Shown in pieces: positions 1 to 64,000 of a DNA stretch of 64,000 bases. This DNA is from Microbacter sp. GSS18. Its GTDB lineage: Bacteria; Actinomycetota; Actinomycetes; Actinomycetales; Microbacteriaceae. Below the pieces are notes generated by a model. The model was not told the origin of the DNA and searched no databases. It worked only from the letters and a program-made list of their open reading frames with translations. How positions within the stretch are numbered: position 1 is the stretch's first letter; every line of letters begins with the position of its first letter. The DNA lies in NCBI GenBank assembly GCA_029319145.1, contig CP119753.1, positions 2,542,001 through 2,606,000 on the forward strand. The letters are read 5' to 3'. A program made the translations under genes and the position numbers.

Positions 1-383
1 TCGGAGGCGATGGGCATCGCGGTTGTGACACCGTGGAGCAGCAGTTGCGCGAATGCGTATCGCCGCATCATGGCGCGTTCGCCGCTTGTGAGCACGTGCT
101 GTCGCTCGGGGTCGGCGGCATGCCGCGACGACCACTGCAGTCTGCGGGCGTCGGATGGAGAGTGCCACGAATCGAGGATGGCGTGGTCGATGTCACTCAG
201 TGCATCCAGATCTATGAATCCTGGCAGAAGCACAGCATCGCCCAAGTCGATGTCGACATCCTCGCCGCGCGATGGACGGACTTCCGCGATCTGGTCGCCG
301 GCGACGATGACGTCGCCGTTCTCCAGCATGCGGTGCTCGCCATCCTCGTGGGTAAGCACCCAACGTGCGCGCACGACCGTCAT
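1..383 (-). CDS. Amidohydrolase (TRZ/ATZ-like), N-terminal part, cut by window edge
   Basis: The minus strand is open from an ATG at 383 to the first base, giving about 127 residues with no stop, so the 3' end lies outside the window. The frame reads MTVVRARWVLTHEDG and later LLPGFIDLDALSDIDHA, which is the N-terminal composite domain and entry to the TIM barrel of metal-dependent amidohydrolases (chlorohydrolase/guanine-deaminase-like class). Its ATG overlaps the stop of the upstream amidohydrolase by ATGA, so the two are translationally coupled. Codons such as TTG, CTT, CCA and ATA are frequent, unlike genes further right. The substrate is unknown; context suggests a second step on an amino- or oxo-heterocycle. 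Confidence 0.75.
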   Translation of the reverse strand, partial: MTVVRARWVLTHEDGEHRMLENGDVIVAGDQIAEVRPSRGEDVDIDLGDAVLLPGFIDLDALSDIDHAILDSWHSPSDARRLQWSSRHAADPERQHVLTSGERAMMRRYAFAQLLLHGVTTAMPIAS

Positions 384-1585
384 CGGAGCGATCCCTTGTC
401 CGCGACGACGCGCCCCTCGTGGATAACTGTGCGGTCGGTCGGACGATCCATGACAGCCGACGTCGCTGTCTCCGCGTCAAGCAGCACGAAGTCGGCGGCA
501 TCCCCAACCCCGAACCCGCGTTCCGGACCCGTTGGCGTATCGGAGTCGATCACCGCTGCGCCACCGAGCGTCGCCGACAGCAGCGCGCCCTCGATGTGTT
601 CGTCGCGACGCATCCCATTGGTGTAGGCCAGCATCCACGTGCGTTCGAGCATGTCCGTGTTCCCGTACGGCGACCAGTAGTCACGCTGTCCGTCCTGACC
701 GAGACCGAAGCGGATTCCATACTCGGCGATCTCCAAGAATGGCAGTGGTGATCGACCCGCGGGCGCCACAGTGGTGAGGGCGATGTCCAGTTCGGCGAGG
801 TCTTCCAGGACTTGCTGTCGGGCCACGTTCGGCAGATCCGCGAGGAAGAAGGCGTGCGCGATGGTCACCCGTGACCGATAGTCCAGCGCACGCACCCGCT
901 CGATGATCTTCCGCGCCGTGAAGAGCCCCAGCTCTCCCGGCTCGTGAAGATGGATGTCGACCCGCGCATGATGGCGCTCCGCGAGCTCGAACACGATGTC
1001 GAGGTGCTGCCGCGGGTCGCCATCCAAGGCGCACGGGTCGATCCCGCCGACGATGTCGGCGCCGCTTCGCAGCCCGGCTTCCATCAGTGCGGGAACCCCC
1101 GGCTCGAGAAGGAGCCCTGCCTGCGGGAATGCGACGATCTCGACCCGGCTGCGTAGGGCGTGCTCGTCGCGCGCGGCGAGGACACCCTCAAGGCGCTCGA
1201 GGCGACAGTCCGCATCGACCTGAGCATACGAACGCGCCCGAGTCATCCCGTTCGCAATGGCGCGCCCCAGGGTCTCTGTCGCGCGATCAGCGACCGAGGC
1301 TTCCGCAGAACGCCAGTTGGCGCGGTCGTTCATGATCTGATTCCAGATCGGCCCCGGTTCAGCCGAGTGCGGCCGGAACGGAAGACCTATGCGCGTCGAG
1401 TCCAGGTGAACGTGCGCATCGGTGAACGAAGGGACGATGATCCGACCGGCTCCATCGACATCGACATCACTACGCGCGGCCGATACGTCATGAGGCTTGA
1501 TCTCGACCACACGTCCATCGCGAACGGAGATGTCGCGGGCAGCGCCTCCCCATGGTCGAGCATTCCAGATGGTGATGTCTGACAT
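380..1585 (-). CDS. Amidohydrolase of the cytosine-deaminase / AtzC-like class
   Basis: This 401-residue protein carries the amidohydrolase metal-site pattern: TDAHVHLD near residue 55, VDIHLHE mid-protein, IAHAFF, and GQDGQRDYWSPYGN with the metal-binding Asp. Family members deaminate or dealkylaminate pyrimidine- or triazine-like rings (cytosine deaminase, isopropylammelide hydrolase). ATG 1585 is chosen because GGAG lies 6 nt upstream and the protein then begins MSDITIWNARPWGG, the usual N-terminus; longer frames run into non-coding sequence. It lies downstream of the ring-opening hydrolase gene on the same strand and overlaps the next amidohydrolase. A GTATAC box abuts its ribosome binding site. 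The exact substrate cannot be decided from sequence. Confidence 0.85.
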   Translation of the reverse strand: MSDITIWNARPWGGAARDISVRDGRVVEIKPHDVSAARSDVDVDGAGRIIVPSFTDAHVHLDSTRIGLPFRPHSAEPGPIWNQIMNDRANWRSAEASVADRATETLGRAIANGMTRARSYAQVDADCRLERLEGVLAARDEHALRSRVEIVAFPQAGLLLEPGVPALMEAGLRSGADIVGGIDPCALDGDPRQHLDIVFELAERHHARVDIHLHEPGELGLFTARKIIERVRALDYRSRVTIAHAFFLADLPNVARQQVLEDLAELDIALTTVAPAGRSPLPFLEIAEYGIRFGLGQDGQRDYWSPYGNTDMLERTWMLAYTNGMRRDEHIEGALLSATLGGAAVIDSDTPTGPERGFGVGDAADFVLLDAETATSAVMDRPTDRTVIHEGRVVADKGSLR

Positions 1586-1818
1586 TCCAGCTCCGTATAC
1601 AGTTTCTCGTTCAGTTCGATGGTCTACGGAAGAATAGGGCACGAATGTTGCGCGCTTGTATACAGATCCGCCATCACGTCGCCCTCGACGAGCGATCCGC
1701 CGAATCCCTGCAGTCCCGATGAGGACCCGGGGCCGCGAGCGACGCAGCCGCTGTGTGGCATGCGCGCCAGATAGCGCCAATCGAGCGGTTGGAGGGGTTC
1801 GCTTTCCTCACGACCGGC
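1586..1818 (-). promoter_or_regulatory. Leader with two GTATAC palindromic boxes 63 bp apart
   Basis: This 233-bp gap upstream of the 380-1585 gene holds GTATAC at 1595-1600 (context CCGTATACAGTT) and 1658-1663 (context CTTGTATACAGATC). The proximal copy directly precedes the GGAG ribosome binding site. TGTATACA-type palindromes are typical of GntR-family operators (established for several FadR/HutC members). That a GntR-like repressor acts here is inference, because no such gene is in the window. Confidence 0.5.
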
Positions 1819-2961
1819 TCAATCGCCGACGTCGACGATGACCGCGAGAGTTCCACCTCCAGGCGGCCCCTGATGGGTCGCCGATCCCGAGATGTAGATG
1901 AGATTGTCCTGCAGGTGTCCCGCGAACATGCCAGCGACTGCCGCCTTGACTTCGTTGCCGTAGTTGCGGTTCTCGACAACCTGGCGACGTCCGCGCAACT
2001 GTGGCGCTGGTCCTGGACCGACCTTCACGTAGACCGCGACCACGCGAGCCCGGTCGGCGTCACTCAGTGGCTCCTCCCCCACATCCAGTCCAGCTCGGCG
2101 TATCGCGCGGGCGAGGGCCCCGACGTCGAGGAAGTCGGCGATGACCGCATGCCCCACCCGAAGCCGTCCCGGCGCGCCAGACGCGTTGCCGAATGCGATG
2201 ACCTGTGTGTGCGGCCCATCTCCACCCACCGGTTCCCACTCGTTGGCGGAGAAGGAAGCCTTGCCCGACCAAAGATCGAAGTCACGTGCGACTGCATCGT
2301 CGTCGGGGACGACCAGTCCGTCCAACGCGACCGCGGCAGCAAGTCCCGCGCCGCCGCTCGTCTTGCGGAACAGTGCCTCGTCGTCGAGCTCGCGCACGTC
2401 TTGTCCGGAAGCTCGGGCTGCGCGCAATTGTTCACGCGGAACGTAATACGCCTTGCCGAGCAGGTACTCGACCTCGTGGGGCTGCATTCCACCGTTCGTG
2501 ATGGCCGCACGCATCGCCGCCACGTTCTCCTCGATGGTGCGTGCTCGCCCGGTCCACTCAGGCTGCATGATCGCCGACCGTGCAGTGCCGATCGCCAACC
2601 GTGATCCCGAGTGGGTGGTCGCAGGTGCGCTCCTGCCCGTATAGACGACGACGTGTGGCGTGAGAATGCCGACGCCCCCCGCTGTAAAGGACATTGGGAT
2701 GGCGGCTATCTGCTCGGCAGTGCGAGTACCGCGCTCGAGCAGGAGCCGCCTCAGCGCACGATCGGCGTCGACCCTCGACGTCTCGCCCGGTTCGGTGCCC
2801 TCGGTCTTTCCCGTCACAGCGACGACGTCGTCAAGGCTGAGAGCGCCATCCCGGTGCATCTTCTCCAGGGCGGCGACATCGGTGGTGTGGTCGAGCGTGA
2901 CGCGCACTGCGTCGATCGCAACGGATTCGCGGAGGGATTCGGGCGCAATGGACTGACTCAC
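1819..2961 (-). CDS. Ring-opening amidohydrolase (cyanuric acid amidohydrolase / barbiturase family)
   Basis: The 380-residue length fits the AtzD/TrzD/barbiturase family (about 360-380), which opens cyclic diamide rings using three Ser-Lys dyads. The three repeats show GKTEG (Lys52), YLLGKAYYVP (Lys170) and YVKVGPG (Lys313), and the third repeat keeps ISGSATHQGPPGGG (Ser360). The first repeat has FTAGGVG, where relatives I know have SGGTEG, and the second has KTSGGAG in place of ASSG. It is therefore a divergent member whose substrate may not be cyanuric acid or barbiturate. ATG 2961 gives a normal N-terminus. It is probably co-expressed or co-regulated with the two amidohydrolases downstream, because matching GTATAC box pairs precede both. 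Confidence 0.85.
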   Translation of the reverse strand: MSQSIAPESLRESVAIDAVRVTLDHTTDVAALEKMHRDGALSLDDVVAVTGKTEGTEPGETSRVDADRALRRLLLERGTRTAEQIAAIPMSFTAGGVGILTPHVVVYTGRSAPATTHSGSRLAIGTARSAIMQPEWTGRARTIEENVAAMRAAITNGGMQPHEVEYLLGKAYYVPREQLRAARASGQDVRELDDEALFRKTSGGAGLAAAVALDGLVVPDDDAVARDFDLWSGKASFSANEWEPVGGDGPHTQVIAFGNASGAPGRLRVGHAVIADFLDVGALARAIRRAGLDVGEEPLSDADRARVVAVYVKVGPGPAPQLRGRRQVVENRNYGNEVKAAVAGMFAGHLQDNLIYISGSATHQGPPGGGTLAVIVDVGD

Positions 2962-3264
2962 TCTGGGACGGTAACGCCCCGGAGTGTCCTGGAGATTTCG
3001 AACCGTCTCTGATTCCCTGCTCCACGTGTTCGGCGCATTGCATCCGTGTTGCGAAACAATGAAATGCGCCAGCAGGAAGCACCAACCGGCTCAATCTGTA
3101 TACCGAAGTAGGGCGATATGCCTTCGGGGCCAGCGCTGGAAAGCACTCGTCGAGTGATCTGTATACGAACTGCACCTGCCTGCTCGACGGGATCACCAGG
3201 GTTCACGTTGCACGATCGCGGAAGTACAGCCCCCGGTGAATCGCATGTGCGGTGGAGCGTCGTC
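2962..3264 (-). promoter_or_regulatory. Gene-free leader of the ring-opening hydrolase with two GTATAC boxes
   Basis: No convincing gene is visible in these 303 bases. GTATAC occurs at 3098-3103 (ATCTGTATACCGAAG) and 3161-3166 (ATCTGTATACGAAC). They are again exactly 63 bp apart, as in the leader of the neighbouring amidohydrolase. The flanks share ATCTGTATAC, as does the reverse complement of the 1658 copy. I read them as operators for the 2961 gene; the promoter hexamers are not clear. Confidence 0.5.
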
Positions 3265-3900
3265 TCAGGTACCGCAGCCGCGGGGACATCGAGAGGCTCG
3301 ACCGAGGGCGCCGAGAATCATGCTCCCGGTCGCGATGAGCGTCACGAACAGCGCCGTGCCGCCGACGAACGAGGCGCCGAGCTGACCAATGGTCGCCTTC
3401 CAGGTCAGGCCGAACAGACCGTTGATCGCGTGGAGGATGGCGAAAAGGGAGGTCGAGAACATCCACACGGCTGCGAGGGACCAGCCCGCCTGCTGTGCGC
3501 CGACGACGAGAATTCCGCGCGCAAGGAGCTCTTCGGCCGCGCCGACCACCAGGGCCGCAGCCGCGAGGATGACGACGCGGCGCGCGCCCAGCCCACGGAG
3601 ATCGGCGCGGGCTACGGTCACGACACCGACGACCAACCAGAGCAGCGGCACAACGACCGCCCACGCGGGTCCGGTCGGCTCCTGAGTGAGGACGTCAGGC
3701 CACCAGCCGAGGACGGTGGTGGCGACGCCAAGGCCGAAGAGCCCCAGCCCGATCGGGATGATGATGCCGCGGGTCAGGGTGCGGCTGCTGTCCGCGATAC
3801 GCGGATAGTCGACGCGATTCGCCTTCCACAGCGCAGCGACCAACGCCACGTAGGCGACGAAGATGGCAACGGTCATGAGCGCGGGCAGTGTGTCGGTCAT
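3265..3900 (-). pseudogene. CPBP-family intramembrane metalloprotease, C-terminally truncated
   Basis: The hydrophobic 211-residue product has CPBP (Rce1/Abi-like) motif 1, EELLARG, and motif 2, FAILHAING, in adjacent membrane segments, so it is a member of this membrane protease family. The start at ATG 3900 has AAGGA about 7 nt upstream. The third family motif, a His followed a few residues later by Asn or Asp in the last helix, is missing. After TLIATGSMI the frame ends in a polar, Arg- and Cys-rich tail (RASRCPRGCGT) that looks non-native. The break falls where sequence character changes toward the ring-hydrolase cluster. The gene is probably inactivated, or makes a shortened product. Confidence 0.6.
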
Positions 3901-4188
3901 CGGGGTCCTTGCATCGCGGTCGCCGTTCGGGAGGAGGCGCCCTGCGAGGGCCAGGCGGCTCGGCCGGTTCACGCCCCTCGGCGACGATCGCCGCTTCGAG
4001 CGGCAACTCGAATGCTACTCATGACGTTCGGCCGCGAAGAGGCACCCCGACTCGCCAAGCCCCGGGATGAGGATCAAGGTCGGTCGGTCCAAGGGGCGGG
4101 TGCGAAAGACCGGGCAGCGCATCGGCGCCGACCATAGTCTGAGCGGAGTCCGCTGAGAACGTGCAGCGCGCGTGAGGAGAACGACGAG

Positions 4189-4755
4189 ATGAGACCACTT
4201 CGGTACGCGATCAACGTCACGCTCGACGGCTGCGTCCATCATGAGGAGGGCCTGCCTCCCGATGAGGAGTCGATGCGCTTCTGGACTGCTGAGATGGGTC
4301 TCGCCGATGCGCTGCTGTTCGGCCGCACGACCTACGAGATGATGGAGTCCGCCTGGCGGCAGCCGGCCACGGGAACGTGGCCCGACTGGATGAGGGAGTG
4401 GGAGATCCCGTTCGCCGAGACCATCGACCGGGCGAAGAAGTATGTGGCGTCGAGCAGGCTCGGAGCGGTCGATTGGAACGCCGAACTGGTGCGAGATGAC
4501 CTGGGGTCAGCGGTGCGTAGGCTCAAGAAGGAACCAGGCGAGGGCCTGTTCGTAGGCGGCGTGACGCTCCCGCAGGCGTTGGCAGATCTGGGACTGATCG
4601 ACGAGTACGTGTTCGTCGTGCAGCCGATCATCGCGGGGCACGGGCCGACACTGCTCGCCGGGCTGCGCGAGCGCATTCAGCTCGAGCTCGTTGATCGCCA
4701 CGACTTCCAGTCGGGGGTGGCCGTTCTGCGCTACCGACCCAGAGACAATGCGTGA
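4189..4755 (+). CDS. Dihydrofolate-reductase-like protein (RibD C-terminal fold)
   Basis: The 188-residue protein begins LRYAINVTLDGCVHHEE and contains ADALLFGRTTYEMMESAW, GEGLFVGGVTLPQALADLGLIDEY and a PIIAGHGPTLL segment. This is the layout of the DHFR-like/RibD-C reductases (YyaP/YwjB type). Such proteins bind NADPH; their substrates are mostly unknown. GAGGAG at 4174-4179 supports ATG 4189. It stands alone, divergent from the CPBP remnant across a 288-bp gap in which I see no other gene. The family call is firm, the cellular role is not. Confidence 0.85.
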   Translation: MRPLRYAINVTLDGCVHHEEGLPPDEESMRFWTAEMGLADALLFGRTTYEMMESAWRQPATGTWPDWMREWEIPFAETIDRAKKYVASSRLGAVDWNAELVRDDLGSAVRRLKKEPGEGLFVGGVTLPQALADLGLIDEYVFVVQPIIAGHGPTLLAGLRERIQLELVDRHDFQSGVAVLRYRPRDNA

Positions 4756-4981
4756 CTCGCGACGTGTCGCCGGCGTGACGCCCAACCGGCACCAAGCCAT
4801 CGAAGACATCCCGATTCAGCATCGCTCGAGAGCCTGCTGTGGCCGGCCCGCACAAGAGCATCTACCGCGCGCTTCCCGCAACGTACGCAACCAGGGCCGA
4901 TCGAGCACTGCCCGGTGGGGGATCGCACGCGGCGCCTTGATGAGCTTCGGAGCGTTCGACGGGGCGGTCTCCACATCCGCA

Positions 4982-5018
4982 TTGACATGCAAGTAGACAC
5001 TTGCCTATTCTGACGGTG
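4982..5018 (+). promoter_or_regulatory. Leaderless promoter with embedded ArsR operator
   Basis: TTGACA at 4982-4987 and TATTCT at 5006-5011 are separated by 18 bp, and the GTG start of the ArsR gene lies 7 bp after the -10, so transcription should begin at or next to the start codon. Between the two hexamers is a perfect inverted repeat, GCAAGT at 4989-4994 and ACTTGC at 4999-5004, with a 4-bp spacer. This is a good candidate for the autoregulatory operator. Confidence 0.65.
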
Positions 5019-5296
5019 TGGGAGACGTCTATCAGGCGCTCGCAGATTCGACCCGACGGCTCATCCTCGATGAGTTGACGGACCAGGACGGTCAGAGCCT
5101 GTTCGAGCTGTGCGGGCGGCTGGCGATGCGGCACGGCATCACGTCGACGCGTCAGGCGATATCCCAGCACCTGGCGGTCCTCGAGCAGGCGGGGCTCGTG
5201 AGCTCGCAGCGAACCGGGCGCACGAAGATCCACCACATCCACTCCGAGCCCCTGCGCGCGATCGTCGAGCGCTGGACTCCCGACCCGAAGGACTGA
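5018..5296 (+). CDS. ArsR/SmtB-family transcriptional regulator
   Basis: This 92-residue winged-helix protein starts VYQALADSTRRLILDEL and contains the recognition region STRQAISQHLAVLEQAGLV followed by the wing RTGRTKIHHI. That is the ArsR layout used in two-gene units with small enzymes. No metal-binding CxC pair is visible in helix 3, so it is probably not a metal sensor. It starts with GTG, apparently on a leaderless transcript, and its stop lies 3 bp before the VOC gene. The most likely role is repression of itself and that neighbour. Confidence 0.88.
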   Translation: MGDVYQALADSTRRLILDELTDQDGQSLFELCGRLAMRHGITSTRQAISQHLAVLEQAGLVSSQRTGRTKIHHIHSEPLRAIVERWTPDPKD

Positions 5297-5299
5297 CAC

Positions 5300-5692
5300 A
5301 TGGGCATCCGCATCAGCGTGACGAGCGTCTTCGTCGACGACCAGGCCAAGGCACTCGAGTTCTACACGGACAAGCTCGGCTTCGTCCCCAAGAGAGACAT
5401 TCCCCTCGGCGAGTTCCGCTGGCTCACGCTTGTCGGGCCGGGCGAACCCGACGGCACAGAGCTGCTGCTCGAGCCCGACCAGCACCCTGCCGCGAAGGCA
5501 TACACCGCCGCGCTCGCTGCGGACGGCATCCCTTCCGCCTCGTTCGCCGTCGACGACGTCACCGCCGTGCATGCCGACCTCTCCGCCCGAGGTGTGCAGT
5601 TCACGCAGAAGCCGACCGCGATGGGCCCGATGGTCACCGCGGTCCTGGACGACACGTGCGGGAACCTCATCCAGCTCACCAGCCCGGCCTGA
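5300..5692 (+). CDS. VOC-superfamily (glyoxalase/bleomycin-resistance-like) protein
   Basis: The 130-residue protein has the two beta-alpha-beta-beta-beta modules of the VOC fold. The first is ISVTSVFVDDQAKALEFYTDKLGF and the second is SASFAVDDVTAVHADLSARG, ending GNLIQLTSP where the metal-ligand Glu often sits (here Gln). Family members isomerise, cleave or bind small electrophiles or antibiotics. It lies 3 bp after the ArsR gene and is surely co-transcribed, so the regulator probably senses whatever this enzyme acts on. The substrate is unknown. Confidence 0.85.
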   Translation: MGIRISVTSVFVDDQAKALEFYTDKLGFVPKRDIPLGEFRWLTLVGPGEPDGTELLLEPDQHPAAKAYTAALAADGIPSASFAVDDVTAVHADLSARGVQFTQKPTAMGPMVTAVLDDTCGNLIQLTSPA

Positions 5693-5754
5693 ACTTCAGC
5701 CCCTGCGCGCAGCACGGCCGCTCGGATCGCTCGCCGCTGACGCCGCGCTATCCA

Positions 5755-6918
5755 TCACCCGTCCCGTGCCGCTCTGGGGCCGGCGCGCAGCCGCTCGGCC
5801 TGCCGCACCAGGTGCTCCTGTTCGAGGCTGCTCGTTGCGCGGCGCGCCGCCTCCGCGTACTCAGCGGCCGCCGTATCCCGCTCGCCCGCCCGTTCGTGCA
5901 GGTAGGCGCGCGCTGCGTAGATGCGCGGAACGTCGTCGGAGATCCCGGCGAGCGCGGCGAGTCCGGCGTGCGGGCCGTCGGCCTCGCCGATCGCGACCGC
6001 CCGATTCAGTCGGATCACCGGCGAGTCGCCGAGGGCGAGCAGCTCGTCGTACCACTCCACGATCTGAACCCAGTCCGTCTCGGGCGCCGTGGGCGCGTCG
6101 GCGTGGAGCGCGGCGATCGCCGCCTGCGCCTGATACTGCCCGAGCCGGTCACGGGCGAGAGCAGACTGGAGGACCTCGACGCCCTCGGCGATCGCGGCGG
6201 CGTCCCACCCGGCGCGATCCTGTGCGGAAAGGGGCACGAGCCGCCCGTCGACGATCCGCGTCGGCCGCCGCGCGTGATGAAGGAGCATCAGCGCGAGAAG
6301 CCCGTGGGCTTCGGGCTCGTCGATGAGAGCGACCAGCTGCCGGGTCACCCGGATGGCTTCAGCGGCGAGATCGATCTCGCCCGAGTAGCCCTCGTTGAAC
6401 AGCAGATAGAGCACACGCAGCACCCGTGACAGGTCGCCGGGCTGATCGAGGGGGACGCCGGCGAGCCGCTGCTTCGCACGGCTGATGCGCTGAGCCATCG
6501 TCGCCTCGGGCACCAGGAAGGCATCCGCGATCTGCCGCGTCGTCAAGCCCGCGACGGCGCGGAGGGTGAGGGCGGTCGCCGATGTCGAAGTGAGTAGCGG
6601 GTGGGTGCAGAGGAAGTACAGGGCGAGCGTGTCGTCGCGGTGCGGCACCGGACCCGGCTCAGCCTCAGCCGCGAGGCGCGCCTCACGTGCGACGCGGGCC
6701 CCGTCGCTGCGCACCTGGTCGAGGAACACGCGCCAGGCCACGGTGACGAGCCAGGCGCGCAGGTCGCGGACGCCCTCGAGATCGGTTCGATCCAGCGCGC
6801 GGACGAGCGCGGTCTGGACGGCATCCTCGGCCGACGTGAAGTCCGCGCCGCGCCGGACGAGGATGCCGACCGCCTCGGGGATCGCGCGACGCAGCGCCGC
6901 GACATCCGCCCCGGTCAT
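5755..6918 (-). CDS. ECF42-type sigma factor with C-terminal DUF6596/TPR-like extension
   Basis: The 387-residue product begins with a sigma-70 region 2 (AEDAVQTALVRALDR, RAWLVTVAWRVFLDQVR). Region 4 follows with LRAVAGLTTRQIADAFLVPEATMAQRISRAKQRL, and then a long helical C-terminal part that includes FNEGYSG and ends in TPR-like helices. This long-tailed architecture is that of the ECF42 group, which typically sits beside DGPF/YCII proteins and has no anti-sigma factor. Exactly that partner lies upstream and overlaps by one base (TGATG). The ATG at 6918 is fixed by this overlap. It probably directs transcription of its own operon. Confidence 0.9.
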   Translation of the reverse strand: MTGADVAALRRAIPEAVGILVRRGADFTSAEDAVQTALVRALDRTDLEGVRDLRAWLVTVAWRVFLDQVRSDGARVAREARLAAEAEPGPVPHRDDTLALYFLCTHPLLTSTSATALTLRAVAGLTTRQIADAFLVPEATMAQRISRAKQRLAGVPLDQPGDLSRVLRVLYLLFNEGYSGEIDLAAEAIRVTRQLVALIDEPEAHGLLALMLLHHARRPTRIVDGRLVPLSAQDRAGWDAAAIAEGVEVLQSALARDRLGQYQAQAAIAALHADAPTAPETDWVQIVEWYDELLALGDSPVIRLNRAVAIGEADGPHAGLAALAGISDDVPRIYAARAYLHERAGERDTAAAEYAEAARRATSSLEQEHLVRQAERLRAGPRAARDG

Positions 6919-7322
6919 CACGCGTCTGCGGGCGCGGCGCTCATCACCTCGCGCAACTCGAGCCACTCGCCGAGCGGCGCCCCGCCGGCCCACGGCGCGG
7001 CCGACAGCTCGGAAGCGAGTTCGAGCGCCCGCTCGTACGAGTCGACGTCGATCATCATCCAGCCGGCGATGAGGTCCTTCGTCTCGGCGAACGGGCCGTC
7101 GACGACAGGAGGACGCCCCTCCCCGTCGAAGCGAACCCACGCGCCGCCCATCGAGAGCCCCTCGGATGAGACCAGTTCGCCCGTGGCGATGAGGCGCTGT
7201 TCCATGTCGTGCATGTACTGGATGTGCGCCGACCACTCCTCGGGCGCGAGCTGGTCCATCGGGACGGGGTTCGCCGCCGGGCGTCCGCCGCGGTAGTGCT
7301 TCAGCATCAGATACTTGGCCAT
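6918..7322 (-). CDS. YCII/DGPF-domain protein, partner of ECF42 sigma factor
   Basis: This 134-residue YCII-related protein begins AKYLMLKHYRGG and carries the family hallmark DGPFAETKDLIAGWMMIDVDS. A GGAGG motif just upstream supports ATG 7322; the longer frame is non-coding in character. DGPF proteins form compact alpha-beta barrels, are repeatedly found with ECF42 sigma factors and have been proposed as part of that signalling unit. The gene is first in the pair, and its TGA shares a base with the sigma-factor ATG. The 7323-7614 stretch upstream shows no gene. Confidence 0.88.
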   Translation of the reverse strand: MAKYLMLKHYRGGRPAANPVPMDQLAPEEWSAHIQYMHDMEQRLIATGELVSSEGLSMGGAWVRFDGEGRPPVVDGPFAETKDLIAGWMMIDVDSYERALELASELSAAPWAGGAPLGEWLELREVMSAAPADA

Positions 7323-7614
7323 GTCAGCCTCCGGTTCGGTGCGGCCCATTCTGACCGCTTCACAGAGGAGACGGAACCGGCCTCGCGTTCTCGACATCGG
7401 TCGCCGAAGCGGGAACCCACCGCCGCCCGTTGACGACACCTCGAGGTGGCGCGGCCGCTCGAGGATCGTGCCGGACGTGCGCCTCATCGGCGAGGTCGTG
7501 TGACGGTGAACCGGCTGCTACCGTCCCCCGCACGGGGTGTGCATGCACCAGTCGCCGGATCTCGACGACTCACGGATGCGACCGGTCCGAGGACGGCGAT
7601 CGCGCCCCTGCCGC

Positions 7615-8763
7615 TCATCCCGCCGGGGTTGGCTTCACCCGCAGTTCCGCTGCGATCGCCCAAGCGGCTGCCCGGGCATCGAGCCCGATCTGGAAGAGCA
7701 GACCCTTGAGCGGCGTGCTGATTCCCACGAAACGGAGCCCGCGTGCGTGGGACAGCGTGTGGCGCCCGAGCACGAGCGGCTCGCCGCGCTCGCCGAGCAC
7801 CCCGAGGTGCCCGACGACGGGCGCCAGGCCCGTCGCGTAGCCGGTGGCGGCGATCACAGCATCCGGTGACACACGCGTGCCGTCGGCGAGCAGGGCCTCG
7901 TCGCCCTCGAACCGCTCCAATGCGGCGACGGGGGTGACCGTTCCGGCGCGGAGGGCTGCGACCAGACCGACATCGATGGTCGGAGTGCGTCCGGCGGAGC
8001 GGGCCTGGGCGACGATTCCGGCGGTGGGGCGAGGCATTCCGAATCGCGTCAGGTCGCCGAGGGTCGCCTTCTGCAGCAGTCGGTTGGCGGGGTCGACGAG
8101 CCAGGCGGGCAGGACGTCCATCGGCACCGCGAGGAGCGTGGTCGGGAAGGGGCCCACCTGTCGCGGGATCACGTTCGGAGGAGTCCGGATCGACAGCAGC
8201 ACCTCGGCGGCGCCCTGCTCGGCGAGGTCGGCGGCGATCTCGGCGCCGGTGTTGCCGGCGCCGACCACGAGCACACGTCTGCCGACGAAGGGTGAGGCAT
8301 CGCGGTACTGGGAGGCGTGGATCACACTGCCGCGGTACCCCTTCTGCCCGGGCCACGCCGGCGCGAGGGGAACGCTGTTGTAGCCGGTCGCGAGGACCAC
8401 CTGGGCCGCGCGCAGCGTGCCCGCATCCGTCGTGAGCTGCCACCCGGCACCGTCGTGATCGATGCGCGTCACCTGCGTGCCGAAGCGCGGATGGATGCCA
8501 TGACGACGGGCGTAGACGCGCAGATACCAGGCGACGTCCCCCTTGGCGACCCACCGGCCGAAGCGCCTCGGCATGCGCAGGCCAGGCAGAGCGGACTGGA
8601 TGCGCGGCGTGTGCAAGTGCAGTCGGGAGTAGCGGCGGTCCCAGCTTTCCCCGACCGACGAGCCCTGATCGAGAACGAGGACGTCAACGCCGCGACGCCG
8701 CAGACCGGCGGCGACGGCGAGGCCGGCGGGGCCGGCTCCCACGATCACGACATCGGCGTCCAT
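7615..8763 (-). CDS. Flavin-containing monooxygenase-type FAD/NADPH enzyme
   Basis: From ATG 8763 the 382-residue protein starts with the FAD Rossmann motif VVIVGAGPAGLAVA. It carries an FMO-like fingerprint YRGSVIHASQYRD and a second NADPH-binding motif VLVVGAGNTGAEIA, followed by VIAATGYATG. This architecture matches class B flavin monooxygenases of the YUCCA/CzcO-like type, which oxygenate N, S or carbonyl substrates. Alternative in-frame starts at 8808 (ATG) and 8817 (GTG) add a short unconserved-looking leader, and no start has a strong ribosome binding site. It stands alone, so the substrate cannot be inferred. Confidence 0.83.
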   Translation of the reverse strand: MDADVVIVGAGPAGLAVAAGLRRRGVDVLVLDQGSSVGESWDRRYSRLHLHTPRIQSALPGLRMPRRFGRWVAKGDVAWYLRVYARRHGIHPRFGTQVTRIDHDGAGWQLTTDAGTLRAAQVVLATGYNSVPLAPAWPGQKGYRGSVIHASQYRDASPFVGRRVLVVGAGNTGAEIAADLAEQGAAEVLLSIRTPPNVIPRQVGPFPTTLLAVPMDVLPAWLVDPANRLLQKATLGDLTRFGMPRPTAGIVAQARSAGRTPTIDVGLVAALRAGTVTPVAALERFEGDEALLADGTRVSPDAVIAATGYATGLAPVVGHLGVLGERGEPLVLGRHTLSHARGLRFVGISTPLKGLLFQIGLDARAAAWAIAAELRVKPTPAG

Positions 8764-8876
8764 CGGCTCCGTGGCGGGGCATCCCGAAGCATCCTCGACA
8801 TTCAGCATTGCCCGCACCCGCTGCTCATGCCTGCACCGCGAGGTACTCGTCGACGGTCGCGAAGCTGACTGGCATG

Positions 8877-9899
8877 TCAGCGGTTCTCACGCTCATCTGT
8901 GCGGTCGACGCGGTCGGGGGCGTAACCCGTTTCACCGCTGATGTCGGCGAGCGCGTCGTTGTCGCCCGTGACGCGTGCGGTCGGGGTGACGGGAGCCTCG
9001 TCCACGTCGTCCTGGTCCTCGAGCTTCAGCGCGGCGCGCGCATCTTCCTGCGCGAGCCCGAACAACGTCCGCACGTGAATGTCGCGCTGCGGGAACGGGA
9101 TCTCGATGCCGTGCCGCTTCAGGGCGGTGTGCAGTGCCCAGTTGTAGGCGGCGGTGACGGCGATCGGCTTCATCGTCGCTTCGGGATTGAGCCAGACGAC
9201 CAGTTCGAACCCCAGGGCGCTGTCTCCAAATTCGCTCAGCCAGACCTGCGGCCGCAGCGGCCCATCGAGGTCGAGGGTGAAGGGCACCGCCTCGGCCGCT
9301 TCCAGCGCCGCCTTCTTCACCAGCTCCTTGTCGGTCCCGTACGCGACGCCGAAGGGGATGCGCACGCGACGACGCACGTCACGGTGTGTCCAGTTGACGA
9401 CCCGACCGGTCACGAACTCCAGATTCGGCACGATGACGTCGATGTTGTCGTTGGTGACGATCGTGGTGGCACGCATCCGGATGTCTCGCACCTGCCCGGT
9501 CGCGCCGGACTCGAGCTCGACGAAGTCACCCACCTTGAGCGACTTGTCCAGCAGCAGGACGATTCCCGCGACGAAGTTGCCGACGAGCGGCTGCAGGCCG
9601 AAACCGAGGCCCACGCCGAGCGCCCCCGCGAGAAGGGTGAATCGGCTGAGCGGGACGCCGAGCTCGGCGATGACGAGGAAGAAGCCGATCGTCAGGACGA
9701 TGTAGGCGACCAGTCGCGACAGCGTGTACCAGGTCGAGGTGTGCGCGGCGTCCTCGCGCCTCGAGTAACGCACGATCGCCTTCCGCAGCACGATGGACAC
9801 CACGATCGCGACCACGGCGATGATCGCCGCAGTGATCAGATCGGACCACCTCAACGTGGTGTCGAAGATCTCGACGACTCCCGTGCTGACTGCCGGCAT
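8877..9899 (-). CDS. MscS-family small-conductance mechanosensitive channel
   Basis: The 340-residue membrane protein has three N-terminal transmembrane segments (residues about 15-40, 65-85 and 90-115). The Gly/Ala-rich pore helix region GALGVGLGFGLQPLVGNFVAG follows, and then the beta domain LKVGDFVELESGATGQVRDI and NLEFVTGRVVNW typical of MscS. Such channels release osmolytes on hypo-osmotic shock. The C-terminal tail is acidic and unstructured-looking. ATG 9899 is chosen because the preceding 117 residues of open frame are Arg/Pro-rich and atypical. A weak ribosome binding site leaves some doubt about the start. Confidence 0.9.
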   Translation of the reverse strand: MPAVSTGVVEIFDTTLRWSDLITAAIIAVVAIVVSIVLRKAIVRYSRREDAAHTSTWYTLSRLVAYIVLTIGFFLVIAELGVPLSRFTLLAGALGVGLGFGLQPLVGNFVAGIVLLLDKSLKVGDFVELESGATGQVRDIRMRATTIVTNDNIDVIVPNLEFVTGRVVNWTHRDVRRRVRIPFGVAYGTDKELVKKAALEAAEAVPFTLDLDGPLRPQVWLSEFGDSALGFELVVWLNPEATMKPIAVTAAYNWALHTALKRHGIEIPFPQRDIHVRTLFGLAQEDARAALKLEDQDDVDEAPVTPTARVTGDNDALADISGETGYAPDRVDRTDERENR

Positions 9900-10158
9900 G
9901 TGCCCAGCAGACCACACGATGACCTGCGAAGGGAGGGGGCTTGCCGAGGACGCGCGCGGGTGTCCGCTGGATGCCGCCGCCGGCGATCGCCATGTCGCCA
10001 TCGGCAGCCCCGTGAGTCGACCCGGCGGTTGTCGCACGACCGGCAGGCGGAGGCACCGAGCGCCGCGGGTCGAGGGGGAAGACAGCCGCGAGCCGGACCG
10101 GTTGACGCGTCTCCCGGTGGCGGATACGGTCGCCCCAACGGACAAGGGGGTCGTACGT

Positions 10159-10434
10159 ATGGTCACACGCACGCTCATCGGCACGGGCGCAGCACTGCTG
10201 CTGGCGCTCGCGGCAGCGGCGCCGGCGAACGCCGCACCGCCGGAATGCAACTGGGGAGTCGCGACGAGTGATTCCGTCGCCGAGTTCGGCGGAAAGGCGC
10301 TCGGGGAGCACTCATCGGACCCGTCGGGCGACGGACCCGGCTATGAGAGCCGGGTCGGTCTGCCGAACCTCGATCCGTCGGCCGAAGGAAGCGACAAGCT
10401 CGTCGCGACCTGCCTCATCGTCACCGGAGGCTGA
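10159..10434 (+). CDS. Small secreted protein of unknown function
   Basis: This 91-residue protein has a clear Sec signal peptide: basic MVTRT, a hydrophobic Ala/Leu core, and a likely cleavage after PANA. The mature part is about 65 residues, acidic, with two Cys (near the start in PECNW and near the end in ATCLIV) that could form a disulphide. AAGGGGG lies about 10 nt before the ATG. I do not recognise a family. No operon partner is apparent; the 10435-10652 gap downstream holds nothing I can identify. Confidence 0.7.
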   Translation: MVTRTLIGTGAALLLALAAAAPANAAPPECNWGVATSDSVAEFGGKALGEHSSDPSGDGPGYESRVGLPNLDPSAEGSDKLVATCLIVTGG

Positions 10435-10652
10435 CGCCGAGCGATCCGCGCGAAGACCGGCTGAGGCGACGAGATGAAGCCGCTTCGATAGCCGGTGGCT
10501 CACCGCGAGTTCCGATCGGGCGCGGTCGCACGACGCTACCGACCCGCGGATCGCTCTTGACCCGGTGACGACTCGCGCCGACCCGGCGGTCGGCGGGCAC
10601 CGCGCCTCAGAGAGTCGTCCCGACCCACGCCTCGGGGGAATCCGCGCCGGGA

Positions 10653-11594
10653 TCAGCCGAGCACCTCCACGCCGAACCCGGCGACGACAGCCCGCACTTC
10701 GGCGAGGTAGCGTTCGGCCTGTTCGGTGAGGGGGATCGCGGCGTGGCCGATCCAGCCGATCTCGATGCGCTCGTCGACCTCGAGCGGGATGGCGACGATC
10801 TCGGGGTCGAGCTCCTCGCTGATGATGCCCGTCGAGATGGTGTAGCCGCCGAGTCCGATCATGAGGTTGAAGATCGTCGCGCGGTCGGAGACCCGGATCT
10901 CCTGCTTGCTCGACAGGGTCGAGAGGATCTCTTCGGCGAAGTAGAAGGAGTTGTTCGCCCCCTGGTCGAAGGTGAGCCGCGGCAGATCGGCGAGATCGGC
11001 GAGAGTCGCACGATCTCGGGAGGCCAGGGGGTTGGACCGCGAGATGAAGATGTGCGGCTCGGCGCGGAAGAGCGGGTGGAACGCCAGCCCGGAGTCCCGG
11101 AGCAGCTTGTCGATGACCTTCCGGTTGAAGTCGTTCCGGTACAGGATGCCGATCTCGCTGCGGAGCGTCCGGACGTCCTCGATGATGTCCCACGTGCGGG
11201 TCTCACGCAGCGCGAACTCGTACTCGGGGGCATCCGCGGCCTTGACCATCCGGACGAACGCGTCGACCGCGAACGAGTAGTGCTGCGCCGACACTCCGAG
11301 CAGGCGCCTGGACGGCGGTCTGCCGAGGTAGCGCTGCTCGAGCAGCTCCACCTGCTCGACCACCTGCCTGGCGTATCCGAGGAACTCTGCACCGTCAGCG
11401 GTGAGGGTGACGCCGCGGGCGGAGCGGACCAGGAGCGCCCTGCCCACCCGGGTCTCGAGGTCCTTCATCGCCGCGGACATCGTCGGCTGGGCGACGTAGA
11501 GGACGTCGGCGGCCGCGGAGATGGACCCCTCCGCGGCGACCTCGACGAAGTAGTGGAGTTGCTGCAGCGTGACGCCGCTCGATCCCCGAGACAT
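10653..11594 (-). CDS. LysR-family regulator divergent from mesX-mesD
   Basis: The 313-residue protein begins VTLQQLHYFVEVAAEGSISAAADVLYVAQPTMSAAMKDLETRVG, the LysR winged-helix domain. The substrate-binding domain follows (residues about 95-300), with IFISRSNPLA and a C-terminal LAEVRAVV. ATG 11594 is preferred over a TTG two codons upstream. Position and orientation make it the likely activator or repressor of the divergent methionine-synthase cassette, sensing perhaps a sulfur metabolite such as homocysteine. The ligand is inference, while the LysR assignment is secure. Confidence 0.92.
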   Translation of the reverse strand: MSRGSSGVTLQQLHYFVEVAAEGSISAAADVLYVAQPTMSAAMKDLETRVGRALLVRSARGVTLTADGAEFLGYARQVVEQVELLEQRYLGRPPSRRLLGVSAQHYSFAVDAFVRMVKAADAPEYEFALRETRTWDIIEDVRTLRSEIGILYRNDFNRKVIDKLLRDSGLAFHPLFRAEPHIFISRSNPLASRDRATLADLADLPRLTFDQGANNSFYFAEEILSTLSSKQEIRVSDRATIFNLMIGLGGYTISTGIISEELDPEIVAIPLEVDERIEIGWIGHAAIPLTEQAERYLAEVRAVVAGFGVEVLG

Positions 11595-11603
11595 AGGCAA
11601 ACC

Positions 11604-11619
11604 CTATATGAACACATAG
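11604..11619. promoter_or_regulatory. Probable LysR operator
   Basis: The dyad CTATATGAACACATAG has 6 of 7 arm pairs matching around a 2-bp centre. It lies 10 bp upstream of the LysR ATG and 99 bp before mesX, as expected for an autoregulatory LysR site controlling a divergent operon. Confidence 0.5.
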
Positions 11620-11717
11620 AAGACCCGAGTTACCCGATATCTGCCGGGCGCTTGCACCATGGATGCATCCACATTTCGACGGCCCATCCCGGCCCGACAC
11701 CGACCGGACCCACCACC

Positions 11718-12707
11718 ATGACGGACGCGTTCACGTTCAGTTTCACCACCACCCGCTTCGACGAGGACTACTCGCCGTCGGCAAGCTCCCGGATCACGAC
11801 GAACTTCGCCAACCTGGCCCGGGGCGAGCACCGTCAGCAGAACCTGCGCAACACCCTGACGATGATCAACCGTCGGTTCAACGACCTCGCGCACTGGGAC
11901 AACCCCACCCGGGAGCGCTACGCCGTCGAACTCGAGATCGTCTCCGTGCAGCTGGAGTTCACCGCCGAAGGCACCGATCAGCGGTTCCCGCTGCTCGAGG
12001 TCCTCGACACCCGGATCGTCGACCGACACACCGGCATCCGCCACCAGGGGATCGTCGGGAACAACTTCTCGTCCTACGTCCGCGACTTCGACTTCAGCGT
12101 GCTGCTGCCGGCGGCGAGCGGCGGCGGCAAGCCCACCGTCCCCCACGACTTCGGCGATCTGCACGGCAAGCTCTTCCAGCACTTCCTCGACTCGGCGGAG
12201 TACCGGGAGCGCTTCCCGGCGTCGCCAGTGATCTGCATCAGCGTCTCGACGAGCAAGACGTACCGCCGGACCGGGAACCACCACCCGATCCTCGGCGTCG
12301 AGTACGAGCAGGACGCGTTCTCGCTCACCGATGAGTACTTCGCGAAGATGGGCCTGCAGGTCCGTTACTTCATGCCGGCCGGCAGCGTGGCGCCGCTCGC
12401 GTTCTACTTCCGCGGCGATCTGCTGGGCGACTACTCCAACCTTCAGCTCATCAGCACGATCAGCACGATGGAGACCTTCCAGAAGATCTACCGCCCCGAG
12501 ATCTACAACGCGAACTCGGCCGCCGCCGACATCTACCGACCGAGCCTGGAAGCGCAGGACTACTCGCGGACCCAGATCGATTACGACCGTGTCGAGCGCA
12601 GTCAGCTCGCGGTCCAGCAGGGGCTGTACACGAAGGAGCACTTCATCGAGCCGCACAGGGACGTGCTCGAGCAGTGGGCCGCCGGCTACGCCGCCCGAGT
12701 CGCATGA
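11718..12707 (+). CDS. mesX: MesX (DUF1852), putative oxygenase required by MesD
   Basis: The 329-residue protein matches DUF1852 in length and in its start TFSFTTTRFDEDYSPSASSRITTNFANLARG. DUF1852 proteins are encoded beside short MetE-like proteins and were genetically linked to them as MesX, a predicted oxygenase needed for MesD activity (established for folate-independent methionine synthases). Recognisable blocks are HRQQNLRNTLTMINRRFNDLAHWDNP and TGIRHQGIVGNNFSSYVRDF. Its TGA overlaps the mesD ATG (ATGA), so the two are coupled. I chose the ATG at 11718 because the long upstream open frame runs antisense through the LysR gene. Confidence 0.85.
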   Translation: MTDAFTFSFTTTRFDEDYSPSASSRITTNFANLARGEHRQQNLRNTLTMINRRFNDLAHWDNPTRERYAVELEIVSVQLEFTAEGTDQRFPLLEVLDTRIVDRHTGIRHQGIVGNNFSSYVRDFDFSVLLPAASGGGKPTVPHDFGDLHGKLFQHFLDSAEYRERFPASPVICISVSTSKTYRRTGNHHPILGVEYEQDAFSLTDEYFAKMGLQVRYFMPAGSVAPLAFYFRGDLLGDYSNLQLISTISTMETFQKIYRPEIYNANSAAADIYRPSLEAQDYSRTQIDYDRVERSQLAVQQGLYTKEHFIEPHRDVLEQWAAGYAARVA

Positions 12708-13765
12708 CCGCCGGGGAGTCGTCGACCGCGAACACGCTCCTGCCGACCTCGATCGTCGGCAGCCTGCCGAAGCCGTCGTGGCTCGCAGAGCCGGAGGTCC
12801 TCTGGTCTCCGTGGAAGCTGGAGGGTGATGCGCTGGTCGAGGGCAAGCAGGATGCGCTGCGGATCGCCGTCCAGGAGCAGAGCCGGCGCGGCATCGACAT
12901 CGTCAGCGACGGGGAGCAGACCCGCCAGCATTTCGTCACGACGTTCATCGAGCATCTGAGCGGAGTCGATTTCGACAAGCGCGAGACCGTGCGCATCCGC
13001 GATCGCTACGACGCGAGCGTGCCGACCGTCGTCGGGTCGGTCAGTCGCGAGCGACCCGTGTTCGTCGAGGACGCGAGATTCCTCCGCGCCTCCACGGATC
13101 GGCCGATCAAGTGGGCCCTCCCCGGTCCGATGACGATGGTCGACACGCTCTACGACGCCCACTACCGAAGCCGCGAGAAGCTGGCGTGGGAGTTCGCGAC
13201 CATCCTCAACCAGGAGGCGAAGGAACTCGAGGCGGCGGGTGTCGACGTCATCCAGTTCGACGAGCCCTCGTTCAACGTCTTCTTCGACGAGGTCCAGGAC
13301 TGGGGTGTGGCCGCTCTGGAGAGGGCGGCAGAGGGACTGCGCGCCGAGACCGCCGTGCACATCTGCTACGGCTACGGCATCAAGGCGAACACCGACTGGA
13401 AGGCGACCCTCGGGTCGCAGTGGCGGCAGTACGAGGAGTCGTTCCCGCTCCTGCAGCGGTCCGCCATCGACATCGTCTCGCTGGAGTGCCACCACTCCCA
13501 TGTCCCGATGGACCTCATCGAGCTCGTCCGCGGCAAGAAGGTCATGCTCGGGGCCATCGACGTGGCGAACCAGGCGATCGAGACCCCCGAGGAAGTCGCC
13601 GACACCCTCCGCACGGCGCTCACGTTCGTCGATGCAGAAAATCTCATCCCCAGCACGAATTGCGGAATGGCACCGTTCCCCCGAGACGTTGCACTGAAGA
13701 AGCTGAGCGCGCTCAGCGCGGGAACGAACATCATTCGTGAGGAGCTGGATGTTGAGCAGCATTGA
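12704..13765 (+). CDS. mesD: MesD, folate-independent methionine synthase (short MetE-like)
   Basis: The 353-residue protein is only the C-terminal catalytic half of cobalamin-independent MetE. It starts LLPTSIVGSLPKPSWLAEPE and contains the zinc-site regions HICYGYG, LECHHSH and TNCGMAPF, together with DEPSFNVFFDEV. It lacks the N-terminal folate-binding half, as expected for the core-MetE families. Its pairing with DUF1852 identifies the MesD family, which makes methionine from homocysteine in an oxygen-dependent way with an unknown methyl donor. It overlaps both neighbours. The family call rests on length and on this pairing. Confidence 0.85.
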   Translation: MTAGESSTANTLLPTSIVGSLPKPSWLAEPEVLWSPWKLEGDALVEGKQDALRIAVQEQSRRGIDIVSDGEQTRQHFVTTFIEHLSGVDFDKRETVRIRDRYDASVPTVVGSVSRERPVFVEDARFLRASTDRPIKWALPGPMTMVDTLYDAHYRSREKLAWEFATILNQEAKELEAAGVDVIQFDEPSFNVFFDEVQDWGVAALERAAEGLRAETAVHICYGYGIKANTDWKATLGSQWRQYEESFPLLQRSAIDIVSLECHHSHVPMDLIELVRGKKVMLGAIDVANQAIETPEEVADTLRTALTFVDAENLIPSTNCGMAPFPRDVALKKLSALSAGTNIIREELDVEQH

Positions 13766-14336
13766 GTCGGATGCCTCCGCCGCCGTCGACCCGACGGGGG
13801 CGTCACAGCACGGCTTCTCACCCTCCCTCTCCCCCGACGACTTCAAAGCCCTGTTCCGCGGGCACCCCGGAGGCGTCGCCGTCATCACGGCGGATGCGGG
13901 CGATGGGCCCGTCGCCCTCACGGCGACCTCGGTCTCGTCGGTGAGCGCCGAGCCGCCGCTGCTGATCTTCTCGATCTCGGCGCTGTCGTCGGCATCCGAT
14001 GTCCTCTCGCGCGCCGAGACCGTCGTCGTGCATCTGCTCGACGCGCAGGACCTCGAGGTGGCGAAGCTCGGCGCGACCCGCGGCATCGACCGCTTCGCCG
14101 AGACGCACCGCTGGTCCCGCCTGGTCACCGGCGAGCCGGTCTTCCGCGACGTCCGCGCCTGGGTGCGCTGCGCGGTCATCGATCGCATGGATGCCGGGAC
14201 CTCCACGGTCATCGCTGCTCACGCCCTCCAGTCGCACATCGAGCGCGATGTCCACCCGGGCGGACCCGGCGACGCGCTGGTCTATCACAACCGCACGTGG
14301 CACCGGCTGGGCGAGGACTCCCGCATCGAGGACTGA
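13749..14336 (+). CDS. Flavin reductase-like protein in the mesXD operon
   Basis: The 195-residue protein has the flavin-reductase (HpaC/split-barrel FMN) pattern FKALFRGHPGGVAVITADAGDGPVALTATSVSSVSAEPPLLIFSI, then GIDRFA and a C-terminal GDALVYHNRTWHRL. Such enzymes use NAD(P)H to supply reduced FMN to a partner oxygenase. The ATG at 13749 lies inside mesD, a 17-bp overlap, so it is translated with mesX and mesD. The simple inference is that it feeds electrons to MesX. The operon probably ends here; only a 64-bp gap follows before a convergent gene. Confidence 0.85.
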   Translation: MLSSIESDASAAVDPTGASQHGFSPSLSPDDFKALFRGHPGGVAVITADAGDGPVALTATSVSSVSAEPPLLIFSISALSSASDVLSRAETVVVHLLDAQDLEVAKLGATRGIDRFAETHRWSRLVTGEPVFRDVRAWVRCAVIDRMDAGTSTVIAAHALQSHIERDVHPGGPGDALVYHNRTWHRLGEDSRIED

Positions 14337-14400
14337 ATCGCTCGATCGGCCGGCCGGCGCCGCGCGACGCGGGCCGCGCCGCGGGTCGCCACCCGTCGGC

Positions 14401-14973
14401 TCAGTGGAGCGTCTCGCCCCGCGCCAGCATGGCGACATACTCGGCGACGCGGGCCGCACGCGACTCCGGCCGCTTGAGACTGCCCACACGGAACGCCATC
14501 GCGAACCGGTTCTGCGCCGACTGCGCCGCGAACGCCGCCGCGATCGCCGGATCGGCGTCGAGTGCCGCCTTGAGCTCGGCCGGGATCTCCCCGTCGCTCT
14601 GGCGATAGGCGGCGTCCCATCGTCCGTCCGCCTTGGCACGGTCGATCTCACGCTGACCGGCGGGCCGCATCCGCCCCGCCGCGATCAAGCGAGCGGTGTG
14701 CTCGATGTTGACCTTCGACCACACGCCGCGCGGCCGGCGCGGGGTGAACACCTGCAGGAAGTAGTCGGCGTCCACCGACAGCTTCTGCCCGTCGATCCAC
14801 CCGAAGCACAGCGCGACGTCCAAGGCTTCGGCGTAGGTGATGCCCGGCTTGGCCGACGCCACCTTGCGCAGGCGCAGCCGCACGCCGTCGGGGCCGGGAT
14901 CGGACTCGAGCCAGCGCTCCCACTCCTCGACGGTGTCGACGCGCAGCTCGGGCTTGGCAGATGTGGCGACCAT
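14401..14973 (-). CDS. YdeI/OmpD-associated (bacteriocin-protection-like) family protein
   Basis: The 190-residue protein has the YdeI-type pattern TVEEWERWLESDPGPDGVRLRL, ITYAEALDVALCFGWIDGQ, FTPRRPRGVWSKVNIEHTARLIAAGRM and a helical C-terminus with YVAMLARGETLH. Members are widespread in actinobacteria, soluble and of uncertain function despite the bacteriocin-protection label. ATG 14973 is used because the longer frame is low-complexity. It is a single gene convergent with the mesXD operon. Confidence 0.82.
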   Translation of the reverse strand: MVATSAKPELRVDTVEEWERWLESDPGPDGVRLRLRKVASAKPGITYAEALDVALCFGWIDGQKLSVDADYFLQVFTPRRPRGVWSKVNIEHTARLIAAGRMRPAGQREIDRAKADGRWDAAYRQSDGEIPAELKAALDADPAIAAAFAAQSAQNRFAMAFRVGSLKRPESRAARVAEYVAMLARGETLH

Positions 14974-15094
14974 CCTCGAACCGTAGACCCTCGCACCGAC
15001 AGCATCCCCCTCGCCGACGGCGCTCGCTCCGCGACGGCGCGTCACCGCAAGCGCTCCCGCACGCCCTCCGCTGCCTCCCGGTGTCGGGATCGCG

Positions 15095-15466
15095 TCAGTC
15101 CGCGCGCTCGAAATGGATGTGTCCGCGCGCCTCGCCCTCTGCCGGAGGGTCGTAGCGGAGCGACGCGGCCTTGCCGACCGAGATGTACGGATGCACTGCG
15201 TCGAAGTACTCATCGCGGGCCTGCCCGCTCAGATACGACCCGCGCTGGGCGAACTGAAGGAGCTCTGCACTCTCGCGGCTCGCGAAGTGGCTCGCCTGAA
15301 CGACGGCGGACAGAGCTGCCGCGCGTTCTGCCGCGGTCGCGTCGGGCGGCAGGATCGCGATCACCTCACCCCACTCCCACGGGAAGAAGGCGTCATCCGT
15401 CGCCCGGGGCTCGCTCCCCGGCGACTCGGCATAGATGACCCAGGCCTCGAAATCCTCAGCCGCCAT
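15095..15466 (-). CDS. Hypothetical protein, 123 residues
   Basis: This small acidic soluble protein starts MAAEDFEAWVIYAESPGSEPRATDDAFFPWEWGE, and its middle AAALSAVVQASHFASRESAEL looks helical. Codon use is native to the window, and the frame is flanked by same-strand genes with short gaps, so it is probably real. I do not recognise a family. No signal peptide or membrane segment is seen. Confidence 0.65.
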   Translation of the reverse strand: MAAEDFEAWVIYAESPGSEPRATDDAFFPWEWGEVIAILPPDATAAERAAALSAVVQASHFASRESAELLQFAQRGSYLSGQARDEYFDAVHPYISVGKAASLRYDPPAEGEARGHIHFERAD

Positions 15467-15539
15467 AGTCGAATGGTAGCGAGATTCCCCGTCGCCATGG
15501 GGTCGTCGACGGGTGCGCGACGGCGGCGCCGACCGGCGC

Positions 15540-16379
15540 TCAGCGCGCCGGGCGCCAGTCGTGCTGCGCGCGGAAGCCGAGCTGCTCGCGGATCTTCCGC
15601 GTCGACATGAGCGACTCGAACTCGCCGAGATCGTCGGCCATGGGCGTGCCGGGGAACCACTCCTCGGCCAGCCGGCGCGACGGAATGCTCAGCCCGGACT
15701 CCGGCGCCGCGACGTTGTAGACCTCGAACCCGGGCTTGGCCGCCTCGAGCGCGAGAGCGACGGCCAGGGCGCCGTCGCGCGCGTCGACCCACGACCCGAC
15801 GAGGTCCCGGCGGTAGGTCGGGTCGTCGGCGCGCGTGAACGTGTCGTACTCGTCGGGCGCGACGACATTGGTGAACCGCAGTGCCGTGATCGACGTGCCG
15901 TCGCCCCAGCCGACGAGCTGCGCCGCCATCGCCTCCTCGACGACCTTGCCGAGCCCGTAGGTGTTGTGCGCGCGCGTGAACGTCTCGTCGACGGGAAGGC
16001 GCTCGGGCGCCTCGTCGAACGGGAAGCCCATCGCCGTGATGCTCGACGCCGACACGATCGTGCGGATGCCGGCTCGATGCGCGGCGAACATGACGTTGAA
16101 CGAGACCGCGACGTTGTTCTGGAAGGTCGCGGCGTCGGGGACGACCCCGTTCACGGGGATCGCGGCCAGGTGCACGATCGCGTCCAGCCCGTCGTGCCGC
16201 GCCGTCACACCCAGGAGCGCGTCCAGAGTCTGCCCGTAGTCCGTCAGATCCACCCGAGTGAAGCCGAATCCCGCCGGTCCGACCACGTCGAACCCGATGA
16301 CGTCGTGCCCCCGCTCGGCGAGGACCGCGACCGTCGCCCGCCCCAGCTTGCCGCCGCTGCCCGTGACTGCGATCCGCAT
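15540..16379 (-). CDS. NAD-dependent epimerase/dehydratase-family (extended SDR) sugar enzyme
   Basis: The 279-residue extended SDR starts MRIAVTGSGGKLGRATVAVL (TGxxGxxG NAD-binding) and has VHLAAIPVNG. The catalytic region is SASSITAMG and YGLGKVVEEA (YxxxK). It resembles uronate dehydrogenase and other nucleotide-free sugar dehydrogenases more than nucleotide-sugar epimerases. It is divergent from the GH63-like gene, and their shared promoter region carries a TTGAAACGT operator, which ties it to the glycoside-use regulon. Oxidation of a released sugar or uronate is plausible but unproven. Confidence 0.83.
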   Translation of the reverse strand: MRIAVTGSGGKLGRATVAVLAERGHDVIGFDVVGPAGFGFTRVDLTDYGQTLDALLGVTARHDGLDAIVHLAAIPVNGVVPDAATFQNNVAVSFNVMFAAHRAGIRTIVSASSITAMGFPFDEAPERLPVDETFTRAHNTYGLGKVVEEAMAAQLVGWGDGTSITALRFTNVVAPDEYDTFTRADDPTYRRDLVGSWVDARDGALAVALALEAAKPGFEVYNVAAPESGLSIPSRRLAEEWFPGTPMADDLGEFESLMSTRKIREQLGFRAQHDWRPAR

Positions 16380-16401
16380 CCGCCCACTCCCTCGTCGTGC
16401 G

Positions 16402-16431
16402 ATTGAAACGTCACAATTCTATCCCTACACT
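16402..16431 (+). promoter_or_regulatory. Promoter with LacI-type operator in SDR/GH63-like divergent region
   Basis: TTGAAA at 16403-16408 and TACACT at 16426-16431 are 17 bp apart, a good promoter for the rightward glycoside hydrolase gene. The imperfect dyad ATTGAAACGTCACAAT (16402-16417) overlaps the -35. Its TGAAACGTCACAAT part is repeated exactly, inverted, at the start of the GH3 gene, so both are probably bound by the nearby LacI protein. Confidence 0.6.
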
Positions 16432-16488
16432 GAAGCGGTGCCGGACGCGCGCGCGTTCGGCACCTGCCCCGACGAAGAGGAGCCGCCC

Positions 16489-17754
16489 ATGACGGATCGA
16501 TGGAGACCGCTGCTCGCGGACTATGTGCGCACGGCCAGCGAGCAGATGATGCGGGAGCCGTCGGGGATCCTCGCGCACCCCTACACGGTTCCGAGCTCCC
16601 CGGACTCGCCGTACTACTCCGACACGCTGTGGGACTGGGACTCGTGGTTCATCTCCGTCGCGCTCGGCCAGGTCGAGGCCGACACGGGCCAGGAGGGGCG
16701 CTTCGCCTCCTACGAAGAGGGCGTGCTGTGGAACTTCCTCGACCACACCGACGAGGACGGCGTGATGCCGATCCTCCTCAAGCCCGACGGCCCGCTCCTG
16801 CACGGCGACCCCGGCCGAGCGGGCGGCTTCTCGCAGAACATGCACAAGCCGATCGTCGCGCAGCACGCCGCGCTGCTGTCGCGGCGCCGGGGCGGCGCCG
16901 AGTGGATCCGCGACCGGATGCCGGCGCTCGAGCGATTCCTGGAGCGCTACCTGACCAGTCACGTCCACGAGCCCACCGGTCTTGCGTACTGGCAGACCGA
17001 CTTCGCCATCGGGGTCGACAACGACCCCTCGGTCTACTACCGACCTGATCGCAGCACGGCCTCGATCTACCTGAACTCGCTCCTGTACCGCGAGCTGCTC
17101 GCGTTCGCGTACCTGCTCGAGGGTCTCGAGCGCGTCGCCGACGCCAACCGATGGCGGGGACGCGCACAGGATCTCGCGGACGCCGTCAACACGCACTGCT
17201 GGGACGAGCGGGACGGCACGTACTACTCCGCCGACATCGCTCTGCGCGACGTCGACCTCGACGACTGGCTGCACCGAGGCGCACCGCGGTCGTGGTCCTC
17301 GGTGCTGCTGCGGGTCGACAACTGGTCGAGCTTCCTGCCGATGTGGGCGGGCATCGCGTCGCCCGAGCAGGCCGAGCGGATGCTGGAGCGCTACCGCGAC
17401 CGTCGCACGTTCCACGCCGCGTACGGCGTACGCACCCTCTCGAAGCTCGAGAAGATGTACAACCTGCGCGCCTCGAACAACCCCTCGAACTGGCTCGGTC
17501 CGGTGTGGGGCATCAGCAACTACCTCGTCTTCCGAGGCCTGGACAAGTACGGCTTCGCCGACGACGCGCGCGAGCTCGCCGAGGCCACCGTGGCACTGTT
17601 CGGACGGGATCTCGAGACGAACGGATCACTGCACGAGTACTACCACCCCGACACCGGCGAGCCGATCATGACGCGGGGCTTCCAGAACTGGAACTTCCTC
17701 GTCCTGAACATGATCGCCCACCTCGAGGACCGCCCCGCGGTCTGGGAGTACTGA
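16489..17754 (+). CDS. GH63/MGH1-like (alpha/alpha)6 glycoside hydrolase
   Basis: The 421-residue protein has no signal peptide and shows SDTLWDWDSWFISVALGQVE, then GGFSQNMHKPIVAQHA, NNPSNWLGPVWGISNYLVFRGL and GFQNWNFLVLNMIA. This is the (alpha/alpha)6-barrel pattern of GH63/GH37-like enzymes (MGH1-like domain). The Asp in WDWDS and late Glu/Asp residues are the expected catalytic region. A GAAGAGGAG ribosome binding site precedes ATG 16489. It is cytosolic and shares an operator with the SDR and GH3 genes, so it probably trims an imported alpha-linked oligosaccharide. Exact specificity is unknown. Confidence 0.8.
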   Translation: MTDRWRPLLADYVRTASEQMMREPSGILAHPYTVPSSPDSPYYSDTLWDWDSWFISVALGQVEADTGQEGRFASYEEGVLWNFLDHTDEDGVMPILLKPDGPLLHGDPGRAGGFSQNMHKPIVAQHAALLSRRRGGAEWIRDRMPALERFLERYLTSHVHEPTGLAYWQTDFAIGVDNDPSVYYRPDRSTASIYLNSLLYRELLAFAYLLEGLERVADANRWRGRAQDLADAVNTHCWDERDGTYYSADIALRDVDLDDWLHRGAPRSWSSVLLRVDNWSSFLPMWAGIASPEQAERMLERYRDRRTFHAAYGVRTLSKLEKMYNLRASNNPSNWLGPVWGISNYLVFRGLDKYGFADDARELAEATVALFGRDLETNGSLHEYYHPDTGEPIMTRGFQNWNFLVLNMIAHLEDRPAVWEY

Positions 17755-17766
17755 CCCCGCGCGGGG
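17755..17766. terminator. Short GC palindrome between convergent genes
   Basis: CCCCGCGCGGGG is a perfect 12-bp palindrome immediately after the glycoside hydrolase stop and 9 bp before the end of the convergent LacI gene. It may act as a bidirectional terminator core; no T-tract is present. Confidence 0.35.
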
Positions 17767-17774
17767 CACGCCCG

Positions 17775-18791
17775 TCAGCGGGGCTGGAACCCCTGCGTGC
17801 TGGCGCGCGGGACGAGCGTCGGATCGAACATCCGGTGCGGATCGTCGATCGCCGCACCCTCGATGGCGTCGAACAGGACGTCGACGACGGCCACTCCGAA
17901 CAGCTCGTGCCGCCCGCGGACGGTCGACAGCGGGATGAGCGAGGCCTCGGCGAACTCGTTGTCGTCGTACCCGACGATCGCCACGTCCTGAGGCACCGAA
18001 ACGCCGCCCAGCACCAGCACCTGCATCAGGCCGAGGGCGAGGAGGTCGTTGACGGCGAAGATGCCGTCGGGGCGCATCTCGGGCGGGCGCGCCATCAGCG
18101 CCTCGCCGACCTCGTGGCCACCGCGGACGGTGCGGTCGCCCATGTCGATCACCTCGAGCGTCACGACCCCGGATGCCCGAGCCGCCTCGCCGGCCCCGGT
18201 GAGACGGTCGGCGACCTGGGGGACCATGAGCGGCCCCCCGACGAACGCGATGCGCCGGCATCCGATGTCGATGAGGTGCTGCATGGCCTGCCGCCCGCCG
18301 GACACGTCGTCGAGCGACACCGACGGCTGCTCGGGCGAGCTCGCGCGCTGGCCGACCAGCACCGACGGCGTCCCACGCCGCCGCACCTGGGCGAGGCGCT
18401 CCTCGATCGGCAGGTGCGACGAGACCAGCAGCCCCTGCACCTGGTGCTGCTCGAAGACCTGCAGGTACGCGTCTTCGCGATCCCGGCTGCGGTGCGAGTT
18501 GGCGAGGAACACCGAGACGCCGCGTTCGGTCGCGCGGCGCTCGACGCTCTCGGCGATCTCGGCGAAGTACGGGTTGCTCACGTCCGGGGCGATGTAGCCG
18601 ATCACCGTGCTCACTCCGAGTCGCAGCTGGCGCGCGGCGTTGCTGCGGACGAATCCCAGCACCTCGATCGCCTGGCGGATGCGCTCCGCCTTCTCGGGCG
18701 AGAGCCGCTCGGGGTGGTTGAGGTAGTTGGAGACCGTGCCGACGGCGACGTCGGCATGGATCGCGACTTCACGGATGCCGACCCTGGCCAT
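17775..18791 (-). CDS. LacI-family repressor of the glycoside-utilisation genes
   Basis: The 338-residue protein has the LacI HTH and hinge (IREVAIHADVAVGTVSNYLNHPERLS, then RIRQAIEVLGFVRSNAARQLR). The periplasmic-binding-like effector domain follows, with YIAPDVSNPYFAEIAESVE, GGPLMVPQVADRL and FAVNDLLALGLM. GGGAGG precedes ATG 18791. It sits in the middle of the GH63-like, GH3 and ABC-transporter genes, and TTGAAACGT-type dyads occur at each of their promoters, including its own upstream region. It is therefore most likely a local repressor relieved by an imported sugar. The effector is unknown. Confidence 0.92.
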   Translation of the reverse strand: MARVGIREVAIHADVAVGTVSNYLNHPERLSPEKAERIRQAIEVLGFVRSNAARQLRLGVSTVIGYIAPDVSNPYFAEIAESVERRATERGVSVFLANSHRSRDREDAYLQVFEQHQVQGLLVSSHLPIEERLAQVRRRGTPSVLVGQRASSPEQPSVSLDDVSGGRQAMQHLIDIGCRRIAFVGGPLMVPQVADRLTGAGEAARASGVVTLEVIDMGDRTVRGGHEVGEALMARPPEMRPDGIFAVNDLLALGLMQVLVLGGVSVPQDVAIVGYDDNEFAEASLIPLSTVRGRHELFGVAVVDVLFDAIEGAAIDDPHRMFDPTLVPRASTQGFQPR

Positions 18792-18809
18792 TCAGCGACC
18801 TCCCGTCAC

Positions 18810-18870
18810 GAGTGAACACTCATTGTACAGCCCCTCAGCGGCGCGGAATCATGCCTGTGAACGTTTCAAT
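18810..18870 (-). promoter_or_regulatory. Promoter and operators of the first LacI gene
   Basis: Read on the minus strand, TACAAT (18827-18822) is a near-consensus -10. Over the expected start of transcription lies the dyad GAGTG-AA-CACTC (18810-18821). Further upstream, the reverse complement of 18857-18870 reads ATTGAAACGTTCAC, close to the operator of the neighbouring sugar genes. This fits autorepression; the -35 is weak. Confidence 0.5.
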
Positions 18871-18885
18871 CCACCCGCGACGACC

Positions 18886-21204
18886 TCACCCCGACGCATC
18901 CGCGACGCGGTCGATGCGGCGCCACCGCGGCTCGTCCGCCACGCCGCCGACCGCGCGAACGCCGCCGACCAGGTCGATCGCGACAGCATCGCCCGGATCG
19001 TCCGCGTGCGAGGCCCGCGTGAGGGTCACGCGTCCCGGCTCGACGATCCTGGTGCCGGCGAGGCCCGTGAACGCGAGCGCTGCCGCCGGGATCTCGACGC
19101 GCCACGCCTGCTCCTCCCCCGGCTCCAATTCGAGGCGGCGGAACGCGACCAGCTGACGCACCGGACGCACGACCTGCGCGACCTCGTCGGTGGCGTAGAG
19201 CTGCAGGACGTCGGCGCCACGGCGCGAGCCGGTGTTGCGCACGGTCAGCTCGAGCGCGATCGTGCCGTCGACCGGCACCTGCGCGGTCTCGACGCTCGGG
19301 GTGCCGTGGTCGAAGGACGTGTACGACAGTCCGAACCCGAATGGGTAGCGGGGCGAGGGGTCGGCGCTGCTGACCTCGGATGCACCGCCCAGACGCGGAT
19401 GCAGATAGCCGGCGGGCTGCGGGCCGTCCGGGTACGGTACCTGCACCGGGAGCCGCCCGGACGGGTTCACCCGGCCGGTGAGCACGTCGGCGATCGCGCG
19501 CCCGCCCTCCTGCCCCGGGAGGAAGGCCTGGACGACCGCCGCACAGCGCTCGACGACCGCACCCAGAGCATGGGGCCGCCCCGTGATGAGGACGAGCACG
19601 ACCGGGGTCCCCGTGTCGACGACCGAGGTCAGCAGCTCCTCCTGCACGCCGGGCAGCGCCAGGTCCTGTCGATCGCATCCCTCGCCCGACGTGCCCGCGC
19701 CGAACATCCCCGACTCGTCGCCGAGCACCAGGACGGCGACGTCGGCGGATGCCGCGGCCCGCGCGGCCGCGGCGAATCCGGAGCGGTCTTCTCCGGTCAC
19801 CTCGCAGCCGGCCTCGGTGACGACGTCGTGCGGCCAGAGTGCCGCCAGCGCCTGCGCCGTCGTGGGGGCCTCGACGCGCGCATCGACCCCCGGATGGCGC
19901 GACAGCACGTGCTTGACGAACGAGTAGCACCCGAACACCGCGCCGAACCGATCGGCGTTCGGGCCGATCACGGCAAGGCGGCCCACGCGGGCGTCGTCCA
20001 GCGGCAGCACACCGTCGTTGGCGAGCAGGATGACGGACTCCTGTGCGACACCCCTCGCGAGGGCGCGATTGCCCGGCGCGTCGAGGTCGACCTCGAGGTC
20101 GCCCTCCTCTCCCGGCGCGGGCCCGATCAGCCCCAGCTCGCTCTTCTGGCTCAGCACGCGACGCAGCGCGCGATCCACGACCCGCTCGTCGACGTCGCCT
20201 CGGCGCACCGCGTCGGCGAGGGGCGCGAGGTAGGCCGAGCCCGTCGGCAGCTCGACATCGATGCCTGCGTTCAGGGCGATCGCGGCCGCCTCGCCGGCCG
20301 ACCCCGCCACGGCGTGCATCGTCTCGAGGAAGGTCACGGCGAAGTAGTCCGCGACCACGGTGCCCTCGAAACCCCACCCGTCGCGCAGCACTCCGGTGAG
20401 CAGTTCGGCCGACGCCGCGGCGGGCACACCGTCGAGGTCGGCGTACGAGTTCATGACGGATCTCGCCCCGGCGGCCAGCGCACGCTCGAACGGGGGCAGA
20501 TAGACGTCCGCGAGCTCGCGCAGGCCCACCGAGACCGGGGCGTGATTGCGCCCGCCCCGCGACCCGGAGTAGCCCGCGAAGTGCTTGAGCGTCGCGACCC
20601 GGCCCTCGGCTTCGAGCCCGCGCACGTATGCCGCGCCGATCAGCCCGACCACGAGCGGATCCTCCGAGATGCACTCCTCGACACGACCCCAGCGCGCATC
20701 GCGGACCACATCGACCACCGGGGCGAGCCCCTGATGAACACCCAGGGCGCGAAGATCGGCGCCGATCCGCCGGGCCATCTCCTCGACCAGGTCGGGATCG
20801 AACGCGGCACCCCACGCGAGCGGCGTCGGGTAGGTCGTCGCACCCCACGCGAGCACCCCGGTGAGGCACTCCTCGTGCACCACGGCACGGATCCCGATCC
20901 TCTCGGACAGGTCGCTCTGCTGCGCCCGCAGCGCCGCCAGCCCGTCCGCGACACCCAGAGGCACGGTCCCCCAGTGCCGCGTCAGCTGACCCAGGCCCCG
21001 ACCGCTCGCCTCCTCGAAACGCCGGGCGGACTCCAGCATCCGGTCCTGCATCGGGGCCACGCCGTCATCGGCGCGCGCGCCGGCCCACAGTCCGACGAGC
21101 TGGGCGAGCTTGGTCTCGAGATCCAGCGTGGCGATCAGCGCGTCGATCGCTCCGGGCTGACCGCGATCAGCCTCGTGATCAGATTGTGACGTTTCATGAT
21201 TCAC
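18886..21204 (-). CDS. GH3 beta-glycosidase, cytosolic
   Basis: The 772-residue protein has the full GH3 layout. The N-terminal barrel shows AWGAAFDPDLVEEMARRIGADLRALG, ISEDPLVVG, TLKHFAGY and nucleophile region TVVADYF. The sandwich domain carries the acid/base region GTSGEGCDRQDLALPG, and a C-terminal FnIII-like domain follows from about residue 650 (GFGLSYTSFDHG). No signal peptide is present, so it acts on imported glycosides, probably beta-glucosides or beta-xylosides. Start GTG 21204 is the best available, although its ribosome binding site is poor. A TGAAACGTCACAAT operator lies inside the first codons, where a bound repressor would block transcription. Confidence 0.88.
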   Translation of the reverse strand: MNHETSQSDHEADRGQPGAIDALIATLDLETKLAQLVGLWAGARADDGVAPMQDRMLESARRFEEASGRGLGQLTRHWGTVPLGVADGLAALRAQQSDLSERIGIRAVVHEECLTGVLAWGATTYPTPLAWGAAFDPDLVEEMARRIGADLRALGVHQGLAPVVDVVRDARWGRVEECISEDPLVVGLIGAAYVRGLEAEGRVATLKHFAGYSGSRGGRNHAPVSVGLRELADVYLPPFERALAAGARSVMNSYADLDGVPAAASAELLTGVLRDGWGFEGTVVADYFAVTFLETMHAVAGSAGEAAAIALNAGIDVELPTGSAYLAPLADAVRRGDVDERVVDRALRRVLSQKSELGLIGPAPGEEGDLEVDLDAPGNRALARGVAQESVILLANDGVLPLDDARVGRLAVIGPNADRFGAVFGCYSFVKHVLSRHPGVDARVEAPTTAQALAALWPHDVVTEAGCEVTGEDRSGFAAAARAAASADVAVLVLGDESGMFGAGTSGEGCDRQDLALPGVQEELLTSVVDTGTPVVLVLITGRPHALGAVVERCAAVVQAFLPGQEGGRAIADVLTGRVNPSGRLPVQVPYPDGPQPAGYLHPRLGGASEVSSADPSPRYPFGFGLSYTSFDHGTPSVETAQVPVDGTIALELTVRNTGSRRGADVLQLYATDEVAQVVRPVRQLVAFRRLELEPGEEQAWRVEIPAAALAFTGLAGTRIVEPGRVTLTRASHADDPGDAVAIDLVGGVRAVGGVADEPRWRRIDRVADASG
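21183..21196 (-). promoter_or_regulatory. LacI-type operator at the GH3 start
   Basis: On the minus strand this reads TGAAACGTCACAAT, identical over 14 bases to the operator at 16404-16417. It covers codons 3-8 of the GH3 gene, so the repressor would act as a roadblock. Confidence 0.5.
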
Positions 21205-21271
21205 GGGACCATCTTGGGCCAATCCACGCGCTTCGGGGATGCTCGAAGCCACAAAAATGCGGAAATCGCGG

Positions 21272-21320
21272 TTGACAGCGCTTACCCGAGTCCCTAGCAT
21301 CCAATCTTGAAACGTCTCAA
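21272..21320 (+). promoter_or_regulatory. Promoter and operator of the ABC sugar importer
   Basis: TTGACA (21272-21277) and TAGCAT (21295-21300) are separated by 17 bp. Just downstream, at the expected transcription start, lies TTGAAACGTCTCAA (21307-21320), a dyad with 6 of 7 arm pairs matching. Strong ribosome binding site AAGGAGG follows at 21337-21343. Repression by the local LacI protein is the natural reading. Confidence 0.65.
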
Positions 21321-21347
21321 ATGGGGCGCCAATTTCAAGGAGGAAAT

Positions 21348-22655
21348 GTGTTCACAGCAGAACGACGGCGTCTTCGGAAGCCGATGCTCGCCACCGCGGC
21401 TCTCGTCGGCACCGGAGCTCTCGTGCTCACGGGATGCGCCGGGGGCGGTGGCAGCGCGGGCTCGGATCCCGATGCCCTCGAGTTCCTGAAGAACGCCGAG
21501 AACACCACCACCGAGCCGGTGCTGCGCGCCCTCGCGGACAGCGTGTGCTCCGACCAGGAGGCGGCCATGCCCCTCGAGGTCAACTCGATCCCGCAGGCCG
21601 AACTCGACGCACAGGTCCAGCTTCTGGCCACGCAGGACGGCCTGCCGCCGATGTTCTCGGCCGGCGGCAACCCGGCCGAGGGCGCCAAGCTCTGGGATGC
21701 GGGCTACCTGCTCGACTTCGACGAGGCGCTCACCGACCTCGGCGTCCGCGACAAGGTCGCCGAGGGCGCCGTCTCGACCATCGAGAAGCTGTACGGCGGG
21801 GCGTTCAACTTCCTGCCCTTCCAGTACAACATCGAGGGCATCTTCTACAACACGGCGATGTTCGAAGAGAACGGCTGGGCCGTCCCCGAGACCTGGGATG
21901 ACCTGGTCGCACTCGCCGACGACGTCGAGGCCGCCGGCTACACCCCCTTCGCCGCCTCGGGCGAGCAGGGCTGGCCCCTCACCCGCCTGGTCAGCGGATA
22001 CCTGTTCCGCTCGCTCGGCCCGGACGCCCTCCAGAAGGTCGCCGACGGCGAGGCGAAGCTCACCGACCCCGAGTACATCGAGGGCGCTGCCGCCATCGCC
22101 GACCTCGGTGCCGCAGGCTACTTCGGCGACAACGTCACGTCGCTGGACTACGACGCCGCGACGAACGAGTTCCTCACCGGCAACGCCGCGATGATCTACA
22201 TGGGCAGCTGGCTGCTCGGCAACATCAACAGCGACGCCAACCAGATCGGTGCGGACAGCGTCGGCTTCATGAAGTTCCCCGCCGTGTCCGGCGGCGCCGG
22301 CTCGATCGACGAGTACCCCTCGAACGTCGGCCTCCCCGCCACCTTCGGCGCGAACACCTACACCGACGGCGTCGCCGACTGGCTCGGCTGCATCGTCGAA
22401 AACTACGGCAACGAGGCGCTCCAGCAGGGCCAGATCACCGGCTTCATCGCCGATGAGCCCGCCGACCTGCCCGCGATCTCGCAGACCGTCGCCGACGAGA
22501 TCGCCACGGCGACCGACAGCGTCCTGTGGTTCGAGGCTCTCTTCAACGCGAAGGCGAGCAACATCTCGTCCACCAACGCGGCGCTGCTGGTCACCGGCCA
22601 GATCACGCCCGAGGAGTTCATGACGCTCGTCCAGGACGCCCTGGACGAGGGCTGA
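21348..22655 (+). CDS. ABC transporter sugar-binding lipoprotein
   Basis: The 435-residue protein has a basic N-terminus, a hydrophobic segment and lipobox LTGC with Cys30, so it is a membrane-anchored extracellular binding protein. The body is a cluster-B sugar-binding fold (family 1 SBP), with YNIEGIFYNTAMFEENGWAVPETWDDL and GNAAMIYMGSWLLGNI. GTG 21348 is chosen because AAGGAGG lies 4 nt upstream; the overlapping ATG at 21346 is in another frame. It is the first gene of the importer operon under a LacI-type operator. The ligand is probably a plant-derived oligosaccharide, judging by the neighbouring glycosidases. Confidence 0.92.
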   Translation: MFTAERRRLRKPMLATAALVGTGALVLTGCAGGGGSAGSDPDALEFLKNAENTTTEPVLRALADSVCSDQEAAMPLEVNSIPQAELDAQVQLLATQDGLPPMFSAGGNPAEGAKLWDAGYLLDFDEALTDLGVRDKVAEGAVSTIEKLYGGAFNFLPFQYNIEGIFYNTAMFEENGWAVPETWDDLVALADDVEAAGYTPFAASGEQGWPLTRLVSGYLFRSLGPDALQKVADGEAKLTDPEYIEGAAAIADLGAAGYFGDNVTSLDYDAATNEFLTGNAAMIYMGSWLLGNINSDANQIGADSVGFMKFPAVSGGAGSIDEYPSNVGLPATFGANTYTDGVADWLGCIVENYGNEALQQGQITGFIADEPADLPAISQTVADEIATATDSVLWFEALFNAKASNISSTNAALLVTGQITPEEFMTLVQDALDEG

Positions 22656-22662
22656 CCCTCAC

Positions 22663-22694
22663 GCCCCGGTGCGCCCGCGCGGGCGCACCGGGGC
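22663..22694 (+). repeat. Perfect 32-bp palindrome between binding protein and permease
   Basis: The 16-base arm starting GCCCCGGTGCG at 22663 is followed directly by its exact reverse complement ending at 22694. It lies 8 bp after the stop of the binding-protein gene and 69 bp before the permease gene. A hairpin here would protect the upstream mRNA and reduce read-through, giving excess binding protein, a known arrangement in ABC operons. Confidence 0.6.
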
Positions 22695-22763
22695 CCATCC
22701 CGGTCGCGCTGCTCCGTCCGCCGCGACCGCCCCCATCCGCTCTGCCCTGAAAGGCCGCTCGCC

Positions 22764-23645
22764 ATGAAGTCCGTCCTCGGCGACCGCAAGGCGATCACGC
22801 TCCTGCTCACCCCGGCGCTGGTCGTCTACACCCTCATCATCCTCGTCCCCGTCCTGTGGTCGTTCGGCCTGACCTTCTTCACCGGCAACGTGCTCAGCGG
22901 CTTCGAATTCAACGGGATCGAGAACTTCACCCGTCTGTGGGGCGACCAGTACGTCCACGACGCGTTCTGGTTCACCGTCCGCTACGCCCTGCTCGTCACC
23001 CTCTTCCAGGTCGTGCTCGGCTACGGCCTCGCGCTGCTGTATCACTTCGTACTGCGCAAGTCCTCGGTCCTCGTGCGCACCCTGGTCTTCTTCCCGGTGG
23101 TCCTCCCGACCGTGGCGATCAGCATCCTGTACCAGAAGCTCTTCCAGTCCGCGCCGTCCGACGGTCTCGTCAACGAGCTGCTGGTCAACGTCGGCCTGTC
23201 CTCGGTGGACTGGCTGGGCTCGGGCGCCACGGCGTTCGTCGTCGTCGTGATCATGGACGTGTGGCGCTCGGTCGGCTTCTACGGCGTCCTGGTCTTCTCA
23301 GGCCTGCTCGACATCCCGGACGACATCATCGAGTCCGCGCGGATCGACGGCGCGAAGACGTTCAGCCTCTTCCGCCACATCGTGCTCCCGATGTCGCTGC
23401 CGATCCTGTTCGCGTCGTTCATCTTCAGCATCAACGGCACGATCAAGGTCTTCGACTCGGTCTTCGCCCTGACCGGCGGCGGCCCGGGCAACTCCACGAC
23501 GCCGCTGACGCTGTACATGTACCGCACCGCGTTCCAGTACAGCGACTTCGGCTACGGCTCCACGATCGCGCTCCTGCTCACGATCATGAGCCTGATCGTG
23601 ACCCTCATCATCTTCCGGTCGTCGCGGCGCGACAACACGGTCTAA
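22764..23645 (+). CDS. ABC sugar transporter permease, MalF-like
   Basis: The 293-residue membrane protein has six predicted transmembrane segments. The cytoplasmic EAA-type loop IIESARIDGAKTFSLFRHIVLPMSLPIL contacts the ATPase. The start KSVLGDRKAITLLLTPALVVYTLIILVPVLWSF is typical of carbohydrate permeases (MalF/UgpA class). It is 12 bp upstream of the second permease and follows the binding-protein gene, so the three form one importer. No ATPase gene is nearby, so a shared MsmK-like ATPase encoded elsewhere is likely. Confidence 0.92.
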   Translation: MKSVLGDRKAITLLLTPALVVYTLIILVPVLWSFGLTFFTGNVLSGFEFNGIENFTRLWGDQYVHDAFWFTVRYALLVTLFQVVLGYGLALLYHFVLRKSSVLVRTLVFFPVVLPTVAISILYQKLFQSAPSDGLVNELLVNVGLSSVDWLGSGATAFVVVVIMDVWRSVGFYGVLVFSGLLDIPDDIIESARIDGAKTFSLFRHIVLPMSLPILFASFIFSINGTIKVFDSVFALTGGGPGNSTTPLTLYMYRTAFQYSDFGYGSTIALLLTIMSLIVTLIIFRSSRRDNTV

Positions 23646-23657
23646 GGAGCGCTGATC

Positions 23658-24566
23658 ATGACCAACACCCTCGAGACCACAGCCGTCTCCACCAGCCTGC
23701 GCTTCGAGCCCCACCGCCGGACGCCGTGGGATCGCGCCAAGCACGTGCTGCGCCGCGTCCCCGCCTGGCTCACGATCACCTTCCTGATCGTCGTGACGGC
23801 GTACCCGCTGTTCTGGATGTTCATCAACTCGCTCAAGTCGAACAGCGACTTCCTGAGCAACCCCTCGTACGCCTTCCCCGAGGTGTGGCAGTGGGAGAAC
23901 TACGCCATCGCGTGGGAGACGGGCAACCTCGCCACGACCATCACGAACTCGATGATCGTGACGTTCCCCTCGCTGCTGCTCATCGTGATCCTCGGTTCCG
24001 CGGCGGGCTACGCGCTCGAGGTGCTCGTCTTCAAGGGCCGCGCCGGCGTGCTGCTGCTGTTCCTCGCCGGGATCATGATCCCGCTGCAGATGATCGTGCT
24101 GCCGCTGTTCAACGCGTTCTACCAGCTGGGCATCAACAACTCCTACCTGCCGATGATCCTCATCTACACGGCATCCGGTCTGCCGCTGACGGTGTTCATG
24201 ATGGCGACGTACTTCCGGGCCATCCCCCGCGAGATCTTCGAAGCGGCGACGCTCGACGGGGCCTCGATGATCCGCGCGTTCTTCGCCATCGGCTTCCCGA
24301 TGATGCGCAACGCCGTCGTCACCGTCGCCATCGTGCAGTTCTTCCTGATCTGGAACGACCTGCTGATCGCCCTGATCTTCGGCGGCAAGCGCGACCTGAA
24401 CACGATCCAGGTCGGCCTGCTGAACTTCTCGGGAGAGTACGGCGCGATCAACTACGGGCCGCTGTTCGCCGCGATCTGCATCACGGTCGTCGGCATCCTC
24501 GTGCTCTACCTCTTCCTGAACCAGCGCATCATGAAGGGCCTCGCGGCCGGCGCGGTGAAGGGCTGA
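23658..24566 (+). CDS. ABC sugar transporter permease, MalG-like
   Basis: The 302-residue partner permease has six transmembrane segments. Its EAA loop is REIFEAATLDGASMIRAFFAIGFPMMRNAV and its end LFLNQRIMKGLAAGAVKG is diagnostic of MalG/UgpE-class subunits. AAGGAG lies upstream of ATG 23658. It completes the membrane part of the importer. The transporter unit ends here, judged by the hairpin and 161-bp gap that follow. Confidence 0.92.
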   Translation: MTNTLETTAVSTSLRFEPHRRTPWDRAKHVLRRVPAWLTITFLIVVTAYPLFWMFINSLKSNSDFLSNPSYAFPEVWQWENYAIAWETGNLATTITNSMIVTFPSLLLIVILGSAAGYALEVLVFKGRAGVLLLFLAGIMIPLQMIVLPLFNAFYQLGINNSYLPMILIYTASGLPLTVFMMATYFRAIPREIFEAATLDGASMIRAFFAIGFPMMRNAVVTVAIVQFFLIWNDLLIALIFGGKRDLNTIQVGLLNFSGEYGAINYGPLFAAICITVVGILVLYLFLNQRIMKGLAAGAVKG

Positions 24567-24570
24567 TGCC

Positions 24571-24608
24571 GGTGCCGGCGGGTCGCGAGGACGGCACCCG
24601 CCGGCGCC
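24571..24608 (+). terminator. Hairpin after the importer genes
   Basis: Arms GGTGCCGGCGGGT (24571-24583) and ACCCGCCGGCGCC (24596-24608) pair over 13 bases with one G-U, around a 12-base loop, 4 bp after the permease stop. There is no T-run, but the position suits a terminator or attenuator separating the importer from the rhamnosidase operon. Confidence 0.5.
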
Positions 24609-24682
24609 GCCGAACCCGACGCACGTGCGCGTCACCGACCTGCCCGCACCACGGATGCGGGACCTCCCCATCCCCAGAGATC

Positions 24683-24716
24683 CACCCCTCTGAGAACGAT
24701 TCACCCCTCTGAGAAC
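24683..24716 (+). promoter_or_regulatory. Duplicated box before the rhamnosidase operon, matching the rhamnose operator
   Basis: CACCCCTCTGAGAAC occurs at 24683-24697 and again at 24702-24716. Between and across them, AACGATTCACC (24695-24705) is identical to part of the rhamnose-operon operator at 39913-39923. This suggests the second LacI regulator also controls this operon. No clear -35/-10 is visible in the GC-rich sequence upstream. Confidence 0.45.
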
Positions 24717-24727
24717 AAGGAGCGCCG

Positions 24728-27327
<2,600 letters not shown>

Positions 27328-27331
<4 letters not shown>

Positions 27332-28008
27332 GCGCGCAGCAGCCCCGCATCGCCCTGCTCCACACCGGCGCCGTCGTCATCGGCCCCGTGGGCGACCGCG
27401 CCCGCGCCGCGATCCCCGATGCGACGTTCGTGAACTACCTCGACGACCGCATCGTCGCCGACCTCGGCGACCCCGACCGCGCCGCATCGGTGCCCGAGCG
27501 CGTCGCGGACCTCGTGCGTGCCGCGCAGGCGGGCGGGGCCGACATGGTGATGCTGACATGCTCGTCGATCTCGGCCCTGGCAGCGCCCACGGCCGCGGAG
27601 GTCGGCATCCCGGTGCTGCGGATCGACGAGGCGATGGCCGACGCGGCCGTCGCCACAGGGCCCAGGATCGCGGTCCTCGCGACCCTGCCGACCACGTGCA
27701 CCCCGACGGTCGCGCTCATCCAGGAGCGGGCGGCGCTCGCGGACACCTCTCCGACCATCAGCGCCGAAGTGATCGACGGCGCGTTCGCCGCGGTCTCCTC
27801 CGGCGACCGCGCCACGCACGACCGTCTCGTCGCGGCCGCCGTCGAGCGCGTCGCCGACGACGCGGACGTCATCGTGCTGGCGCAGGCGTCCATGGCGTCG
27901 GCTGCCGAGCAGGTGAGCGTCGGCGTGCCGGTGCTCACCAGTGTCGCCCCGGGAGTGGAGCGGCTGCGCGAGATCGTCGCCGCCCGCGGAGAGGAGGATG
28001 CGCGATGA
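27328..28008 (+). CDS. Asp/Glu-racemase-superfamily protein lacking the second catalytic Cys
   Basis: The 226-residue protein has the two-lobed racemase fold pattern. DMVMLTCSSISALA carries the first catalytic Cys (Cys78). At the second position, where racemases have a Cys (GCT/GCA), it reads VIVLAQASMA (residues 182-190). A symmetric two-base racemisation is therefore unlikely; isomerase, decarboxylase or lyase chemistry is possible in this superfamily (maleate isomerase, arylmalonate decarboxylase). It overlaps both the rhamnosidase and GH127 genes by four bases, so it belongs to the same pathway, possibly acting on a keto- or branched sugar acid. Function is unknown. Confidence 0.75.
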
Positions 28009-29999
28009 GCGCGACGAGCACGACCGCGCTGCGCGGCCACGCCCCGCTGACACCGCTCGCCGCGGCGGACGCACAGTGGCGCAGCGGCTTCTGGGGCGCC
28101 GTCGCCGAACGGACCCGCGAGGTGACGGTGCCCTCGATGGGACGCATGCTCGACGACCCCGCGATCAGCCCGGGCCTGACCAACTTCCGCGTCGCCGCGG
28201 GCCTCGAAGAGGGCGTCCACCAGGGTCCGCCCTTCATGGACGGCGACACCTACAAGTGGCTCGAATCGGCGATCGCCCAGCTCGAGACCGCCCCCGACCC
28301 GGTCCTCGCCGACCGCATCGAGCAGATCGCGCAGCTGATCGCGTCGGTGCAGCGCGAGGACGGGTATGTGCACACGCCGACGACGATCGCCGCGAACAAC
28401 GACGAGGACGTCGTCGCCCTCGCCGACCGGTTCAACTTCGAGACCTACAACCTCGGCCACCTGATCACCACCGCGGTGCGCCACCATCGGGTCACGGGCT
28501 CCGAGACCCTGCTGGACGTCGCGAAGGGCGCCGCCCGCTTCCTCGAGATGCTCGCGACCGACAAGCCCCTCGAACTCGCCCGCAGCGCGATCTGCCCCTC
28601 GCACTACATGGCCGTCGTCGAGCTCTACCGCGCGACCGGCGACGACCGGTACCTGCGGCTCGCGGAGTCTTTCGTGCGCGTGCGCGACGACTTCGAGGAA
28701 GGCGGGGACGACAACCAGGACCGCATCCCGGTGCGCGAGCAGACCGCCGTCGCCGGCCACGCCGTGCGCGCAAACTATCTGTACGCCGGGCTCGCCGACC
28801 TTGTTGCCGAGACGGGCGATCCGCAGCTGCGGACGGTGCTCGACACGCTGTGGCAGGACGTCGTCGACAGCAAGCTCTACATCACCGGCGGCTGCGGCGC
28901 GCTGTACGACGGGGCGTCGCCCGACGGCTCGCCGTGGCAGGAGGACATCAGCCGCGTGCACCAGGCGTACGGCCGCTCATTCCAGCTGCCCAACACGACC
29001 GCCCACAACGAGTCGTGCGCGCAGATCGGGATGATCTTCTGGAGCGAGCGGATGCTGGCGCTCGACGCCGACGCACGCTACGCCGACGTCATCGAGACGA
29101 TCGCGTTCAACTCCCTTCTGTCGAGCATCGGGCTGGAGGGGAAGACGTACTTCTACACCAACCCGCTCCGCCAGGTCCGCGACCTGCCCTTCCCCCTGCG
29201 CCGCGCCGGCGACACCGCACTCCACCCGGTCCCGTCGCCGCCGCCCTCGGACGCTCGGCTGCGCGAGGAGTACCTCAGCTGCTTCTGCTGCCCGCCGAAC
29301 ATCGCGCGGACGCTGTCGGAGTTCCACGAGCGCATCGCATCCGTCTCGGGGGACGGCCTCTTCGTGCACCAGTACGGCGGCTCCGGCATCCGCCACGCCT
29401 TCGAGGACGGGCGGATGCTCGCGCTCGACGAGCAGTCCGACTACCCGTGGGACGGGCGGCTGACGTTCACCGTCGCCGACGCCGCGGGCACGGTGGCGCT
29501 CCACCTGCGGATCCCGGGCTGGTCGCGCGACGCGACCCTCACCGTGAACGGCGAGCCCGTCGAGGTCACCGCGCCGTCCAGCTACACCCGCATCGAGCGG
29601 GCGTGGCAGCCCGGGGATGTCGTGGTGCTCGACCTGCCGATGCCGGTGCGCATCGTCCGCGGCCACCGTCTCGCCGAGGAGATCACGAACCAGGTCGCCG
29701 TGCAGCGCGGCCCCGTGGTGTACTGCGTCGAGAGCCCGGACCTGCCCGCCGGCGTCGCGCTCGAGCAGGCCGCGCTGCGCCGCGGCCCGCGGCCGACCCC
29801 GGTCGAGGCCGAGATCGCCGGACACCGGGTCGTGGCCCTCGAGGCCGAGATCGCCGTCCTGCCGGCGGTCGCCGACACGCTCTACGACGACCTGGACGAC
29901 GCCGAGGTCGCCACCGCGACGGCGCGGCTGATCCCGTACTTCGCGTGGAGCAACCGCGGTCCGAGCGAGATGTCGGTGTGGATGCCGGTGGTGTGGTGA
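28005..29999 (+). CDS. GH127 (DUF1680) glycoside hydrolase
   Basis: The 664-residue protein matches GH127, whose known members include beta-L-arabinofuranosidases and, in rhamnogalacturonan-II degradation, an aceric-acid hydrolase. The Zn-thiolate site is visible: Glu336 and Cys338 in AHNESCAQIG, and Cys428-Cys429 in SCFCCPPNIARTL. At the spot I align with the acid/base Glu of the Bifidobacterium enzyme (E322) there is Gln320 in RVHQAYG, which may mark a subfamily with other specificity. There is no signal peptide. It is coupled to the racemase-like gene by ATGA and followed after 4 bp by the RuBisCO-like gene. This supports intracellular cleavage of an unusual pectic or glycosidic residue. 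Confidence 0.88.
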   Translation: MSATSTTALRGHAPLTPLAAADAQWRSGFWGAVAERTREVTVPSMGRMLDDPAISPGLTNFRVAAGLEEGVHQGPPFMDGDTYKWLESAIAQLETAPDPVLADRIEQIAQLIASVQREDGYVHTPTTIAANNDEDVVALADRFNFETYNLGHLITTAVRHHRVTGSETLLDVAKGAARFLEMLATDKPLELARSAICPSHYMAVVELYRATGDDRYLRLAESFVRVRDDFEEGGDDNQDRIPVREQTAVAGHAVRANYLYAGLADLVAETGDPQLRTVLDTLWQDVVDSKLYITGGCGALYDGASPDGSPWQEDISRVHQAYGRSFQLPNTTAHNESCAQIGMIFWSERMLALDADARYADVIETIAFNSLLSSIGLEGKTYFYTNPLRQVRDLPFPLRRAGDTALHPVPSPPPSDARLREEYLSCFCCPPNIARTLSEFHERIASVSGDGLFVHQYGGSGIRHAFEDGRMLALDEQSDYPWDGRLTFTVADAAGTVALHLRIPGWSRDATLTVNGEPVEVTAPSSYTRIERAWQPGDVVVLDLPMPVRIVRGHRLAEEITNQVAVQRGPVVYCVESPDLPAGVALEQAALRRGPRPTPVEAEIAGHRVVALEAEIAVLPAVADTLYDDLDDAEVATATARLIPYFAWSNRGPSEMSVWMPVVW

Positions 30000-30003
30000 T
30001 CGC

Positions 30004-31260
30004 ATGAGCAGCCAGCACGTGATCGCGACCTATCACATCGAGACGTCGCTGCCCCTTCAGCACGCGGCCGAGGTGCTCGCCGGCGAGCAGTCCACCGGCA
30101 CGTTCGTGCGCGTCGCGCGCGAATCCGACGAGGTGCGCGCACGGTTCGCCGCGCAGGTGGAGAGCATCGAGGAGCTCGAGCCGACCGGCGCGTCGGCCCT
30201 GCCGGGCTCGGTCGGCGACCCAGCCGACCGCCGGCGCGCGCTGCTGCGCCTGCGGTTTCCGCTGGACAACTTCGGCCCGTCGCTGCCCAACCTTCTCGCC
30301 GCCGTCGCCGGCAACCTCTTCGAGATCAAGGAGCTCGCCGCCATCAAGCTGCTCGACCTCGAGCTGCCGTCGCCTTTCGCCGACCGGTACGCCGGACCCC
30401 GCTTCGGCGTGGCCGGGACCCGGCAGCTGATGTCGCGGGCCGAGGGCGCCATGATCGGCACCATCGTCAAGCCGAGCATCGGGCTGAGCCCCGCGGAGCT
30501 CGGCGAGCTCGTCGGCGAGCTCGCCGATGCCGGCATCGACTTCATCAAGGACGACGAGCTGCAGGGCAACGCACCGCACTCGCCGCTCGCCGCTCGGATC
30601 GCCGCGGTGATGCCGGTGCTGGAGCGCCACGCCGACCGCACCGGCGTGAAGCCGATGTACGCCTTCAACATCACCGACGACATCGACCGTCTCGAGGCCA
30701 ACCACGACATGGTCGTGGCCGCCGGCGGGACGTGCGTCATGGTGTGCATCAACATGGTGGGCCTCGCCGGACTCGACTACCTCAGCCGCCGCTCGCAGGT
30801 CCCCATCCACGGCCACCGCGCGATGTTCGGCTCGATCAGCCGCTCCGAGCAGGTGGGCATCCACTTCCGCGCGTGGCAGCAGCTCGCGCGTCTCTCGGGC
30901 GCAGACCATCTGCACACGAACGGCATCTCGAACAAGTTCTACGAGTCGGACGCGCAGGTGCTCGATGCGATCGCCGCCGTCCGAGAGCCGCTGCTGGGCA
31001 CGACGCCGACCGTGCCGGTGCTCTCGTCCGGCCAGTGGGGCGGCTTGGCGCACGCCACCTACGCCGCGGTCGGCTCGACGGACCTGCTGGTGCTCGCCGG
31101 CGGCGGCATCCACGGGCATCCCGACGGATCCGCCGCGGGCGTGGCGAGCATGCGCGAGGCGTGGGCGTCCGCGGCAGCAGGAGAGACCGCCGAGCAGGCG
31201 CTCGAGCGGTCGACGGCGCTGCGGCGCGCGACCGAGAGGTTCGGCCCGGTCCGTGTCTAG
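30004..31260 (+). CDS. RuBisCO-like protein (RLP), probable acid-sugar-phosphate decarboxylase or transcarboxylase
   Basis: The 418-residue protein has the RuBisCO large-subunit fold. Active-site segments are GTIVKPSIGLS (Lys156, equivalent to K175), DFIKDDE (Lys182 carbamate site, Asp184, Glu185), HGHRAMFG, DHLHTNGISNKF (equivalents of H327 and K334) and SSGQWGG. All metal ligands remain, unlike enolase-type RLPs that lose some. Metal-complete RLPs paired with DUF1537 kinases act on 3-oxo-isoapionate 4-phosphate in D-apiose catabolism (OiaX decarboxylase, OiaT transcarboxylase/hydrolase). The next gene is such a kinase, overlapping by 8 bp. Carbon fixation is unlikely, with no small subunit or phosphoribulokinase. 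The precise substrate is inference. Confidence 0.85.
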   Translation: MSSQHVIATYHIETSLPLQHAAEVLAGEQSTGTFVRVARESDEVRARFAAQVESIEELEPTGASALPGSVGDPADRRRALLRLRFPLDNFGPSLPNLLAAVAGNLFEIKELAAIKLLDLELPSPFADRYAGPRFGVAGTRQLMSRAEGAMIGTIVKPSIGLSPAELGELVGELADAGIDFIKDDELQGNAPHSPLAARIAAVMPVLERHADRTGVKPMYAFNITDDIDRLEANHDMVVAAGGTCVMVCINMVGLAGLDYLSRRSQVPIHGHRAMFGSISRSEQVGIHFRAWQQLARLSGADHLHTNGISNKFYESDAQVLDAIAAVREPLLGTTPTVPVLSSGQWGGLAHATYAAVGSTDLLVLAGGGIHGHPDGSAAGVASMREAWASAAAGETAEQALERSTALRRATERFGPVRV

Positions 31261-32545
31261 GGTGCGGGTCGCGTACTACGGCGACGACTTCACCGGCAGC
31301 GTCGACGTCCTGCTGCAGTTCGCCCGGCGCGGCTGGACGGGTCGGCTGTTCGCCGGGCTTCCCGCGCCGGGCCTGCTGGAGCAGGCGGCGCGCGACGTCG
31401 ACGTGGTCGGCATCGCGGGGATCGCGCGGTCACTGACCACCGAGGAGCTCGAGGCCGAGGTGCGTCCCGCCCTCGAAGCGCTCAGGGCGCTGCGGCCCGC
31501 GGTCGTGCAGTACAAGGCGTGTTCGACGGCTGATTCGTCGCCCACGATCGGGAGCCTCGGACGGGTCATCGAGATCGCGCGCGACGTCGTCGGGGAGCAG
31601 CCGGTGCCGCTGCTGTTCGCGCAGCCCGACTTCGGGCGGTACACGCTCTTCGGCCACCACTTCGCCCGCGAAGGCGACACCGTCCACCGTCTCGACCGCC
31701 AGCCGACGATGTCGACGCACCCCTCGACCCCCATGACGGAGTCCGACCTCGCCGCCCACCTGTCCCGACAGACGACACTGCCGATCGGCCATATCCCGTT
31801 CACGGAATACACGTCGGTCGACGCCGTGGCTTGCGCCGTGCGAGAGTCCCCCGATGCCGCGCTCGTGCTCGACGCCGCGGACGACGGGCACCTCGAGATG
31901 ATCGGCGCCGCCCTCACGGCGCTTTCGGGCGACGAGCCTCTCTTCGCGCTCGGCTCGGGCGGCCTCAGCTATGCGCTGGCCGGCGCCTCGCCGGGTTCGA
32001 GCGCGCCCCTGCCGCGCTCGACGGCCGGACACGGTCCGGTCCTCGCCGTCTCGGGCAGCCGTTCTGCACGGACCCGCGCGCAGATGGACGCAGCCGTCGA
32101 GGCGGGATGGTTCGTCGCGCCGATGCCGCTGGATCCCCGAGCCCGCGACGACGCCGTCGGCCGCGCGAGCGCGGAGCTGCGGTCGGGGCGGAGTGTCGCG
32201 TTCAGTTCGGATGACGCCGAGGTGTCGGCGCTCGCGCCGGGCGACGTGCTGAGCGCGCTCGCCGACACCGCGGCCGATCTGATCGGCCGGATCGCCCGCA
32301 CCGGCGCCGTGCGTCGCGCCATCGTATGCGGCGGCGACACGTCCAGCCGCGTCACGACGCTGCTCGGCGTCGACTCGCTGTCGATCGCGGCCAATCCGAC
32401 CGGCAACGTCGTGCTCCTCGAGGCGCACGCCGCTGACCCCGCGATCGACGGGCTGGAGCTGCTGCTCAAGGGCGGACAGGTCGGCGATGTCGACCTCTTC
32501 GAGGGGATCCGCACGCTCGGCGACGAGGGGACGTCCGACGCATGA
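31253..32545 (+). CDS. DUF1537 four-carbon acid-sugar kinase family protein (OiaK-like candidate)
   Basis: The 430-residue protein starts VRVAYYGDDFTGSVDVLLQFARRG, the acid-sugar-binding N-terminal domain of DUF1537 kinases. It continues to VLAVSGSRSARTRAQMDAA and AIVCGGDTSSRVTTLLGVDSLSI in the nucleotide-binding C-terminal domain. Known members phosphorylate threonate, erythronate-derived acids or 3-oxo-isoapionate. Start GTG 31253 overlaps the RLP stop (GTGTCTAG); a second GTG at 31262 is possible. It overlaps the following dehydrogenase by ATGA. Together with the RLP it forms the kinase/decarboxylase pair seen in apiose pathways, so a branched or keto acid sugar is its likely substrate. 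Confidence 0.85.
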   Translation: MSRVRVAYYGDDFTGSVDVLLQFARRGWTGRLFAGLPAPGLLEQAARDVDVVGIAGIARSLTTEELEAEVRPALEALRALRPAVVQYKACSTADSSPTIGSLGRVIEIARDVVGEQPVPLLFAQPDFGRYTLFGHHFAREGDTVHRLDRQPTMSTHPSTPMTESDLAAHLSRQTTLPIGHIPFTEYTSVDAVACAVRESPDAALVLDAADDGHLEMIGAALTALSGDEPLFALGSGGLSYALAGASPGSSAPLPRSTAGHGPVLAVSGSRSARTRAQMDAAVEAGWFVAPMPLDPRARDDAVGRASAELRSGRSVAFSSDDAEVSALAPGDVLSALADTAADLIGRIARTGAVRRAIVCGGDTSSRVTTLLGVDSLSIAANPTGNVVLLEAHAADPAIDGLELLLKGGQVGDVDLFEGIRTLGDEGTSDA

Positions 32546-35442
32546 GCGGCGTGCACGTGCGCCCTGTGCCGCCGCAGATCGTGGCCGCCGTCGCCGAGGC
32601 CGACCGCATCAAGACCCGCGCCATCGACCGCGTCGCCTACGCGAGCGATGCCTCGCACTACCTGTTCACCCCCGACGCCGTCGTGGTCGCCGAAGACGCC
32701 GCCGAGGTGGCGCGGGTGATGCGCGCGGCGTCGGCGTCGGCATCCGTCCTCACCTTCCGCTCGGGCGGGACGAGCCTGTCGGGCCAGTCCTCGGGTGACG
32801 GCATCCTCGTCGACGTGCGGCGCGGCTTCCGGCGCATCGACGTCCTCGACGACGGTCGCCGCGTGCGCGTTCAGCCGGGTGCGACGGTGCGGCAGGTCAA
32901 CGCGCGCCTCGCCCGCCATGGCTACCGCCTCGGTCCCGATCCCGCCAGCGAGGCAGCCTGCACCATCGGCGGTGTCGTGAGCAACAACTCCTCGGGCATG
33001 GCGTGCGGAACCCTCGAGAACACGTATCGGACCCTGGAGTCGCTCGTCTTCGTCCTGCCGTCCGGAACGATCGTCGACACCGCGGCCCCGGATGCGGATG
33101 CCGCCCTCCGCCGCGCCGAACCGGACCTGGTCGACACGCTGCTGCGCCTGCGTCGCCGAGTCGTCGACAACGCGCGCTCGGTGGAGATCATCCGGCGCCA
33201 GTTCGCGATGAAGAACACGATCGGATACGGCGTCAACGCGTTCCTGGACTTCGACTCGCCCGCCGAGCTGCTCGCCCACCTCGTGATCGGCAGCGAGGGC
33301 ACGCTCGCGTTCGTCGCCGAGGCGACCTACCGCACCGTCCCCATCCGTCCCCACGTGGCAACGGGTCTGGCGGTCTTCCCCGATCTCGACACCGCGACGC
33401 GCTCCCTGTCCGACCTCGTCGAGACCGGCGCCGCGACGCTCGAGCTGATGGACTCCACGTCGCTGCGCGTCGGCCAGTCGCTCGCCGGCGCCCCGTCGCA
33501 GATCACCGGCTTCGAGGTCACGGGCGAAGCGGCACTGCTCGTGGAGTACCACGCGTTCGAGGCCGACGAGCTGCGCGACCTCGTCGCCGCAGGACACCGG
33601 GTGCTCGATGCGCAGCCGCTGCGGGCCCGCGCACCGCTGGCCTCCGACGCCGCCCTGCGCGCGTCGGCGTGGAAGCTGCGCAAGGGGCTGTACGCGACGG
33701 TCGCGGGGGCGCGCCCGAGCGGCACCACGGCTCTGCTCGAGGACGTCGTCGTGCCCGTTCCCGCGCTCGCCGAGACCTGCGCATCGCTGCAGGACCTGTT
33801 CGAGCGCTACGACTATCGCGACAGCGTCATCTTCGGCCACGCCAAGGACGGCAACATCCACTTCATGCTCACCGACCGGTTCGAGACCGACGAGCAGCTG
33901 GGCCGATTCACGGGCTTCACCGCGGACATGGTCGACCTCATCCTGGCCGCGGGCGGAAACCTGAAGGCCGAGCACGGCACCGGTCGTGCGATGGCTCCGT
34001 ACGTGCGGCGGCAGTACGGCGACGAGCTCTACGACGTGATGCGCGAGCTCAAGCGCGCGTGCGACCCCTCGGGCATCCTGAACCCCGGCGTCATCATCGA
34101 CGACGACCCCGACGCGCACGTGCGCGGGATCAAGCTGGCCGACCCGATCGAGCCCGAGGCCGACCGCTGCGTCGAGTGCGGATACTGCGAGCCGGTGTGC
34201 CCGTCGAAGGACCTGACGCTCACGCCCCGCCAGCGCATCGTCACCCGCCGGGCCGTCGCCCGCGCGCAGCGCGAAGGCGACACGGCGTTCGCCGACGCCA
34301 TCGAGCGCGACTACGACTACGCGGGCGTCCAAACCTGCGCCGTCGACGGCATGTGCCAGACGGCCTGCCCCGTGCTCATCAACACCGGCAGCCTCGTCAA
34401 GCGCCTGCGGAGCGAGGACCGCTCGCCCGTGATCGGGGCGGCATGGGACGCCGCGGCCACGGCGTGGGGCCCCGTGACACGGCTGGGATCGGTCGCCCTG
34501 ACGGCGACGGAAAAGCTCCCGGCGGCCGCGGTCGCGGCGGTCACGAGTGTCGGCCGCGCCGTGCTCGGCGCCGACACCGTTCCCGCGTACTCGGGCGATC
34601 TGCCCGCCGGCGGCCCCGCCCGACGCGGGCTGGGGCCGAGCATCGGGTCGGGTGCGGACGCGCCGATCGCGGTGTTCCTGCCGGCATGCGTCAACAGCAT
34701 GTTCGGTCCCGCCGGCGACGGCATCGGCGTCACCGCCGCGATGGCCCGGCTCGCCGAACGCGCCGGGGTCCGTCTCGTCGTGCCCGAGGGCATCGAGTCG
34801 CTGTGCTGCAGCACGCCGTGGACGTCGAAGGGCTACCCCGGCGGGCGGGCCACGATGGCGCGTCGCGTGGCCGACGCGATCCGCTCCTGGGGGACGACGC
34901 TTCCCGTCGTCAGCGATGCCTCGAGCTGCACCGAGGGCTTCGCGCACCTCCTCGCGGACGAGGGCGTCGACGCCGTCGTCGAGGACGCGGTCTCGTTCGC
35001 GGAACGCGAGCTGCTCCCGCGCCTCGAAGTGACCGCGCGCCTCGCGGGCACGCTGGCGCTGCATCCGACCTGCTCGTCGACCCAGCTCGGGATCGACACC
35101 GCGCTCGTGGGCGTCGCCTCCGCCGTGGCGGACGACGTCCGCATACCCGATGCCTGGGGATGCTGCGCGTTCGCCGGGGACCGCGGCATGCTGCATCCAG
35201 AACTCACCGCGTCCGCCACGGCCGCCGAAGCGGCCGACGTCGCGGCGATGGGGGCCGCCGCCCACGCATCGTGCAACCGCACGTGCGAGCTCGGCATGAC
35301 CCGGGCCACGGGCGAGAGCTACCGCCATGTCCTCGAGCTGCTGGAGGAGGCGACGCGGCCCGCGCAGCCGATGGAGTCCGGGCCCGGCACGGAGCGGGCC
35401 ACCCGCACAGACGTGACCCGGGCCGACCCGCGCAGCGCGTGA
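32542..35442 (+). CDS. Fused FAD/Fe-S 2-hydroxyacid dehydrogenase (GlcD-GlcF / D-lactate dehydrogenase type)
   Basis: The 966-residue protein joins several domains. A PCMH FAD-binding domain (about residues 40-220, with TFRSGGTSLSGQS and DPASEAACTIGGVVSNNSSG) and a FAD-oxidase C-terminal domain (GHAKDGNIHFML, KAEHGTGRAMAPYV) come first. Two 4Fe-4S motifs follow (CVECGYCEPVCP from residue 543, CAVDGMCQTACP from 599). Cysteine-rich CCG domains end it (LCCSTPW, WGCCAFAGDRG). This is GlcD fused to GlcF, as in membrane-linked glycolate or D-lactate dehydrogenases feeding electrons to the respiratory chain. An OiaT-type RLP would release glycolate, which this enzyme could oxidise to glyoxylate; oxidation of lactate from rhamnose is the alternative. 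It is the last gene of the operon. Confidence 0.9.
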   Translation: MSGVHVRPVPPQIVAAVAEADRIKTRAIDRVAYASDASHYLFTPDAVVVAEDAAEVARVMRAASASASVLTFRSGGTSLSGQSSGDGILVDVRRGFRRIDVLDDGRRVRVQPGATVRQVNARLARHGYRLGPDPASEAACTIGGVVSNNSSGMACGTLENTYRTLESLVFVLPSGTIVDTAAPDADAALRRAEPDLVDTLLRLRRRVVDNARSVEIIRRQFAMKNTIGYGVNAFLDFDSPAELLAHLVIGSEGTLAFVAEATYRTVPIRPHVATGLAVFPDLDTATRSLSDLVETGAATLELMDSTSLRVGQSLAGAPSQITGFEVTGEAALLVEYHAFEADELRDLVAAGHRVLDAQPLRARAPLASDAALRASAWKLRKGLYATVAGARPSGTTALLEDVVVPVPALAETCASLQDLFERYDYRDSVIFGHAKDGNIHFMLTDRFETDEQLGRFTGFTADMVDLILAAGGNLKAEHGTGRAMAPYVRRQYGDELYDVMRELKRACDPSGILNPGVIIDDDPDAHVRGIKLADPIEPEADRCVECGYCEPVCPSKDLTLTPRQRIVTRRAVARAQREGDTAFADAIERDYDYAGVQTCAVDGMCQTACPVLINTGSLVKRLRSEDRSPVIGAAWDAAATAWGPVTRLGSVALTATEKLPAAAVAAVTSVGRAVLGADTVPAYSGDLPAGGPARRGLGPSIGSGADAPIAVFLPACVNSMFGPAGDGIGVTAAMARLAERAGVRLVVPEGIESLCCSTPWTSKGYPGGRATMARRVADAIRSWGTTLPVVSDASSCTEGFAHLLADEGVDAVVEDAVSFAERELLPRLEVTARLAGTLALHPTCSSTQLGIDTALVGVASAVADDVRIPDAWGCCAFAGDRGMLHPELTASATAAEAADVAAMGAAAHASCNRTCELGMTRATGESYRHVLELLEEATRPAQPMESGPGTERATRTDVTRADPRSA

Positions 35443-35452
35443 GTCGGCCCGG
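35418..35452 (+). terminator. Hairpin ending the rhamnosidase-RLP operon
   Basis: CCGGGCCGAC (35418-35427) and GTCGGCCCGG (35443-35452) form a perfect 10-bp stem whose 15-base loop contains the stop codon of the dehydrogenase gene. No T-tract follows, which is common in high-GC actinobacteria. Confidence 0.5.
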
Positions 35453-35469
35453 TTCCGCGGCCCGCCGGA

Positions 35470-35799
35470 TCAGCCCGAGACGCCCTCCTCCTCGCCGGTG
35501 GGCTCCATCCCGGTCATGAGACCCGAGTTGGTCGCGCCGAACGAGTAGAGGTAGGTGGGCTTCTCCTCTCGCAGCATCTGCGCGATGGCGTCGAACTCGC
35601 TCAGGCTGTAGTGGACGAAGATCTGGTCGTCGGTGATGACCGGCGCCGCCAGCGGCGTGCCGTCCGGGAAGAAGTACGCGTATCCGCGATACGTCCGACC
35701 CTCGTAGAGGTAGATGCCCGCGACCGCGACCCCCGGACTGAGGTTCGTCGTCGGACGCGACGACCAGCGTCGGATCGCGTATGAGGTGATGTTGTACGT
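35470..35799 (-). pseudogene. Coding-like frame without a canonical start codon
   Basis: The minus strand encodes a coherent 109-residue sequence, TYNITSYAIRRWSSRPT through IYLYEGRTYRGYAYFFPDGTPL to TYLYSFGATNSGLMTGMEP, ending at 35470. It has native codon bias and no internal stop. A TGA lies in frame at 35827-35829. Between it and residue MLREEKPTYL there is no ATG, GTG or TTG. GGAGG at 35809-35813 is placed 9 nt before an in-frame ACG (35797-35799). So either a non-standard ACG start is used or the start codon has been lost. I do not recognise the family. The 35443-35841 stretch otherwise contains only the hairpin and the LuxR promoter region. Confidence 0.45.
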
Positions 35800-35841
35800 C
35801 GCGTGGAGCCTCCGTGACGTGGGGCCTCATAGGGTGGGTCC

Positions 35842-38418
35842 ATGCCGCTCCTGGAGCGCGACGAGCAGCTCGCCGCCCTCGACAGCCTCGCCGACGGGCT
35901 GCCGAGCGGGTCCATCGCGCTCGTCGGCGCCGAGGCGGGGGCGGGCAAGACATCGCTGCTGAGGGCATTCGCGGCGCGCGCCCCTGCCGGCATGCCGGTG
36001 CGGTCGGGGCGGTGCGATGATCTCGCGACGCCCGCCTCCTTCGCTCCGCTGTGGGACATGGCCGACACACTGCCCGACCCGGTGACGGCGGCCCTCGACG
36101 GGGACGGTCCACGGGTTCCGGCCGCGCTCGCGGCGGCGTTGCGGGAGCAGCCCAGCGTACTGATCCTCGACGACGTCCAATGGGCCGACGAAGCCACTAT
36201 CGATCTCATCGGCCACCTGGGGCGACGGATCGACGACCTGCCGCTCCTGCTGTGCCTGGCTTATCGCAGCGACGAGATCGACCGTGATCACCCGCTGCGG
36301 CGAGTGCTCGGGGAGCTCTCGCGATCCGCGATCCGCGTCGACCTTCCGGTGCTCACGATGCAGGGGGTCGGCCGGCTCGCCGAAGGCACCGGAGTCGATG
36401 TCGCGCAGCTGTATGCGCACTCGCGCGGCAACCCGTTCTTCGTGACGGAGTTGCTGGCAAGTCCTGCGCTCGAACCGACCCGAGCCGTCTCGGACGCGGT
36501 GATGGCCCGTGTGGCGAGCCTTCCCGCCTCGGCCTGGACAGTCCTCGACGTCGTCGCACTCGCACCCCAGGGTGTTCCCACAGACCTGCTCGCCGCGCTC
36601 GGCCGCGACGCCGAGGCCGACGCGGACCGCGCACTGGAGCGCGGTCTGCTCGAGGTCTCGGGAACGCGGCTGCGGTGCCGCCACGATCTGGTCCGCACCG
36701 CGCTCGCGAACGGCATCCCGCCCCTCCGGCGCCGGCGCGTGCACCAGCTCCTGGTGGATCGGCTCGCGTCGCGGGCGACGACCACCGCCGACATCGCGCA
36801 GGTCGCCGCCCACGCGATAGGAGCCGGCGACGACCGCCGCGCCGCCGAGTACTCGCTGCGCGCGGCGCGGCGGGCCGCCGCCGATGGGGCCCATCGCCAA
36901 GCGGCGCGCCACTTCGCCCATGCGCTCGAGCGACGCGCTCACCTGCGGCCCGACGAGGTCGAGCATGCCCTCGACGCCTGCGCCAACGAGGCCTACTTCG
37001 CGCATGATCTGGACCTCGCGATCGCGTGCGCACTGGAGCTCCGCGAACGCGCGCGCGACCTGCCACCCGCGGAGCAGGGGCGCCGCACCGCGTGGCTGTC
37101 GCGCCTCGCCCACTACGCCGGCGAGAGCGACCGTGCCGCCGCGCTCGCCCAGGAGGGCATCGACCTGCTCGCGGGCGGAAGCGATCCGCTCCAGGAGAGC
37201 TATCTGCGCTGGTGGCGTGCGCTGCTCGTCGGAGACGACGCTTCCGCGCGGCGACTCGGGACCCGCACCGTCGCCCTTGCCCACGAAGCGGGGAACCTCG
37301 CGATCGCGGCGCACGTCCTCGTTTCGGCCTACGGCACGGACGACCGCTGGGTCGAGCGTCTAGAGCAGGGACTCGAGGTCGCGCGCCGAGCGGGGTCGGA
37401 CGAGCAGACCGCGCGGGCCTACTGCAACCTCGTCTATCAGTCCGTCGTCGAACGCCGCCTCGACGAGGCTGACCGGTGGCTCGACGAGGGCCTGGAATGG
37501 ACGTGGGGCGAGGACATGACGTTCTGGTGGGACGCCATGGTCGACAGCCGCGCGCTGCAGCGCTTGTATCGCGGCGAGTGGGACGCAGCGCTCGAGGACT
37601 GCGACCGCACGATCGACGGTCAGCGGGCACTGCGCTGGCAGTCCTGCGCCGCGCACACGCGGGCGACGATCCTGCTGCGCCGTGGCGCGCCGGGCGCGGC
37701 TGCGGCACGGGCGTTCGCGGCCGCATGCGCCGCGGAGTCCAGCCACGACGCGCTCCTCGCGACCTCGCTCGAAGCCGAGACGGCCTGGACCGCGGGCGCC
37801 GACCCGGCCACCGCCGTGGACGGAATCGCGCTGGCGACGACGGCAGGCGACCGGCCGAGTCCGTGGCTCGTCGGCGGCGCGGTGTTCTGGCTGGCCAAGA
37901 TCGACCCGGGCCTGGTCCCGCCTGAGGTGCGGTCGTCAGTGCCCGAGCCGGTCATCCGCGAACTCGACGGCGATCGCGCGGGCGCCGCCGAGATGTGGCG
38001 CCGGCGCGGATGCGTTTTCGAGGCCGCGGTCCTCGATGGCCTCGGCGACGACCCGGATGTCATGCGCAGGGCGTTCACGGAGCTCACCGCACTGGGCGCC
38101 GAAGCGACCATGGCGCGTTTGCGCCTCGAAGCACGCGCTCGCGGCGTGCGCGCCGTTCCGCGGGGCGCACGCGTGTCCACGGCGTCCGATCCCGACGGCC
38201 TGACGCCCCGCCAGGTCGAGGTTCTCCGCCTGCTGGGCGCGCGCTTGACCGATGCCGAGATCGCGGCTCGGCTGCATCTGTCCGACAAGACCGTCGGCCA
38301 TCACGTCTCGGCGATCCTGGCACGCCTGGGCGTGGACGGCCGGCGCGAAGCCGGCGCCCACGCCCGGACGCGTTTCCCCAGCGACCCCGGCGTGACCGGG
38401 GATCCGATGCGCGGCTGA
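35842..38418 (+). CDS. LAL-type LuxR-family ATPase regulator
   Basis: The 858-residue protein has an N-terminal AAA/STAND ATPase domain (Walker A GAEAGAGKTS at residues 29-38, Walker B region SVLILDDVQWAD). A long TPR-like helical middle follows, then a C-terminal LuxR HTH: LTPRQVEVLRLLGARLTDAEIAARLHLSDKTVGHHVSAILARLGV near residues 786-830. This is the large ATP-binding LuxR (MalT-like, LAL) layout; such proteins are usually activators triggered by a small ligand. It is convergent with a DUF4242 gene with only 10 bp between stop codons, a neighbourhood seen in other actinobacteria. Its target genes are not evident. Confidence 0.9.
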   Translation: MPLLERDEQLAALDSLADGLPSGSIALVGAEAGAGKTSLLRAFAARAPAGMPVRSGRCDDLATPASFAPLWDMADTLPDPVTAALDGDGPRVPAALAAALREQPSVLILDDVQWADEATIDLIGHLGRRIDDLPLLLCLAYRSDEIDRDHPLRRVLGELSRSAIRVDLPVLTMQGVGRLAEGTGVDVAQLYAHSRGNPFFVTELLASPALEPTRAVSDAVMARVASLPASAWTVLDVVALAPQGVPTDLLAALGRDAEADADRALERGLLEVSGTRLRCRHDLVRTALANGIPPLRRRRVHQLLVDRLASRATTTADIAQVAAHAIGAGDDRRAAEYSLRAARRAAADGAHRQAARHFAHALERRAHLRPDEVEHALDACANEAYFAHDLDLAIACALELRERARDLPPAEQGRRTAWLSRLAHYAGESDRAAALAQEGIDLLAGGSDPLQESYLRWWRALLVGDDASARRLGTRTVALAHEAGNLAIAAHVLVSAYGTDDRWVERLEQGLEVARRAGSDEQTARAYCNLVYQSVVERRLDEADRWLDEGLEWTWGEDMTFWWDAMVDSRALQRLYRGEWDAALEDCDRTIDGQRALRWQSCAAHTRATILLRRGAPGAAAARAFAAACAAESSHDALLATSLEAETAWTAGADPATAVDGIALATTAGDRPSPWLVGGAVFWLAKIDPGLVPPEVRSSVPEPVIRELDGDRAGAAEMWRRRGCVFEAAVLDGLGDDPDVMRRAFTELTALGAEATMARLRLEARARGVRAVPRGARVSTASDPDGLTPRQVEVLRLLGARLTDAEIAARLHLSDKTVGHHVSAILARLGVDGRREAGAHARTRFPSDPGVTGDPMRG

Positions 38419-38434
38419 TCCGGGGCGATCAGCC
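38413..38434. terminator. Bidirectional hairpin formed from two stop-codon regions
   Basis: GGCTGATC (38413-38420) and GATCAGCC (38427-38434) make a perfect 8-bp stem with loop CGGGGC. The LuxR-gene stop TGA lies in the left arm and the DUF4242 stop in the right arm, so both genes end inside the hairpin. Confidence 0.5.
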
Positions 38435-38716
38435 GGCGGGTGTGAGCTCGGCCGTGTGGGGCCCGATCTCGTTCGCGACGACGGTCACCGTGTTCGCCGG
38501 GAATCCTCCTCGGCGCGCGTGCTCGAGGATCGCCTCGGCGCTCTCGGCCTCGTGCACGCAGTAGATCTTGTCGCCGGCGACGTAGCTCGTCACCCACGTG
38601 TAGGGCTCGCCGAGCGAGTCGACGACGGCGTTGGATGCCTTCGCGATCTCGGCCAGCGCATCCGGGCCGAGATCGCCGGCGCCGGGGATCTCGCGCTCGA
38701 TGATGAACCTCTGCAT
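38429..38716 (-). CDS. DUF4242 / SCO4226-like small protein
   Basis: The 95-residue protein begins MQRFIIEREIPGAGDLGPDALAEIAKASNAVV and has the ferredoxin-like pattern VTSYVAGDKIYCVHEAESAEAILEHARRGGFPANTV typical of DUF4242. The Streptomyces member SCO4226 binds nickel, but whether this one does is unknown. The segment YCVHEAE supplies Cys, His and Glu. AGGAGG precedes ATG 38716. It is convergent with the LAL regulator gene and ends in the shared hairpin. Confidence 0.85.
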   Translation of the reverse strand: MQRFIIEREIPGAGDLGPDALAEIAKASNAVVDSLGEPYTWVTSYVAGDKIYCVHEAESAEAILEHARRGGFPANTVTVVANEIGPHTAELTPAG

Positions 38717-38852
38717 TTCTGCCTCCTGGGTGTGCATCCGTCCGGCCCTGCGCCGGACTGCTCCCAGGCTCTCCGAACGCACTGCGCGGGACATCGGGGG
38801 CGACTCCCCATGTTGCCCACGGCGCCCCCCAGATCAGGCGGGATCGGGGCGA

Positions 38853-39860
38853 TCAGCGTCCGGTCGACTCCCGGACGACCAGCTCGGGCTGATAGCGGAT
38901 CGCGCGGTCGTGCGGCCCGCCCGGATCGGCGATCTCGGCCATCAGCAGGTCGACGGCGGTCGAGCCGATCAGCTGCGCGGGCTGCCGGATGGAACTGAGG
39001 GGCACGACGGCGGCGGCGGCGAAGTCGATGTCGTCATAGCCGATGAGGGCGAGATCCTCGGGGACCCGCACGCCCGCCATGATGTTGAGCGCCTGCAGCA
39101 CGCCGACCGCCAGCAGGTCGTTGGCCGCGAAGACCGCATCGGGCCGCTCGCCCATCGGGCGCAGCAGCAGGCGCTGGCCGGCTTCCCGTCCCTGCAGGAC
39201 CGTGAGCGCGCGCATTTCGATGACCTCGAGCGTGACGCCCTCGTGCTCGGCGACGGCGCGACGTGCGCCCTCGAGGCGATCGCTGACCTGCCGGATGGCG
39301 AGGGGGCCGGCGACGAAGGCGATGCGACGGCGTCCGGTGTCGATCAGATGCTCTGCCGCGAGTCGACCGCCCTCCACGTCGTCGACGGCGACGGACGGGA
39401 ACGACCCGTCCGCGACCTCGCGGTCCACCAGCACGACGGGGGTGCCCCCGTCGCGCAGACGCTCGAGCGCGGTCAGGTCGTCGGTGGTCGGGGTGACCAG
39501 CACGCCGTTGACGCGCTGTTCCCGGAAGAGATCGAGGTAGGCGCCCTCGCGATCGACGCGCTCGTCGCTGTTGCCCAGCAGCACCGCCAGATCATCGGCT
39601 GCCGCGCGCTCTTCCGCGCCGCGCGCGACCTCGGCGAAGAACGGGTTGCTCGCGTCGAGCACGACCAGGCCGATGCTGCGGCTGCGTCCGGCACGCAGCT
39701 GGCGGGCGGCGTCGTTGCGGACGAAGCCGAGTTCGTCGATGGCCTGCTGCACCCGCTCGACGGTCTGCGGCGCCACCTTCTCGGGGCGATTGAGCACGTT
39801 CGAGACCGTGCCCACCGACACCCCGGCGGCGATGGCGACGTCCTTGACGCTGACAGCCAC
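38853..39860 (-). CDS. LacI-family repressor of the L-rhamnose operon
   Basis: The 335-residue protein starts VSVKDVAIAAGVSVGTVSNVLNRPEKVAPQTVERVQQAIDELGFVRNDAARQLR (HTH plus hinge). The effector domain follows, with LVVLDASNPFFAEVARG, VAGPLAIRQVSDRL and FAANDLLAVGVLQ. GTG 39860 is preceded by a GAAGGGGG ribosome binding site; an upstream ATG would add an unconserved leader. It is a clear paralogue of the LacI protein at 17.8-18.8 kb. It diverges from the rhamnose operon, whose promoter carries two TGAAACGATNCA boxes, and is therefore probably its repressor, with rhamnose or rhamnulose as inducer. Confidence 0.92.
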   Translation of the reverse strand: MAVSVKDVAIAAGVSVGTVSNVLNRPEKVAPQTVERVQQAIDELGFVRNDAARQLRAGRSRSIGLVVLDASNPFFAEVARGAEERAAADDLAVLLGNSDERVDREGAYLDLFREQRVNGVLVTPTTDDLTALERLRDGGTPVVLVDREVADGSFPSVAVDDVEGGRLAAEHLIDTGRRRIAFVAGPLAIRQVSDRLEGARRAVAEHEGVTLEVIEMRALTVLQGREAGQRLLLRPMGERPDAVFAANDLLAVGVLQALNIMAGVRVPEDLALIGYDDIDFAAAAVVPLSSIRQPAQLIGSTAVDLLMAEIADPGGPHDRAIRYQPELVVRESTGR

Positions 39861-39878
39861 GGCGCCCCCTTCCCGCTC

Positions 39879-39921
39879 TTGCGTGAAACGATACATGTGG
39901 CTTATGATTTGAAACGATTCA
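39879..39921 (+). promoter_or_regulatory. Rhamnose promoter with two LacI boxes
   Basis: TTGCGT (39879-39884) and TATGAT (39903-39908) are separated by 18 bp. The box TGAAACGATACA (39884-39895) fills the spacer and TGAAACGATTCA (39910-39921) starts 2 bp after the -10; box starts are 26 bp apart. Both would block polymerase when bound by the divergently encoded LacI protein. Confidence 0.65.
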
Positions 39922-39970
39922 CCACGCGGAGCGCCGTGGCGCCCGCATCCGCACTCGAAGGAGCACCTCG

Positions 39971-40366
39971 ATGACGAGCCCCGGCTCACCGACGCGCGTC
40001 TGCTTCCAGCTCCAGGTCAAGCCCGACATGCTCGACGAGTACATCCGCCGCCACACGCCGGTGTGGCCCGAGATGCTCGCCGAGATCGCCGCCGCCGGAC
40101 GCCGCAACTACTCGCTCTTCCTCGCCGACGGCGGCCGGCTCATCGGCTACTACGAGACCGACGACGACGAGGCCGCGCAAGAGTACCTCGCCTCATCCGA
40201 GGTCGCCGCGAAGTGGGAGGCGCAGATGGCGCCGTTCTTCGTCGGCCTCGACGGTCGCCCCGACCAGGCCGCCACCCCCCTCACCGAGGTCTTCAACCTC
40301 GCCGATCAGCTCCACGCCGCACAGTCGGCACCCTCGCCCACCACCGAAGAAAGCAGTGCATCATGA
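39971..40366 (+). CDS. rhaM: L-rhamnose mutarotase
   Basis: The 131-residue protein matches RhaM/RhaU: RVCFQLQVKPDMLDEYIRRHTPVWPEMLAEIAAAGRRNYSLFL, then LIGYYETDD and a C-terminal LTEVFNLAD. The His in RRHTPVWPEM and the Tyr in GYYE are the expected active-site residues. It interconverts rhamnose anomers for the isomerase. It is the first gene of the rhamnose operon, and its stop overlaps the rhaI ATG (ATGA). The C-terminal 20 residues are a Ser/Ala-rich extension. Confidence 0.92.
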   Translation: MTSPGSPTRVCFQLQVKPDMLDEYIRRHTPVWPEMLAEIAAAGRRNYSLFLADGGRLIGYYETDDDEAAQEYLASSEVAAKWEAQMAPFFVGLDGRPDQAATPLTEVFNLADQLHAAQSAPSPTTEESSAS

Positions 40367-41529
40367 CGACGCTGTCCCCCGAGATCCTCTCCACCCTCGA
40401 AGGCCAGGGCATCGAACTGCCCTCGTGGGCGTTCGGCAACTCCGGCACCCGCTTCCGCGTGTGGACGACCGAGGGCACCCCGCGTGACCCCCGCGAGAAG
40501 ATCGCCGACGCCGCGCAGGTCAACAAGTACACCGCGCTCGCCCCGTCGGTCGCCCTCCACATCCCGTGGGACAAGGTCGACGACTACGCCGAGCTTCGCT
40601 CGTACGCCGAAGATCTCGGCGTCGCGCTCGGCACCATCAACTCCAACACGTTCCAGGACGAGGACTACAAGTTCGGCGCCCTGACCCACCACGACGACCG
40701 CATCCGCCAGAAGGCCATCGACCACCACTTCGAGTGCATCGACATCATGGATGCCACGGGATCGCGCGACCTGAAGATCTGGCTCGCCGAGGGTTCGAAC
40801 TACCCCGGTCAGATGGACATGCGCGCCCGCCAGGACCGTCTGAACGACTCCCTGCAGAAGATCTACGCGCGCCTGGGCGACGAGCAGCGCCTGGTGCTGG
40901 AGTACAAGTTCTTCGAGCCGTCGTTCTACCACACCGACGTTCCCGACTGGGGCACGTCCTACGCCCAGGTCGCCACGCTCGGCGACAAGGCGATGGTGTG
41001 CCTCGACACCGGGCACCACGCGCCGGGCACCAACATCGAGTTCATCGTCATGCAGCTGCTGCGCCTGGGCAAGCTCGGCTCGTTCGACTTCAACTCGCGC
41101 TTCTACGCCGACGACGACCTCATCGTGGGCGCCGCCGACCCGTTCCAGCTCTTCCGCATCCTGTTCGAGGTCATCCGCGGCGGCGGCCTGAACAACCCCG
41201 ATGTGGCCTTCATGCTCGACCAGTGCCACAACATCGAGGACAAGATCCCCGGCCAGATCCGCTCGGTGCTCAACGTCCAGGAGATGACGGCCCGCGCGCT
41301 GCTCGTCGACCGCGAGGCCCTCGACGCCGCGCAGGCCGCCAACGACGTGCTCGCCGCCAACGCGGTGTTCATGGACGCCTTCTACACCGACGTGCGTCCG
41401 GCCCTGGCCGAGTGGCGCGAGTCGCGCGGGCTCCCCGCCGACCCGATGGCGGCCTACGCCGCCTCGGGCTACCAGCAGCAGATCGTCGCCGACCGCGTCG
41501 GCGGCACGCAGGCCGGCTGGGGCGCATGA
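40363..41529 (+). CDS. rhaI: L-rhamnose isomerase (RhaI type)
   Basis: The 388-residue TIM-barrel protein matches the RhaI class (Pseudomonas/Bacillus type), not E. coli RhaA. Metal-site segments are EYKFFEPSFYHTDVPDWGTSYA, CLDTGHHAPGTNIEFIV and FDFNSRFYADDDLIVGAADPFQLFRI. It converts L-rhamnose to L-rhamnulose in the cytosol. ATG 40363 is set by the four-base overlap with rhaM. The stop overlaps the start of the esterase gene in the same way. Confidence 0.95.
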   Translation: MTTLSPEILSTLEGQGIELPSWAFGNSGTRFRVWTTEGTPRDPREKIADAAQVNKYTALAPSVALHIPWDKVDDYAELRSYAEDLGVALGTINSNTFQDEDYKFGALTHHDDRIRQKAIDHHFECIDIMDATGSRDLKIWLAEGSNYPGQMDMRARQDRLNDSLQKIYARLGDEQRLVLEYKFFEPSFYHTDVPDWGTSYAQVATLGDKAMVCLDTGHHAPGTNIEFIVMQLLRLGKLGSFDFNSRFYADDDLIVGAADPFQLFRILFEVIRGGGLNNPDVAFMLDQCHNIEDKIPGQIRSVLNVQEMTARALLVDREALDAAQAANDVLAANAVFMDAFYTDVRPALAEWRESRGLPADPMAAYAASGYQQQIVADRVGGTQAGWGA

Positions 41530-42386
41530 TTGAGCCGTACCTCGACGCCGACGGACTGGTGCGCGTGTACCCCGCGCACCAGCCGGACGGCACGGGCATC
41601 GTCTGGGCGCACGGCGGCGGCTTCGCCCACGGCGACCTCGACATGCCCGAGTCCGACTGGGTGGCCCGGCAGCTCGCCGCGCGCGGAACCACCGTCGTCT
41701 CGGTCGACTACCGCCTCGCGCCGACCCTGCTGTGGGGACGGATGCCGGGCGAGGAGCCGCGCGCCGGCGAGCACTACCCCGCCGCCTCGGACGACATGCT
41801 CGCGGCCTGGTCGTGGACGGTCGAGAACGCCGAGCGCCTCGGCATCGACACCGACCGGCTCGCGATCGGCGGCACCAGCGCCGGCGGCAACCTCTCGGCC
41901 GGCGCCGTGCTTCGCCTGCGCGAGCAGGGGGCGCCGACGACGCCGGCGCTCGTCGTGCTCGCCTACCCGTCGCTGCACGCCGTCCAGCCCGCCCCAGGGC
42001 CCGACCTGCGCGCCGCCCTCGACGCGGACCCGGAGGCCGACCGCTTCGGCCCCGAGGTCGTCCGCGGCATGTACGAGAACTACCTCGGCGGTCCCGTGGA
42101 CGGCGCCCCGCTCGGCGCCATCCCGGGGGCTGCGACCCCGGCCGAGCTGGCGGACTTCCCGCCGACCCTCATGATCAACAGCGACGCCGACGAGCTGCGC
42201 GTCTCGGGCGAGGCCTTCGCGGCCGCGCTGCGCGAGGCCGACTGCGAGATCGACGTCGTCACCGAGCCCGGCACGCAGCACGGTCACCTCAACCGTCCCG
42301 CCGAGCCCGCGGCATCCGCGTCGATCGACCGCATCGCGGGCGTCCTCGCCGCTCTGTCCACCCGCCTTCCCTCCACCTCCTCCTGA
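41526..42386 (+). CDS. Alpha/beta-hydrolase (HSL-type esterase) in the rhamnose operon
   Basis: The 286-residue protein has the hormone-sensitive-lipase pattern: oxyanion motif HGGGF near residue 29, nucleophile elbow GGTSAGGN with the catalytic Ser, NSDADELR with the Asp, and a late His in TQHGH. It has no signal peptide. It overlaps rhaI by ATGA and precedes the aldolase gene, so its job is tied to rhamnose use. Removal of acetyl or other ester groups from imported rhamnosides is a reasonable guess, but it is not a standard rhamnose-pathway enzyme. Confidence 0.85.
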   Translation: MIEPYLDADGLVRVYPAHQPDGTGIVWAHGGGFAHGDLDMPESDWVARQLAARGTTVVSVDYRLAPTLLWGRMPGEEPRAGEHYPAASDDMLAAWSWTVENAERLGIDTDRLAIGGTSAGGNLSAGAVLRLREQGAPTTPALVVLAYPSLHAVQPAPGPDLRAALDADPEADRFGPEVVRGMYENYLGGPVDGAPLGAIPGAATPAELADFPPTLMINSDADELRVSGEAFAAALREADCEIDVVTEPGTQHGHLNRPAEPAASASIDRIAGVLAALSTRLPSTSS

Positions 42387-42404
42387 TACCGAAGGAACAC
42401 TCCC

Positions 42405-44441
42405 ATGACGAATCCCGCAGCCGCCGACCTCCTCGCGCGCAGCAACCGCCTGGGCGCCGACCCGAAGAACACCAACTACGCCGGCGGCAACACCTCCGCC
42501 AAGGGCACCGAGACCGACCCCGTGACGGGCGAGCCCGTCGAGCTGCTGTGGGTCAAGGGCTCGGGCGGCGACCTCGGCACCCTCAAGGAGGCGGGCCTGG
42601 CCGTCCTGCGCCTGGACCGCATGCGCTCGCTCGTGAACGTCTACCCGGGCATCGACCGCGAGGACGAGATGGTCGCCGCGTTCGACTACTGCCTGCACGG
42701 CAAGGGCGGGGCCGCCCCGTCGATCGACACCGCCATGCACGGGCTGGTCGACGCCGCGCACGTGGACCACCTGCACCCCGACTCGGGCATCGCGATCGCC
42801 ACCGCCGCCGACGGCGAGGAGCTGACCGCGAAGATCTTCGGCGACAAGGTCGTGTGGGTGCCGTGGCGCCGCCCCGGCTTCCAGCTGGGCCTGGACATCG
42901 CCGACATCAAGGCGAAGAACCCGCAGGCGATCGGCTGCATCCTCGGCGGCCACGGCATCACCGCGTGGGGCGACACGTCCGAGGAGAGCGAGAAGAACTC
43001 GCTCTGGATCATCGATACGGCGGCCGCCTACATCGCCGAGCACGGCAAGGCCGAGCCCTTCGGCGCCGTGCGGTCGGGCTTCGAGGCCCTGCCCGAGGCC
43101 GAACGCCACGCGAAGGCCGCCGCGATCGCCGCTACGATCCGCGGTCTCGCCTCGACCGACAAGCCGATGGTCGGCCACTACACCGACTCCGACGTCGTGC
43201 TCGACTTCCTCGCGAGCGAGAACGCCCCGGCCCTCGCCGAGCTCGGCACCAGCTGCCCCGACCACTTCCTGCGCACCAAGGTCAAGCCGATGCTGCTCGA
43301 CCTTCCGGCATCCGCAACGGTCGAGGAGTCGATCGCACGCCTGAAGGAGCTGCACGAGGCCTACCGCGCCGACTACCAGGCCTACTACGACGCGCACGCC
43401 ACCGAGGACTCCCCCGCGATCCGCGGCGCCGACCCCCTCATCGTTCTCGTGCCGGGCGTCGGCATGTTCTCCTACGGCGCCAACAAGCAGACCGCGCGCG
43501 TCGCCGGAGAGTTCTACGTCAACGCCATCAATGTCATGCGCGGCGCCGAGTCGCTGTCGACCTACACCCCGATCTCGGATGCCGAGAAGTTCCGCATCGA
43601 GTACTGGGCCCTCGAAGAGGCCAAGCTCCAGCGCATGCCCAAGCCCAAGACCCACGCCGGCCGCATCGCGTTCGTGACCGGCGCCGCCTCGGGCATCGGC
43701 AAGGCCATCGCCACGCGCCTCGCGGCCGAGGGCGCATGCGTCGTCGTCGCCGACCTCGACCTCGAGAAGGCGCAGGCCGCGGCGGCCGAGCTCGGCGGCG
43801 CGGACGTCGCGATCGGCGTGGCAGCCAACGTGGCGGATGCCGACGGCGTCCAGGCCGCGATCGACGCGACCCTGCTGGCGTTCGGCGGCATCGACCTCGT
43901 CGTCAACAACGCCGGCCTGTCGCTGTCGAAGCCGCTGCTGGAGACCACCGAGAAGGACTGGGACCTGCAGCACGACGTCATGGCCAAGGGCTCGTTCCTG
44001 GTCTCGAAGGCCGCCGCGAAGGCGCTCATCGAGCAGGGACTGGGCGGCGACGTCGTCTACATCTCGTCGAAGAACTCCGTCTTCGCCGGTCCGAACAACA
44101 TCGCGTACTCGGCGACCAAGGCCGACCAGGCCCACCAGGTGCGTCTGCTGGCGGTCGAGCTCGGCGAGCACGGCGTGCGCGTGAACGGCATCAACCCCGA
44201 CGGCGTCGTCCGCGGCTCGGGCATCTTCGCCGCCGGCTGGGGCGCCAACCGCGCCGCGACCTACGGCGTGAAGGAAGAGGACCTCGGCCAGTTCTACGCC
44301 AACCGCACCATCCTCAAGCGCGAGGTCGTGCCCGAGAACGTCGCCGACGCGGTGTACGTCCTCACCGGCCCCGAGCTCAGCCGCACCACGGGACTGCACA
44401 TCCCCGTCGACTCCGGCGTCGCGCAGGCGTTCCTGCGATGA
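42405..44441 (+). CDS. rhaEW: Bifunctional L-rhamnulose-1-phosphate aldolase / lactaldehyde dehydrogenase
   Basis: The 678-residue protein fuses a class II aldolase domain (residues about 1-400; NYAGGNTSAK, Zn-site DHLHPDSG, GGHGITAWGD) to an SDR domain from about 420 (TGAASGIGKAIA, NNAGLS, catalytic YSATKADQ). The first half splits rhamnulose 1-phosphate to dihydroxyacetone phosphate and L-lactaldehyde, and the second oxidises lactaldehyde to lactate. The same fusion is known in Bacillus and actinobacterial rhamnose operons. AAGGAAC precedes ATG 42405. A 133-bp gap rich in inverted repeats separates it from rhaB. Confidence 0.94.
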   Translation: MTNPAAADLLARSNRLGADPKNTNYAGGNTSAKGTETDPVTGEPVELLWVKGSGGDLGTLKEAGLAVLRLDRMRSLVNVYPGIDREDEMVAAFDYCLHGKGGAAPSIDTAMHGLVDAAHVDHLHPDSGIAIATAADGEELTAKIFGDKVVWVPWRRPGFQLGLDIADIKAKNPQAIGCILGGHGITAWGDTSEESEKNSLWIIDTAAAYIAEHGKAEPFGAVRSGFEALPEAERHAKAAAIAATIRGLASTDKPMVGHYTDSDVVLDFLASENAPALAELGTSCPDHFLRTKVKPMLLDLPASATVEESIARLKELHEAYRADYQAYYDAHATEDSPAIRGADPLIVLVPGVGMFSYGANKQTARVAGEFYVNAINVMRGAESLSTYTPISDAEKFRIEYWALEEAKLQRMPKPKTHAGRIAFVTGAASGIGKAIATRLAAEGACVVVADLDLEKAQAAAAELGGADVAIGVAANVADADGVQAAIDATLLAFGGIDLVVNNAGLSLSKPLLETTEKDWDLQHDVMAKGSFLVSKAAAKALIEQGLGGDVVYISSKNSVFAGPNNIAYSATKADQAHQVRLLAVELGEHGVRVNGINPDGVVRGSGIFAAGWGANRAATYGVKEEDLGQFYANRTILKREVVPENVADAVYVLTGPELSRTTGLHIPVDSGVAQAFLR

Positions 44442-44464
44442 ACACCGCCGGCATCCCGGCATCC

Positions 44465-44553
44465 GTCGTCGAGCCACCCCTGTCCCGCCGAGCCGCCCCC
44501 GTGCGGCCGGCGGGTGAGGGGGCGGCCCGACGCGAAGCGGGCGGTTCGACGAC
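44465..44553 (+). repeat. Nested inverted repeat between rhaEW and rhaB
   Basis: Outer arms GTCGTCGAGCC (44465-44475) and GGTTCGACGAC (44543-44553) pair with one G-U. Inner arms GCCGCCCCC (44492-44500) and GGGGGCGGC (44518-44526) pair perfectly, and a short CCCGC/GCGGG pairing lies between them. The 89-bp block resembles a REP-like palindromic element inserted inside the operon, and could stabilise the upstream mRNA or damp rhaB expression. Confidence 0.45.
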
Positions 44554-44574
44554 GACACGGGAAGGGAGCGCATC

Positions 44575-46014
44575 ATGAGCGGTGGATCCGTGGCAGCGGT
44601 CGACCTGGGCGCCACAAGCGGACGGGTGATGATCGGGCGCGTGGACCCGCGCGGCACACTCGCCCTCGAGCAGGTCGCGCGCTTCCCGAACGGGCCCATT
44701 CGGCTCGCGTCGGGGCTGCACTGGGACCTGACGGCGCTGTACTCCCACGCGCTGCACGGGCTCGCCGACGCGATCCGCACCGAGCCCGGGATCACGTCTA
44801 TCGGCATCGACTCGTGGGCGGTCGACTACGCGCTGGTGCGCGGCGACCGGATGCTCGGAGAGCCGTTCCACTACCGCGACGAGCGCAACGAGCGCGCGGT
44901 CGAGGCCGTGCATGCACAGCACTCGTTCGCCGACCTCTACGCCCGCAACGGCCTGCAGTTCCTCCCCTTCAACACGGTCTACCAGCTCGCCGCGGAGCGC
45001 GAGAGCGGATGCCTGGCGCTGGCCGACCGCATCCTGCTGGTGCCCGATGCCCTTGCCTTCCAGCTCACCGGCGCGGCAGTCGCCGAGCGCACCAACGCCT
45101 CCACCACGGGACTCGTGCGCGTCGCGGACGGCGCGTGGGACACCGAGCTGATGGCCTCGCTGGGGCTCGACGCCGGGCAGTTCCCGAGCCTGGTCGACCC
45201 CGGCGCGGTCATCGGCGAGCTCCGCCCGACCGTGCGCGAGGACATCGGCGCATCCCGCGGCATCGAGGTCGTCGCGGTCGGCTCGCACGACACCGCCTCG
45301 GCGGTCGTCGCGGTTCCGATGACCGACCCGTCGACGTCCGCGTACATCTCGTGCGGAACCTGGGGCCTGGTCGGCCTCGAGCTCCCCGGCCCGGTGACGA
45401 CGGATGCCGCACGCGAGGCGAACTTCACCAACGAGGGCGGCGTCGACGGGCGCGTGCGGTTCCTCCACAACGTCATGGGGCTGTGGCTGCTGAGCGAGTC
45501 GGTGCGGCAGTGGGAGCGCGAGGGCGGCCTGACCCTGGATCTGCCCACGCTGCTGGCCGACGCCGCAGAGGTGCCGGCCGATTCGGTCGCGGTCTTCGAC
45601 GCCAACGACCCGCGGTTCCTCGCGCCCGGCAACCTCCCCGGTCGCATCGCCCAGTGGTATCGCGAGAACGGCCTGCCCGTGCCCGCCAATCGCGCAGCGT
45701 TCACGCGTGCGATCGTCGAGAGCCTCGCCGAGGCCTTCGCGGGCGCCGTGCGCACGGCGGCCTCCCTGGCGGACCGCACGGTCGAGGCGATCCACATCGT
45801 CGGTGGCGGGTCGCTCAACCAGCTGCTCTGCCAGCGCACGGCCGACCGCGCGGGGATGCCGGTGCTCGCCGGGCCCGTCGAGGCGACGGCGCTCGGGAAC
45901 GTCCTGGTGCAGGCGCGGGCTGCGGGCTGGTTCGGCGACGACGCGACGCTCGAGCAGATGCGCGACCTCGTCGCGCGCACGCATCCCCCGAAGCGCTACG
46001 AGCCGCGGGGCTGA
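44575..46014 (+). CDS. rhaB: L-rhamnulokinase
   Basis: The 479-residue FGGY-family kinase starts AAVDLGATSGRVMIGRV (phosphate-1 motif) and contains IGIDSWAVDYALV, FHYRDERNE, STTGLVR, ISCGTWGLVGLE and IVGGGSLNQLLCQRTAD (adenosine motif). The pattern matches RhaB, which phosphorylates L-rhamnulose at O1. GAAGGGAG precedes ATG 44575. It completes the rhamnose pathway of this operon and is followed by a strong hairpin. Confidence 0.94.
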   Translation: MSGGSVAAVDLGATSGRVMIGRVDPRGTLALEQVARFPNGPIRLASGLHWDLTALYSHALHGLADAIRTEPGITSIGIDSWAVDYALVRGDRMLGEPFHYRDERNERAVEAVHAQHSFADLYARNGLQFLPFNTVYQLAAERESGCLALADRILLVPDALAFQLTGAAVAERTNASTTGLVRVADGAWDTELMASLGLDAGQFPSLVDPGAVIGELRPTVREDIGASRGIEVVAVGSHDTASAVVAVPMTDPSTSAYISCGTWGLVGLELPGPVTTDAAREANFTNEGGVDGRVRFLHNVMGLWLLSESVRQWEREGGLTLDLPTLLADAAEVPADSVAVFDANDPRFLAPGNLPGRIAQWYRENGLPVPANRAAFTRAIVESLAEAFAGAVRTAASLADRTVEAIHIVGGGSLNQLLCQRTADRAGMPVLAGPVEATALGNVLVQARAAGWFGDDATLEQMRDLVARTHPPKRYEPRG

Positions 46015-46027
46015 GACGCTCGCCGGG

Positions 46028-46079
46028 TGCACGGGCTAGCGTCGAATGCACGGGCTGGAGCCCGTCCGCAGCCCGTGCA
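46028..46079 (+). terminator. Hairpin after rhaB with a duplicated left arm
   Basis: TGCACGGGCTG (46047-46057) and CAGCCCGTGCA (46069-46079) form a perfect 11-bp stem with an 11-base loop. A second copy of TGCACGGGCT at 46028-46037 could compete as the left arm. It lies 14 bp after the rhaB stop and probably ends the operon. Confidence 0.55.
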
Positions 46080-46136
46080 CTCGCCGACACCCCGTGCCGT
46101 CGGCGAATCGCACACCACGGAGAGGAATCAGCCCGC

Positions 46137-47126
46137 ATGACCGCCTACAGTGACGCCTTCGACTGGGCCCGCCGCGCGGTCGACGACGGCAGACTCCCCA
46201 CCGCCGTGCTCGGCATCGCGACGGCCGACGGCGTCGTCGCGCTCGACGCCTTCGGGGCGACGGGGCCACGAACGGCCGGCGTCGACGACCACTACCGGCT
46301 GTTCTCCATCACCAAGCCGCTCACGGGCATCGCCGCGGCGCGCGCGATCGAACACGGCCGGCTGACGCCGCAGACGCCGCTGAGCGAGGCTCTGCCGGCG
46401 TTCGGGACGAACCGCGACGACATCGTGCGACTGGGGCACCTGGCGAGTCACACGTCCGGCATCAGCGAGCCGCCGCTGGACCCCGCGCTGCCCCTGAGGG
46501 AGCTCCTGGTGCGAAACGGGCGCGACTTCGCGGCCGGATCGATGTCGCGCTACTCGACGCTCGCATTCGAAGGCATCGCGGCGCTGATCGAGAGCACGAC
46601 GGGCACGGCATGGGATGCGGCGATCACGGAGTGGGCCGCCGAGATCGGCGCCGAGGGCTTCACGCTCGACGAGTCGGCGGAGCCGCACGAGGTGGCGGAT
46701 GCCGCGTCCGCGGGCGTCGACATCGACCGGTTCATCGCCGCGCGCCATCCGGGCGCCGGGTTCCTCGGGCGGGCGTCCGACCTCCTCGCGCTCGGGTCGG
46801 CACTGCTGCGAACGGGGCTCCGCCGCGAACGCACCGTCGTGAACCCCGAGACGCTCGACATGATGCTGCGGCCGCTCACGGGCGACATCCCGCGGCTGGA
46901 CCCGTATCCCGCCGAGCGCGGGCAGGACTGGGGGTTCACGTGGAATCTGCGCACGCGCGCGCCCGGTCTCATCGACCGCGACTGCTACGGCCACGGAGGC
47001 TGGGCCGGCACCGAGTTCTGGGTGCATCCGTCGGCCGGGGTCGCGTGGGTGCTCCTGACGAACCGCGCCCAGCGCCCGGGCGTCGACATCGACGAACTCG
47101 ACAACGCAGTGGTGACCGGCGGATGA
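46137..47126 (+). CDS. Serine hydrolase, beta-lactamase/DD-peptidase class C fold
   Basis: The 329-residue protein has the class C serine hydrolase signature: FSITKPLTGIAAARAIEHG (SxxK), MSRYSTLAFEGIAALIE (YxN-like position with Tyr-Ser-Thr), and a late GHGGWAGTEFWVHP (HxG-type third motif). It has no signal peptide, so it is more likely an intracellular esterase or amidase than a resistance beta-lactamase. It follows the rhamnose terminator and may be a separate unit or a read-through partner. The substrate is unknown. Confidence 0.85.
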   Translation: MTAYSDAFDWARRAVDDGRLPTAVLGIATADGVVALDAFGATGPRTAGVDDHYRLFSITKPLTGIAAARAIEHGRLTPQTPLSEALPAFGTNRDDIVRLGHLASHTSGISEPPLDPALPLRELLVRNGRDFAAGSMSRYSTLAFEGIAALIESTTGTAWDAAITEWAAEIGAEGFTLDESAEPHEVADAASAGVDIDRFIAARHPGAGFLGRASDLLALGSALLRTGLRRERTVVNPETLDMMLRPLTGDIPRLDPYPAERGQDWGFTWNLRTRAPGLIDRDCYGHGGWAGTEFWVHPSAGVAWVLLTNRAQRPGVDIDELDNAVVTGG

Positions 47127-47232
47127 GCTCATCCGCGCTCTCGCGCACACATTCCCTGGAACGTTTTCCCGGTTCATTCTGCATAATAGGAAACGTGCCC
47201 CCTGCTGGCACAGAGAGTGCCCGGTGAGTCCC

Positions 47233-47592
47233 ATGCCCTATCGCGATCGAGCGACCGTCGATTCGTGGCTTCGTGAGTTCCTGCAGGTCAACCACGACAT
47301 CGCGACCGAGATCTCGGTGCTGGATCAGGACTTCACCGCGGGCCCGGAGTCGGGCCTCGTCGTCGTCTCACTGCGCAACGCCTCGACCGTGACCTATGTC
47401 CAGCCGGTGATGCGCGAAGGCGAGCCGGTGTGGATCGTCACGTTCGAAGCCCGCTCCGACAGCTTCGATCTCGACGCCCCGGGTGTCGCGGACCTGGCCC
47501 ACGATCTCGACACGCTCGCGCGCATCTGCGACTTCCTGCAGACCAAGACCGACGCCGCGGTCGCGGCCAAGCGCCGCGTCGTCGAGTCCTGA
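47233..47592 (+). CDS. Hypothetical protein, 119 residues
   Basis: This small soluble protein starts MPYRDRATVDSWLREFLQVNHDIATEISVLDQDF and ends in an amphipathic helix (DLAHDLDTLARICDFLQTKTDAAVAAKR). I recognise no family. GGTGAG lies 5 nt before ATG 47233; an in-frame GTG at 47224 is the alternative start. A possible -10, CATAAT, lies at 47182-47187. It stands between the serine hydrolase gene and convergent small genes. Confidence 0.65.
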   Translation: MPYRDRATVDSWLREFLQVNHDIATEISVLDQDFTAGPESGLVVVSLRNASTVTYVQPVMREGEPVWIVTFEARSDSFDLDAPGVADLAHDLDTLARICDFLQTKTDAAVAAKRRVVES

Positions 47593-47607
47593 GCCCGCCC
47601 TCGTCCG

Positions 47608-47955
47608 TCAGACGATCGGCAGCACCGCCTCGGCGCCGGCTGCGACCAGCAGTGCGACCGAGATGATCCCGGTGGCCGACGCCAGCGGCTGCGCAACGCG
47701 TGTCAGCCGCTCCGATCGCGTCGCCGCCGCTCCACGCGCGACGTCGCCGACGGACCGCTTGGCCTCGCGCAACGTCGCGTAGCGCCCGATCGGAGTGGTC
47801 CGATCGTCGAACGCGACGAAGCTTCCGTCGGCGTTCCGGTCGATGAGGCCGACGACATCGCCGTTCAGCGATGCGACGTGGCGCTTGCCGGCGTCCTGCT
47901 CCCAGATGACGCGGCGACCGGAGAGGACAGGGATTTCGGAGAGTGCGATGCTCAT
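47608..47955 (-). CDS. Hypothetical protein with C-terminal membrane segment
   Basis: The 115-residue protein has a beta-rich N-terminal half, RRVIWEQDAGKRHVASLNGDVVGLIDRNADGSFVAFDDRTTPIGRYATLREAKRSV. A C-terminal hydrophobic segment, ASATGIISVALLVAAGAEAVL, probably anchors it in the membrane. Its ATG overlaps the stop of the DUF7882 gene upstream (ATGA), so the two are made together. The family is not recognised; function is unknown. Confidence 0.7.
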   Translation of the reverse strand: MSIALSEIPVLSGRRVIWEQDAGKRHVASLNGDVVGLIDRNADGSFVAFDDRTTPIGRYATLREAKRSVGDVARGAAATRSERLTRVAQPLASATGIISVALLVAAGAEAVLPIV

Positions 47956-48299
47956 GCGGCACGCCCCAGACGAGCGCGCGCCACGCTCAGCTGCTCGGGC
48001 TCCTGGACGTCATCGGTCTCGGTGAGATCGATCACGACGCCGCCGGATGCCGCGGCGGAGCGAGCGAGTTCCTCGAGGTACTCGCGGTCGAGCGCGTCTG
48101 ACTCGGCCGAGTCGAACTCGAACCGCAGCGGGATCGCGCAGTGGAGCCAGATCGTCGAGCGCCCTGCCGGGTGGCAGAACGACACGGTGAAGCTCTCGGA
48201 ACGGCGCAGCTTCGTCGTGGTGAGCGTGCGCAGGTGCGCGAGGACGCGATCCGGGATCTCGATCGCGTCGGTGCTGGTGCTGTAGTACAGGCGACCCAT
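47952..48299 (-). CDS. DUF7882-type small protein
   Basis: The 115-residue protein starts MGRLYYSTSTDAIEIPDRVLAHLRTLTTTKLRRSESFTVSF and continues GRSTIWLHCAIPLRFEFDS. This pattern is common in Microbacteriaceae and sometimes labelled ATP-dependent ligase-like or DUF7882. It is soluble, and its role is unknown. It is divergent from a MarR gene, and the gap contains a GTTACT/AGTAAC dyad, so the regulator probably controls it. It overlaps the following membrane-protein gene. Confidence 0.75.
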   Translation of the reverse strand: MGRLYYSTSTDAIEIPDRVLAHLRTLTTTKLRRSESFTVSFCHPAGRSTIWLHCAIPLRFEFDSAESDALDREYLEELARSAAASGGVVIDLTETDDVQEPEQLSVARARLGRAA

Positions 48300-48337
48300 C
48301 GTCGACTCCTTCTGGTTGAGAGAAGCTCTTCCGGAAG

Positions 48338-48354
48338 GTTACTCACGGAGTAAC
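48338..48354. promoter_or_regulatory. Inverted repeat between DUF7882 and MarR genes, likely MarR operator
   Basis: GTTACT-CACGG-AGTAAC has perfect 6-bp arms and lies in the 120-bp divergent region. TATACT at 48386-48391 is a plausible -10 for the MarR gene. Confidence 0.5.
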
Positions 48355-48419
48355 TAGTTCGTCAAGTGAGATAAATGAAAAGCTGTATACTGGGGTTCCG
48401 AGAAACCCTGGGGGTGAGT

Positions 48420-48887
48420 ATGTATCACGATCAGCGTGCGGCGGATGAGACCTCCGCCCTCCTCTCGGCATTCGACCGTGCTCGGCACGCCGATCTCGCG
48501 CGTCAGGCGCGAGTGCGGTCCAAGACCGGTATGGGCGACAACGAGCTGCGCCTCGTGCGCTACCTTCTCAGCGCGCAGCGCGACGGGATCGACGTCAGAC
48601 CGAGCGCGATCTCGCGCTATCTGGGCATCTCGTCGGCGTCGACGACGGCTCTGCTGGACCGCCTGGAACGTGCCGGCACGCTCCAGCGCGTCAGCCACCC
48701 GACCGATCGACGCAGCGTGCTGATCACGCCCACGCCGTCGGCGGCCGCGACGCTCTCGGCGACGGTCGACGAGTACGAACGCCGCGTGGCTGCGCTCGCC
48801 GAAGACCTCGACGACGAGTCACGACGCACCATCATCGAGTTCCTGGAGTCGATCGCCGACGTCGCCGAAGAGGTCGCGGTCGGCTGA
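48420..48887 (+). CDS. MarR-family regulator A
   Basis: The 155-residue winged-helix protein shows GDNELRLVRYLLSAQRDG, the recognition region PSAISRYLGISSASTTALLDRLERAGTLQRVSHPTDRRSVLI, and dimerisation helices at both ends. GGGGGTGAG precedes ATG 48420. It diverges from the DUF7882 unit and is convergent, 7 bp apart, with a paralogous MarR gene. It probably represses itself and the divergent genes through the dyad at 48338-48354. The ligand is unknown. Confidence 0.9.
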   Translation: MYHDQRAADETSALLSAFDRARHADLARQARVRSKTGMGDNELRLVRYLLSAQRDGIDVRPSAISRYLGISSASTTALLDRLERAGTLQRVSHPTDRRSVLITPTPSAAATLSATVDEYERRVAALAEDLDDESRRTIIEFLESIADVAEEVAVG

Positions 48888-48894
48888 GCGGGCC

Positions 48895-49386
48895 TCAGGC
48901 GTCGATGTCGTCGACGGCCCGGCGCATCGCGTCGAGGAAGCCGATGACGACCGCCCGATCACGGTCCGCCATGGGGCGCACCACCTCGACCATGCGCTCA
49001 TGCATTGCGGTCAGCGTGTGCCGGATCTCGGAGTCGGCCTTGTCGCTCGCCTCGATGACGACGCTGCGGCGATCGCCCGGATTGGGCGCGCGGGTGATGT
49101 GACCGCTGCGCTCGAGGCGGTCCAGGAGCGCGGTGGTCGAGGCCGTCGTGATCCCGAGGTATCGCGCCAGGTTCGCGGGCGTGACGGCCTCGCCGGTCTT
49201 GCGAGCCCGCATGAGGAAGCGCAGCACCAGCAGCTCGTTCTCGCCCATGTCCATGGACTGTCGCGTGCGGCGCCGCATCGCCACCTCGGCCGCTCGGTAT
49301 CCGCGCAGCGCCTCCATCACGGACGACGCGCGGATGTCCTCGGCGTCGGCGTACCAGTACCCCTCGCCCGACTTGCGCTCATTCAT
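48895..49386 (-). CDS. MarR-family regulator B, paralogue of A
   Basis: The 163-residue MarR protein has GENELLVLRFLMRARKTG and the recognition region PANLARYLGITTASTTALLDRLERSGHITRAPNPGDRRSVVI, nearly the same as in MarR A. The ends differ: this one starts NERKSGEGYWYADAEDI. The tail-to-tail pair looks like an old inverted duplication. The sequence upstream of 49386 shows no clear operator. Its target is unknown. Confidence 0.9.
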   Translation of the reverse strand: MNERKSGEGYWYADAEDIRASSVMEALRGYRAAEVAMRRRTRQSMDMGENELLVLRFLMRARKTGEAVTPANLARYLGITTASTTALLDRLERSGHITRAPNPGDRRSVVIEASDKADSEIRHTLTAMHERMVEVVRPMADRDRAVVIGFLDAMRRAVDDIDA

Positions 49387-49485
49387 CGGGATAGATTCTG
49401 CCCTGGATCGGGGCGCTTGTGCACGCGGGCACGCGGGACCCGTCGCCTCGGGTAGAATCGGCCGCTCCGGCGGGGGCCCACCTGA

Positions 49486-51783
49486 TCATGGGGTCGTGAC
49501 CGTGACGACCCGCGGGAGGTCCCCCCGCGAGAACCCCACATGCACGTCGACGTCGCCGGATGCCGCCTGCCAGGCGCCCTCCGCCCATCGCCCCAGCGCA
49601 TCGGACTCGACCGCGATGCGGGCCGTCCGCACCTCGCCCGCGGCGAGGCGCACGGCGGCGAACCCGACGAGCCTCAGGGTCTCGCCCGCGCCCGAGCGCG
49701 CATACAGCTGCACGACCGCCTTGCCGCCGCGCTCCGGCCCGCACCGCAGGGTCACCCGCACCGCCGCGCCGTCGGCCGTCGCCTCGATGAGGTCGATGTC
49801 GGCGTAGCCGAGCCCGTGCCCGAACCAGAAGGCCGGCTCCGCCCCCGCGCGCTCCCAGCTGCGGTACCCGACGTCGACCCCCTCGGCGTAGGTGAGCGTC
49901 CCCGAGGCATCGACGTCGGCCGGCGGCACGGCCGGGGCGCCGTCGGGCCACGTGAGCGTCAGGCGTCCGCCGGGCTCGGCGGCTCCCGACAGCAGAGCCG
50001 CGACAGCCGGGGCGAAGCGCTCGCCGGCGAGGCCCAGGTGCAGGAGCGCGGACACGCTGTCGCGCCAGGGCGCGGCGACAGGCCCCGCACCGTGCGTGAT
50101 CACGACGACGGGGCGCCCCGTGGCGGCCGCGGCTTCGACGAGCGCCGCCTGGCCCGCGGGCAGCCCCAGCGCGTCGGCATCCATCCCCGCACCCGTCGCG
50201 CGCCCGGCGAGGACGAGGACCGCGTCGGCGCCTTCGGCAGCGGCCGTGACGGCGTCGATGGCCGGCGCGAGCGGAATCACGCCGAGCGAGAGGCGTGGAA
50301 CGAGCCCCATCTCCGACAAGACGAACGCGGGCCCGGTCCGGAACCGCGCGACGAGGGTGCGGGACGCGGCGGCGGGCGGCAGCTCGGCCCGCAGCACATA
50401 GTGCGGCCCGGCGAGCAGCGGTGAAGCGTCGCGGAAGCCCTCGGCGATGACCTCGCCGTCCAGCATCAGATCGACCGCTCCGGCGAATTCTGCGGCGACC
50501 ACGGCGGGCCCGGATGCCGGCGGGATGAGGACCGACAGCTCCGCCCGCCAGGGCTGACCGTGGTCGATGCCGTCGACGGGGAGCTCGGCGAGCGGGAGTT
50601 CGACCGTGCGGCGACCGGTCGAATCCTCGATCACCGCCGACACCGTCACGCCGTCGCCGGCGGACAGCGGCGGCACGGGGATGTCGGGGAGCCCGCCGGC
50701 GCGCGCGGCGACGACGATCCCCTGCGCCGCGAGCGCATCCTCGAGCGCAGGCAGCCGCTCGCCGACGAGCGGAACACCCGCGGAGCCACCCGTGACGAGC
50801 CGGTGCTCGATGTCCTCGCCGCCGATGAGAGCCACACGGGCGTCCGGCGCGAGGGGCAGGACGCCGTCGTTGCGCAGCAGCACCGCGCCCTCGGTCGCCA
50901 CCCGCTCCGCCAGCCGCAGCGCCTCCGGCGTGCCCAGCGCCGCGCCGTCGACGACACCGCTGGGCGCCACGAGACCCACCGCGGCGAACGCCGAGCGCAC
51001 GTGCGTTCCGATGCTCGCGACGGCGTCATCATCGAGCGCGTCCACCATCGCCGCCGTGCGCTCGGACAGCGGCGGGGGCCCCGGCACGACGATCGCCGGG
51101 AGGTCCAGCCCAGCGGCGAGCGCCGCCTCGGCATCCCGCACCGCGAACAGGAAGTCCGGCACCGTGAACCCCTCGAATCCCCACAGCCGCCTCGGGAGAT
51201 CGAGCAGATCGCGCGACTGCGCCATGTACGTTCCGTTGACCCGCACATACGCCGCCAGCAGCGCCACGACGCCGTACCGCTCGACGACCCGCCGGAACGG
51301 CGCCAGATACACCTCGTGCAGCTCGCGCTCGCCCACGCGGACATCGCGGGCGTCGGTGCGCTGCTCCATCGGCCCTTCGCCGGCGCGCAGCCGCTCGAGG
51401 TTGTAGCAGACGTAGTGCTTCGCGACGGCGATCGCGCCGTGCCCCTGGACTCCGCGCACGATCCGCCCGCCGAGCTCGCCGACCAGCAGCGGGTCCTCCC
51501 CCAGTCCTCCCGCGAGCCGACCCGCCCGCGGGTCGCGGCCGATGTCGAGCTCGGGCCCGAGCAGCGCATTGTGGCCCGAGGCCACGAGCTCTGCGCCCAG
51601 CAGGTCTCCGTAGCGCTCCGCGAGCTCCGTGTCGAAGGACGCCGACAGGGTCAGCGCGCTCGGCAGCGCCGTCGCTCCGTCGTCACCGCGGATGCCGCAC
51701 GGGCCGTCGGCATACGACAGCGGCGTGACACCGCCGCCGGCGAAGTCGTTGAGCGCGATGCGTCGGTCTTCGTCGCGTGTCAC
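49486..51783 (-). CDS. GH3-family protein with altered acid/base site
   Basis: The 765-residue protein follows the GH3 order. A barrel carries ELDIGRDPRAGRL, GEDPLLVG, AKHYVCYN and nucleophile region FTVPDF (Asp210). A PA14-like insert (about residues 390-480) interrupts the sandwich domain, and a C-terminal FnIII-like region follows. Where active GH3 enzymes have the acid/base Glu (ESEGYDR-like), this reads TGAGMDADALGLP with Ala532. It may therefore be inactive, use another proton donor or have a different role. It has no signal peptide and starts unusually close to the barrel (MTRDEDRRIALNDFAGGG). The gene upstream on the same strand is unrelated. Confidence 0.8.
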   Translation of the reverse strand: MTRDEDRRIALNDFAGGGVTPLSYADGPCGIRGDDGATALPSALTLSASFDTELAERYGDLLGAELVASGHNALLGPELDIGRDPRAGRLAGGLGEDPLLVGELGGRIVRGVQGHGAIAVAKHYVCYNLERLRAGEGPMEQRTDARDVRVGERELHEVYLAPFRRVVERYGVVALLAAYVRVNGTYMAQSRDLLDLPRRLWGFEGFTVPDFLFAVRDAEAALAAGLDLPAIVVPGPPPLSERTAAMVDALDDDAVASIGTHVRSAFAAVGLVAPSGVVDGAALGTPEALRLAERVATEGAVLLRNDGVLPLAPDARVALIGGEDIEHRLVTGGSAGVPLVGERLPALEDALAAQGIVVAARAGGLPDIPVPPLSAGDGVTVSAVIEDSTGRRTVELPLAELPVDGIDHGQPWRAELSVLIPPASGPAVVAAEFAGAVDLMLDGEVIAEGFRDASPLLAGPHYVLRAELPPAAASRTLVARFRTGPAFVLSEMGLVPRLSLGVIPLAPAIDAVTAAAEGADAVLVLAGRATGAGMDADALGLPAGQAALVEAAAATGRPVVVITHGAGPVAAPWRDSVSALLHLGLAGERFAPAVAALLSGAAEPGGRLTLTWPDGAPAVPPADVDASGTLTYAEGVDVGYRSWERAGAEPAFWFGHGLGYADIDLIEATADGAAVRVTLRCGPERGGKAVVQLYARSGAGETLRLVGFAAVRLAAGEVRTARIAVESDALGRWAEGAWQAASGDVDVHVGFSRGDLPRVVTVTTP

Positions 51784-51883
51784 GCGGCCACCTCATCGTT
51801 CGTCGACGATCGGGCGACCCCACACCGCCCTCGCGGCCACTCTGGCAGGCTCCACGGGCGGCGGCAAGAAGGGCGCGCGGGTG

Positions 51884-52729
51884 CTACGCCTCGCGCGTGA
51901 TGGTGACGTCGACGTGCAGGTGGCTCTTGTGCGGGCCGGCGTAGACGCCACGCAGGGGCGGGACGTCGTTGTAGTCGCGCCCGCGACCGACGAGCACGTG
52001 CCGGTCGCCGATCTCGATGTTGTTCGTGGGGTCGAAGCCCTGCCAATCGCCCGCGAACCACTCGACCCACGCATGGGACTCACCCGACACCGGCTCTCCG
52101 ACTTCCGCGTCCTCGCGCGGATGCAGATAGCCCGACACGTAGCGAGCCGGGATCGCGACGGCGCGCAGCGCCCCGAGCGTGATGTGCGCGATGTCCTGGC
52201 ACACGCCCTTGCGCTCCTCCCACGCGTCCGCCGCTGTCGAATGCACGCCGGTGATGCCGTGCATGTACTCGACCGCGTCGCCGACGGCCTCGGCGATCGC
52301 GCGCGCGGCCAGACCCGGGTTGGTGTGGTCTGCGGCGATGCGGCGGGCCAGGTCGAGGATCTCGGGATGCGGCTTCGTCCGCTCGGTCTGACCCAGCTGC
52401 TCCACGGTCGCGATCGCGAGCGGAGCCTCCCGCGACAGGTCGGCCCACGAGAAGTCGGTCGGCTCGATCGGCCGCGGACGCACCTCGACGAGCGAACGGG
52501 CCGTCAGCATCAGCTTCGTGTGCCCGTGCAGGACGTCGAAGGACGCCACACGCGTGCCGAAGTAGTCGACGTACTGGTTCACCGACGACGAGGGCTCGAT
52601 GTCCAGGGCCGCGTTGAGCACGAACTGGCTGTCGGTCGAGCCCGGCAGCATCCGCGCCTCGTTGTACGACGCCGACACGTCGCCCTGATACGTGAAGCCG
52701 GTCTGGTGCTCGATGCGAAGGCGCTTCAT
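51884..52729 (-). CDS. Transglutaminase-like protein of the ATP-grasp/alpha-E operon
   Basis: The 281-residue protein has the N-terminal beta domain typical of bacterial transglutaminase-like proteins (RLRIEHQTGFTYQG, YNEARMLP). The catalytic triad follows: Cys in RKGVCQDIAH, His in ESHAWVEWF, Asp in FDPTNN. Such proteins may cleave or form isopeptide bonds. It overlaps the alpha-E gene by ATGA as the third gene of a conserved trio, suggested to make and process a small peptide. The target is unknown. Confidence 0.88.
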   Translation of the reverse strand: MKRLRIEHQTGFTYQGDVSASYNEARMLPGSTDSQFVLNAALDIEPSSSVNQYVDYFGTRVASFDVLHGHTKLMLTARSLVEVRPRPIEPTDFSWADLSREAPLAIATVEQLGQTERTKPHPEILDLARRIAADHTNPGLAARAIAEAVGDAVEYMHGITGVHSTAADAWEERKGVCQDIAHITLGALRAVAIPARYVSGYLHPREDAEVGEPVSGESHAWVEWFAGDWQGFDPTNNIEIGDRHVLVGRGRDYNDVPPLRGVYAGPHKSHLHVDVTITREA

Positions 52730-53658
52730 GAGATCTCTCCGATCCAGCTCGGCTCGGTCTGCGTCGGGAAGAACCTCTGCCGGATCGCCTCGGACGCATC
52801 GCGGGTCACGACCTGCACGCGCTCCATGTGCTCGGGCAGCTCGTTGAGGATCTCGGTGAGGGAGCTGTACTCGAGGTCGTTGCGGATCTGGCCGAGGGCG
52901 CGCAACACCGTGTTGGAGTGCCCGACGCGGTCGGCACGGGGGTCGATGGCGCTCATGCACTGCTCCGCGCTCTGGATCGAGTAGATGATCGAGCGCGGGA
53001 ACAGCCGGTCCAGCAGCAGGAACTCGGCCGCGTTGCGCGCGCCGGGCATCCCCTTGTAGGTCCGCAGGTACGCCTCGTAGGCGCCGCACGAGCGCAGGAT
53101 CGTCGTCCACGACGGACCCGAGGCCTCGGTGAGCGATCGCGTGGCGAGCATGCGCGCCGTCATGTCGGTGCGCTCGATGGAGCGGCCGAGGGTGAAGAAC
53201 TGCCACGCCTCGTCGCGACTCGTCGACGAATCCACGACGCCGACCGACAGGGCCGTGCGCTCACGCACCCACTGGAAGAAGTTGTGGACCTTGTCGACCT
53301 GAAGGCGCCGCGGCATGCGGGCGTTCGTGGTGTTCAGGGTCTCCCACAGCTCGGTGGAGACGATCTCGCGCGCCCGGCGCGCGTTCTCGCGCGCGGCGCC
53401 GAGGCAGTAGGCGATGCTCGAGTAGTTGCTGCGATCGACGGCCAGCTGCTGCAGCACGTCCTCGCGGCCGACGGTGTCGGCGCCCTCGTCGGGGAACGAG
53501 CCCATGACGGCCAGGAGCGACCGGCATGCGACGTCCTCGTCGATCCACGGGTCCTCCAGCAGCAGCTGCAGGTGGACGTCGAGGATGCGGGCGGTGCCGT
53601 CGGCCCGCTCGAGATAGCGTCCGATCCAGAACAGGGATTCGGCGATGCGGCTCAGCAT
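52726..53658 (-). CDS. Alpha-E domain-containing protein
   Basis: The 310-residue all-helical protein starts LSRIAESLFWIGRYLERADGTARILDVHLQLLLED, the alpha-E signature, and has SRDEAWQFFTLGRSIERTDMTARML mid-protein. Alpha-E proteins occur with circularly permuted ATP-grasp ligases and transglutaminases, and may shuttle or modify the ligase product. It overlaps the ATP-grasp gene by 7 bp and the transglutaminase gene by 4 bp, so the three are one translational unit. Confidence 0.9.
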   Translation of the reverse strand: MLSRIAESLFWIGRYLERADGTARILDVHLQLLLEDPWIDEDVACRSLLAVMGSFPDEGADTVGREDVLQQLAVDRSNYSSIAYCLGAARENARRAREIVSTELWETLNTTNARMPRRLQVDKVHNFFQWVRERTALSVGVVDSSTSRDEAWQFFTLGRSIERTDMTARMLATRSLTEASGPSWTTILRSCGAYEAYLRTYKGMPGARNAAEFLLLDRLFPRSIIYSIQSAEQCMSAIDPRADRVGHSNTVLRALGQIRNDLEYSSLTEILNELPEHMERVQVVTRDASEAIRQRFFPTQTEPSWIGEIS

Positions 53659-55328
53659 GCGCGGTCACCGCCCGTCTGCTGCTGCTGTTCGTGCTGCTCG
53701 TTCACGGGATCGGGGACGTCCTGCGGCGAGTGGGCGGGCTCGGCCTGCGCGTCGTAGATGATCGGGATCGCCGAGGTCACGGCCGCCTGGTCGTCGACGA
53801 GCCCTGAAACCCCGCCGGTGCCCTGGCCGTACTCGACGTGACCGGGAGCGGCCCCGCCGACGATCCACGTGTCCTTCGACCCGCCGCCCTGGCTCGAGTT
53901 GACCACGAGCTGCCCCTCGGGCAGCGCGACGCGGGTGAGACCGCCGGGCAGCACCCAGATGTCGTCGCCGTCGTTGACCGCGAACGGACGAAGGTCGGCG
54001 TGGCGCGGCCGCATGCCGTCCTCGACGAGGGTCGGGATCGTCGAGAGCATCACGACCGGCTGCGCGATCCACCCCCGCGGATCGGCGAGCAGCCGCTTGC
54101 GCAGCTTGTCGAGTTCGCTCTTGGAGGCATCCGGTCCCACGACCAGACCCTTGCCGCCCGAGCCGTCGACGGGCTTGACCACGAGCTCGTCGAGCCGGTC
54201 GAGCACCTCTTCGAGGGCGTTCGGGTCCTCGAGGCGCCACGTGTCGACGTTCTTGAGGATCGGCTCCTCGGCGAGGTAGTAGCGGATGAGGTCGGGCACG
54301 TACGTGTACAGCAGCTTGTCGTCCGCAACGCCGTTGCCGACCGCGTTGGCGATCGTGACGTTGCCCAGGCGCGCGGCGAGCATGAGGCCCGGGGCGCCGA
54401 GCATCGAGTCCGAGCGGAACTGCAGCGGATCGAGGAAGTCGTCGTCGACGCGGCGATAGATCACGTCGACGCGCTGCGGTCCGCGTGTGGTGCGCATGAA
54501 GACCTTGCCGCCCACGCACAGCAGGTCGCGGCCCTCGACGAGCTCGACGCCCATGAGGCGCGCGAGCAGCGTGTGCTCGAAGTACGCCGAGTTGTAGACG
54601 CCCGGCGTGAGCACGACGACGTTGGGCTCTTCGACGCCGGGCGGGGCGGATGCGCGAAGCGCGGCGAGCAGCTTGTTCGGGTAGTCCCCCACCGGGCGCA
54701 CGCGCATCGAGACGAACAGCTCGGGGAGCGTCTGGGCCATGACCCGGCGGTTCGAGATGACGTAGCTGACGCCGGACGGCACGCGGACGTTGTCCTCGAG
54801 GACGCGCATCTCGCCGTGCTCGTCGCGGATCAGGTCGATGCCGGAGACCTGGATGCGCACGCCGTTGGCGGCATGGATGCCCGCCGCCTGCCGGTAGAAG
54901 TACTGGGACGACGCGATCAGGCGCGCGGGCAGCACGCCGTCGCGAACGCAGTGCTGGCGTCCGTACGCGTCGTCGAGGAACGCCTCGAGCGCCCTGACGC
55001 GCTGCTTGACACCGGCCTCGGTCTTCGACCACTCGTCGTAGTCGATGACGCGGGGCACCGCGTCGAGCGGGAAGGGTCTCTCCTCACCCGCGAAGTCGAA
55101 CGTCACGCCCTGCGCGAGGTAGGAGCTCGCCAGGGACTCGGTTCGCCCGCGCAGCTCTTCCTGCGTCATCTGCGCGAGCGCCTGGTAGAGCTCTTTATAG
55201 GCCTCGCGGGACTGGGGCACCGCGCCCACCCCGAGGTCGCTGCCGAACATCTCGTCGAACGCCGGCACCCCGGACGGTGTCTTGCGGGGCGCCGTGGTGG
55301 AGCCGTAGCCGTCGAACAGATCGCCCAT
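53652..55328 (-). CDS. Circularly permuted type-2 ATP-grasp protein
   Basis: The 558-residue protein shows the family order: FPLDAVPRVIDYDEW near the N-terminus, YRQAAGIHAANGVRIQVSGIDLIRD, DLLCVGGKVFMRTT, and the nucleotide region DELVVKPVDGSGGKGLVVG followed by WIAQPVVMLSTIP. These proteins form amide bonds at the expense of ATP. A C-terminal acidic, Gln-rich tail is extra. It is first in the trio with alpha-E and transglutaminase. The substrates are unknown; peptide synthesis is the usual proposal. Confidence 0.9.
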   Translation of the reverse strand: MGDLFDGYGSTTAPRKTPSGVPAFDEMFGSDLGVGAVPQSREAYKELYQALAQMTQEELRGRTESLASSYLAQGVTFDFAGEERPFPLDAVPRVIDYDEWSKTEAGVKQRVRALEAFLDDAYGRQHCVRDGVLPARLIASSQYFYRQAAGIHAANGVRIQVSGIDLIRDEHGEMRVLEDNVRVPSGVSYVISNRRVMAQTLPELFVSMRVRPVGDYPNKLLAALRASAPPGVEEPNVVVLTPGVYNSAYFEHTLLARLMGVELVEGRDLLCVGGKVFMRTTRGPQRVDVIYRRVDDDFLDPLQFRSDSMLGAPGLMLAARLGNVTIANAVGNGVADDKLLYTYVPDLIRYYLAEEPILKNVDTWRLEDPNALEEVLDRLDELVVKPVDGSGGKGLVVGPDASKSELDKLRKRLLADPRGWIAQPVVMLSTIPTLVEDGMRPRHADLRPFAVNDGDDIWVLPGGLTRVALPEGQLVVNSSQGGGSKDTWIVGGAAPGHVEYGQGTGGVSGLVDDQAAVTSAIPIIYDAQAEPAHSPQDVPDPVNEQHEQQQQTGGDRAC

Positions 55329-55463
55329 GGCACGAGCCTAGTCGGGGACGTGTTGCCGTGTTGTTTCGGTTGACATCTGTCGTCGATGCGATAGTGGCGG
55401 ACGTCCTCGGATCGTCATATCTGCCGCGGGTGCATCCCGGGCGCGTCGGATTAGGCTCGCGAT

Positions 55464-57089
55464 GTGGCGACCACCCGCACGCGTTCCCTCCTCGCCGCCG
55501 CGGCGGCGGGGGTGTGCGGCGTCGCCTTCGGGGCGGGACTGGGCGAAGCGACCGCCGCGATCGCGGTGCCCGAGTCGAGTCCGTTCGCGGTGGTCGGCGG
55601 AGCGCTCATCGATGCGGCGCCGCCGTGGGCGAAGGATCTCGCGATCGAGCTGTTCGGTCTGGCCGACAAGGTCGCGCTCCTGATCGGGATCGCGATCGTG
55701 ATGGGTCTCGTGGCCGCCGGCGCGGGCGTGCTCGAGTCTCGGCGGCCGCCGTGGGGCTCGGTGATCGCCGCCGCACTCGGCGTCGTCGGCATCGTCGTCG
55801 CGACCAGCCGCGCGGGTGCGAGCGGATTCGCCTGGCTGCCCGCGGCGGTCGCCGGTGCGGCCGCCGCGATCGCGATGCGCATGCTCGTGCGGCTGGCGGT
55901 TCGCGCCTACCCGCCGCAGACCGCCGTGCCGGCGCTCGGCGACGCCGGGTCGCCGGATGGGCGCGCGGGCGAGGCGTCCGGTGCGCCCGAGCCGTCACCC
56001 GCCGCACCGTCATCGCGCGGCGTCGATCGGCGCGGCTTCCTGGCGTGGTCCGGCGCCGCGGCCGCCGTCGGCATGATCGGGCTGGTCGTCGGCAACGTCG
56101 CACGCGCGGGCGTGCAGGCCGCCACGACCGTGCGCGACGCTCTGCGGCTTCCGTCACCCGCCCGCTCCGCGCCGCCGATTCCGGCCGGCGCCGAGCTCGG
56201 CATCCCCGACCTCGCGCCGGTCGTGACGCCCAACGGCATCTTCTACCGCATCGACACCGCTCTCGTGGCGCCGCAGATCGACCCTGCGGACTGGTCGCTG
56301 CGCATCCACGGCATGGTCGACCGCGAAGTGAGCCTCACGTGGGACGAGCTGCTCGCGCTGCCGCTCGAAGAGACCGACACCACCCTCACGTGCGTGTCGA
56401 ACACCGTCGGCGGCGGGCTGATCGGCAACGCCCGCTGGCTCGGCTACCCGATCCGGAATCTGCTCGAGAAGGCCGGCGTGTCACCGGACGCCGACATGGT
56501 GCTCTCGCGGTCGATCGACGGCTGGACCGCCTCGACGCCGCTCGAGGCCCTCACCGACGACCGCGACTCGATCCTCGCGGTCGGGATGAACGGCGAGCCG
56601 CTGCCGGTCGAGCACGGCTTCCCGGTGCGCATGGTGGTGCCGGGGCTGTACGGCTACGTGTCGGCGACCAAGTGGGTGACCGAACTCAAGGTCACGCGGT
56701 TCGACAGCGACACCGCCTACTGGACGACGCGAGGGTGGTCGGCGCGCGGCCCGATCAAGCTCCAGTCGCGCATCGACGTGCCGCGCTTCGGCACCCGTCT
56801 CGCACCGGGCGACACGGTCATCGCCGGCATGGCCTGGCAGCAGCACGTCGGCGTCGCCGGTGTCGAAGTGCAGATCGACGGCGGGGAGTGGATGCCGGCG
56901 ACGCTCGCGACGGCGATCTCGGACGACACGTGGGTGCAGTGGAGCATCCCGTGGACCGCGACGGCGGGACGCCACGAGGTCCGCTGCCGCGCCATCAGCG
57001 CGACCGGCGAGGTGCAGACGGACGACGCCGCACCGCCCGCACCGGACGGCGCCACCGGTCGTCACCGCATCGACGTCACCGTCGAGTGA
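55464..57089 (+). CDS. Membrane-anchored molybdopterin oxidoreductase (SUOX family)
   Basis: The 541-residue protein has four N-terminal transmembrane segments (up to about residue 150). A Tat-like segment VDRRGFLAWSGAAAAVGMIG near residue 190 follows, then the sulfite-oxidase-type Mo-binding domain. Moco ligand Cys310 lies in TTLTCVSNTVGG, with GNARWLGYPIRNLLE and PVEHGFPVRMVVPGLYG, and the dimerisation domain ends the protein. The reaction centre should face outside. Actinobacterial relatives share the membrane-plus-internal-twin-Arg layout. GTG 55464 is the start. It is a single gene; substrate could be sulfite, a sulfoxide or another small oxyanion. Confidence 0.88.
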   Translation: MATTRTRSLLAAAAAGVCGVAFGAGLGEATAAIAVPESSPFAVVGGALIDAAPPWAKDLAIELFGLADKVALLIGIAIVMGLVAAGAGVLESRRPPWGSVIAAALGVVGIVVATSRAGASGFAWLPAAVAGAAAAIAMRMLVRLAVRAYPPQTAVPALGDAGSPDGRAGEASGAPEPSPAAPSSRGVDRRGFLAWSGAAAAVGMIGLVVGNVARAGVQAATTVRDALRLPSPARSAPPIPAGAELGIPDLAPVVTPNGIFYRIDTALVAPQIDPADWSLRIHGMVDREVSLTWDELLALPLEETDTTLTCVSNTVGGGLIGNARWLGYPIRNLLEKAGVSPDADMVLSRSIDGWTASTPLEALTDDRDSILAVGMNGEPLPVEHGFPVRMVVPGLYGYVSATKWVTELKVTRFDSDTAYWTTRGWSARGPIKLQSRIDVPRFGTRLAPGDTVIAGMAWQQHVGVAGVEVQIDGGEWMPATLATAISDDTWVQWSIPWTATAGRHEVRCRAISATGEVQTDDAAPPAPDGATGRHRIDVTVE

Positions 57090-57093
57090 GCGA

Positions 57094-57109
57094 CGGGGCC
57101 GAAGCCCCG
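57094..57109. terminator. Hairpin between convergent genes
   Basis: CGGGGC-CGAA-GCCCCG is a compact 6-bp stem with a GNRA-like tetraloop, placed between the SUOX stop and the convergent VOC-gene end. Confidence 0.55.
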
Positions 57110-57116
57110 CGGCCGA

Positions 57117-58103
57117 TCAGTCCACCAGGACGTTGACGACGTTGCCCCACGGGTCGGCCGTCTCGATCGCACCGGCCGCCGTCTCATGCGCGACGCCGGC
57201 GGCCTCGAGCCGCGCCGCGACGTCGTCGAGGTCGCCCTGCGTCGGCACCCGCACGACGAAGGCGCCCAGCCCCGGCCCCTCGCCGCGCTCCCCAGCGCCC
57301 GCGCTGAGCCACGTGTTCGTGGCGAGGTGGTGGTGATACCCGCCGGCGGCGTAGAAGAGGGCGCCGTCGGTCTCGCTGGTCACCGCGAAGCCGAGGGTGT
57401 CGGCGTAGAAGGCACGGGCCTGGTCGAGGTCGCCCACGCGCAGGTGGACGTGGCCGACCTGGGCATCGGTGGCGGGCTCGCCGTCGGCGTGCTCGGAGAT
57501 GAACGCGTTCGGGTCGAGGAAGGCGGATCCCATGCTCACCTGTCCGTCCTCCCACACCCACTCGTCACGGGGCCGGTCCACGTACAGCTCGACGCCATTG
57601 CCCTCGGGGTCGCCGAAGTAGAACGCCAGGCTCACGGCGTGATCGGCCGCCCCCTGGTACGACTGTGGAGCGAGAGTGGCCACGGAAAGCAGAGCGGCGG
57701 CGAGCGCGGGCTCGTCCGGATAGAGGATCGCCGTGTGGTACAGCCCGGCCTGGGCGGGATCGTCGGCGCCCTCCGCCCCCGCGGACAGCGTCACCAGGGG
57801 CTCGTCATAGCCGAGGACGACACGCTCGGCGTCCTCTTCGATCACCGGCAGCCCCAGCGCGCCGGTGTAGTAGGCGCGCATCACCTCGAGGTCGACCACC
57901 TCCAGGTCGACCGTCCCCATCGCGGTGTCGTCCGGGAGCGGAGCGGAGGGCACGTCGCCGCCGGCCTGCGACGGGCGGGCGGTGAGGAGGACGACCAGGA
58001 CGACCGCGACGACGGCGATCACGGCTGCTGCCGCCGTCGAGATCACGATGGTCCGGCGACGGCGGGAGGATGAGGCTGCGGAGTTCACGCCAGGGGGAAA
58101 CAT
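57117..58103 (-). CDS. Membrane-anchored protein with two VOC modules
   Basis: The 328-residue protein has an N-terminal transmembrane anchor (RRRRTIVISTAAAAVIAVVAVVLVV). Two glyoxalase-like halves follow: one starts GTVDLEVVDLEVMRAYYTGALGLPVI, the other VGHVHLRVGDLDQARAFYADTLGF with YHHHLATNTW. Together they form a full ring-cleavage-dioxygenase-like or catechol-dioxygenase-like VOC unit facing the outside. Metal ligands could be His and Glu in HLATN and VELYVDR. Start options are ATG 58103, ATG 58121 and GTG 58088; none has a strong ribosome binding site. Extracytoplasmic VOC proteins are unusual and the function is unknown. Confidence 0.8.
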   Translation of the reverse strand: MFPPGVNSAASSSRRRRTIVISTAAAAVIAVVAVVLVVLLTARPSQAGGDVPSAPLPDDTAMGTVDLEVVDLEVMRAYYTGALGLPVIEEDAERVVLGYDEPLVTLSAGAEGADDPAQAGLYHTAILYPDEPALAAALLSVATLAPQSYQGAADHAVSLAFYFGDPEGNGVELYVDRPRDEWVWEDGQVSMGSAFLDPNAFISEHADGEPATDAQVGHVHLRVGDLDQARAFYADTLGFAVTSETDGALFYAAGGYHHHLATNTWLSAGAGERGEGPGLGAFVVRVPTQGDLDDVAARLEAAGVAHETAAGAIETADPWGNVVNVLVD

Positions 58104-58165
58104 GCATCCGATTGAATGCATTCCCGAAGCAGGCGACGCGCGCCGGATGTCGGCCGGCGCGGACC

Positions 58166-58459
58166 TCAGCGGTCGAACGGCTCGAGGCGCACCAGACGCG
58201 GCGGGCCGGTGAGCAGAGGTCCGAGCTCGGGCACCGCTCCCGCCCCGGCCCGGTAGTCCCGGTAGGCCTGCTCGGCCTCCCACGACGACCACTCCTCGTA
58301 CAGCGTCCAGCAGGCGGGGTCGTCGCGGTCGACGAGCCAGTCGAGCCGTTCGCAGCCCTCGAACGCCCTCGACGTCTCGAGCATCTCGCCGAACACCGTC
58401 TCGGCCTCGTCCAGCCGCGTCGGATCCATCCGGAACTCGACGATCGCCGCGTGCACCAT
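58166..58459 (-). CDS. Antibiotic-biosynthesis-monooxygenase (ABM) fold protein
   Basis: The 97-residue protein starts VHAAIVEFRMDPTRLDEAETVFGEMLETSRAFEGCERLDWLVDRDDPACWTLYEEW. This is the dimeric ferredoxin-like ABM fold of putative quinol monooxygenases (YgiN-like). GAGGGGCGGG precedes ATG 58459; an in-frame ATG at 58474 is also possible. It is small, cytosolic and alone between the VOC gene and rocD. Function is not predictable beyond the fold. Confidence 0.82.
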   Translation of the reverse strand: MVHAAIVEFRMDPTRLDEAETVFGEMLETSRAFEGCERLDWLVDRDDPACWTLYEEWSSWEAEQAYRDYRAGAGAVPELGPLLTGPPRLVRLEPFDR

Positions 58460-58566
58460 GGACCCGCCCCTCATCGAACCTCTGCCGAGCATCACTCTGC
58501 CCCGCGCCGCCCGAGCGGCGCACGGCCGGTTCCGCGCCGCGGAAGCCGACGTCTTCGCGCGACGGG

Positions 58567-59793
58567 TCAGTCGGCCAGGACGACCTTCAACTGCTCGATG
58601 GCCCAGTCCAGCTCGGTCGCGCGGATGACCAGGGGCGGCGCAAGCCGCACGGTCTGGCCGTGCGTGTCCTTGACCAGCACGCCGCGCGCGAGCAGCCGCT
58701 CGGCGACCTCGCGTCCCGTGCCGACGGACGGGTCGATGTCGACTCCCGCCCACAGGCCGGCGACGCGCACGCCGGTGACGCCGTGGCCGACGAGTTCGGC
58801 CAGACGCCCCTCGAGGTGCTCGCCCAGCGCCTGCGCCCGCGTCTGCACCTGCCCCGAGGCGAGCATCTCGACCACGCGCAGCCCCACGGCCGCCGCGAGA
58901 GGGTTGCCGCCGAACGTGGAGCCGTGCTCTCCCGGCCGGATGACGCCGAGGATGTCGCTGTCGGCGACGACCGCCGACAGCGGCACGATCCCGCCGCCGA
59001 GCGCCTTGCCCAGCACGTACACATCCGGCACGACCTGCTCGCGGTCGCACGCGAACGTCGTTCCGGCACGTCCGAGCCCCGACTGGATCTCGTCGGCGAT
59101 CATGAGGACGTTGTGCTTCGTGCAGATCTCACGGACGTCGCGCAGATAGCCCTCGGGCGGCACGACCACGCCGGCCTCGCCCTGGATCGGCTCGATGAGC
59201 ACGGCCGCGGTGTTCTCGTCGATCGCCGCCTCGATCGCGGCGGCGTCGCCGAACGGGACCGCGGCGAAGCCGGGGGCGTACGGCCCGAAGTCGTCTCGCG
59301 CATCGGGGTCGTCGCTGAAGCCGACGATCGTCGTGGTGCGGCCATGGAAGTTGCCGTGCGCGACGACGATCGAGGCGGCATCCGCCTCGACGCCCTTCAC
59401 GCGGTAGCCCCACGCACGAGCGACCTTGATGGCCGTCTCGACCGCTTCGGCCCCGGTGTTCATGGGGAGCACGAGCTGCTTGCCGCACAGGTCCGCGAGG
59501 GCCGCGGCGAACTCGCCGAGGCGGTCGTTGTGGAAGGCGCGGCTGGTCAGGGTGAGGCGCCCGAGCTGCTCGGTGGCGGCCGCGACGAGCTCGGGATGCC
59601 GGTGCCCGAAGTTCAGCGCCGAGTACGCCGACAGCAGGTCGAGGTACCGCTTGCCCTCGACGTCGGTGACCCATGCCCCCTCCCCCCGTGCGAGCACCAC
59701 GGGCAGCGGGTGGTAGTTGCGTGCGACGTGCTCGTCCTCGGAGTCGATGATGCGGATCGCGGCGGTCGCGAGGTGCGGGGACGTGGGAGTCAT
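58567..59793 (-). CDS. rocD: Ornithine aminotransferase
   Basis: The 408-residue class III PLP aminotransferase has HVARNYHPLPVVLARGEGAWVTDVEGKRYLDLLSAYSALNFGHRHP, typical of ornithine aminotransferase. It shows NTGAEAVETAIK, HGNFHGRTTTIVGFS, ADEIQSGLGR and the PLP Lys263 in LGKALGGG. It converts ornithine plus 2-oxoglutarate to glutamate-semialdehyde and glutamate. It lies 14 bp downstream of the dimethylargininase gene, so the pair probably serves arginine or methylarginine breakdown. ATG 59793 is supported by the conserved N-terminus. Confidence 0.93.
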   Translation of the reverse strand: MTPTSPHLATAAIRIIDSEDEHVARNYHPLPVVLARGEGAWVTDVEGKRYLDLLSAYSALNFGHRHPELVAAATEQLGRLTLTSRAFHNDRLGEFAAALADLCGKQLVLPMNTGAEAVETAIKVARAWGYRVKGVEADAASIVVAHGNFHGRTTTIVGFSDDPDARDDFGPYAPGFAAVPFGDAAAIEAAIDENTAAVLIEPIQGEAGVVVPPEGYLRDVREICTKHNVLMIADEIQSGLGRAGTTFACDREQVVPDVYVLGKALGGGIVPLSAVVADSDILGVIRPGEHGSTFGGNPLAAAVGLRVVEMLASGQVQTRAQALGEHLEGRLAELVGHGVTGVRVAGLWAGVDIDPSVGTGREVAERLLARGVLVKDTHGQTVRLAPPLVIRATELDWAIEQLKVVLAD

Positions 59794-59807
59794 TGTCGGG
59801 TTTCCCT

Positions 59808-60683
59808 TCAGCGGCGCAGTTCGAGCGTGCAGCACTTGATGCCGCCGCCGCCCAGCAGCAGCTCGGACAGGTCCACGGCGATCGGGGTGTAGCCGCGCTT
59901 GCGCAGCTGCCGCTCGAATCCGGTCGCGCGCGGGGAGATGATCACGTTGCGGCCGTCGCTGGACGAGTTCAGGCCGAACACGGCGCCGTCGGCATCCGAG
60001 ACGTGGATCGCGTCGGGGAAGCGCTCGGCGAGCAGGGCCTGGCTGTGGGCGTCGAACGCACCGGGCAGGTACGCGATGTTGGCACGGTCGGCCCCGCCCG
60101 GCCCCTCGACCGGGTCGAGGACCGCGATCGCGGTGTCGAGGTGGTAGAAGCGCGGGTCGACCAGGGTGAGCGAGACGACCTCCTTGCCGAAGACCTCTCC
60201 GACCTCCCGGTGGCTGTCGCCGGTGGAGCGGAACCCGGTGCCGGCGAGGATCACATCGCCCACGAGCAGGAAGTCGCCCTCGCCCTCGTTGACCTCCGCG
60301 GGGTCTGCGACCTCGAAGCCGTTGGCGCCGAACCAGTCCATGAACGCCGGCCCCTCGGGCACGCGCTCGTCGAAGCGGAACCGGGCACCGTAGGCGACGC
60401 CGTCGATCACGAAGCCGCCGTTGGCGGTGTAGACCATGTCGGGCAGACCCTCGATCGGGTCGATCAGCTGGACGTCATGGCCGAGCGCGATGTACGTGTC
60501 GTACAGCTCCTGCCACTGGCGGACGGCCTTGCCGGTGTCGGTCGGGTTGGCCGGCTCCATCCACGGGTTGATGCTGTAGCTGACCGTGAAGTGCTCGGGG
60601 CGGCACATCAGGTACGTGCGGCGCTGCTGGATGCGCTCGGGGGCGGATGAGCGGGGGACGCCTGTGCTCTCGTGCGGGGACAT
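59808..60683 (-). CDS. ddaH: Dimethylarginine dimethylaminohydrolase / amidinotransferase-fold hydrolase
   Basis: The 291-residue protein has the guanidino-modifying beta-propeller pattern: TYLMCRPEHFTVSYSINPWM, DMVYTANGGFV, EGEGDFLLVGD, STGDSHREV, and catalytic Cys284 near the C-terminus in GGGGIKCCTLEL. The arrangement matches DDAH-type enzymes that release citrulline from methylated arginine; arginine deiminase-like activity is an alternative. It precedes rocD in a two-gene operon. ATG 60683 is chosen because GAAGGAGCACC lies just upstream. Confidence 0.85.
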   Translation of the reverse strand: MSPHESTGVPRSSAPERIQQRRTYLMCRPEHFTVSYSINPWMEPANPTDTGKAVRQWQELYDTYIALGHDVQLIDPIEGLPDMVYTANGGFVIDGVAYGARFRFDERVPEGPAFMDWFGANGFEVADPAEVNEGEGDFLLVGDVILAGTGFRSTGDSHREVGEVFGKEVVSLTLVDPRFYHLDTAIAVLDPVEGPGGADRANIAYLPGAFDAHSQALLAERFPDAIHVSDADGAVFGLNSSSDGRNVIISPRATGFERQLRKRGYTPIAVDLSELLLGGGGIKCCTLELRR

Positions 60684-60865
60684 GGTGCTCCTTCGGGAAA
60701 GGTGGCGGACGCTGTCCTCTTGGCCCAGCGGCCCTTCGACCCGCTCGTCCGGGGGTGACCACGGTCGCGGGGAAGGGTGCGACACGGGCACGCCGGAGTC
60801 CATTCTGACACGGCGCGCGACCGCGCGACCGCGTTGCACGCGGGACGGCGCGAGCGCCTCGCCGC

Positions 60866-61912
60866 TCAGCTCTCGGTCGCGGCCGGTTCGGTCGGCTCCG
60901 CGGGGTCGGCGGACGCGGTCAGACGGGCGTCCACCCAGTCGTCGATCTGCTGCCAGTGGTCGTAGAGCCAGGCTTCGCGCTCCTCGGGCGGCGGCACCTG
61001 CTCTGCGGGGACGCGCCACGCCGTCGCCTCGATGGCGCTGTCCATCGGGATGCCGCGCCACAGCGCGCGGAGCGTCGACAGCCGCTCCAGGCCGACGTGC
61101 CCGATGAACGCGACGTCGGCGTCCGGGGCCGCCGCGATCGCGGTGAGCACCCCCTGCGGCTTGGGCGGTAGCACGTGGATCATGGCCCGCGCCCGGTCGG
61201 CGAGGTCGGGGCGGCCGATCTCGTCGAGCTTCGCGATCGCACGCTCACGCCGCTTCACCGTGAAGTTGCCGCCCTCGGGGAAGATCACGAAGGCGTCCCT
61301 GCGCCCCATCGTCCCGGCGAGGTCGCGGATCGCTTCGACGACGGCCGCGCCCGCGCGCCCGCGGCTCGGCACGAACCGCGTCGGCACGCGGCTGAGCGGG
61401 ATGTCGATGCACGGATCGACGCGCAGCATGTCCTTCAGCACGATGCGCGGGCGTCGGTCGAGGAAGTTCAGCACGTCGTCGACGAGCAGGAAGGAGTCCC
61501 CCGGCCCGGCGTGCCGCGTCAGGAGGAGCAGCGGCCGCTCGCCCGCGAGGTCGTCGCCGTGGAAGTCGATCTGCAGCGAGAACGTCCGTCGCGCACTGCC
61601 CATCACCCGGCGCAGCCACCACGCCGCCGTCCGGTAGGTGAGGTCCTGGAACCTCGGAGTCTTCAGCCTCGCACCGAACCCCGACGCGATCCACTGGGCG
61701 AAGTAGACCACGATCATGATGGCCTGCAGCTCGGTGTACAGGAAGAAGAACCATCCGACGCGCAGAGGTCGCCAGCGGCCCGGGACATAGCGCGACGCGA
61801 ACGCCGCCGCGATCAGCCAGATCGGGAACGTGCCCAGCAGGACGAGCGCGAGCAGGATGGCCAGCGGCGCCAGGACGAACCTGCGCACGATGTAGGGCGG
61901 CGGACCTTTCAC
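60866..61912 (-). CDS. PlsC-like 1-acyl-glycerol-3-phosphate acyltransferase-family membrane protein
   Basis: The 348-residue protein has two N-terminal transmembrane segments (FVLAPLAILLALVLLGTFPIWLI and YTELQAIMIVVYFAQWI). The acyltransferase motifs are LLLTRHAGPGDSFL, where the usual HxxxxD appears as HAGPGD, then FVPSRGRAGA and FVIFPEGGNFT. It probably acylates a lysophospholipid or related glycerol derivative at the membrane. GTG 61912 overlaps the stop of the patatin gene (GTGA), so the two are coupled in lipid turnover. Confidence 0.88.
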   Translation of the reverse strand: MKGPPPYIVRRFVLAPLAILLALVLLGTFPIWLIAAAFASRYVPGRWRPLRVGWFFFLYTELQAIMIVVYFAQWIASGFGARLKTPRFQDLTYRTAAWWLRRVMGSARRTFSLQIDFHGDDLAGERPLLLLTRHAGPGDSFLLVDDVLNFLDRRPRIVLKDMLRVDPCIDIPLSRVPTRFVPSRGRAGAAVVEAIRDLAGTMGRRDAFVIFPEGGNFTVKRRERAIAKLDEIGRPDLADRARAMIHVLPPKPQGVLTAIAAAPDADVAFIGHVGLERLSTLRALWRGIPMDSAIEATAWRVPAEQVPPPEEREAWLYDHWQQIDDWVDARLTASADPAEPTEPAATES

Positions 61913-62775
61913 GATTCCCTCTCGGCGACCGCTCCAGCCCGCTGCGCGGGCAGGGCGGCCAGGTAGTCGCGGGATGCCTCGTAGGCGCGGGCGGCGAGTT
62001 CGTCGGCATCCCCCATGTCGCGCCACTTGAGCTGACGCCGGTCGTCGAAGTCGAGCACGTTGGCGCTGGGCAGCACGTGCACGTCGGCACCCCCGGTCTT
62101 GCCGTCCCGGACCGAGGCGAAGCGGTGCCGGCGAGAGATCTCGAACGCGATGAGCGCGGGCTCCCAGAACTTCGTCGGAGCCCGCAGCGGCTGCTCCACG
62201 CGGCCGACCTGCAGCACGTAGATCTCGCTGGCGCCCAGTTCGACAGCGCGGTCGACCGGAATGGAGTTGACCAGACCGCCGTCGTAGAAGTGCTCGCCGT
62301 CGATCTCCACCGGTGCGAACAGTCCCGGGATCGCGGCGGATGCGGCGAGCGCGTCGACGACCGGCCCCGACGTGAACCATCGCTCGGCCGCCCGCTCGAT
62401 GGAGGCGGCGACGCACTGGAACGGAACATCGAGGTCCTCGATCGCGACCTCGCCCAGCGCCCCGCGGGCGAGGTCGCGGAGCGCGTCCGGGTCGTTCAGG
62501 CCCACGCGCAGTCGCACCGCCGTGCGCACGCGGTCGAGCATCCTGCCGCCGAGGAAGCCGGTCTCGCCGATCTCGCGCCACAGACGCTCCAAGCTCATCA
62601 CCCCGACCGGGCCGGGGTCCGCGGCGAACACCGCTCCGTTGAGCGCACCGATCGAGGTTCCGATCACGATGTCGGGGCTGATGCCCGCTTCGACCAGGGC
62701 ACGCAGCATCCCGACCTCGACGGCCCCCCACTTGCCTCCGCCGCCGAGGACGAAGGCGCACCGCGGCGCGCTCAT
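61909..62775 (-). CDS. Patatin-like phospholipase
   Basis: The 288-residue protein has the patatin layout: oxyanion loop FVLGGGGKWGAVEVGML, nucleophile GTSIGALNG with the catalytic Ser, and DGGLVNSIPV with the catalytic Asp. It is soluble and comparable to the RssA/YchK class. It would deacylate phospholipids or related esters. ATG 62775 is used, as the longer frame is Ala/Arg-rich. It is first in a two-gene unit with the acyltransferase, suggesting a deacylation/reacylation pair. The 62776-63012 stretch upstream holds no evident gene. Confidence 0.9.
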   Translation of the reverse strand: MSAPRCAFVLGGGGKWGAVEVGMLRALVEAGISPDIVIGTSIGALNGAVFAADPGPVGVMSLERLWREIGETGFLGGRMLDRVRTAVRLRVGLNDPDALRDLARGALGEVAIEDLDVPFQCVAASIERAAERWFTSGPVVDALAASAAIPGLFAPVEIDGEHFYDGGLVNSIPVDRAVELGASEIYVLQVGRVEQPLRAPTKFWEPALIAFEISRRHRFASVRDGKTGGADVHVLPSANVLDFDDRRQLKWRDMGDADELAARAYEASRDYLAALPAQRAGAVAERES

Positions 62776-63012
62776 CGCAGTCCCTTCCGCACCCAGCGAG
62801 CGGGCGCCTCCGGTGCTCACGCTAGCGCCTGATCCCGCCGCCGTCACGGGCCGGAGGGCCTGTTCGGCCGCCCCGTGGGCGGCATCCGCCACGACGTCGG
62901 GACTGGCGCCTCGAAGCAGAAGAGCATCAGCGCGTCCACGGCGAGCGGGGGCTCGCCGTAGAGACGGAAGGTCGAGCACGCTACGTTGAGGCTGACGCAG
63001 GGGGGCGTGATC

Positions 63013-63462
63013 GTGAGCAGCGGTGTGGTCGAGAACGGGCGTAGCCGATACGAGGGCGACATCGCACGCCGGCGCCGGCGGCTGACGTGGGAGGTGGGCC
63101 TGCGGTCGTTCACGATGCAGGCAACGTGGCTCGTCGTCCTCGCCGCCGGTGCTGCGGTTCCGCTCGCCGCGGCGCTCGGATGGCCGGAATGGGTGGCTCC
63201 GGTTCTCGGATTCGCCATCGTCGTGGCCACGGGGATCGAGAAGATCTTCGGCAGGACCACGGATGCCGCGGTGGCCGTGGACGCCCTTCGTCGCCGGCTT
63301 GATCGTGAACGCCGCAAGCGCGACGCCCGCAGCGGGTCCGACGAGGCGGATGCCGACGGCTTCGACGCCTATGTCCGCGGGTGCGAGCGGGCCATCGCGG
63401 AGTTCGATGACTCGATGCTCGCCTACACGAAGAAGGCGACGGGGCGCGACGACGACGAATGA
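63013..63462 (+). CDS. Small two-TM protein, DUF4231-like
   Basis: The 149-residue protein has a basic N-terminus (RSRYEGDIARRRRRLTWE). Two adjacent transmembrane segments follow (ATWLVVLAAGAAVPLAAALG and WVAPVLGFAIVVATGIEKIFG), then a charged helical C-terminal half ending DDSMLAYTKKATGRDDDE. This resembles DUF4231-type proteins, in which two membrane helices precede a cytosolic coiled segment. GTG 63013 is chosen because AGGGGGG ends 7 nt upstream; GTG 63007 is too close. Function is unknown. Confidence 0.72.
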   Translation: MSSGVVENGRSRYEGDIARRRRRLTWEVGLRSFTMQATWLVVLAAGAAVPLAAALGWPEWVAPVLGFAIVVATGIEKIFGRTTDAAVAVDALRRRLDRERRKRDARSGSDEADADGFDAYVRGCERAIAEFDDSMLAYTKKATGRDDDE

Positions 63463-63475
63463 GCCGGCCCCGCGG

Positions 63476-64000
63476 TCACCACCCCAGCTCGGGCCAGCCG
63501 TCGGCGTCCCACCCCACGGGCGACAGCCCGAGGCGGAACTGCCCGTTCAGATCGGCGTCGTACCAGTGGAACGCCATGATGCCGTCGGCGATGGACTGTC
63601 CGCCGGGCCCGATGCGCGAGCCGTCGGTCTCGAGCAGCACGGTTCCGCCTCCGTCGAGGAGCGGAACGCCCTCGCGGTCGACGAACGGCCCCGTGGGTGC
63701 GTCCGCGCGGCCGACCGCGATTCGGTAGGTGCTGTCGGCGCCGCGGCAGCAGCTGTCGAACGAGACGAACAGGAACCAGTCGCCGTCGTGCTCGAGCAGG
63801 TAGGGCGCCTCGACGGCGTTGGGCGGCTCGCGCCGATCGGCCAGGCGCAGCGGTTCGGCGTCGTCGGCGCGCAGTCCGCTCGGCCATTCGAGCTCGATCA
63901 TGCGGATGCCGCTCCAGAAGGAGCCGAACGCCATGAACGGCGTCCCCTCGTCGTCGGTCACGACACCCGGGTCGATCGCATTGAAGTCGTCATCGGGGCT
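63476..64000 (-). CDS. GH43 arabinanase-like protein, C-terminal part, cut by window end
   Basis: The minus-strand frame is open to base 64000 without a start, so the N-terminal part lies beyond the window. The 174 visible residues include FNAIDPGVVTDDEGTPFMAFGSFWSGIRMIELEW and VEAPYLLEHDGDWFLFVSFDSCCRGADSTYRIAVGRA. This is the beta-propeller pattern of GH43 endo-1,5-alpha-L-arabinanases, with the Asp in AIDPG and the Glu in VEAP as catalytic-site residues. It fits a genome adapted to pectic side chains. Whether it is secreted cannot be seen. Confidence 0.88.
   Translation of the reverse strand, partial: SPDDDFNAIDPGVVTDDEGTPFMAFGSFWSGIRMIELEWPSGLRADDAEPLRLADRREPPNAVEAPYLLEHDGDWFLFVSFDSCCRGADSTYRIAVGRADAPTGPFVDREGVPLLDGGGTVLLETDGSRIGPGGQSIADGIMAFHWYDADLNGQFRLGLSPVGWDADGWPELGW

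Follow-up and report, generated by a model that had tools for sequence, protein, structure and literature searches.

A RuBisCO-like protein and a BT_1003-type GH127 share a predicted aceric acid operon in Microbacter sp. GSS18

Which sugar is degraded by an operon that joins a RuBisCO-like protein (RLP) to an acid sugar kinase and to glycosidases is the question raised by this locus. It lies in a stretch of 64,000 nucleotides (the window) from a genome that consists of a single contig of 4.03 Mb. The operon spans positions 21384-35442 of the window and contains ABC importer genes, GH78, a PF01177 gene, GH127, the RLP, a DUF1537 kinase and a GlcD-GlcF fusion. Judged from sequence comparison, it probably serves the breakdown of aceric acid, a branched acid sugar of side chain B of rhamnogalacturonan II. 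The features in and around it are as follows.

15540-16379: GalE-like SDR, assigned by similarity group
17775-18791, minus strand: LacI-family regulator, recognised from its translation and from the similarity group of a second, scanned LacI; a possible regulator of the operon, judging from its position
18886-21204, minus strand: GH3 glycosidase, divergent from the operon (Glyco_hydro_3, 222.7 bits); translation could also start upstream, at 21300
21384-22655, plus strand: ABC transporter sugar-binding protein (SBP_bac_1, Pfam 70.6 bits), with homologues near the RLP or GH127 in related loci
22764-23645, plus strand: ABC transporter permease 1 (BPD_transp_1), with homologues near the RLP
23658-24566, plus strand: ABC transporter permease 2, named by position and similarity; its homologues are kept beside permease 1
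24728-27331, plus strand: GH78 alpha-L-rhamnosidase (Bac_rhamnosid6H, 428.7 bits, and four other Pfam domains)
27328-28008, plus strand: PF01177 protein of the Asp/Glu-racemase fold, proposed aceric acid aldose-ketose isomerase (C78 conserved, Gln186 in place of the second Cys)
28005-29999, plus strand: GH127 of the BT_1003 (aceric acid hydrolase) subfamily, by bit scores and diagnostic residues
30004-31260, plus strand: RLP, proposed carboxyl-transferase/hydrolase or decarboxylase on phosphorylated keto aceric acid (Pfam, NCBIfam, tree and residues)
31253-32545 (or from GTG 31262), plus strand: relative of the DUF1537 four-carbon acid sugar kinases (Pfam and NCBIfam)
32542-35442, plus strand: GlcD-GlcF fusion, FAD/FeS 2-hydroxyacid dehydrogenase, proposed to oxidise lactate (Pfam; NCBIfam scores below cut-offs)
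39971-46014, plus strand: rhamnose operon with mutarotase (39971), L-rhamnose isomerase (40363), esterase (41526), rhamnulose-1-phosphate aldolase/dehydrogenase (42405) and rhamnulokinase-like (44575) genes

The coupling of RLP, DUF1537 kinase and GlcD-GlcF fusion, 3' of GH78 and GH127, had been described in a first-pass annotation and was confirmed by coordinates and Pfam. The kinase start (GTG 31253) overlaps the end of the RLP gene by 8 bases, with GTG 31262 as an alternative start, and the GlcD-GlcF start (ATG 32542) overlaps the end of the kinase gene by 4 bases. The PF01177 gene, which was absent from that annotation, overlaps both GH78 and GH127. This gene and the kinase were missed by our first codon model, which was replaced by one trained on homologous genes. 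The top PDB match of GH78 is 6gsz (824 bits). In the downstream rhamnose operon the mutarotase matches PF05336 (95.8 bits), TIGR02635 (628 bits) and TIGR02632 (1020 bits) were both matched over cut-off, and the rhamnulokinase-like gene scores 416 bits against TIGR02627, under the cut-off of 528.

The protein encoded between ATG 30004 and the stop at 31260 (418 amino acids) belongs to the RLP superfamily, as it has both domains (PF00016, 217.5 bits with a cut-off of 30.1; PF02788, 49.9 bits with a cut-off of 20.7) and the equivalents of Lys175, Lys201, Asp203 and Glu204. The earlier claim of intact catalytic equivalents was borne out by alignment with a single form I RuBisCO, where E60, N123, K175, K201, D203, E204, H294, R295, H327 and K334 correspond to E28, N104, K156, K182, D184, E185, H271, R272, H304 and K311 of the RLP; the numbering was anchored on KPKLGL, and from about 294 onward the reference lags by one residue, which puts the labels of that part off by one. 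The RLP thus keeps the equivalents of E60, N123, K175, K201, D203, E204, H327 and K334, among which E60, N123 and K334 have known roles in RuBisCO, whereas the equivalents of T173 and K177 are changed. It also differs from form I RuBisCO in sitting in a catabolic operon without a small-subunit gene.

Two readings of the RLP concern known pathways. Methionine salvage was rejected, since the RLP scores 147.5 bits against the MtnW family TIGR03332 (cut-off 513.6) and lies far from the one MtnW row in our tree; a placement in a methionine-salvage clade, which had been named beforehand as one result that would speak against the first-pass reading, did not occur. The other is D-apiose catabolism, where an RLP gene and a DUF1537 kinase gene likewise lie close together and where the OiaK kinase reportedly works with an OiaX or OiaT RLP that acts on a phosphorylated branched beta-keto acid. 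The kinase encoded here, which ends at 32545, belongs to the DUF1537 four-carbon acid sugar kinases as PF07005 (164 bits) and PF17042 (65.1 bits) were both matched over cut-off. However, the operon lacks ApnO, ApnL and an apiose dehydrogenase and has GH127 and the PF01177 protein instead, and the NCBIfam cut-offs of 700 were missed by far, with 413.3 bits for the RLP against OiaX (NF042437) and 247.9 bits for the kinase against OiaK (NF042436). The OiaX of Rhizobium johnstonii, from an annotated apiose-type cluster, scores 780 against NF042437. RLP reactions of the OiaX and OiaT type are covered in an excerpt of PMC6302742.

In a tree of 96 rows, which leaves out one short row and contains no proven OiaT sequence, the window RLP falls within a 47-row actinobacterial clade (support 100/76) that is separate from the three Rhizobium/Sinorhizobium rows annotated as OiaX. 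It thus lies in a clade of its own beside the OiaX-type RLPs. Furthermore, fifteen alignment positions, among them 274, 295, 305, 348 and 371, differ in their main residue between 38 clade RLPs linked to GH127 or the PF01177 protein and 23 RLPs that are linked to ApnO or named OiaX.

A genome search for ApnL and ApnO homologues, which had been proposed beforehand, recovered relatives of both with R. johnstonii queries, at 34% and 40% identity respectively, about 48 kb upstream of the RLP. These genes start at 2525547 (ApnL-like) and 2523907 (ApnO-like), one gene apart, in a cluster that reads GntR-like regulator (by inspection), Dak1/Dak2 kinase, RpiB-type, TIM-type, xylose-isomerase-like TIM barrel, PGDH_C (ApnO-like), SDR and ApnL-like. 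The RpiB-type protein scores 150 bits against a DerI cut-off of 240 and the ApnL-like protein 229 against 750. From the order of the known pathway together with Pfam and NCBIfam, members of this cluster are putatively named OiaC, LerK, LerI and DerI, and the gene set is as reportedly expected of the OiaC route of apiose catabolism. The earlier statement that apionate oxidoisomerase and apiose dehydrogenase are absent therefore stands for the operon; genome-wide it fails for the oxidoisomerase, and the dehydrogenase slot is occupied by the SDR.

The same ApnO (at least 63% identity) was found in 44 of 199 genomes of the family. The window-type RLP accompanies it in five of these and the other 39 lack any RLP of at least 45% identity, so that an RLP seems dispensable for apiose here and the two modules appear separable. 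Conversely, one genome (G107) has the RLP module and no match to the upstream-cluster ApnO. In G026 and G137 another RLP, about 50% identical, stands next to an ApnO of another kind. Where both are present, ApnO and RLP lie about 13-48 kb apart in four of five genomes and on different contigs in the fifth (G040). Apiose is thus probably handled by the separate upstream cluster. As the main substrate of the operon it was rejected in view of that cluster, of the missed OiaX and OiaK cut-offs and of the count of OiaX-linked ApnO in RLP-clade loci (0 of 42), and the earlier apiose reading is disfavoured by the OiaC-like cluster and by the 39 of 44 ApnO genomes without the RLP.

It is also improbable that RLP and kinase form a second apiose branch in which they act, as OiaK/OiaX or OiaK/OiaT, on 3-oxo-isoapionate supplied by the upstream ApnO. 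OiaX and OiaK are indeed the nearest named families of the two proteins, the ApnO- and ApnL-like genes are 48 kb away and ApnO is found about 13-45 kb from the RLP in G057, G179 and G068. The upstream cluster, however, already has an OiaC-slot TIM barrel with DhaK-, TIM- and RpiB-type genes, the distribution of ApnO and RLP over the family and the missed cut-offs argue against such a branch, and the linkage to GH127 would be left unexplained.

It is this GH127 which points to aceric acid. It scores 612 bits against 5mqo, whose PDB title is 'Glycoside hydrolase BT_1003', and 361, 301 and 265 bits against three arabinofuranosidases. According to excerpts of PMC10850190 and PMC5698469, BT1003 is an aceric acid hydrolase in rhamnogalacturonan II breakdown. 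To define diagnostic positions, 34 RLP-linked GH127s were compared with 14 ordinary ones from the same bacterial family, and 48 positions proved to be conserved in the former and rare in the latter. For 46 of them a comparison with BT_1003 was possible, and it agrees at 36; it has 3 of 32 positions that are conserved in ordinary GH127s and absent from the RLP-linked set; overall identity separates the groups less sharply (39-49% to RLP-linked GH127s, 31-37% to others). The enzyme therefore belongs to the BT_1003 (aceric acid hydrolase) subfamily. Unlike BT_1003 of Bacteroides thetaiotaomicron, it is encoded together with an RLP, a kinase and an ABC importer in a single operon; in a PF00016 search matches were observed in 5 of 14 control genomes, and no Bacteroides was among these five (B. 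thetaiotaomicron was outside the search). The predicted structure of this GH127 is of moderate quality, with a mean pLDDT of 75 and low values around residues 298-334 and 385-419, and carries no argument on the pocket.

The tie of this GH127 to the RLP was observed to be close. Among the 199 family genomes, the RLP (at least 63% identity; next best 50%), a BT_1003-like GH127 (at least 588 bits; next 340 bits, a second copy in one of the six) and the PF01177 protein (at least 177.8 bits; next 126.6 bits) occur in the same six genomes, and in all six they lie within about 10 kb of each other. The chance of two random sets of six coinciding among 199 is 1.3e-11, a figure that ignores kinship, and the six genomes come from five genera. 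A phylum-wide repeat on 296 genomes added no information, as an RLP of at least 60% and a GH127 of at least 45% identity were found only in the genome of the window itself; RLPs of 46-55% were present in six other genomes, three of them matching over part of the length.

We also surveyed 80 loci from named genomes, 42 in the RLP clade and 38 outside, within a distance of 10 kb; genes were counted with blastp where at least half of the library protein length was covered, which misses truncated or diverged genes, and 11 of the 42 clade loci are shortened by contig ends. Clade loci carry the kinase (40 of 42), the window-type GH127 (33), the PF01177 protein (33) and no OiaX-linked ApnO, so that the OiaX-linked type of ApnO oxidoisomerase, expected in an operon of OiaX, was seen neither here nor in any of them, whereas the corresponding counts outside the clade are 34, 0, 12 and 19 of 38. 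One locus of the 80 (L086) has the PF01177 protein and ApnO both close, and one clade locus (L057) has an OiaC-type ApnO about 8 kb from the RLP. The nine clade loci without GH127 comprise six from Kribbella, one from Leucobacter and two (L054 and L056) that end inside the kinase. Distant GH127s near an RLP outside the clade, in L065 and on a Croceibacterium plasmid (L100), do not enter the locus count. The conservation check proposed for the operon thus showed GH127, RLP and PF01177 protein to recur together in the family genomes and in the clade loci.

Counting against aceric acid, the GH127 family also includes beta-L-arabinofuranosidases and an anhydrogalactosidase in the excerpted sources. 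The GH127 might accordingly free ordinary beta-L-arabinofuranose, or 3,6-anhydro-D-galactose, while RLP and kinase act on an unrelated co-regulated acid. In the PMC10850190 tree, as excerpted, beta-L-arabinofuranosidases make up nearly all of the GH127/GH146 enzymes, and a Zobellia GH127 belongs to a carrageenan cluster (excerpt of PMC5698469). We regard this as highly unlikely, as 73 further family genomes have other GH127s (336 bits or less, at E 1e-60) without the window-type RLP, the BT_1003-like type occurs solely with the RLP, and residues conserved in ordinary GH127s are replaced here. Aceric acid is well supported as the predicted substrate by the GH127 subfamily and by the tie of GH127 to the RLP, and the same evidence favours the aceric acid alternative that the first-pass annotation had raised beside apiose.

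Aceric acid is 3-C-carboxy-5-deoxy-L-xylose, CHO-CHOH-C(OH)(COOH)-CHOH-CH3. Moving its carbonyl from C1 to C2 gives CH2OH-CO-C(OH)(COOH)-CHOH-CH3, which is 3-oxo-isoapionate with one hydrogen exchanged for methyl, and 3-oxo-isoapionate is the type of substrate used by OiaK and OiaX/OiaT. A ketone at C2 beside the carboxyl-bearing C3 had been proposed earlier and fits this chemistry, but the C2 oxidation that was proposed with it is unneeded as isomerisation reaches the same arrangement. Isomerisation requires neither oxidation nor ApnO, which would explain their absence from the operon.

A small rhamnose-containing oligosaccharide would probably be imported, judging from the genes, after which GH127 would cut the linkage of aceric acid and GH78 that of a rhamnose; the freed rhamnose would pass to the downstream rhamnose operon and apiose to the upstream apiose cluster. 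The PF01177 protein would then turn aceric acid into the ketose and the DUF1537 kinase would phosphorylate the CH2OH beside the ketone, as OiaK does on 3-oxo-isoapionate. The RLP would next shift the carboxyl in the manner of OiaT and, with hydrolysis, yield 3-phosphoglycerate and lactate, the latter to be oxidised to pyruvate by the GlcD-GlcF fusion. This might be the first pathway for aceric acid, with a single-base isomerase of racemase fold, an RLP that retains the carboxylation residues and shifts the sugar's own carboxyl, and an exchangeable kinase-RLP module that receives its substrate from ApnO in the case of apiose and from the PF01177 protein or a Zn-dehydrogenase in that of aceric acid; in this complete form it is a tentative proposal which we rate below an even chance. 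If true, it offers a directly testable three-enzyme proposal for aceric acid metabolism and adds a further natural substrate, chemically close to RuBisCO's own intermediate, to the RuBisCO superfamily. The literature that was searched, which covers few subscription papers, contained no catabolic route for aceric acid, a sugar described in 1983 (Spellman et al., cited in an excerpt of PMC12168206).

The PF01177 protein scores over the Pfam cut-off and has the fold of the Asp/Glu racemase family. No relative was found in the PDB at E 1e-3 with the single sequence; a profile of 25 PF01177 sequences did match PDB relatives. C78 is invariant among these proteins while the second catalytic position is Gln186 in 25 of 25, aligned with the catalytic Cys of allantoin racemase 5lfd. 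The protein therefore shares the fold and the first catalytic Cys with the Asp/Glu/hydantoin racemases, but lacks the second of the two cysteines needed by a two-base racemase and, unlike them, occupies isomerase slots of sugar and sugar-acid operons. Its relatives fill the isomerase slot in two unrelated pathway types; among the lower-scoring places, 7 of 28 were examined, and for one of these (L151) an isomerase slot does not fit. The protein is also present next to ApnO in L086, and 12 of the 38 non-clade loci have it too, so that it may have a wider role. We infer that it is the operon's one uncommitted enzyme for isomerisation and propose it as an aceric acid isomerase. We know of no sugar-isomerase relative of this protein, and the proposal, if true, would make the Asp/Glu-racemase fold act as a sugar isomerase.

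Entry may instead be oxidoreductive, with a dehydrogenase that reduces or oxidises aceric acid and the PF01177 protein serving, for example, as epimerase of a later intermediate. The six Kribbella clade loci have neither GH127 nor the PF01177 protein and a Zn-dehydrogenase was called in five of them; Kribbella and Streptomyces loci have this enzyme beside the RLP instead. Counted by similarity groups, as were the Zn-dehydrogenase and GH2, the GalE-like SDR is found in 10 of 42 clade loci in addition to the window and an aldo/keto reductase in 6 of 42. Known PF01177 enzymes are racemases, maleate-type isomerases and decarboxylases. No oxidoreductase group, however, comes near the 33 of 42 loci of the PF01177 protein, and both its missing second Cys and the isomerase slots of its relatives argue for isomerisation. 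Dehydrogenase entry is a real possibility, though not the one we expect. The GalE-like SDR and the aldo/keto reductase have roles outside the account given by our model.

For the RLP step, the choice between carboxyl shift and OiaX-like decarboxylation is nearly balanced. A plain decarboxylase would convert the ketose 1-phosphate of aceric acid to 5-deoxypentulose 1-phosphate, which a class II aldolase such as RhaD would split into dihydroxyacetone phosphate and acetaldehyde. OiaX is the nearest named family of the RLP, a bifunctional RhaD aldolase/dehydrogenase is encoded 7 kb beyond the downstream end of the operon, and RLP loci of Bacillota repeatedly contain a class II aldolase group, but that group was found in none of the 42 clade loci, of which just 5 have RhaI within 10 kb. 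In an alignment of 85 rows, moreover, the equivalents of E60, N123 and H327 are altered solely in the three OiaX rows and kept in the window RLP. E60 and N123 do not decide between decarboxylase and transferase because ApnO-linked RLPs keep both too. The adjacency of the GlcD-GlcF gene suggests a 2-hydroxyacid as a product. The fusion (966 amino acids) has FAD_binding_4, FAD-oxidase_C and Fer4_8 domains over cut-off and a CCG domain of 22.5 bits (cut-off 20.6). Only 16 of the 42 clade loci have it within 10 kb of the RLP. Close to the RLP its gene was observed in different orders: downstream (in the window and L022), convergent (L058) or divergent, at a distance of 0.1 kb in three Jiangella loci and of 0.8 kb in L158. 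In a Cupriavidus locus (L104), pyruvate kinase and enolase genes follow the RLP and kinase by about 4 kb, which would suit 3-phosphoglycerate as RLP product. Taken together, the kept E60, N123 and H327, the proximity of GlcD-GlcF and the L104 genes slightly favour carboxyl shift with hydrolysis to 3-phosphoglycerate and lactate over simple decarboxylation, to which we still give a substantial chance approaching even.

The surroundings are consistent with rhamnogalacturonan II. Aceric acid, rhamnose and apiose all occur in its side chain B (excerpt of PMC8218411), and they match in turn the operon, the rhamnose genes downstream and the apiose cluster upstream, so that the context points to this polysaccharide. 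A GH2 similarity group is present in 22 loci, 19 of them in the RLP clade, and a GH2, BT_0993, is reported in an excerpt of PMC11739564 to act on the galactose-aceric acid unit. Neither a PF13204 apiosidase (a search whose control gave matches in 2 of 14 genomes) nor a relative of the GH2 group at E 1e-50 (a search run with no control) was found in the genome of the window, which suggests that the organism at most finishes chain B fragments. It probably consumes fragments that other organisms produce.

Elsewhere, RLP and kinase on a Streptomyces plasmid lie among GH28, GH78, GH2, fucosidase, sialidase-family and DUF5060/DUF5605 genes, and the one Kribbella locus scanned (L048) has PF13204 apiosidase-like, GH28 and BNR genes. 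GH106, GH78-like and GH2 genes were observed in a locus from Bacteroidota (L097) and a GH95 gene in one from Verrucomicrobiota (L089). The closest named relatives of the window RLP are from Microbacterium, Herbiconiux and other Actinomycetota. Several such RLPs carry the name 'ribulose-bisphosphate carboxylase large chain' in their source records, a common mislabel that would be corrected if the aceric acid reading is true.

A gene cluster of the OiaC kind, in which the apiose route would run through OiaC, was found outside the window, 48 kb upstream of the RLP gene in the same genome, and two further genes of interest lie in the window upstream of the operon.

G000:C1:2519263-2527289 (L111/L112), apiose cluster of the OiaC kind
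window 15540-16379, minus strand, GalE-like SDR
window 16438-17754, MGH1/GH63-like glycosidase adjoining LacI and GH3 genes

Judged by its gene content, the apiose cluster looks complete for this route; its ApnL relative scores 229 bits against an NCBIfam cut-off of 750. Relatives of the GalE-like SDR were observed near ABC transporter and GH78 genes in 10 of the 42 loci of the actinobacterial RLP clade, and at locus L022 the relative sits between permease 2 and GH78.

In Kribbella (L048, L050-L053 and L066) and on a Streptomyces plasmid (L102), the RLP and kinase are found amid rhamnogalacturonan-II-like gene surroundings. Of the six Kribbella loci, five have a Zn-dehydrogenase next to the RLP, as does L102. 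These surroundings also hold an unnamed protein of ~570 aa, which shows very weak similarity to GH127 in L048 and for which a Pfam search gave no match in L102.

The pair also occurs on a Cupriavidus plasmid.

L104:9968-19442, RLP and kinase, then TRAP-type binding protein, SDR, pyruvate kinase and enolase genes

This arrangement suggests 3-phosphoglycerate as the RLP product at this locus. In Bacillota (L060-L062, L070 and L071), the RLP and an OiaK-like kinase are accompanied by members of the Zn-dehydrogenase and class II aldolase similarity groups, as well as by TRAP transporter genes (domain scan: L061); these loci perhaps serve a third branched acid sugar.

At L154-L157, the neighbours of the PF01177 proteins are an FGGY kinase together with an aldolase of DeoC/LacD or tagatose type, and in L154 an alpha-amylase-like protein as well. 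These gene sets represent an uncharacterised sugar pathway in which the PF01177 protein takes what looks like an isomerase slot.

Locus L043, titled Planococcus (Bacillota), is probably a mislabelled or contaminated assembly, its RLP being Microbacterium-like (78%) and its rhamnose genes 89-90% identical to those of the window. Several source names for the window RLP (30004-31260) and its homologues (P0002, P0013 and others) read 'ribulose-bisphosphate carboxylase large chain', a label that would falsely imply carbon fixation.
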